Source: Clostridia bacterium (GTDB lineage: Bacteria; Bacillota_A; Clostridia; Oscillospirales; QAKW01). From it: a stretch of 20,890 nucleotides of DNA. The notes under the pieces are model-generated. The model was not told the origin of the DNA. It saw nothing but the letters and a program-made list of their open reading frames with translations, and made no database searches. Numbering within the stretch: the first letter of the stretch is position 1; every line of letters starts with the position of its first letter. The stretch lies in assembly GCA_017396865.1 (NCBI GenBank), contig JAFQKO010000031.1, positions 1 to 20,890 on the forward strand. Direction: 5' to 3'. The position numbers and the translations under genes are program-made. This document shows, one piece after another, positions 1 through 20,890 of the stretch.

Positions 1-1840
1 CGACCGCCTGGCCGCCAAGATCATTGAAAATGAAACCACCCTCACTACGGGCTTCCTGGGCGTTAACTTCCTTTGCCCGATGCTGAGCGAGTACGGTTAT
101 TCCGATCTGGCCTATGATCTGGTCATGCAGACCGCCTATCCTTCTTGGGGCTATTCCGTTGTCAACGGCGCCACCACCATCTGGGAGCGCTGGAACAGCT
201 ACGTAGCAGGCGGCGGTCTGGGGGCAAACTCCAACCTCGGCTCTACCATGAATTCCTATAACCATTATTCCTACGGCTCGGTCGTAGAGTGGATGTATGA
301 GGATATGGCGGGTATCAACCCCGATATCAACGATCCCGGCTATCATCATATTATCATCAGTCCCGAGATCAATCATAAGTTGAGCTATGTCAATGCAAGC
401 CACGATAGCGCCTATGGTGAGATCGCCAGTAAGTGGTCAGTAGAGGGCGATGCCTATACCCTCGCCGTTACCGTTCCCGCCAATGCCTATGCCACCGTCA
501 TTCTGCCGGGCACGGCAACGGTGGATGATATGACCTGTGTCGAGCAGGACGGCAACGTCTTTGAGATCCAAAGCGGTACCTATGTGTTCAGCGGTACGCT
601 GGATACCACCCCCGACGTTTCCAAGCTGGCAGGTGCGCTGAATGAAACCGATCTTTCCTTCTGGCAAAAGAACTTCGGTAATACCACCGCCTTGAGTCAG
701 GCAATCAATGCCGCCGAGCGCTATCTGGATGCAGGGGTTTACAGCGATGCCGAAACCACCGCCCATATCGAGGCCATTGCGGCCGCGAAAAAGGCGGCTG
801 CCCCCATCAGCAAAAAGTCGGATGCCGACTATGTCTTGATGAAGGACTACGCGGAAAATACATCCGCCACCGCGTATCAGATCACCTCCGTTTCCGAATG
901 GATCTATTTCGGCGATCTGGTGCGGGCAGGCAATACCTTTGCAGGCAAGACCGTTCACCTGATGCGCTCCCTCGACTTCGAGGGTCTGCCGATGGCAGGT
1001 GTCGGTCAGTATAGCTCCGATTATGCCGCCGCCTTTAAGGGTACCTTTGACGGCCATTATCATATGCTGAAGAACGTAAATATCTACGGCTCGGAGCGCG
1101 GTGTCGGTGCCTTTAACTGCACCTACGGCGCAACGCTGAAGAACCTCGGTGTCAGCGGCTGTATCAGCGGCTACGGTGTTGTTGCAGGTATCGTCGGCTA
1201 CGGCGATGGCGGCACCGATATCATCGAGTGCTGGAACGAGGCGGAAGTTGCCGCCCTCGGCACCACGGACGGTAGCGCAGGCATCGCAGGAAACCTGCGT
1301 CAGGCCGGCACCATCACCAAGTGCTATAACGTTGGCACCATCAGCGGTAAAACCAGCGTGGCAGGTATCTGCTCTTGGGGCCAGAACGGCAACAGCGCCG
1401 CTGTGATCAAGGACTGCTATAATATGGGCAAAGTGGTCTATGCCAACGATGATGGCGGCAGCGATGCGATCGTTCGCTATAATGGGACCGTTACCGGCAA
1501 GACTTCTAATACCTATTATTTGAGCGGGCTTGGCACCAATGCCGCCGTCGACGGCACCACCGCCAAGACGGCCGCCGCCTTCACCGACGGCACCGTGGCC
1601 ACCGCCCTCAATATGCTGCAGGGCGAAACCCACCCGATCTTGGTGGAGCCCGAAACCGAACCCGCGGATCTCGGCATCGACCTTAATAACGACGGTGTGA
1701 CCAATGCGGCCGACGTTTCTGCCCTGTTGCAGAGTCTCAACGGCAACGGGGAGATCGATCAAACGATCGCCGATGTCAATGCCGACGGTAAGCTTTCCCT
1801 TGCTGATGCTCTGCGCCTGCTTAAGCTTTTGACTGAGTAA
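1..1840 (+). CDS. Alpha-L-rhamnosidase (GH78), 3' part, with GLUG-like region and C-terminal type I dockerin
   Basis: The gene runs in from the left edge (codons from base 2), so signal peptide and N-terminal domains are missing; 612 residues are visible. The first ~75 residues match the end of the GH78 six-hairpin catalytic barrel: LTTGFLGVNFL, then PSWGYSVVNGATTIWERW. The Glu of TIWERW (bases 185-187) is probably the catalytic base known from GH78 structures. A C-terminal beta-sandwich follows (YHHIIISPEI to about base 520), then a helical linker. Next comes a Gly/Cys-rich stretch (about bases 900-1520) with ECWNEAEV, KCYNVGTISG and DCYNMGKV, typical of GLUG-like repeats. The last 55 residues are a type I dockerin with two calcium loops, DLNNDGVTNAAD and DVNADGKLSLAD. 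The protein should be secreted, release rhamnose from plant glycans, and dock to a cohesin scaffold not present here. The GH78 and dockerin calls are firm; the GLUG call is moderate. Confidence 0.9.
   Translation, partial: DRLAAKIIENETTLTTGFLGVNFLCPMLSEYGYSDLAYDLVMQTAYPSWGYSVVNGATTIWERWNSYVAGGGLGANSNLGSTMNSYNHYSYGSVVEWMYEDMAGINPDINDPGYHHIIISPEINHKLSYVNASHDSAYGEIASKWSVEGDAYTLAVTVPANAYATVILPGTATVDDMTCVEQDGNVFEIQSGTYVFSGTLDTTPDVSKLAGALNETDLSFWQKNFGNTTALSQAINAAERYLDAGVYSDAETTAHIEAIAAAKKAAAPISKKSDADYVLMKDYAENTSATAYQITSVSEWIYFGDLVRAGNTFAGKTVHLMRSLDFEGLPMAGVGQYSSDYAAAFKGTFDGHYHMLKNVNIYGSERGVGAFNCTYGATLKNLGVSGCISGYGVVAGIVGYGDGGTDIIECWNEAEVAALGTTDGSAGIAGNLRQAGTITKCYNVGTISGKTSVAGICSWGQNGNSAAVIKDCYNMGKVVYANDDGGSDAIVRYNGTVTGKTSNTYYLSGLGTNAAVDGTTAKTAAAFTDGTVATALNMLQGETHPILVEPETEPADLGIDLNNDGVTNAADVSALLQSLNGNGEIDQTIADVNADGKLSLADALRLLKLLTE
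1700..1756 (+). repeat. Dockerin-coding DNA repeat, copy 1
   Basis: This 57-base stretch in the first dockerin loop matches 3032-3088 in the next gene with four mismatches by eye. Both copies encode TNAADVSALLQSLNGNGEI. Nearly all differences are silent, which suggests recent duplication, gene conversion or strong selection on the dockerin face. Confidence 0.85.
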
Positions 1841-1864
1841 ATTTTGAAAATGGAGGAACTATTT

Positions 1865-3172
1865 ATGTTTAAAAGAATTTTGAGCGTTTTGCTCGCAATC
1901 ATGATGGTTTTAAGTGCGATTCCCGCCTTCGCAATTGATGCAGATCTGAAGGCAGATCTGCTCAATGCCACAGAGGTTGGCGGCTATACCGGCGATTATA
2001 CCGTGGAGTATGACGTCTCCGTTCCCGCAGGAAAAGGTGCTTCGTTCATCTTCGGCGGCACGAGCGCAAGCAGCTTTGTGTCCTTCCAGGTAAGCCCCAA
2101 GAGCAGTCGCTACGGTATCATTAAGCAGGGAAGCGGCAACAATCAGTATGCATCCGCTACCGTTCCTTCCGATACCCCGCTTCACGTCAAGATCGACGTG
2201 GTTGGAACCACCGCTACCGTCTATGTCGATAACGCAGAGGTGATCACCTATACCAGCGATCTCGTTACCTTTGGTGCATTCGGCTTCCGTCATTGGAACA
2301 GCGAGGGTGAAGAAGCATACTATGATAATCTTGTAGTCAAGAGCGCCGCAGGCAAAACCCTTTATTCTGCCGATTTTTCGAGCGTAAATCCCTTTAAGGT
2401 GGGTTCTCTGGTAGAGGGTCAACTGTATGTCGGGCCGGTCAGCGGCAATATTTCCGTCAGCACCATCCGTGAATTGGTGGCTATCGATTATACTGTGGAA
2501 TTCGATATGACCGTTCCTGCCGAAACCTCCGCCTCCTTTATCTTTGCGGGCAGCGACGATAAGAACTTTGTTTCCTTCCAGATCAACCCCAAGAGCGGTA
2601 AATATTCCCTGATTAAGCATGAGGGCGGCAGAGCAGGTGCGGCAGCTAATCTGGCTGCAAGCGACCTGGCCGATAAGAAGATCCATGTGAAGATCGACGT
2701 GGTAGACACCACCGCCACCGTCTATGCCGACGGCACCAAGGTCTTTGATTATACCCATGCCTCCTTGGTTACCTTCGGTGTGTTCGGCTTCCGCCACTAT
2801 AATTCCACCAACGATCAGGAAAAGGCTTACTATGATAATCTCGTAGTCAAGGCTGCCGACGGTAAGGCAATCTTCGCATTTGATTTTGCAACCGTGAATC
2901 CCTTTGAGGTAGGTTCCTTGGCAGAGGGTCAGCTGTATGTTGAGCCGATTTCCGGTAACGTTTCCGTCAGCACCTGGGAAGAGCTGCTGGCCGCATTGGA
3001 TCTCGGTATCGATATCAACAATGACGGTGAAACCAATGCCGCCGACGTTTCTGCTCTGTTGCAGAGCCTCAACGGCAACGGTGAGATCAATGCAGACCTC
3101 GCCGACCTCAATGAGGATGGCAAGATTACCCTTGCCGACGCCCTGCGCCTGCTGAAGCTTTTGAGCGAATAA
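1865..3172 (+). CDS. Secreted dockerin protein with two tandem concanavalin A-like modules
   Basis: The start is the ATG at 1865, with GGAGG at 1852-1856 eight bases upstream; an in-frame TTG at 1844 lacks such a site. The 435-residue product begins with a signal peptide (MFKRILSVLLAIMMVLSAIPAFA). It then has two copies of a ~160-residue module (about residues 43-200 and 208-371). Each copy carries FVSFQ, HVKIDVV, TATVY, FGxFGFRH and YYDNLVVK, and ends in VGSLxEGQLYV. This looks like a LamG/concanavalin A-like jelly roll of the kind found beside GH78 domains. Residues 380-435 are a type I dockerin with loops DINNDGETNAAD and DLNEDGKITLAD. No catalytic domain is visible, so the likely role is carbohydrate binding within a cellulosome-like complex, but the ligand is unknown. 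It lies 24 bases after the rhamnosidase gene with no terminator between them, so the two are probably cotranscribed. Confidence 0.85.
   Translation: MFKRILSVLLAIMMVLSAIPAFAIDADLKADLLNATEVGGYTGDYTVEYDVSVPAGKGASFIFGGTSASSFVSFQVSPKSSRYGIIKQGSGNNQYASATVPSDTPLHVKIDVVGTTATVYVDNAEVITYTSDLVTFGAFGFRHWNSEGEEAYYDNLVVKSAAGKTLYSADFSSVNPFKVGSLVEGQLYVGPVSGNISVSTIRELVAIDYTVEFDMTVPAETSASFIFAGSDDKNFVSFQINPKSGKYSLIKHEGGRAGAAANLAASDLADKKIHVKIDVVDTTATVYADGTKVFDYTHASLVTFGVFGFRHYNSTNDQEKAYYDNLVVKAADGKAIFAFDFATVNPFEVGSLAEGQLYVEPISGNVSVSTWEELLAALDLGIDINNDGETNAADVSALLQSLNGNGEINADLADLNEDGKITLADALRLLKLLSE
3032..3088 (+). repeat. Dockerin-coding DNA repeat, copy 2
   Basis: Second copy of the 57-base dockerin repeat at 1700-1756; the encoded 19 residues are identical. 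Confidence 0.85.
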
Positions 3173-3177
3173 TTAAA

Positions 3178-3210
3178 AAAGAACCACGGAAAGCTCCGTG
3201 GTTCTTTTTT
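3178..3210 (+). terminator. Rho-independent terminator after the dockerin gene
   Basis: A perfect 13-bp stem (3178-3190 with 3195-3207) and AAGC loop are followed by a T run to 3210, six bases after the dockerin stop. The A run on the left would give a T tail on the minus strand too, so it may act in both directions. Confidence 0.93.
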
Positions 3211-3486
3211 GTTTTCCGTCGGACGATGCAGCATTCCGAGCGGTGGAACGGGGGCGGCGTTCATTTCGGCTTTTGCTTTTTGCTGCATGAAAAGCGAACC
3301 GAACGAAGGCTGCGATCCGTTCCTTTGGGCAAAACGGTGTTTCTTGGGAGCGTATCTCCCATTCCATGATCCTGCAGCGGTAACCGCCCCACCGTTTTTC
3401 TATCAGCGGCACCCTGCTCCTTCGAGCGTTTTTTCGCTCCTTTTGCACCCGGGAACGCTATTATTATCTGCCGCAAAATAAAAAAT
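3211..3486. other. Gene-free intergenic stretch with nested inverted repeats
   Basis: No convincing gene is seen; open frames here lack a ribosome site and recognisable protein sequence. The stretch holds nested complementary segments. An outer stem is 3318-3323 with 3452-3457, continued by 3327-3329 with 3448-3450. Inside is a 9-bp stem 3331-3339 with 3390-3398, which encloses 3345-3350/3356-3361 and 3377-3380/3384-3387 as a three-way junction. A further hairpin is 3424-3428/3435-3439. It could be a structured RNA on either strand, or simply extended 3' sequence between convergent transcripts. It matches no RNA family I recognise. Confidence 0.4.
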
Positions 3487-3508
3487 ATGCACCGCTTTTG
3501 CGGTGCAT
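3474..3508 (-). terminator. Terminator of the ylbJ-like / small Cys protein transcript
   Basis: A perfect 9-bp stem (3500-3508 with 3487-3495) and a 4-base loop, read on the minus strand, is followed by a T-rich tail (complement of 3474-3486). The stop codon of the small gene overlaps the base of the stem. Confidence 0.9.
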
Positions 3509-3720
3509 TAATCTTCCAGATTTGGCATTTCTATACTTTTGAAATCGGGATTCAGGGGCTTCGGTGGAGTGCGGCGTAAGGGTGTGTATAAAAATTTTTT
3601 GCAGCTGCCGTCGGCCTTCATCAGGCCCTTTTTGGAGCAGATAACGTCATCGGTGCCGAAGATGGGCTTGCCGTGCTCGCAGTAGGCGCATACTTTCTCA
3701 ATCTCTTTGGAAAAAATCAT
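3508..3720 (-). CDS. Small cysteine-rich protein, function unknown
   Basis: A 70-residue protein read from the ATG at 3720, preceded on the minus strand by GGAG six bases away (3727-3730). A start four codons upstream (3732) is possible but lacks that spacing. The N-terminal half carries four cysteines, in CAYCEHG, ICSKKG and GSCKKF, consistent with a small zinc-binding knuckle. The C-terminal third is Pro-rich and probably disordered. Its start codon overlaps the stop of the ylbJ-like gene in an ATGA, so translation is likely coupled, and it ends in its own terminator. It resembles short uncharacterised clostridial proteins I have seen, but I cannot name a family or assign a function. Confidence 0.75.
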   Translation of the reverse strand: MIFSKEIEKVCAYCEHGKPIFGTDDVICSKKGLMKADGSCKKFLYTPLRRTPPKPLNPDFKSIEMPNLED

Positions 3721-4649
3721 AAGCTTCTCCATTCTCTTTTTACGTTTAGATTATTATAACTCTTTTTTCTCCGTTTGTCAAAAGAAATCAAAAAAAGAGC
3801 GAAAAAGAAGAAAAACAGCGCCGCTTGTGGGCAGGCGGCCGCAAAAGCAAGGCCTCCCGCGTAAATAAGCTTGCTATGCAGCATGGGCAGCGGCGAAAGC
3901 CCCGCCCCCACCAGAAAGGCGGCGTTTTGCAGAAACACCGAAAGGCTTGAAAAGCCAACCATCATCCCGCAGTACCATAAGGGCATCGGCGGCAGAGCGG
4001 TGATTCCGCCCGTCAGCTCCAAAAAACCGTACCAACGGGAAAAGAAGGGCAGCTCTGCGCAAAGGGCTGCAATGGCCGAAAAAGCGGCAACGTAGGCGGT
4101 CAGCGTCAGGCAACCGCTTGCTGCCCCGCCGATCCCCTCGGTCAATAGCGCAATAAGGGGGCGGTGCGGCTGCGGCAGCGGCGGCTCCCCGCTGAAAACT
4201 CCGTGCCGTAAGGCAATTAAAAAGGAGAGGGCAAGCTGTCCACTGTAAAGCAAAAGCCCTGCGGTGCGATCCCCGCGCAGAACGCCGCCGAAATAACCGA
4301 TCAAAAAGGAGGGCGAGGCATTGGCACAGCAGCGGGAGAGCCGCAGGCATTGTTCAGCGTTGATCAGGCCCCGCCGATAGGCGCGTACCGCCGTTTTAAT
4401 GCCTAAGGGAAAGCCGCAAAGCTGGGCGGTCAGCCAAACCGTTGCGGTGGCAGGCAGCGGCAGATGATCTGCCAGTTCTCCGATCATGCCGCAGACCACC
4501 GCTGTCGGGAAAAGAGCGGGCAAAATGCTGCGATAGGAAAGGGCAAGCCCGCTTCGTACCCCTTCTGCAGCCGCTGTGCTGCGGGCAATCAGGAGGAAGA
4601 GCGCCCCGAAGAGCAATAGGATCCATAATAAATTCAATCTCTTTTTCAT
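3717..4649 (-). CDS. ylbJ: YlbJ-like sporulation integral membrane protein (nucleoside-recognition/gate domain)
   Basis: A 310-residue hydrophobic protein read from the ATG at 4649 (MKKRLNLLWILL); a longer frame to 4742 would run over the divergent yqfC start. It has about eight membrane segments. The central part resembles the gate domain of the YlbJ/SpmA group: ILPALFPTAVVCGMIGE, then CGFPLGIKTAVRAYRRG and LSRCCANASPSFLIGYFGG. In B. subtilis ylbJ belongs to the mother-cell sigma-E regulon and is needed for proper spore formation; the transported substrate is unknown. The gene is divergent from yqfC across only 50 bases, which fits shared sporulation timing. No clear ribosome site precedes the ATG. 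The family call is good; whether it is orthologous to B. subtilis YlbJ is less certain. Confidence 0.78.
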   Translation of the reverse strand: MKKRLNLLWILLLFGALFLLIARSTAAAEGVRSGLALSYRSILPALFPTAVVCGMIGELADHLPLPATATVWLTAQLCGFPLGIKTAVRAYRRGLINAEQCLRLSRCCANASPSFLIGYFGGVLRGDRTAGLLLYSGQLALSFLIALRHGVFSGEPPLPQPHRPLIALLTEGIGGAASGCLTLTAYVAAFSAIAALCAELPFFSRWYGFLELTGGITALPPMPLWYCGMMVGFSSLSVFLQNAAFLVGAGLSPLPMLHSKLIYAGGLAFAAACPQAALFFFFFALFLISFDKRRKKSYNNLNVKREWRSL

Positions 4650-4699
4650 ATTAAATGCTATGCCCGCCGCATAAAAATAATACGAAAAGAGGGATGCGT

Positions 4700-5002
4700 A
4701 TGAAACGAAAAATAAAGCGCAAGCATCGTAAGAGAGATGCATGGGGGTGCTTGGTTCGCTGTATGGATCTGCCCGCTTTTTCGGCGGGTACCGATGAATG
4801 CGTGGAGGTCTACGGCGGGAATACGGTGCAGATCGAGGGGGCGAAGGGGATCCATACCTATGAGCGGGAGGTTGTGAAGGTGCACATGAAGCAATATCTG
4901 CTGGCGATCTACGGCTCGGATTTTGAGCTGTTGCACTTCACCGACGGCACCCTTCGGGTGCTCGGAACGCTCCGCTCGCTGTGTTGGGAGGCGGAAGGGT
5001 GA
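4700..5002 (+). CDS. yqfC: Sporulation protein YqfC
   Basis: A 100-residue basic-start protein (MKRKIKRKHRKR), close to the ~93 residues of B. subtilis YqfC. I chose the ATG at 4700 because AGAGGG (4688-4693) lies six bases upstream; the ATG at 4694 abuts it. The body has the short beta-strand pattern of the family (ECVEVYGGNTVQIEGAKGI, then FTDGTLRVLGTL). YqfC is a conserved endospore-former protein made in the mother cell; its molecular role is not established. Its stop overlaps the GTG start of yqfD (GTGA at 4999-5002), the usual gene pair. It opens the long operon that ends with mutS2. Confidence 0.88.
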   Translation: MKRKIKRKHRKRDAWGCLVRCMDLPAFSAGTDECVEVYGGNTVQIEGAKGIHTYEREVVKVHMKQYLLAIYGSDFELLHFTDGTLRVLGTLRSLCWEAEG

Positions 5003-6165
5003 AAATAGCGGCATTCTTTGGCGGTCGGGTGGTGCTTTCGGCCAAGGGCGGCTGTACCGAGCAGTTTCTGAACCGTTTGTATCGCGCGGGCTTGCGGGTC
5101 TATGCTCCCGCGCGTCGGGAGGACGGTACCCTGCGGCTCACCATGCCGATCAAGGACTTTAAAAAAATTCGTCCCCATGCCTTTAAAACGGGTACGCGGG
5201 TGCGGATTTTGAAGAAAAAAGGCTTTTTCCGCGTGATCCGACCCGTTCGCCGTCGATTGGGATTGGCGATCGGTGCGGCGCTGTTTTTGGCGGTTCTGTA
5301 TTATTCCTCCGGCTTTGTTTGGCAGATCGAGGTGCGGGGCTGCGAAACCGTTTCCGCCACCGAGATTCGGGCTGATTTGGAGCCGATGGGGCTTTACGTG
5401 GGCTGTTCGCGGGGGCTGGACGTCAACCCTATCGAGAATCGATACCTTACCGCCAATGAGAAGCTTGCTTGGATGTCCATCAATATTCGCGGCACTACCG
5501 CTTATGTAGATGTAAAGGAAAAAGACTTAACGCCTGAGATCTTAGATAGTACCACCCCCACAAACATTTTGGCCGAGCGGGATGGGATCATCACCGAGCT
5601 GCGGGACTACGGCGGAACCCGTCGGGTGGAGGTGGGGATGGCGGTGCGGGCGGGCGACGTGCTGGTAAGCGGGGATTGGACCGATCAGTATGGGGTGCGT
5701 CGTTTGAGCCGAAGCGTGGCAACCGTTCGAGCGGAAACCCGTCGAGAAACGGAGATTACCGTCCCGTTGACCGAAAGCTATCGCCAAAAAACGGGAAAAA
5801 CCACAAAAAAATTCACACTTTCTTTAGGGAAGTTGAAGATTCCTCTTTATTTTAGCAAAAAAATATCTTATAATAGTTATGATACCGTGGAAAAGAGCGT
5901 CCCGCTGTCGATCGGCGGCTTTGTTTTCCCCTTGCGGATCTGTTCGCTGGAGGCGGAGGAGGTGGAACTGATCACCGAAACCCGCACCGTTGAGCAGGCA
6001 CGTAAGGCGGCGATGGCCGAGCTTGCCTTTTATGAGGCGGATCGGTTGGCGGAGGTAACGGTGCTGCGCCGTGAGGTGGAGGAGGTTACCGAGGAGGATG
6101 CCTTGATTCTGCGTGTCGTATTTTACTGTGAAGAGGAGATCGGCGTGGAAGTGCCGATCCGCTAA
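4999..6165 (+). CDS. yqfD: Sporulation protein YqfD
   Basis: A 388-residue protein, close to the ~398 residues of B. subtilis YqfD. The start is the GTG at 4999, with GGAGG (4987-4991) seven bases upstream; an in-frame GTG at 4981 lies before that site. It has a ~85-residue cytoplasmic N-terminus (RVVLSAKGGCTEQFLNRLYR), one membrane segment at about 87-108, then an extracytoplasmic part. That part has a FtsQ/DivIB-like POTRA-type start (VWQIEVRGCETVSATEIRAD) and family motifs NILAERDGIITEL and VGMAVRAGDVLVSG. In B. subtilis it belongs to the sigma-E regulon and is needed for sporulation. It is translationally coupled to yqfC and 11 bases from phoH. Confidence 0.93.
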   Translation: MKIAAFFGGRVVLSAKGGCTEQFLNRLYRAGLRVYAPARREDGTLRLTMPIKDFKKIRPHAFKTGTRVRILKKKGFFRVIRPVRRRLGLAIGAALFLAVLYYSSGFVWQIEVRGCETVSATEIRADLEPMGLYVGCSRGLDVNPIENRYLTANEKLAWMSINIRGTTAYVDVKEKDLTPEILDSTTPTNILAERDGIITELRDYGGTRRVEVGMAVRAGDVLVSGDWTDQYGVRRLSRSVATVRAETRRETEITVPLTESYRQKTGKTTKKFTLSLGKLKIPLYFSKKISYNSYDTVEKSVPLSIGGFVFPLRICSLEAEEVELITETRTVEQARKAAMAELAFYEADRLAEVTVLRREVEEVTEEDALILRVVFYCEEEIGVEVPIR

Positions 6166-6176
6166 AAGGAGTAAGA

Positions 6177-7154
6177 ATGCAAAAAGTATTTGAAACACCG
6201 GAGCTGGCGTTGATCCCCGCGGTGTTTGGTCCCTTTGATGAAAATGCAGGCATTATCGAAAATGAGTTGGGGATCCACCTGGTCAACCGCGATGATCATT
6301 TGATTTTGAGCGGCGAAGAAACCAATGTGGAAAAGGCGGCGGAGGTGCTGAAGAATCTCTTTAATCTGGCCTCCGCAGGTGAGCTGATCGACGTGCAAAA
6401 GGTGCGCTATCTGATCAATCTGGCGCGGGAGGATTCCGGCTGTAACGTGGTTCAGGCGCTGGATGAGTGTATTTGTATCACCACCCGCGGCAAGCCCATC
6501 AAGCCTAAAACCATCGCCCAAAAGGCTTATGTGGAGTGTATCGATAAGAATGTGGTCACCTTCGGCGTCGGCCCCGCGGGTACAGGTAAGACCTATCTGG
6601 CCGTGGCGCTGGCCGTGACCGCGCTGAAATCCAAGCAGGTCTCCAAGATCGTGCTGACCCGCCCCGCTGTGGAGGCGGGAGAGAAGCTGGGCTTTTTGCC
6701 CGGCGATCTGCAGAATAAGGTCGATCCCTACCTGCGCCCGCTCTATGATGCGTTGTTTGAAATGCTCGGCCCCGAAACGGTGGCGGGCTATATGGAAAAG
6801 AATATCATCGAGATCGCGCCGCTTGCTTATATGCGCGGCCGTACGTTGGATAATAGCTATATCATTTTGGATGAGGCGCAAAATACCAGCATCGAGCAGA
6901 TGAAGATGTTTTTGACCCGCTTCGGTTTTAATTCCAAGATCGTTGTTACCGGCGATCCCACCCAGATCGATCTGGACGGCAAGCCCTCGGGGCTGATGCA
7001 CGCCCTGAAGATATTGAAGGATATCGATCAGATCGCCATCCATCGGTTTGAGAAGAAGGATATCGTGCGCCATGCGTTGGTGCAGAAAATTGTCGATGCT
7101 TATGAAAGGAAGTCCAATGAAGGTAACCGTAACAATGGAAAGCAGCGTCCATGA
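6177..7154 (+). CDS. phoH: PhoH family P-loop ATPase
   Basis: A 325-residue cytoplasmic ATPase. The ATG at 6177 follows AAGGAG (6166-6171). The N-terminal ~110 residues form the KH-like part, with FGPFDENAGIIENELGI. The PhoH ATPase domain has Walker A GPAGTGKT at 132-139, the signature LTRPAVEAGEKLGFLPGD at 160-177, and Walker B IILDEAQN at 229-236. The GDPTQIDL and GL segments follow. PhoH proteins are linked to RNA metabolism and commonly sit beside ybeY, as here. The 3' end overlaps the ybeY start by 38 bases. In B. subtilis yqfF lies between phoH and ybeY; there is no room for it here. Confidence 0.96.
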   Translation: MQKVFETPELALIPAVFGPFDENAGIIENELGIHLVNRDDHLILSGEETNVEKAAEVLKNLFNLASAGELIDVQKVRYLINLAREDSGCNVVQALDECICITTRGKPIKPKTIAQKAYVECIDKNVVTFGVGPAGTGKTYLAVALAVTALKSKQVSKIVLTRPAVEAGEKLGFLPGDLQNKVDPYLRPLYDALFEMLGPETVAGYMEKNIIEIAPLAYMRGRTLDNSYIILDEAQNTSIEQMKMFLTRFGFNSKIVVTGDPTQIDLDGKPSGLMHALKILKDIDQIAIHRFEKKDIVRHALVQKIVDAYERKSNEGNRNNGKQRP

Positions 7155-7569
7155 GGCGCTGATCCAAAAGGCCGCCGAGGCGGCGCTCAACTATGAAGAA
7201 TATCCCCAAGATGCTGAAATTGAAGTGGTGATCGCCTCCTTGGAGGAGATCCATGCGATCAATATGGAGCAACGCGGCATCGATCGCCCCACCGACGTGC
7301 TTTCCTTTCCCATGGAGGAGGAGCCCTTTGAGGCAGAGCCCGATCCCGCCACGGGTGCGGTGTTTTTGGGCAGTATGGTGCTTTGTGTGGATAAGGCAAA
7401 GCAGCAGGCCGAGGAATACGGCCACTCCCTTGAGCGGGAGATCGCTTTTTTGACGGTCCATAGCGTTCTGCACCTGCTGGGCTACGACCATGAGCTCGGC
7501 GAGGAAGAGGAGCGGGAGATGTTTCGCCGCCAGGAAGCGGTTCTCAATGAAATGGGGCTCACCCGATGA
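7117..7569 (+). CDS. ybeY: Endoribonuclease YbeY (16S rRNA maturation)
   Basis: A 150-residue metalloprotein read from the ATG at 7117, where AAAGGA (7105-7110) gives a normal site; the frame opens further upstream inside phoH but without a ribosome site. The metal-binding motif HSVLHLLGYDH holds the three zinc histidines H115, H119 and H125. The family strand RGIDRPTDVLSFP is at about 53-65. YbeY takes part in 16S rRNA 3'-end processing and 70S quality control. It overlaps phoH at its start and dgkA at its end (ATGA, 7566-7569), so the three are translationally linked. Confidence 0.96.
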   Translation: MKVTVTMESSVHEALIQKAAEAALNYEEYPQDAEIEVVIASLEEIHAINMEQRGIDRPTDVLSFPMEEEPFEAEPDPATGAVFLGSMVLCVDKAKQQAEEYGHSLEREIAFLTVHSVLHLLGYDHELGEEEEREMFRRQEAVLNEMGLTR

Positions 7570-8027
7570 AGGCGCTCTTTAAAAGCTTTGGCTATGCCCT
7601 GCGCGGGATAGGGCGGCAGATCGCCTGTGAACGGAATTTCAGGATCCATTGCGTGGCGGTTCTCACCGTATTGCTCTTTTCGCTGTTTTATGACTTTTCG
7701 GCGATGGAATACGGCCTGCTGATTTTGCAAATGGCGTTTGTGTTGAGCGCCGAGAGCCTCAATTCCGCCATCGAGCAGACCGATGATGCCGTTACGTTGG
7801 AGCAAAATGAGCGCATCCGCCGCGCCAAGGACAGCGCGGCCGCCGCTGTGCTGATCGCTGCCATCGGTGCGGTGGTGTTGGCGGTGCTGCTCTTTTGGGA
7901 TACGGCAGTCTTTGCGCGGATCGCCCGTCACTTTGGTGCGTGGCCGCACCTGTTGGGGCTGATCGCCTATGCAGTTGTCATGTCCATTTTGATACTTTGC
8001 AAAAAAACATATAAAAAGGAACGATAA
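7566..8027 (+). CDS. dgkA: Diacylglycerol/undecaprenol kinase, DgkA family
   Basis: A 153-residue membrane protein with the family signature ESLNSAIEQTDDAV (residues ~62-75) and AKDSAAAAV (86-94), which form the Mg-ATP and lipid site. In Gram-positives this enzyme mainly phosphorylates undecaprenol, feeding lipid carrier back to cell-wall synthesis. Three core helices are visible. The C-terminus is about 30 residues longer than the usual ~120-125 and carries an extra hydrophobic segment (GLIAYAVVMSILILC), so a fourth helix is likely. Its ATG overlaps the ybeY stop. The B. subtilis order dgkA-cdd-era is shortened here: no cytidine deaminase gene follows. Confidence 0.93.
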   Translation: MKALFKSFGYALRGIGRQIACERNFRIHCVAVLTVLLFSLFYDFSAMEYGLLILQMAFVLSAESLNSAIEQTDDAVTLEQNERIRRAKDSAAAAVLIAAIGAVVLAVLLFWDTAVFARIARHFGAWPHLLGLIAYAVVMSILILCKKTYKKER

Positions 8028-8028
8028 A

Positions 8029-8913
8029 ATGTCAACGAAAACAGTATTTGCCACCCTGATGGGGCGGCCAAACGTAGGAAAATCCACTCTGCTGAACCGC
8101 CTGATCGGTGAAAAGATCTCCATCGTTTCTCCCAAACCGCAAACCACCCGTACCCGTATCACCGGGATCCTTACCAAGGATGAGGTGCAGTACGTCTTCT
8201 TGGATACCCCCGGCTTTATTGTGGGTAAAAACGGGCTGGGCAAGCGGATGGAGCAAACGGTCAGCGATACGGTGGATGAAACCGAGATCGCCATCTTTGT
8301 GGCAGAAGCAAAGGCTCCCAACGAGGTGGAAAAGAAGATGCTTGCCCGCTTGGAGCAGATGGGCACTCCCGCCTTCTTGGTGCTGAATAAGGTGGATGCT
8401 ATTCCTAAGGAAAAGATTTTGGCGGCGATTGCCGCCTACACTGCAGAATTTGAATTTGATGCGGTGATCCCCCTGAGCGCAAAAAACGGCGATGGGGTTG
8501 AAATCTTGTTGGACGAGCTCAAAGCCCGTGCCGAGGAGTCTCCCTTCTTCTTCGATGAAGATCAGCTCAGCGACCAAAGCGAGGCGGTCTACGCCTGCGA
8601 GGTGGTGCGGGAAAAGATGCTGTATCTGCTGGGCCAGGAAATTCCCCATGGCGTTGCGCTGGCAGTGGATTCCTTTGAGGAAGAGGAGGGCTTGATCTCC
8701 ATCTACGTGGTGATCTATTGCTCCAAGGATTCCCATAAGGGCATTATCATCGGCAAAAACGGCGCTAAGCTCAAAGAGATCAGCACCAAAGCCCGCGAGG
8801 AGCTGGAGCGGCATTTCGATTGTAAGGTCTATTTGAAATGCTTTGTGAAGGTCAAGCGGGATTGGGAAAATAACGCGGGCCTTTTGGATTCGTTAGGATT
8901 CTCTGCCGAATAA
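8029..8913 (+). CDS. era: GTPase Era, ribosome assembly
   Basis: A 294-residue GTPase starting one base after the dgkA stop, with AAAAGGA (8014-8020) as ribosome site. G motifs are all present: G1 GRPNVGKS (12-19), a switch region with PQTTRTRITG, G3 DTPG (59-62), G4 NKVD (120-123) and G5 SAK (150-152). The C-terminal KH domain has GIIIGKNGAKLKEI (238-251). Era binds the 3' end of 16S rRNA and supports 30S assembly, matching its neighbours ybeY and phoH. Length and motif spacing are normal for the family. Confidence 0.98.
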   Translation: MSTKTVFATLMGRPNVGKSTLLNRLIGEKISIVSPKPQTTRTRITGILTKDEVQYVFLDTPGFIVGKNGLGKRMEQTVSDTVDETEIAIFVAEAKAPNEVEKKMLARLEQMGTPAFLVLNKVDAIPKEKILAAIAAYTAEFEFDAVIPLSAKNGDGVEILLDELKARAEESPFFFDEDQLSDQSEAVYACEVVREKMLYLLGQEIPHGVALAVDSFEEEEGLISIYVVIYCSKDSHKGIIIGKNGAKLKEISTKAREELERHFDCKVYLKCFVKVKRDWENNAGLLDSLGFSAE

Positions 8914-8978
8914 ACCATTAATTGCTATCTCCCTTTTGCCTACTTTCGCGTATACTACCTATGAAGGAGTGAACGCAA

Positions 8979-9125
8979 ATGGACGAAAAGGAAGCATGGA
9001 AAAAATTTGAAGCAACAGGCAGTGTTGAGGCTTATCTGCAATATGCTGCCTGCAAGGAAAGGGAAGCGGGTCATGACGCGCAAAGTCAAGGGCGTGCTTC
9101 TGCGGATCGGTCAAACGATTCGTGA
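8979..9125 (+). CDS. yqzL: YqzL-like small protein between era and recO
   Basis: A 48-residue open frame starting at the ATG at 8979, with a clean AAGGAG (8964-8969) nine bases upstream, better than the site of recO itself. The N-terminus reads MDEKEAWKKFEATGSVEAYL, with the W..F..TG....YL pattern of the YqzL family, which sits between era and recO in many Firmicutes. The function is unknown. The last 53 bases overlap the recO start at 9073 in another frame, so translation of this small gene may deliver ribosomes to recO. The C-terminal ~20 residues are polar and low in complexity, constrained by the overlap. Confidence 0.8.
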   Translation: MDEKEAWKKFEATGSVEAYLQYAACKEREAGHDAQSQGRASADRSNDS

Positions 9126-9783
9126 GGAGCGCGCACTTACCGTTCTCACCGAGGAGCTGGGCTGTGTCACCGTCTATGCCAAGGTGAATAAAAAAATTCA
9201 ATACGACCAGTTCTATTTCGGGGAATGGGTTCTTTACGAAACCGCGGGCGGCAATCACCTGCTTAATTCATTTTCCTTGGAGGAGCCCTTCCATGAGCTG
9301 AAGGAGCAGATCGAGCATACCTTTTTGGCAAGCTATTTTGCTCAGCTTGTGTTGCATTTTTGCAAGGGCGAGCGGCAGGAGCTGGGTGTTTTAATGAAGC
9401 TGCTGCTCAATGGGCTGTATCTGCTGTGTAAGGGTCGATCGCCGATCTTGGTCAAGGCGGTCTTTGAACTGAAAACGATGCAGCTGATGGGCTATTGCCC
9501 AACGCTTGCGTCCTGCGGCCATGAGGGGCGGTATTTTGCGCTGGAGGACGGCGCGATCCTTTGCGATCAATGCGCAATGCCGACCAAAAGCATGCCCATC
9601 ACCGCCACCGTCGCGGCGGCCATGACCCATATTTTAAATCAACCGCCTGCCAAGGCCTATGGCTTTTCCGTTCCCGCCGAGGAGCTTTCCCGCTTGGGAC
9701 GGCTGACCGAGGCCTTTACATTGTATCATCTGGAACTCCGTGCTTCCGCGCTGGAAATGTGGAAAACTGTTTATGAAGGATAA
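9073..9783 (+). CDS. recO: DNA repair protein RecO
   Basis: A 236-residue protein. The frame opens at 9007, but the expected RecO N-terminus (MTRKVKGVLLRIGQTIREE) starts at the ATG at 9073, after GGGAAG (9061-9066). It has an N-terminal OB fold, then a helical domain with a zinc site formed by C142, C148, C164 and C167 (GYCPTLASCGH, CDQC). RecO loads RecA with RecR on SSB-coated single-stranded DNA. It follows era and the yqzL-like gene in the standard Firmicutes order, and its stop lies two bases before mutS2. Confidence 0.93.
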   Translation: MTRKVKGVLLRIGQTIREERALTVLTEELGCVTVYAKVNKKIQYDQFYFGEWVLYETAGGNHLLNSFSLEEPFHELKEQIEHTFLASYFAQLVLHFCKGERQELGVLMKLLLNGLYLLCKGRSPILVKAVFELKTMQLMGYCPTLASCGHEGRYFALEDGAILCDQCAMPTKSMPITATVAAAMTHILNQPPAKAYGFSVPAEELSRLGRLTEAFTLYHLELRASALEMWKTVYEG

Positions 9784-9785
9784 AA

Positions 9786-12164
9786 ATGAGTAACCGAAAT
9801 TTATTTTATTATAAAAAATCGCTGGGTGCGCTGGAATATTTCAAGGTGCTGGAAAAGGCGGCAAGCCGTTGCGTCACCGAGGAGGCAGCCAACCGCCTGC
9901 GGGAGCTGCTCCCGCTTTTTGACGCCCCCTGCGCGCAGGTGCAGATCGATCAGACCGCGGCGGCCATGCACCTTTTGGAGCGCAGTCCCCGCTTTCCGCT
10001 GAATCGGCTGAGCGAAAATCTGCCGCTCTACATAAGTAAGGCGGAAAAGGGGATCACCCTCGGCGCCATCGAATTGATGGCGGCGGGCTCTCTTTTGAAA
10101 ACAGGAAGGGATCTGCGCCGTTACTACAGCGATCAGAATATCGATACCCCCTCGCTGGATCTGTTTTTTGAGCAGCTTTATGAGGATCAGCCCCTCTATG
10201 AGCGGATCGACCGTACCTTTATCACCGAGGAACTGATCGCCGACGATGCTTCGCCTGCGCTGGCCTCCATCCGCCGTAAGATCGCTTCCACCGCAGGAGA
10301 GATCAAAAGCCGCTTAGAGCAGTATATCCGTACCCCCGAGGTGGCCAAGTCCCTGCAAGAGCCGATCGTCACCCTGCGCTATGATCGCTACGTGGTCCCC
10401 GTCCGTGCCGATAATCGCGGCGAGGTCAAGGGTCTTTTGCATGATACCTCCAATAGCGGCGGAACGTTGTTTATCGAGCCGTTTTTCGTGGTGGAGGGCA
10501 ATAATAAGATCCGCAAGCTGGAGGCGGAGGAAAAGGCAGAAATTGCCAAGATCATGGAAGAGCTGACCCAAAAGGTCACCGAGATCGCCGCCCCTCTGCG
10601 CACCTCCTATCGGGCGATCGTTGCGCTGGATATGGTGTTCGCCAAGGCAAAATATGCAGGGGATCAGAATTGCGTTCCGCCTACCTTAACAAAGAATAAG
10701 ACCATCGAGATCCGCGGTGCCCGCCATCCGATGATCTCTAAAGAGCAGATGGTGCCGTTGGATATTTGCATGGGAAACGGTATTGATACCGTGGTCATCA
10801 CCGGCCCGAATACAGGTGGTAAAACGGTGTTTTTAAAAACCCTCGGCCTGCTCACCCTGATGGCAAAGGCGGGATTTTTGGTGCCTGCCTTGGAGGCCAA
10901 GCTGTATATCTTCGATCGGGTGTATGCCGATATCGGCGATGAGCAGTCCATCGAGCAATCTCTTTCTACTTTTTCGTCCCATTTGAAAAATATTCGGAAT
11001 ATCATGCAGCATAGTGATGCCGAAAGTCTGGTGCTGTTTGATGAGCTGGGCAACGGGACCGACCCCGTGGAGGGTGCGGCGCTGGCCGTCTCGGTGATCG
11101 AGCGGCTGCGGAAGGGCGGCTCCTACGTGGCGGCCACCACCCATTACAGTGAGCTCAAGACCTATGCGCTCTCCCACGACGGGGTGCAGAATGCGTCCTT
11201 TGCCTTTAATCTGGAAACCTTAAGCCCCACCTATCGGCTGCAGCCGGGCATCCCCGGTAAATCCTATGCCTTTGAGATCTCCCGCCATTTGGGCCTGCCC
11301 GACGACGTCATTAAGGATGCGGAAGGGCGGGTCGGTGAGAGCGACCGTCGGCTGGAAAAGGTCATCGACCGCCTCCAGCAGGAGATGAACCAATATCAAG
11401 ATAAAATCAGCGCCCTCAGCGAAGAGCGGCTCGCCTTGAAAAAGGAGCGGGACGCGCTGGCCGAGGAACGTAAAAAACTGCTGGCGGGGGCCGACCGTGA
11501 GGTGGCAGACGCGCAGCGTAAGGCACGGATGACGGTGGAAAACGCTCGCCGCCAGGCCGATGCTTTTATGAAACAGTTGAAGGAGAAGCAGGAGCTGCTC
11601 GATAAGGCCACCGCACAGGCGTTGCGCAGCGGTGTGAAAAGCGGTTCGTCCAAGCTGCTCGACCATGTCGGCGGTGAAGCGGCCGTATCGCGAACGGGCG
11701 ATCAGATCCAAGGCGAGATCAAGGTTGGAATGCGGGTATTCGTCGGTAAGATGAATAAACACGGCACCATCCTTGCCATCCTTGGCGAGCAGGTGCAGGT
11801 CGATTGCGGCGGGATCCGCCTGAAGATCAGCAAAAAAGAACTGTTCGCTCCCAAAGAGGAGGAAAAGAAGGCGGCCAAAACTTCGGTTCGGGTGCAAAGA
11901 ATGGAAGCCCATTCCATGGCACGCTCCGAGCTGGATCTGCGGGGTGAAACCATCCTTGATGCCGAGGAAAAGATCGATCTCTTCCTCGATACCGCCCTGC
12001 TGGATCACCTTCACTCGGTCTCCATCATCCACGGTAAGGGCACCGGCGCACTGCGCGCAGGGGTGCATCAATATTTGCGTACCCACCCGCTGGTGAAATC
12101 CTTCCGCCTCGGCGCCTATGGCGAGGGCGATAGCGGCATCACCGTCGTGGAACTCAAAGACTAA
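9786..12164 (+). CDS. mutS2: MutS2 family ATPase/endonuclease with Smr domain
   Basis: A 792-residue protein of typical MutS2 length. The core and clamp regions come first, then the ATPase: Walker A GPNTGGKT (340-347), STFSSHL (394-400), Walker B LVLFDELGNGTDP (415-427) and TTHYSELK (451-458). Residues ~520-630 form a charged coiled coil. A KOW-like beta segment follows (~655-705). The C-terminal Smr domain (~715-792) has LDLRGET and IIHGKGTGALR. MutS2 lacks the mismatch-binding domain of MutS; it is linked to suppression of recombination and, in B. subtilis, to rescue of collided ribosomes. It is the last gene of the operon. Confidence 0.97.
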   Translation: MSNRNLFYYKKSLGALEYFKVLEKAASRCVTEEAANRLRELLPLFDAPCAQVQIDQTAAAMHLLERSPRFPLNRLSENLPLYISKAEKGITLGAIELMAAGSLLKTGRDLRRYYSDQNIDTPSLDLFFEQLYEDQPLYERIDRTFITEELIADDASPALASIRRKIASTAGEIKSRLEQYIRTPEVAKSLQEPIVTLRYDRYVVPVRADNRGEVKGLLHDTSNSGGTLFIEPFFVVEGNNKIRKLEAEEKAEIAKIMEELTQKVTEIAAPLRTSYRAIVALDMVFAKAKYAGDQNCVPPTLTKNKTIEIRGARHPMISKEQMVPLDICMGNGIDTVVITGPNTGGKTVFLKTLGLLTLMAKAGFLVPALEAKLYIFDRVYADIGDEQSIEQSLSTFSSHLKNIRNIMQHSDAESLVLFDELGNGTDPVEGAALAVSVIERLRKGGSYVAATTHYSELKTYALSHDGVQNASFAFNLETLSPTYRLQPGIPGKSYAFEISRHLGLPDDVIKDAEGRVGESDRRLEKVIDRLQQEMNQYQDKISALSEERLALKKERDALAEERKKLLAGADREVADAQRKARMTVENARRQADAFMKQLKEKQELLDKATAQALRSGVKSGSSKLLDHVGGEAAVSRTGDQIQGEIKVGMRVFVGKMNKHGTILAILGEQVQVDCGGIRLKISKKELFAPKEEEKKAAKTSVRVQRMEAHSMARSELDLRGETILDAEEKIDLFLDTALLDHLHSVSIIHGKGTGALRAGVHQYLRTHPLVKSFRLGAYGEGDSGITVVELKD

Positions 12165-12171
12165 AACATAC

Positions 12172-12195
12172 CCCCGCAAGGCAATCCTTGCGGGG
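12172..12195 (+). terminator. Hairpin after mutS2, probable terminator
   Basis: A perfect 10-bp GC-rich stem (12172-12181 with 12186-12195) with a CAAT loop begins eight bases after the mutS2 stop. Only two T bases follow directly, so termination may be incomplete. Confidence 0.7.
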
Positions 12196-12218
12196 TTCGA
12201 TATATTCGCGCCCTTCTC

Positions 12219-12247
12219 TTGACGAACGGTGTCAAAATTGCTATAAT
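12219..12247 (+). promoter_or_regulatory. Sigma-A-type promoter of the TIR-cyclophilin gene
   Basis: TTGACG (12219-12224), a 17-base spacer and a perfect TATAAT (12242-12247) with an extended TG element at 12239-12240. The predicted start near 12254 leaves a ~46-base leader with GGAGG at 12290-12294. It is the closest match to consensus that I found in the window. Confidence 0.88.
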
Positions 12248-12299
12248 TGTTGCGGTTTCAAAATACGTCAAGCTTCGAGTATGAGGTACGGAGGAAAAA

Positions 12300-14306
12300 A
12301 TGGCAGTTTGTAGATGTAAAATGTGCGGCGGTGCATTGGAAGCCGCCGAAGGAAAAACATATATTTTTTGCGCCTATTGCGGTACGCAGCAAACCTTGCC
12401 GCGGTTGGATGATGAGCACCGTGCCAATCTGTATGATCGCGCCAATCATTTTCGCCGTAATAACGAGTTCGATAAAGCGATGGGGATCTATGAGCAGATT
12501 CTGAACGAGGATACCACCGATGCCGAGGCCTATTGGTCGCTGGTGCTCTGCCGCTACGGCATTGAATATGTGGAGGATCCCGCAACGCGTAAGCGTATTC
12601 CTACCGTAAACCGTGCGCAGTATACCTCCGTTTACGACGATGATAACTATAAGTCTGCCTTGGCCTGTGCCGATGTTTTCCAAAAGCCGATCTATGAAGA
12701 GGAAGCGGCGCAGATCAATGAAATTCAAAAGGGGATTTTGGCCATTTCCCAAAAGGAAGAGCCCTTCGACGTTTTTATTTGCTATAAGGAAACCGACGCC
12801 AACGGCCGCCGTACGCCCGACAGCGTTTTGGCAAACGACCTGTACCATCAGCTGACGCAGGAAGGCTTTAAGGTGTTCTTTTCCCGCATCACGCTGGAGG
12901 ATAAGCTGGGCACCGCCTATGAGCCGTATATTTTTGCGGCGCTGAATAGCGCCAAGGTGATGGTCGTTCTCGGCACCAAGCCGGAGTATTTTAATGCTGT
13001 TTGGGTGAAGAACGAGTGGAGCCGTTATCTGGCTTTGATTAAGCAGGGTCAGCAAAAGATCTTGATCCCCGCCTATAAAGATATGGATCCCTATGATCTG
13101 CCGGAGGAGTTTTCCCATTTGCAGGCGCAGGATATGAGCAAGCTCGGCTTTATGCAGGATCTGATCCGCGGCATCCGAAAGCTGGCGCAGCCCGCCGTGT
13201 CCGACGGAAATTCAAAGGAGAGCGCCGAGGAAAATACCGCAACCGCGCCGCTGCTCAGGCGTGCCTTTCTCTTCCTGGAGGATGAGGATTGGGATCGGGC
13301 GGATGAATATTGCGAGAAGGTGCTGGATATCGATCCCGAATGTGCAGAGGCATACCTTGGTAAGCTGATGGCAGAATTGGGCGTACCCGATCGGAAATCG
13401 CTGAAGGATCTGCGGAAGCCCTTTGATCAGGAAAGCAATTACAAAAAGATCATCCGTTTCGGCGATGAGCAATTGAAACAAGAGCTGCAAGGCTACGTTG
13501 CGTACATCAAAGAAGGCGGCGAGGCAGAGACGTATACCGTCTCTTGCTCCATCTGCGGCCATCATTTTGAAGTAGATGCTCAAACGGTCGAATTGGGTCA
13601 GGCGGTATGCCCGCACTGCGGGGAGGAGTTGGAGTTTGAGTCCGAGGATGATGCATTCAATGACGATTCCGATTACGTGATCGTCTGCCCAAGCTGCAAT
13701 CATGAGTTCTCTCTGGATGCCGAGGCGGCTGCAACGGGTGAAGCCGTATGCCCCAATTGCGAGCAGGAGCTTGAGTTTGATATTGCTGTTTCTGAAAATA
13801 ATACCATTTACTATGCGCGAATTGAAATCGAACGCTATGGCAATATCATGCTGCAACTGGACACCGAAGCTGCTCCGATTACGGTAGAGAATTTTGTCGA
13901 TCTTGCAGAGAGCGGCTTTTATAACGGCCTCACCTTCCATCGGATTATGAAGGGCTTTATGATCCAGGGCGGTGACCCGCTGGGCAACGGTACCGGCGGC
14001 TCCAAAAAGAGTATTGTCGGTGAATTTGCGGAGAACGGATATGATAACGATATTTCCCACGTGCGCGGTGTTATTTCCATGGCACGCTCCGCTAAGCCCG
14101 ATAGCGCAAGCTCGCAGTTCTTTATTGTCCATGAGGATTCCACCTTCTTGGACGGGAAATATGCCGCTTTCGGCTGGGTGACCAAGGGTATGGAGGTTGT
14201 GGATGCTATCTGCGATGCCGCCAAGCCTATTGATAATAACGGCACCGTTCAGCCGATCGATCAGCCGAGAATTCAAAAGATCAAGATCTTTCGATATAAC
14301 GCCTGA
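12300..14306 (+). CDS. Zinc-ribbon / TPR / TIR / zinc-ribbon / cyclophilin fusion protein
   Basis: A 668-residue uninterrupted frame; the ATG follows GGAGG by five bases. Residues 1-35 are a zinc ribbon (C6, C9, C24, C27) and ~40-85 TPR-like helices (NNEFDKAMGIYEQIL). A TIR domain spans ~154-295: FDVFICYKETD, the RITLEDKLG loop and AVWVKNEWSRYL. E239 aligns with the catalytic Glu of NAD-cleaving TIRs. A second TPR-like part (~320-400) precedes two ribbons (C416/C419/C437/C440 and C463/C466/C484/C487). Residues ~503-667 are a cyclophilin with FHRIMKGFMIQGGDP (R548, F553, Q556) and SSQFFIV; the CypA Trp and His positions are F617 and Y621, as is common in bacteria. The protein has no signal peptide or membrane segment. 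The N-terminal ribbon-TPR-TIR part is common in gut Firmicutes; the cyclophilin fusion is unusual. Function unknown: NAD hydrolysis, protein folding or signalling are all inference. Confidence 0.93.
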   Translation: MAVCRCKMCGGALEAAEGKTYIFCAYCGTQQTLPRLDDEHRANLYDRANHFRRNNEFDKAMGIYEQILNEDTTDAEAYWSLVLCRYGIEYVEDPATRKRIPTVNRAQYTSVYDDDNYKSALACADVFQKPIYEEEAAQINEIQKGILAISQKEEPFDVFICYKETDANGRRTPDSVLANDLYHQLTQEGFKVFFSRITLEDKLGTAYEPYIFAALNSAKVMVVLGTKPEYFNAVWVKNEWSRYLALIKQGQQKILIPAYKDMDPYDLPEEFSHLQAQDMSKLGFMQDLIRGIRKLAQPAVSDGNSKESAEENTATAPLLRRAFLFLEDEDWDRADEYCEKVLDIDPECAEAYLGKLMAELGVPDRKSLKDLRKPFDQESNYKKIIRFGDEQLKQELQGYVAYIKEGGEAETYTVSCSICGHHFEVDAQTVELGQAVCPHCGEELEFESEDDAFNDDSDYVIVCPSCNHEFSLDAEAAATGEAVCPNCEQELEFDIAVSENNTIYYARIEIERYGNIMLQLDTEAAPITVENFVDLAESGFYNGLTFHRIMKGFMIQGGDPLGNGTGGSKKSIVGEFAENGYDNDISHVRGVISMARSAKPDSASSQFFIVHEDSTFLDGKYAAFGWVTKGMEVVDAICDAAKPIDNNGTVQPIDQPRIQKIKIFRYNA

Positions 14307-14311
14307 CTAAA

Positions 14312-14341
14312 AAAGCGCTTCGATTTGCATCGAAGCGCTTT
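14312..14341. terminator. Bidirectional terminator between convergent genes
   Basis: A perfect 13-bp stem (14312-14324 with 14329-14341) and TTGC loop begins six bases after the TIR-cyclophilin stop and ends five bases before the stop of the AI-2E gene. A T-rich tract follows on each strand, so it should serve both genes. Confidence 0.9.
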
Positions 14342-14345
14342 GCTT

Positions 14346-15551
14346 TTATTCATCGGAATCTTCAATGATTTCCCGATCAGCGGGGGTGGCATAGTCGGCG
14401 GTTTTGTGGGATTTACCCTGCCGACGCAGCGAATTGTTGACCGCCGCGGTGATGAAATAATAGATCACGGCAAAGATGGGTACGCCCAGCAGCATGCCGA
14501 GGAACCCAAAAAGTCCGCCGAAAAGGAAGAGGGCAAAGATGATCCACAGCGCCGAAAGCCCAACCTGCTTGCTTTGGATCTTGGGGCCGATGATGTTGCC
14601 GTCGATCTGCTCGAAAACGAGGATAAAGATCAGATACGGAATCAGCAGAATCGGCTTGGCAAAAAGGATAATCAACGCAGGCGGGATCGCACCGATCCAG
14701 GAACCGAAATAGGGAATGGTGTTGCAAAGGCCGATGATGATGGCGCAGAGCAGGGCGTAGGGAACGCCCATAATCAGGAAAACAAGGTAAGAGAGCACCG
14801 ATACGATCAGCGAATCCAAAAGCCGCCCGATCATGTAGCTTTGGGTCTTTTCGTGGGTGATCTGCCCGATCCGCAGGATCTGCTCATAGCGTTCCTCTCT
14901 GCGGCAGAGGGAGCGAATCACCTTTTTTGCCTGCGCGATCAGCCGCTCCTTTTCGTGCAGCATATAAACCGAAATGATCAGGCCAACCAGCGTGTTGATC
15001 AGGTACCCGCCCAGCGCAAGGGTGAAGTTGGCCAGCTTGGGAAGAATGTTGCTCAGATAGCCGGAAAAGGAGTGGAATACCTGCTCCATCCCCAATCGGA
15101 TTTCGTCGGAATAGCGGTTGTAAAGCTGTTCGATCTGCGGGCGGTCGTCGATGAAGCCCGTAACGTTTTTGCTCAGAGAATCGTAATAGGCGGGGATCTC
15201 GTTCACTAGCCGCGTCATGCTGTTGATCACCCGCGGCAGCAGATAGATCAACGCGCCCACAACGACCAGCAGAAAGAGAACGAAGGTGATCAGCAATGCA
15301 AGATTGCGCCGCCGCTGCGGCTTTTTAATGCCCTTCAACGCCCGCTCCTCCCAAAATCGCATGATGGGGTTCAAAAGATAAGCGATGGCAAATCCGATGT
15401 AAAAGGGTGCCAGCAGCCCTAAGATGAACTTCGCACCTGCCCAGATCTGGGCGATGTGCAGCAGCAATGCGATGAAAATCGCACTCGCAGCTATCACCAA
15501 AAAGGCGAGAAGCCCCCATCGGCGCTGTTCCTTTGTGAATTTTTCTCTCAT
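14346..15551 (-). CDS. AI-2E family transporter (YtvI/TqsA-like membrane protein)
   Basis: A 401-residue membrane protein with about eight helices and an extracytoplasmic helical loop (~105-170), the AI-2E/YdiK superfamily layout. Signature segments are FYIGFAIAYLLNPI, GLCNTIPYFGSWIGAIPP and DGNIIGPKIQSKQVGLSALW. GAGAGG lies six bases upstream of the ATG on the minus strand. The family name comes from AI-2 export by E. coli TqsA; many members have other or unknown substrates, including Na+/H+ exchange, so no substrate is assigned. The C-terminal ~30 residues are charged and cytoplasmic. It is transcribed alone. Confidence 0.92.
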   Translation of the reverse strand: MREKFTKEQRRWGLLAFLVIAASAIFIALLLHIAQIWAGAKFILGLLAPFYIGFAIAYLLNPIMRFWEERALKGIKKPQRRRNLALLITFVLFLLVVVGALIYLLPRVINSMTRLVNEIPAYYDSLSKNVTGFIDDRPQIEQLYNRYSDEIRLGMEQVFHSFSGYLSNILPKLANFTLALGGYLINTLVGLIISVYMLHEKERLIAQAKKVIRSLCRREERYEQILRIGQITHEKTQSYMIGRLLDSLIVSVLSYLVFLIMGVPYALLCAIIIGLCNTIPYFGSWIGAIPPALIILFAKPILLIPYLIFILVFEQIDGNIIGPKIQSKQVGLSALWIIFALFLFGGLFGFLGMLLGVPIFAVIYYFITAAVNNSLRRQGKSHKTADYATPADREIIEDSDE

Positions 15552-15581
15552 AGTATACCTCTCAAATCAATCACTTTTAAT

Positions 15582-15610
15582 ATTATACACGATATTTCTT
15601 GAATTTACAA
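15582..15610 (-). promoter_or_regulatory. Promoter of the AI-2E transporter gene
   Basis: On the minus strand, TTGTAA (15610-15605), a 17-base spacer and a perfect TATAAT (15587-15582), about 30 bases before the start codon. Its -35 box directly abuts that of the divergent promoter. Confidence 0.75.
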
Positions 15611-15627
15611 TCATTCTTTGCTATACT
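15599..15627 (+). promoter_or_regulatory. Promoter of the yqeG operon
   Basis: TTGAAT (15599-15604), a 17-base spacer and TATACT (15622-15627) with an extended TG at 15619-15620. The -35 box touches that of the opposing promoter. Confidence 0.8.
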
Positions 15628-15660
15628 TAAATTAAATTAATTAGAAGGAGCAATATAATC

Positions 15661-16161
15661 TTGCTGATGCCGAAATTCATGCTCCCAAACGTTCATGCGC
15701 TGACCGACGATTTTCTGGCTGCGCAGAAGATCGGGGGCATCATCTTTGACATTGATAATACGCTGGTCGGCTTCCGTGAGCCGCGTCCTACCCCCGAGGT
15801 GCTGGCGCTGCTGGAGCACCTGAGGGAAAAGGGAATTCAAGTGGCCATCGCCTCCAATAATAAGGAGGAGCGGGTCAAGACCTTCGCCGAAGGCTTGGGT
15901 CTTTCGGCCTATCATCGCAGCGCAAAGCCCTTGGGCTTTGTGCTGAGAAGAATTCGTAAGGAATTCGGCCTCCCTGCCAAGCAGATCGCCTTGGTCGGCG
16001 ATCAGATCTATACCGATATGCTGGGCGGCAATCTGGCGGGGATGATCACGGTGCTGGTGGACCCCATCGACACCAAGGAAACCCGCCTCTTCCGCTTCAA
16101 GCGCAGAATGGAAATGCCGATCATCAATCGAAAACGCAGAAAGGATGAAAAACAGAAATGA
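15661..16161 (+). CDS. yqeG: YqeG family HAD (IIIA) phosphatase
   Basis: A 166-residue HAD hydrolase. The start is taken as the TTG at 15661, ten bases after AAGGAG (15645-15650); an ATG at 15667 is the alternative but lies 16 bases from that site. HAD motifs: the nucleophile loop FDIDNTLVG (first Asp at 29), motif II in AIASNN, a Lys in RSAKPLGF, and motif III/IV GDQIYTDMLGGN. YqeG is a small conserved Firmicutes phosphatase with unsettled substrate, normally next to yqeH; here it is followed by an endonuclease-IV-like gene instead, joined by an ATGA overlap (16158-16161). The C-terminal ~20 residues are very basic. Confidence 0.92.
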   Translation: MLMPKFMLPNVHALTDDFLAAQKIGGIIFDIDNTLVGFREPRPTPEVLALLEHLREKGIQVAIASNNKEERVKTFAEGLGLSAYHRSAKPLGFVLRRIRKEFGLPAKQIALVGDQIYTDMLGGNLAGMITVLVDPIDTKETRLFRFKRRMEMPIINRKRRKDEKQK

Positions 16162-17006
16162 TCCGATTCGGTCCGGGTGGTAATTGCGAATGGTTTAAAG
16201 CCGATGGCAATAAGACCACCGATAAAATGCCCGCCTTCTTGAATAAAATCGGCCTCAATGCCTATGAGGTGGAATGCGGCCGCGGCGTGCGGATGAACGA
16301 GGCAACCGCCAAGGCCTTGCGTGCCGAGGCAGAGAAATATGGTATCGCCCTCTCTATCCATGCGCCCTACTATATCTCCATGTCCTCGCTGGAGGAGGAA
16401 AAGCGGCAGGGAAGTGTCCGCTATCTGCTGGAAAGCGCGGCGCTGGCTAAAAAGATCGGCGCCACGCGGGTGATCTTCCATTCCGGCTCCTGCGCAAAGC
16501 TCAGCAGGGAGGAGGCAACCGCCTTGGCGGTGGATACCCTTCAAAAGGCGGTGGCCGCCTTCGATGCGGAGGGCTACGGCGATCTGATCCTTTGCCCCGA
16601 AACGATGGGTAAGATCAACCAGCTCGGCTCGCTGGAGGAGGTTATGACCCTCTGTAAGGTGGACGACCGCATCCTGCCAACCATCGATTTCGGCCACCTC
16701 AACGCCCGCGAGCAGGGTCTTTTCTATACCGCCGCCGACTATGAGCGGGTGCTGGACGTAATGGAGGATGCGCTGGGTCATGAGCGGGCCACCAAGTTCC
16801 ATACCCACTTTTCCAAGATCGAATATACCACCGGCGGGGAAAAGCGGCATCTGACCTTTGAGGATACCGTCTACGGCCCCGATTTTGCGCCGCTGGCCGA
16901 GGTATTGGCCAAGCGTGGGGCAGAGCCGATCATCATCTGCGAATCGGCGGGAACGCAAAGTAAAGATGCGCTGGAAATGAAGGAAATGTACGAAAAAGTA
17001 AAATAA
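16158..17006 (+). CDS. Endonuclease IV-like TIM-barrel protein (AP2Ec family)
   Basis: A 282-residue TIM barrel close to endonuclease IV in length. The trinuclear zinc ligands appear conserved in place: H68 (IHAPYY), H108 (FHSG), E148 (CPETMG), D177 and H180 (DFGHLNA), H215/H217 (FHTHFS), H231 and E262 (ICESAG). Endonuclease IV has an Asp-x-His pair near position 230; here only the His is obvious (KRHLTF), so activity on abasic sites is likely but not certain. The gene starts inside the stop of yqeG and is followed by a spacer with the efp promoter. Related clostridial proteins are often annotated simply as TIM barrel proteins. Confidence 0.85.
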   Translation: MIRFGPGGNCEWFKADGNKTTDKMPAFLNKIGLNAYEVECGRGVRMNEATAKALRAEAEKYGIALSIHAPYYISMSSLEEEKRQGSVRYLLESAALAKKIGATRVIFHSGSCAKLSREEATALAVDTLQKAVAAFDAEGYGDLILCPETMGKINQLGSLEEVMTLCKVDDRILPTIDFGHLNAREQGLFYTAADYERVLDVMEDALGHERATKFHTHFSKIEYTTGGEKRHLTFEDTVYGPDFAPLAEVLAKRGAEPIIICESAGTQSKDALEMKEMYEKVK

Positions 17007-17009
17007 TAC

Positions 17010-17038
17010 TTGAAATATTGAGAAATATCATGTAAAAT
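17010..17038 (+). promoter_or_regulatory. Promoter of efp
   Basis: TTGAAA (17010-17015), a 17-base spacer and TAAAAT (17033-17038), in an AT-rich spacer. A leader of roughly 35-40 bases is predicted. Confidence 0.6.
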
Positions 17039-17081
17039 ATAGTGTAGAAAATTTTTCGCAAAAGAAAGGAAATATGTAACT

Positions 17082-17645
17082 ATGTTAACTGCAGGCGATT
17101 TTAGAAACGGCGTGACCTTCGATATGGACGGTCAGGTGTTCCAGGTTGTTGAATTCCAGCACGTAAAGCCCGGTAAGGGTGCCGCATTCGTGCGTACCAA
17201 GTTCAAGAACGTGGTAACCGGCGCTGTTGTTGAAAAGTCCTTCAACCCCACCGATAAATTTGAGGAAGCTACCATCGACCGTAAGGATTATCAGTATCTG
17301 TATCAGGATGGCGATCTGTACTATTTCATGGATATGGAAACCTATGATCAGATGCCCCTTGGTCAGGATAAGCTGGGCGAAGCCTTCAAGTTCGTGAAGG
17401 AAAACGACGTTGTGAAGATCATGTCCTATAAGGGCAACGTCTTTGGCGTTGAGTGCCCCTTCTTCGTAAAGCTGTACGTTACCGAGACCGAGCCCGGCGT
17501 TCGCGGCGATACCGCTACCAACGTTACCAAGCCCGCTACTCTGGAAACCGGCGCTGTTGTTAAGGTTCCCATCTTCATCAATGAGGGTGAGCTGATCGAG
17601 ATCGATACCCGTACCGGTGAGTACATGGGTCGTGCAAAGGAATAA
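17082..17645 (+). CDS. efp: Translation elongation factor P
   Basis: A 187-residue EF-P, normal in length. It has the three beta-barrel domains, and the conserved loop [14 protein letters not shown] places K32 at the tip. This is the residue modified in many bacteria (5-aminopentanol in B. subtilis); no modification gene lies in the window. The C-terminal signature is [24 protein letters not shown] relieves ribosome stalling at proline runs. AAAGGA (17065-17070) is 11 bases from the ATG, a little far, and a start-stop ATGTAA (17074-17079) lies in between. The next gene follows after 20 bases with no terminator, so the pair is cotranscribed. Confidence 0.97.
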
Positions 17646-17665
17646 TCTGAGAGGAGAATAAAGCT

Positions 17666-18082
17666 ATGTTAGAGAAGGTTGCTTATATCAAAGGTCTGCT
17701 TCAGGGCATGAAGCTGAAGGATGAGGATCCCTATAAGGAGCTGTTTGCCAACATCGTTGATGTTCTGGAAGACATGGCTGCCGCTGTTGCCGATGCTGAG
17801 GATAATATCATCGATCTGGATGAGTATATTCAGGAGGTGGATGAGGATCTGGCAGCAGTCGAGGATTTCCTGGACGAGGAATGCGACGATTGCGATGAGG
17901 ACGATTATTATTGCATCGTTTGCCCCACCTGCGGCGAAGAGTTCGCTGTAGATGATGAGGTTGCCGAGCTGGGCGAAGTAAAGTGCCCCAACTGCGGTGA
18001 GGATCTGGAATTCGATCTCAACGATATCGAGTGCACCGGCGAATGCGAAGGCTGCGTCGAAGAGTGCGAGGACGCTGAGTAA
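17666..18082 (+). CDS. CD1247-like acidic protein with zinc ribbon
   Basis: A 138-residue, strongly acidic protein; AGGAG (17652-17656) precedes the ATG. The N-terminus (MLEKVAYIKGLLQG) and the following Asp/Glu-rich helices (~20-72, probable coiled coil) match the CD1247 N-terminal domain family of Clostridia, function unknown. A zinc ribbon follows with C86, C89, C107 and C110 (IVCPTCGEEF, CPNCGEDLEFD). Extra cysteines flank it (73, 76, 83 and 123, 127, 130, 134) and could bind more metal. The ribbon has the same 17-residue Cys-pair spacing as the two internal ribbons of the TIR-cyclophilin protein. It is cotranscribed with efp and ends in a strong terminator. Confidence 0.85.
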   Translation: MLEKVAYIKGLLQGMKLKDEDPYKELFANIVDVLEDMAAAVADAEDNIIDLDEYIQEVDEDLAAVEDFLDEECDDCDEDDYYCIVCPTCGEEFAVDDEVAELGEVKCPNCGEDLEFDLNDIECTGECEGCVEECEDAE

Positions 18083-18092
18083 TTGAGCGAAT

Positions 18093-18126
18093 AATACCCA
18101 TGCCGCTTTGCGGCATGGGTATTTTT
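18093..18126 (+). terminator. Strong terminator after the efp operon
   Basis: A perfect 14-bp stem (18093-18106 with 18110-18123) and a 3-base loop are followed by a T run to 18126. The ribosome site of the next gene (AAGGAG, 18129-18134) begins two bases later. Confidence 0.93.
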
Positions 18127-18139
18127 ATAAGGAGAAGTT

Positions 18140-18988
18140 ATGAAAACATCGTCTTGGTTTAATTTTCACGCCTGCCCGAAAACTGATATGGATGCCTTTC
18201 TTCAAGAGGGCATTTTAAGCCATAAGCGGATCGGCTTCGATGGTGTTAATTTTGATCTTTGCTGCGTAGGGGCGCTGGATGAGAGCTTGGATGCGCGGCT
18301 CGAAAGATTTTTGCAGCTTGCGCAAGAACATGAGCTGGAGCTCCCCGTTGCCCACCTGCCCTTTGTTACTCAAAAGGTTGGGCTGCCTGATGATCCCTCC
18401 TTCCAAACGAAGATGTATCGGGCAATCGATTGCGCCAAAATGCTCGGTGTCGGCTATGCCGTTGTTCATCCAAACAGCACCACCGTGCCGCTGGAGGGCT
18501 ATAACCGTGCCGCTGAATTTGAAAACGTGATGGGTCACCTCGGCCCCTTTGTAGACTATGCCAAAAAGCAGGGGGTTCAGATCGTCATTGAAAATATGCG
18601 GATCGTTCATAAGGGTTATCCCGTCCATCGCTTCGGCGCATCGCCCGAGGAGCTTTGCGCCGTGGCAGATGCGCTGGGGATCGGTGTCTGCTGGGATACC
18701 GGTCACGCTAATATTACAGGTCTGAAGCAGTCGGAGGCGCTTGCCTGCGTGGGCTCTCGCCTGAAGATGCTGCACCTTAACGATAACGTGGCCGATGATG
18801 ATATCCATCTTGCCCCCTTCTGCGGCAACATTGATTGGGCCGACGTGATGCAGGGCTTGAAGGCGATCGGCTTTGATGGATACCTCAATTTCGAGGTTTC
18901 AACCGCTCGAGTTCCTCTCTCTTGTCGGGAGGCCTTCGGCCGCTACGTCCATTCCACCGCCGCCGCGCTGGAAAATTTGATGAAATGA
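18140..18988 (+). CDS. Sugar phosphate isomerase/epimerase-like TIM-barrel protein
   Basis: A 282-residue xylose-isomerase-like TIM barrel. The probable metal and catalytic residues are in family positions: E151 (IVIENM), D186 and H189 (CWDTGHAN), H212 (LHLNDN) and E252 (NFEVST), with H72 and H110 nearby. The loop from HLNDN through D220 and H223 to GNIDW is typical of this group. The substrate is not predictable, but a sugar or cyclitol isomerase or epimerase is likely. AAGGAG lies five bases before the ATG. There is no room for a promoter between the upstream terminator and this site, so expression probably depends on read-through or on a promoter within or before the hairpin. Confidence 0.85.
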   Translation: MKTSSWFNFHACPKTDMDAFLQEGILSHKRIGFDGVNFDLCCVGALDESLDARLERFLQLAQEHELELPVAHLPFVTQKVGLPDDPSFQTKMYRAIDCAKMLGVGYAVVHPNSTTVPLEGYNRAAEFENVMGHLGPFVDYAKKQGVQIVIENMRIVHKGYPVHRFGASPEELCAVADALGIGVCWDTGHANITGLKQSEALACVGSRLKMLHLNDNVADDDIHLAPFCGNIDWADVMQGLKAIGFDGYLNFEVSTARVPLSCREAFGRYVHSTAAALENLMK

Positions 18989-19021
18989 TCGTTTTTTAAA
19001 CCATAATAGTCTGTTATTGGG

Positions 19022-19050
19022 TTGTTTTTCACTGTTTTTTGGGGTATTAT
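19022..19050 (+). promoter_or_regulatory. Possible promoter of the GH13 gene
   Basis: TTGTTT (19022-19027), a 17-base spacer and TATTAT (19045-19050). The -35 match is only partial, and the predicted leader is short (~15 bases) but contains the ribosome site. Confidence 0.4.
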
Positions 19051-19071
19051 TTAGCAAAGAGGTGTTTGAAT

Positions 19072-20346
19072 ATGGAAAGAAATCGCCAAATTATTTACCA
19101 GCTTGCTCTGCGTACCTTTACGCCGGAGGGCACGTTGAAAGCCGCCGCTGCGTTGTTACCCCATGTGGCAGACCTTGGGGTGGATATCGTTTATCTTTGC
19201 CCCGTCTTCGTTGCGGAAAACGATCCCGATGAAGCAACCTGGAGCCCGCGTCAAAAGGCGTCGGCAACAAACAATCCGAAAAATCCGTATAAGATGGCCG
19301 ACTACTTTAACGTTGACCCCGAATACGGCACGAACGAGGATCTTAAAGCCTTTGTAGCCTCCGCTCATGCGCTTGGCTTAAAGGTACTCTTCGATCTGGT
19401 CTACTTGCATTGCGGTCGCGGCGCCGTCTTTTTGAAGGATCATCCCGATTTCATCGAGCGTAACGAGGATGGCAGCGATGTGATCGGAGAGCAGTGGCCC
19501 TTTGCCCGCCTGAATTACAAAAACCCTGATCTACGGGCTTATCTTGCAAAAAATGTCGAATATCTTATCGGTGAATTTGACGTCGATGGCTTCCGCTGTG
19601 ATGTCGGCGATCGTGTTCCGCTGGATTTCTGGGAATCGGTCTTTTGCCCGATCAAGGAACGGAATCCCGATTTTATCACCCTAAACGAGGGGCGTGACCC
19701 GGCATACCTTGCTAAAGCCTTTGACTGGGGCTATGGCTTTGAATGGGCAAGCACCATGCGCCATATCTTCCGCGGTGAGGAGAAGGCATCCGCCCTGCGT
19801 GCCCGCTGGGAAGAGGAAAAGAAACTGTACGGAGAGGCAACCTGCCGTCTGCTTCGTTCTATTGATAACCATGATACCGCCAGTGATATCGGCCTGCTGC
19901 GGAATGAGGTGGTGATGACCTCCCGCGGTGTGGAGGCGGCGCTGGTCGTAACCAATACCTTTGAGGGCATCGCCTTCCTTTGGAACGGTTATGAACTTTG
20001 TGATAACGCTGAAAATAATATGTTTTCCAACCGCGATCATGGGCGCAGAAGCGCAATGAACTGGTCTCGCGCCTTTACGGCTGAGGGGCGGCGCAGAATG
20101 GAGATTGTCCGTAAACTTCATGCACTCCATCATGCCAACAATGGCAGATTGGAATGGTTGGAAAACGACCTGCCCGACGATGTTATCAGCTATCGCTGCG
20201 GTGTTTCGGTCGTCGTGAATACCCGTAATACCCCCGTTACCGTTCGCGTCGACGGTGATTTTACCGCGCCGATCCTGCAAAGCGGTGCAGCGATCGAAAA
20301 CGGAACCGTAACATTGGAGCCCTACGGCTATATCATTGCAAAATAA
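19072..20346 (+). CDS. Intracellular GH13 alpha-amylase family enzyme
   Basis: A 424-residue protein read from the ATG at 19072 after AGAGGTG (19058-19064); an in-frame TTG-type start at 19039 lacks a site. There is no signal peptide. GH13 conserved regions are present: FDLVYLHCG (region I), VDGFRCDVGD with nucleophile D177, FITLNEG with acid/base E206, and SIDNHDTASD with D268. A short C-terminal beta domain begins near residue 370. It probably acts on imported maltooligosaccharides or related alpha-glucosides in the cytoplasm; exact specificity cannot be told. It is a compact member, smaller than most neopullulanase or oligo-1,6-glucosidase enzymes. It may be cotranscribed with the upstream isomerase gene, since no clear terminator separates them. 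Confidence 0.92.
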   Translation: MERNRQIIYQLALRTFTPEGTLKAAAALLPHVADLGVDIVYLCPVFVAENDPDEATWSPRQKASATNNPKNPYKMADYFNVDPEYGTNEDLKAFVASAHALGLKVLFDLVYLHCGRGAVFLKDHPDFIERNEDGSDVIGEQWPFARLNYKNPDLRAYLAKNVEYLIGEFDVDGFRCDVGDRVPLDFWESVFCPIKERNPDFITLNEGRDPAYLAKAFDWGYGFEWASTMRHIFRGEEKASALRARWEEEKKLYGEATCRLLRSIDNHDTASDIGLLRNEVVMTSRGVEAALVVTNTFEGIAFLWNGYELCDNAENNMFSNRDHGRRSAMNWSRAFTAEGRRRMEIVRKLHALHHANNGRLEWLENDLPDDVISYRCGVSVVVNTRNTPVTVRVDGDFTAPILQSGAAIENGTVTLEPYGYIIAK

Positions 20347-20371
20347 GGAGCGGCATTGCCGCTCCTTATTT
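20341..20371. terminator. Bidirectional terminator containing both convergent stop codons
   Basis: A perfect 14-bp stem (20341-20354 with 20358-20371) and an ATT loop. The GH13 stop (20344-20346) lies in the left arm and the AraC gene stop (20366-20368) in the right arm. T-rich sequence follows on both strands. Confidence 0.88.
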
Positions 20372-20890
20372 TAATATAGAGTGCTTGTATTCGCTGGGCG
20401 TCATGTTGGTTGCCCGCTTGAAGCATTTTGAGAAATATTGAGGATTATCGAAGCAGAGCAGATCGGAGATCTGGGTCAGATTATATTGTCCCTCCCGGAT
20501 CAGCCGCTTGGCTTCTTCGATCTTCAGGGAGTTGTAGAAGCGGATGATCCCGTGGTAGGGGGTAAAGAGCTTTTTGATGGTGCTTTCGCTTTTGCCGAGC
20601 CGTTGCGCAACCTCCGCAACCGTGATCCGCCCGTAGATATTTTTCATGAGGAGATCGGAGATCTCCTTAACCTGATATGGAACGTCCACGCCGTCGATCA
20701 CATAGCTCCGCCGCTTCTTTTTAGATAAAACCTCGGTACTGCGGCTGAGCTTGATCAGGAAGATCTCCAAAAGGTTTTTGGTTATCTGGCTTGCTCCGAA
20801 GGGTGCATCCTTCAGCATCGACATTTTTTGCAGCAGAGGATCATGCGGATCCTCCATCCGAAAGCAGGAAAGCCCCTCGGTGAAGAGGGA
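20366..20890 (-). CDS. AraC-family transcriptional regulator, C-terminal part (runs off the right edge)
   Basis: 174 residues are visible; the frame stays open to the window edge (an in-frame ATG at 20857 is probably internal), so the N-terminal effector domain is missing. The last ~100 residues are an AraC DNA-binding domain with two helix-turn-helix units: ITVAEVAQRLGKSESTIKKLF and NLTQISDLLCFDNPQYFSKCFKRATNMTPSEY, the latter carrying the family signature. Visible upstream sequence is helical and unassigned. Such regulators usually control sugar-use genes in response to a ligand. The convergent GH13 gene and the isomerase are possible targets, but genes beyond the edge are at least as likely. 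Confidence 0.9.
   Translation of the reverse strand, partial: SLFTEGLSCFRMEDPHDPLLQKMSMLKDAPFGASQITKNLLEIFLIKLSRSTEVLSKKKRRSYVIDGVDVPYQVKEISDLLMKNIYGRITVAEVAQRLGKSESTIKKLFTPYHGIIRFYNSLKIEEAKRLIREGQYNLTQISDLLCFDNPQYFSKCFKRATNMTPSEYKHSILK

Follow-up and report, generated by a model that had tools for sequence, protein, structure and literature searches.

A Clostridia TIR protein carrying a cyclophilin in the swappable C-terminal position of its family, with a possible role in recognition

The 20.9-kb stretch of Clostridia DNA analysed here (the window) encodes one protein in which a zinc ribbon, a TPR-like region, a TIR domain, a second TPR-like region, two further zinc ribbons and a cyclophilin follow one another. 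Our leading reading, which we hold tentatively, is that this fusion is a horizontally acquired TIR effector from a family whose near-fixed module carries a swappable recognition end, here made of zinc ribbons and a cyclophilin.

Architecture of the fusion protein

The fusion gene (12300..14306, plus strand, stop included) is a single frame of 668 aa with an ATG start, no internal stop and a GGAGG ribosome-binding site close 5' of the ATG. The open reading frame and the Pfam matches together bear out the domain order that an earlier, sequence-only reading of this DNA had proposed. All features of the protein lie on the plus strand. The N-terminal zinc ribbon spans residues 1-34 (12300..12401), and Zn_Ribbon_TF scores above cut-off in the protein. 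It is followed by a first TPR-like helical region (residues 39-152; 12414..12755), supported by TPR_14 above cut-off and by helices in the structure model, and by the TIR domain (residues 153-297; 12756..13190), where TIR_2 (PF13676) matches residues 158-281 with an E-value of 1.5e-12 and 48.5 bits against a cut-off of 28. The second TPR-like helical region (residues 315-404; 13242..13511), likewise supported by a match above cut-off (TPR_19) and by the model, ends the conserved module.

Among the residues invariant across the 64 aligned family members are C6, C9, C24 and C27 of the N-terminal ribbon, and W235 and E239 of the TIR domain. The putative catalytic Glu239 (13014..13016) is the last residue of the WVKNE stretch, which has the form WxxxE, and lies inside helix 234-248 of the model, at the position named in the sequence-only reading. 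Its position in helix alpha-C is presumably the catalytic place of a TIR domain. The structure model predicts a TIR fold. With Foldseek alone the best TIR E-value was weak, at 3.1e-3, and the TIR fold is cited from a second, aligned comparison; a sequence profile against the PDB returned one TIR chain (E 2.4e-4), the remainder being TPR proteins. The model used is that of the N-terminal module; residues 496-668 of a separate full-length model are meaningless because short cyclophilin rows had slipped onto the TIR part of the mixed alignment, where they share 13-21% identity with the window row, compared with 58-71% in the cyclophilin alignment.

The C-terminal part begins with zinc ribbon 2 (residues 411-447; 13530..13640) and zinc ribbon 3 (residues 458-495; 13671..13784). 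Both are CD1247-like, with 46-54% and 47-57% identity, respectively, to the CD1247-type ribbons of the same nine genomes from the host's family. When the C-terminus was scanned alone, Zn_ribbon_8 was above cut-off, with the ribbons between about residues 410 and 499. Residues 506-662 (13815..14285) are identified, from a Pfam match (PF00160, E 2.4e-45) and a tree, as a complete cyclophilin domain. The canonical cyclophilin residues R548, F553 and Q556 are all kept, as had been claimed, and we take them to have their usual active-site roles.

The gene is bordered by candidate signals of its own, consistent with the earlier claim that it has its own promoter and terminator. A sigma-70 type promoter-like site with an extended -10 (TTGACG-17-TATAAT, with TG preceding the -10; 12219..12247, plus strand) agrees with the consensus at 11 of 12 positions, and this consensus match is the whole of its support. 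It ranks best among the promoter-like sites of the scanned region, which number six compared with 3.1 +/- 1.7 in shuffles. A terminator-like hairpin of 13 pairs (14312..14341, plus strand) lies between the convergent genes; the region 14307-14352 has a folding energy of -19.5 kcal/mol, and terminator-like sites number 10 compared with 4.3 +/- 2.0 in shuffles. No Rfam match was found in the window at the gathering score. Because the protein contains no stretch hydrophobic enough for a membrane segment, it is probably cytosolic.

The TIR family and its exchangeable C-terminus

Sequence comparison places residues 1-405 in a Clostridia family that is very large and uncharacterised, in agreement with the earlier recognition of a ribbon-TPR-TIR family in gut Firmicutes. 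The window protein has the approximately 405-residue module of this family, including the ribbon cysteines and the invariant TIR residues. Over the first 415 residues it is 49-78% identical to 63 aligned relatives, and the nearest members reach 79%. This N-terminal alignment holds 64 sequences, the 63 relatives and the window protein, with L026 and L048 left out and L133 added. The literature searched contained no report of an activity for members of this family.

Past residue 405, mean column identity in the family alignment drops to 10%. The C-termini were tallied for 65 proteins, comprising 64 complete relatives and the window protein; 15 of the 79 relatives were excluded for being incomplete or rich in X, or because the match had no start codon. 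The C-terminus is DUF6273 in 41 of these 65, and the other types include RCC1 (four), LRR_5 (three), the L7/L12 C-terminal domain (two) and an M23 peptidase, MORN or RHS domain (one each). A cyclophilin occurs in one of 65, the window protein itself, with 25 of 55 families listed. The family C-terminus thus has the characteristics of a swap slot, as judged from sequence. Mapped onto the tree, the C-terminal types require at least 17 changes, compared with 21.1 when types are shuffled; counts this low came up in 8 of 200 shuffles. Closely related modules often differ in their ends, and C-terminal types cluster slightly. The tree behind these counts is a quick one, in which the long rows L070 and L133 meet, and its labels come from our own sequence patterns.

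Several relatives show how varied this position is. Two TIR proteins (L052:10001-12280 and L073:10001-12142) end in a ribosomal L7/L12 C-terminal domain (PF00542, E 3e-22 and 9e-11). In a genome of the host's family (L133:371-6815), a 631-aa TIR protein has no large C-terminal domain, and after its gene come one for an SPFH protein, a membrane-type one and one whose end looks DUF6273-like by eye, with the parts present as separate genes. A TIR-DUF6273 member of the family (L144:6001-8463) lies on an IMG/VR contig labelled viral.

One relative, L042, provides a view of what the slot may do. Its locus (L042:10001-14456) holds a TIR-DUF6273 gene (DUF6273 E 1e-29) with a 123-nt repeat inside it (12376-12498), a copy that is 86% identical at 13065-13187, and a gene for a reverse transcriptase of 356 aa (13386-14456; RVT_1 E 2e-17). 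Of the 17 differences between the repeats, 16 fall at adenines of the downstream copy, the template repeat, where A makes up 36 of the 123 bases (P 2e-9). This pattern matches the signature of a diversity-generating retroelement (DGR) with the TIR protein as its target. A C-type-lectin-like fold and DGR variation are described for DUF6273 in the available text of PMC10743442, and PMC10907252, in the portion accessible to us, describes DGR-varied CLec sensors alongside TIR and other effectors in other bacteria. Because the varied end in L042 is a DUF6273 domain, the slot can be read as a hypermutated recognition or binding domain, at least in this one relative, where DGR variation of the slot domain was seen. 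In L039, a 181-aa piece is 51% similar to the L042 reverse transcriptase, but it matches no Pfam family, and a repeat of 50 nt or longer was not found. The C-terminus of the window protein is not DUF6273, and no direct repeat of at least 50 nt that could form a DGR pair was found in positions 12000-16500.

The relatives are usually accompanied by a partner gene. The examined flank of 56 of 79 relatives encodes an SPFH/Band-7 protein that ends in zinc ribbons (PF13421), and 53 of these 56 loci also encode a protein of about 233 aa that by eye appears membrane-spanning. A further gene often lies between the SPFH and TIR genes. The recurring order, at L001:7175-11872 and 55 other loci, is SPFH-zinc-ribbon gene, membrane-type gene, variable cargo and TIR gene. 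Pfam scans covered 18 of the 26 listed cargo genes, of which the first eight were picked by eye as defence-like and ten were added later. Defence-type domains were above cut-off in five of the 18: a second TIR (L018), HEPN RiboL-PSP (L007), SIR2 (L051), FRG (L078) and DUF4365 (L022). Two cargo genes carry DUF2971, whose function is unknown (L002, L024), two (L004, L020) match HEPN at a score below cut-off, a weak PADLOC match to SIR2 was seen in one (L040), and the other eight gave no informative family. As evidence for a defence role the cargo genes are therefore mixed. PADLOC contains no model for the SPFH or membrane protein of the relatives.

An SPFH gene is lacking from the examined flank of 23 of the 79 relatives. 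Since seven of these 23 have at least 8 kb on both sides, orphan members of the family do exist. The window gene is one of them: a tblastn search for the SPFH and membrane partner genes found no match in the window. The gene had been said to look like a regulated stand-alone system; the window gene is an orphan, but its relatives are usually not stand-alone. Because it is without the partners of most relatives, the window gene may work otherwise than they do. None of the 10 other window proteins scanned with PADLOC looks like a defence gene, and the sole sizeable match among them was to a GlgB-like model. Elsewhere in the window, two proteins (80-1840 and 1844-3172) end in a dockerin type I domain, and the first of these also contains the end of an alpha-L-rhamnosidase.

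Three protein searches, each considered through its 120 best-ranked hits, gave no second protein with both TIR and cyclophilin domains; one of them was queried with residues 310-610 so that fusions would rank first. Likewise, no such fusion was found in the 64 complete relatives scanned, or among the matches listed from 394 order-level and 391 class-level genomes, where few candidates were scored per genome and more distant fusions may be missed. Scans of phage, plasmid and IMG/VR records also returned no such fusion; the phage records gave cyclophilin-only matches, and IMG/VR gave one locus, with a TIR-DUF6273 protein. The best-ranked papers of the literature searched, with few subscription journals among them, described no TIR-cyclophilin fusion and no TIR plus SPFH or TIR plus DUF6273 system. 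The main text of PMC9092222, in which gut TIRs were assayed for NADase activity, has no TPR, zinc or SPFH term, and the available parts of PMC7159879 and PMC3710099 name no system of the TIR-SPFH or TIR-cyclophilin type. The 'CesT/Tir' in the accessible portion of PMC11237479 is a chaperone, not the TIR considered here. The fusion is known from one species only, and these protein, genome, phage and plasmid searches support the original impression that none had been described.

Gain of the gene and origin of its C-terminal domains

The fusion gene lies between a gene that we take to encode MutS2 (9786..12164, plus strand; 81% identity to G108) and a gene for an AI-2E family transporter (14346..15551, minus strand; PF01594 E 4e-62; 57% identity to G108). 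MutS2 identities of 81 and 86% to G108 and G410, respectively, suggest that the host is of the same genus as these two. Both flanks (window 4302-12162 and 14365-18085) align to G108 with a DNA identity of about 72%, and in G108 75 bases, stops included, separate the last sense codons of MutS2 and the transporter. In G410 the MutS2 and transporter genes nearly abut with nothing between them. The MutS2/AI-2E junction is therefore uninterrupted in two congeners. In three other genus genomes with a full MutS2 the transporter is absent from the examined 1.5 kb, where in G411 the contig ends, and a sixth (G409) has only a piece of MutS2.

The TIR module has no match in any of the six genus genomes and matches in 2 of 12 family genomes. 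The module of the fusion shares 67-79% identity with those of 14 genomes, where MutS2 identity is only 37-42%, in a comparison covering 14 of 16 genomes, the other two having no full MutS2. Because the module is this similar where MutS2 is so divergent, the TIR gene is judged from these sequence comparisons to have been gained horizontally at the MutS2/AI-2E junction.

That an assembly artefact joined two genes is very improbable. Genome G412 has two TIR-module pieces at contig ends, so modules of this kind can break assemblies. However, the fusion is a continuous frame with ribbons between the TIR and cyclophilin parts, and the protein is recorded on six contigs of the protein collection, which are possibly not independent assemblies. 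In addition, the flanks on both sides are syntenic in G108, which does not have two separate genes there, the finding by which a join was to have been recognised.

The C-terminus looks assembled from domain types that are common in the host group. A CD1247-type protein with the same kind of ribbon is encoded 3.4 kb from the fusion gene (17666..18082, plus strand; NF045650 E 2e-20), and a side-by-side alignment makes it a candidate donor of ribbons 2 and 3. An origin of these ribbons from the SPFH partner is disfavoured, as the partner ribbons are of the Zn_Ribbon_1/DZR kind and those of the fusion are CD1247-type. In the tree, the cyclophilin falls in with sequences that by eye appear to be secreted or membrane-anchored cyclophilins (support 95/85) and apart from 14 cytosolic PpiB-like cyclophilins (100/100), those of the genus among them, so that a recent copy of the genus's own cytosolic cyclophilin is disfavoured. 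Its branch is long (0.38) and its placement was flagged as unsure by the tool; four other cytosolic cyclophilins fall just outside the group, and two of these are among its five nearest rows by path.

Among the closest proteins listed are tandem cyclophilin lipoproteins of Clostridia (P0121-P0128, P0131-P0133 and P0138; classified by eye), with 53-74% identity in the best local alignment. Unlike the fusion, these have a signal-like N-terminus, two or three cyclophilin domains and no TIR domain. P0121-P0128 are lipoprotein-like Clostridia proteins, with two or three tandem cyclophilin domains in those that were read. Cyclophilins also occur behind a sigma-factor-like N-terminus, in L105:903-2177 (PF04542, below cut-off) and P0143 (PF08281).

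These observations bear on two other explanations of the fusion. In the first, a newly arrived TIR module lost its C-terminus and its frame ran on into host sequence for ribbons and a cyclophilin, with no joint function. The fusion is a single known case among the search matches listed, and its ribbons resemble a gene nearby, both of which suit such an accident. The frame is intact, however, with promoter- and terminator-like sites, and the GC3 of the two gene halves (0.62 and 0.58) is near the 0.60-0.72 of six surrounding genes. Furthermore, none of the 34 cyclophilins compared is more than 71% identical to that of the fusion, which is thus not a fresh copy of any of them. We hold a chance fusion to be unlikely on balance. 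The second explanation is an integrated decoy, in which the cyclophilin mimics one that is secreted or at the cell surface and is bound there by phages or rival factors, and binding or cutting of the mimic sets off the TIR. The grouping with secreted or anchored types in a protein that has no membrane segment would fit this idea, as would the presence of the L7/L12 domain in the slot of two relatives. Yet the long branch, the unsure placement and the nearby cytosolic cyclophilins weaken it, and we know of no cyclophilin-targeting factor in gut phages. It is also hard to separate by sequence from our leading reading, and we consider it distinctly improbable.

Possible function and comparison with known systems

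Under the leading reading, in which a TIR effector carries an exchanged recognition end, the cyclophilin is taken as a binder of foreign protein and NAD+ cleavage as the response, because a fixed module carries a swapped end and because a TRIM5-cyclophilin precedent exists. The NADase activity, oligomerisation, ligand and anti-phage function that we infer would be connected as follows. The TPRs and ribbons would keep a cytosolic assembly inactive. The cyclophilin groove would recognise an X-Pro loop of some foreign protein, most probably from a phage and perhaps an abundant one, for example a component of the capsid or tail. Once gathered on this ligand, the TIR domains would be able to assemble, and E239 of the assembled TIR would then cleave NAD+ and stop the infected cell.

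The position of the cyclophilin in the swap slot favours such a role in recognition, and its canonical residues would also fit plain isomerase activity. The sequence-only reading had proposed instead that prolyl isomerisation gates the TIR enzyme. As a built-in switch, the cyclophilin would act on a proline of the TPR/TIR part, or of a partner, by isomerising or clamping it. The retention of R548, F553 and Q556 is consistent with this mechanism, and a cyclophilin stands beside TPRs in Cyclophilin 40 as well (1ihg, rank 45 in the Foldseek list). However, the same module is conserved in relatives that end in other domains, and it therefore needs no cyclophilin. The slot is shared with other domains, one of them DGR-diversified, and no packing of the cyclophilin on the TIR could be predicted. 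Gating by isomerisation is possible but unsupported, and the switch seems to us an unlikely explanation.

In TRIMCyp, the cyclophilin replaces the variable B30.2 recognition domain. This fusion of TRIM5 to cyclophilin A in owl monkeys and macaques is reported in PMC4378998 and PMC2924388, as far as their listed entries tell, and 2x83 is listed as a TRIM5-CypA (TRIMCyp) entry. In both cases an immune effector would be fused to a cyclophilin, the immune role of the Clostridia fusion being the conditional part of the likeness, and here the cyclophilin sits in a swap slot, for which a recognition role is supported in one relative (L042). The effectors, TRIM and TIR, are unrelated and the cyclophilin of the fusion is bacterial, so the resemblance is convergent at most. 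The more specific proposal, that the fusion is a bacterial counterpart of TRIMCyp, an NAD-cleaving TIR receptor whose hypermutable lectin-type sensor was swapped for a phage-recognising cyclophilin, is doubtful, though worth serious consideration.

The closest comparison is with the DUF6273-ended Clostridia proteins of ribbon-TPR-TIR-TPR order, for which no family name was found. These share the ribbon cysteines and E239 with the fusion, which differs from them in having zinc ribbons and a cyclophilin in its slot and no SPFH or membrane partner genes in the window. The known TIR NADase effectors (SPARTA TIR-APAZ, AbTir, RUN1, SARM1 and the Thoeris proteins ThsB/ThcB) have accessory domains different from those of the fusion. 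No argonaute or ThsA was recognised by PADLOC among the 10 other window proteins, and the Thoeris models reached 29.4 bits against a cut-off of 220 for ThcB4 and E 0.0023 for the PADLOC ThsB. Assignment of the fusion to Thoeris or another PADLOC model was rejected, the matches being only partial or below cut-off.

Two further systems resemble the relatives in part. The DGR-diversified CLec conflict proteins, as far as the available text of PMC10907252 describes them, join an effector to a hypermutated C-terminal sensor, like L042. According to the same portion of that source, these are STAND/MoxR-type systems of multicellular bacteria; the window gene, moreover, has no DGR repeat. In the PspA-YdjGHI operon of Bacillus subtilis, a Band-7 protein with C-terminal zinc ribbons adjoins membrane proteins (accessible parts of PMC8581546 and PMC11237479). 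By our own likening, the SPFH protein of the relatives may be said to resemble YdjI of this membrane-stress operon in its parts. These accounts, in the parts available, mention no TIR domain in the operon, and such partner genes are absent from the window.

Overall, the fusion draws attention to a large TIR family of gut Clostridia that has no name and may serve as a modular platform for receptors, with a fixed effector and an exchangeable end, DGR-hypermutated in one case. The member with the cyclophilin leads to the prediction that the slot domain decides what is sensed. If this is true, bacteria and primates would each have captured a cyclophilin as a viral sensor, independently of one another, and swapping ends among family members in laboratory strains could reveal what each end recognises.
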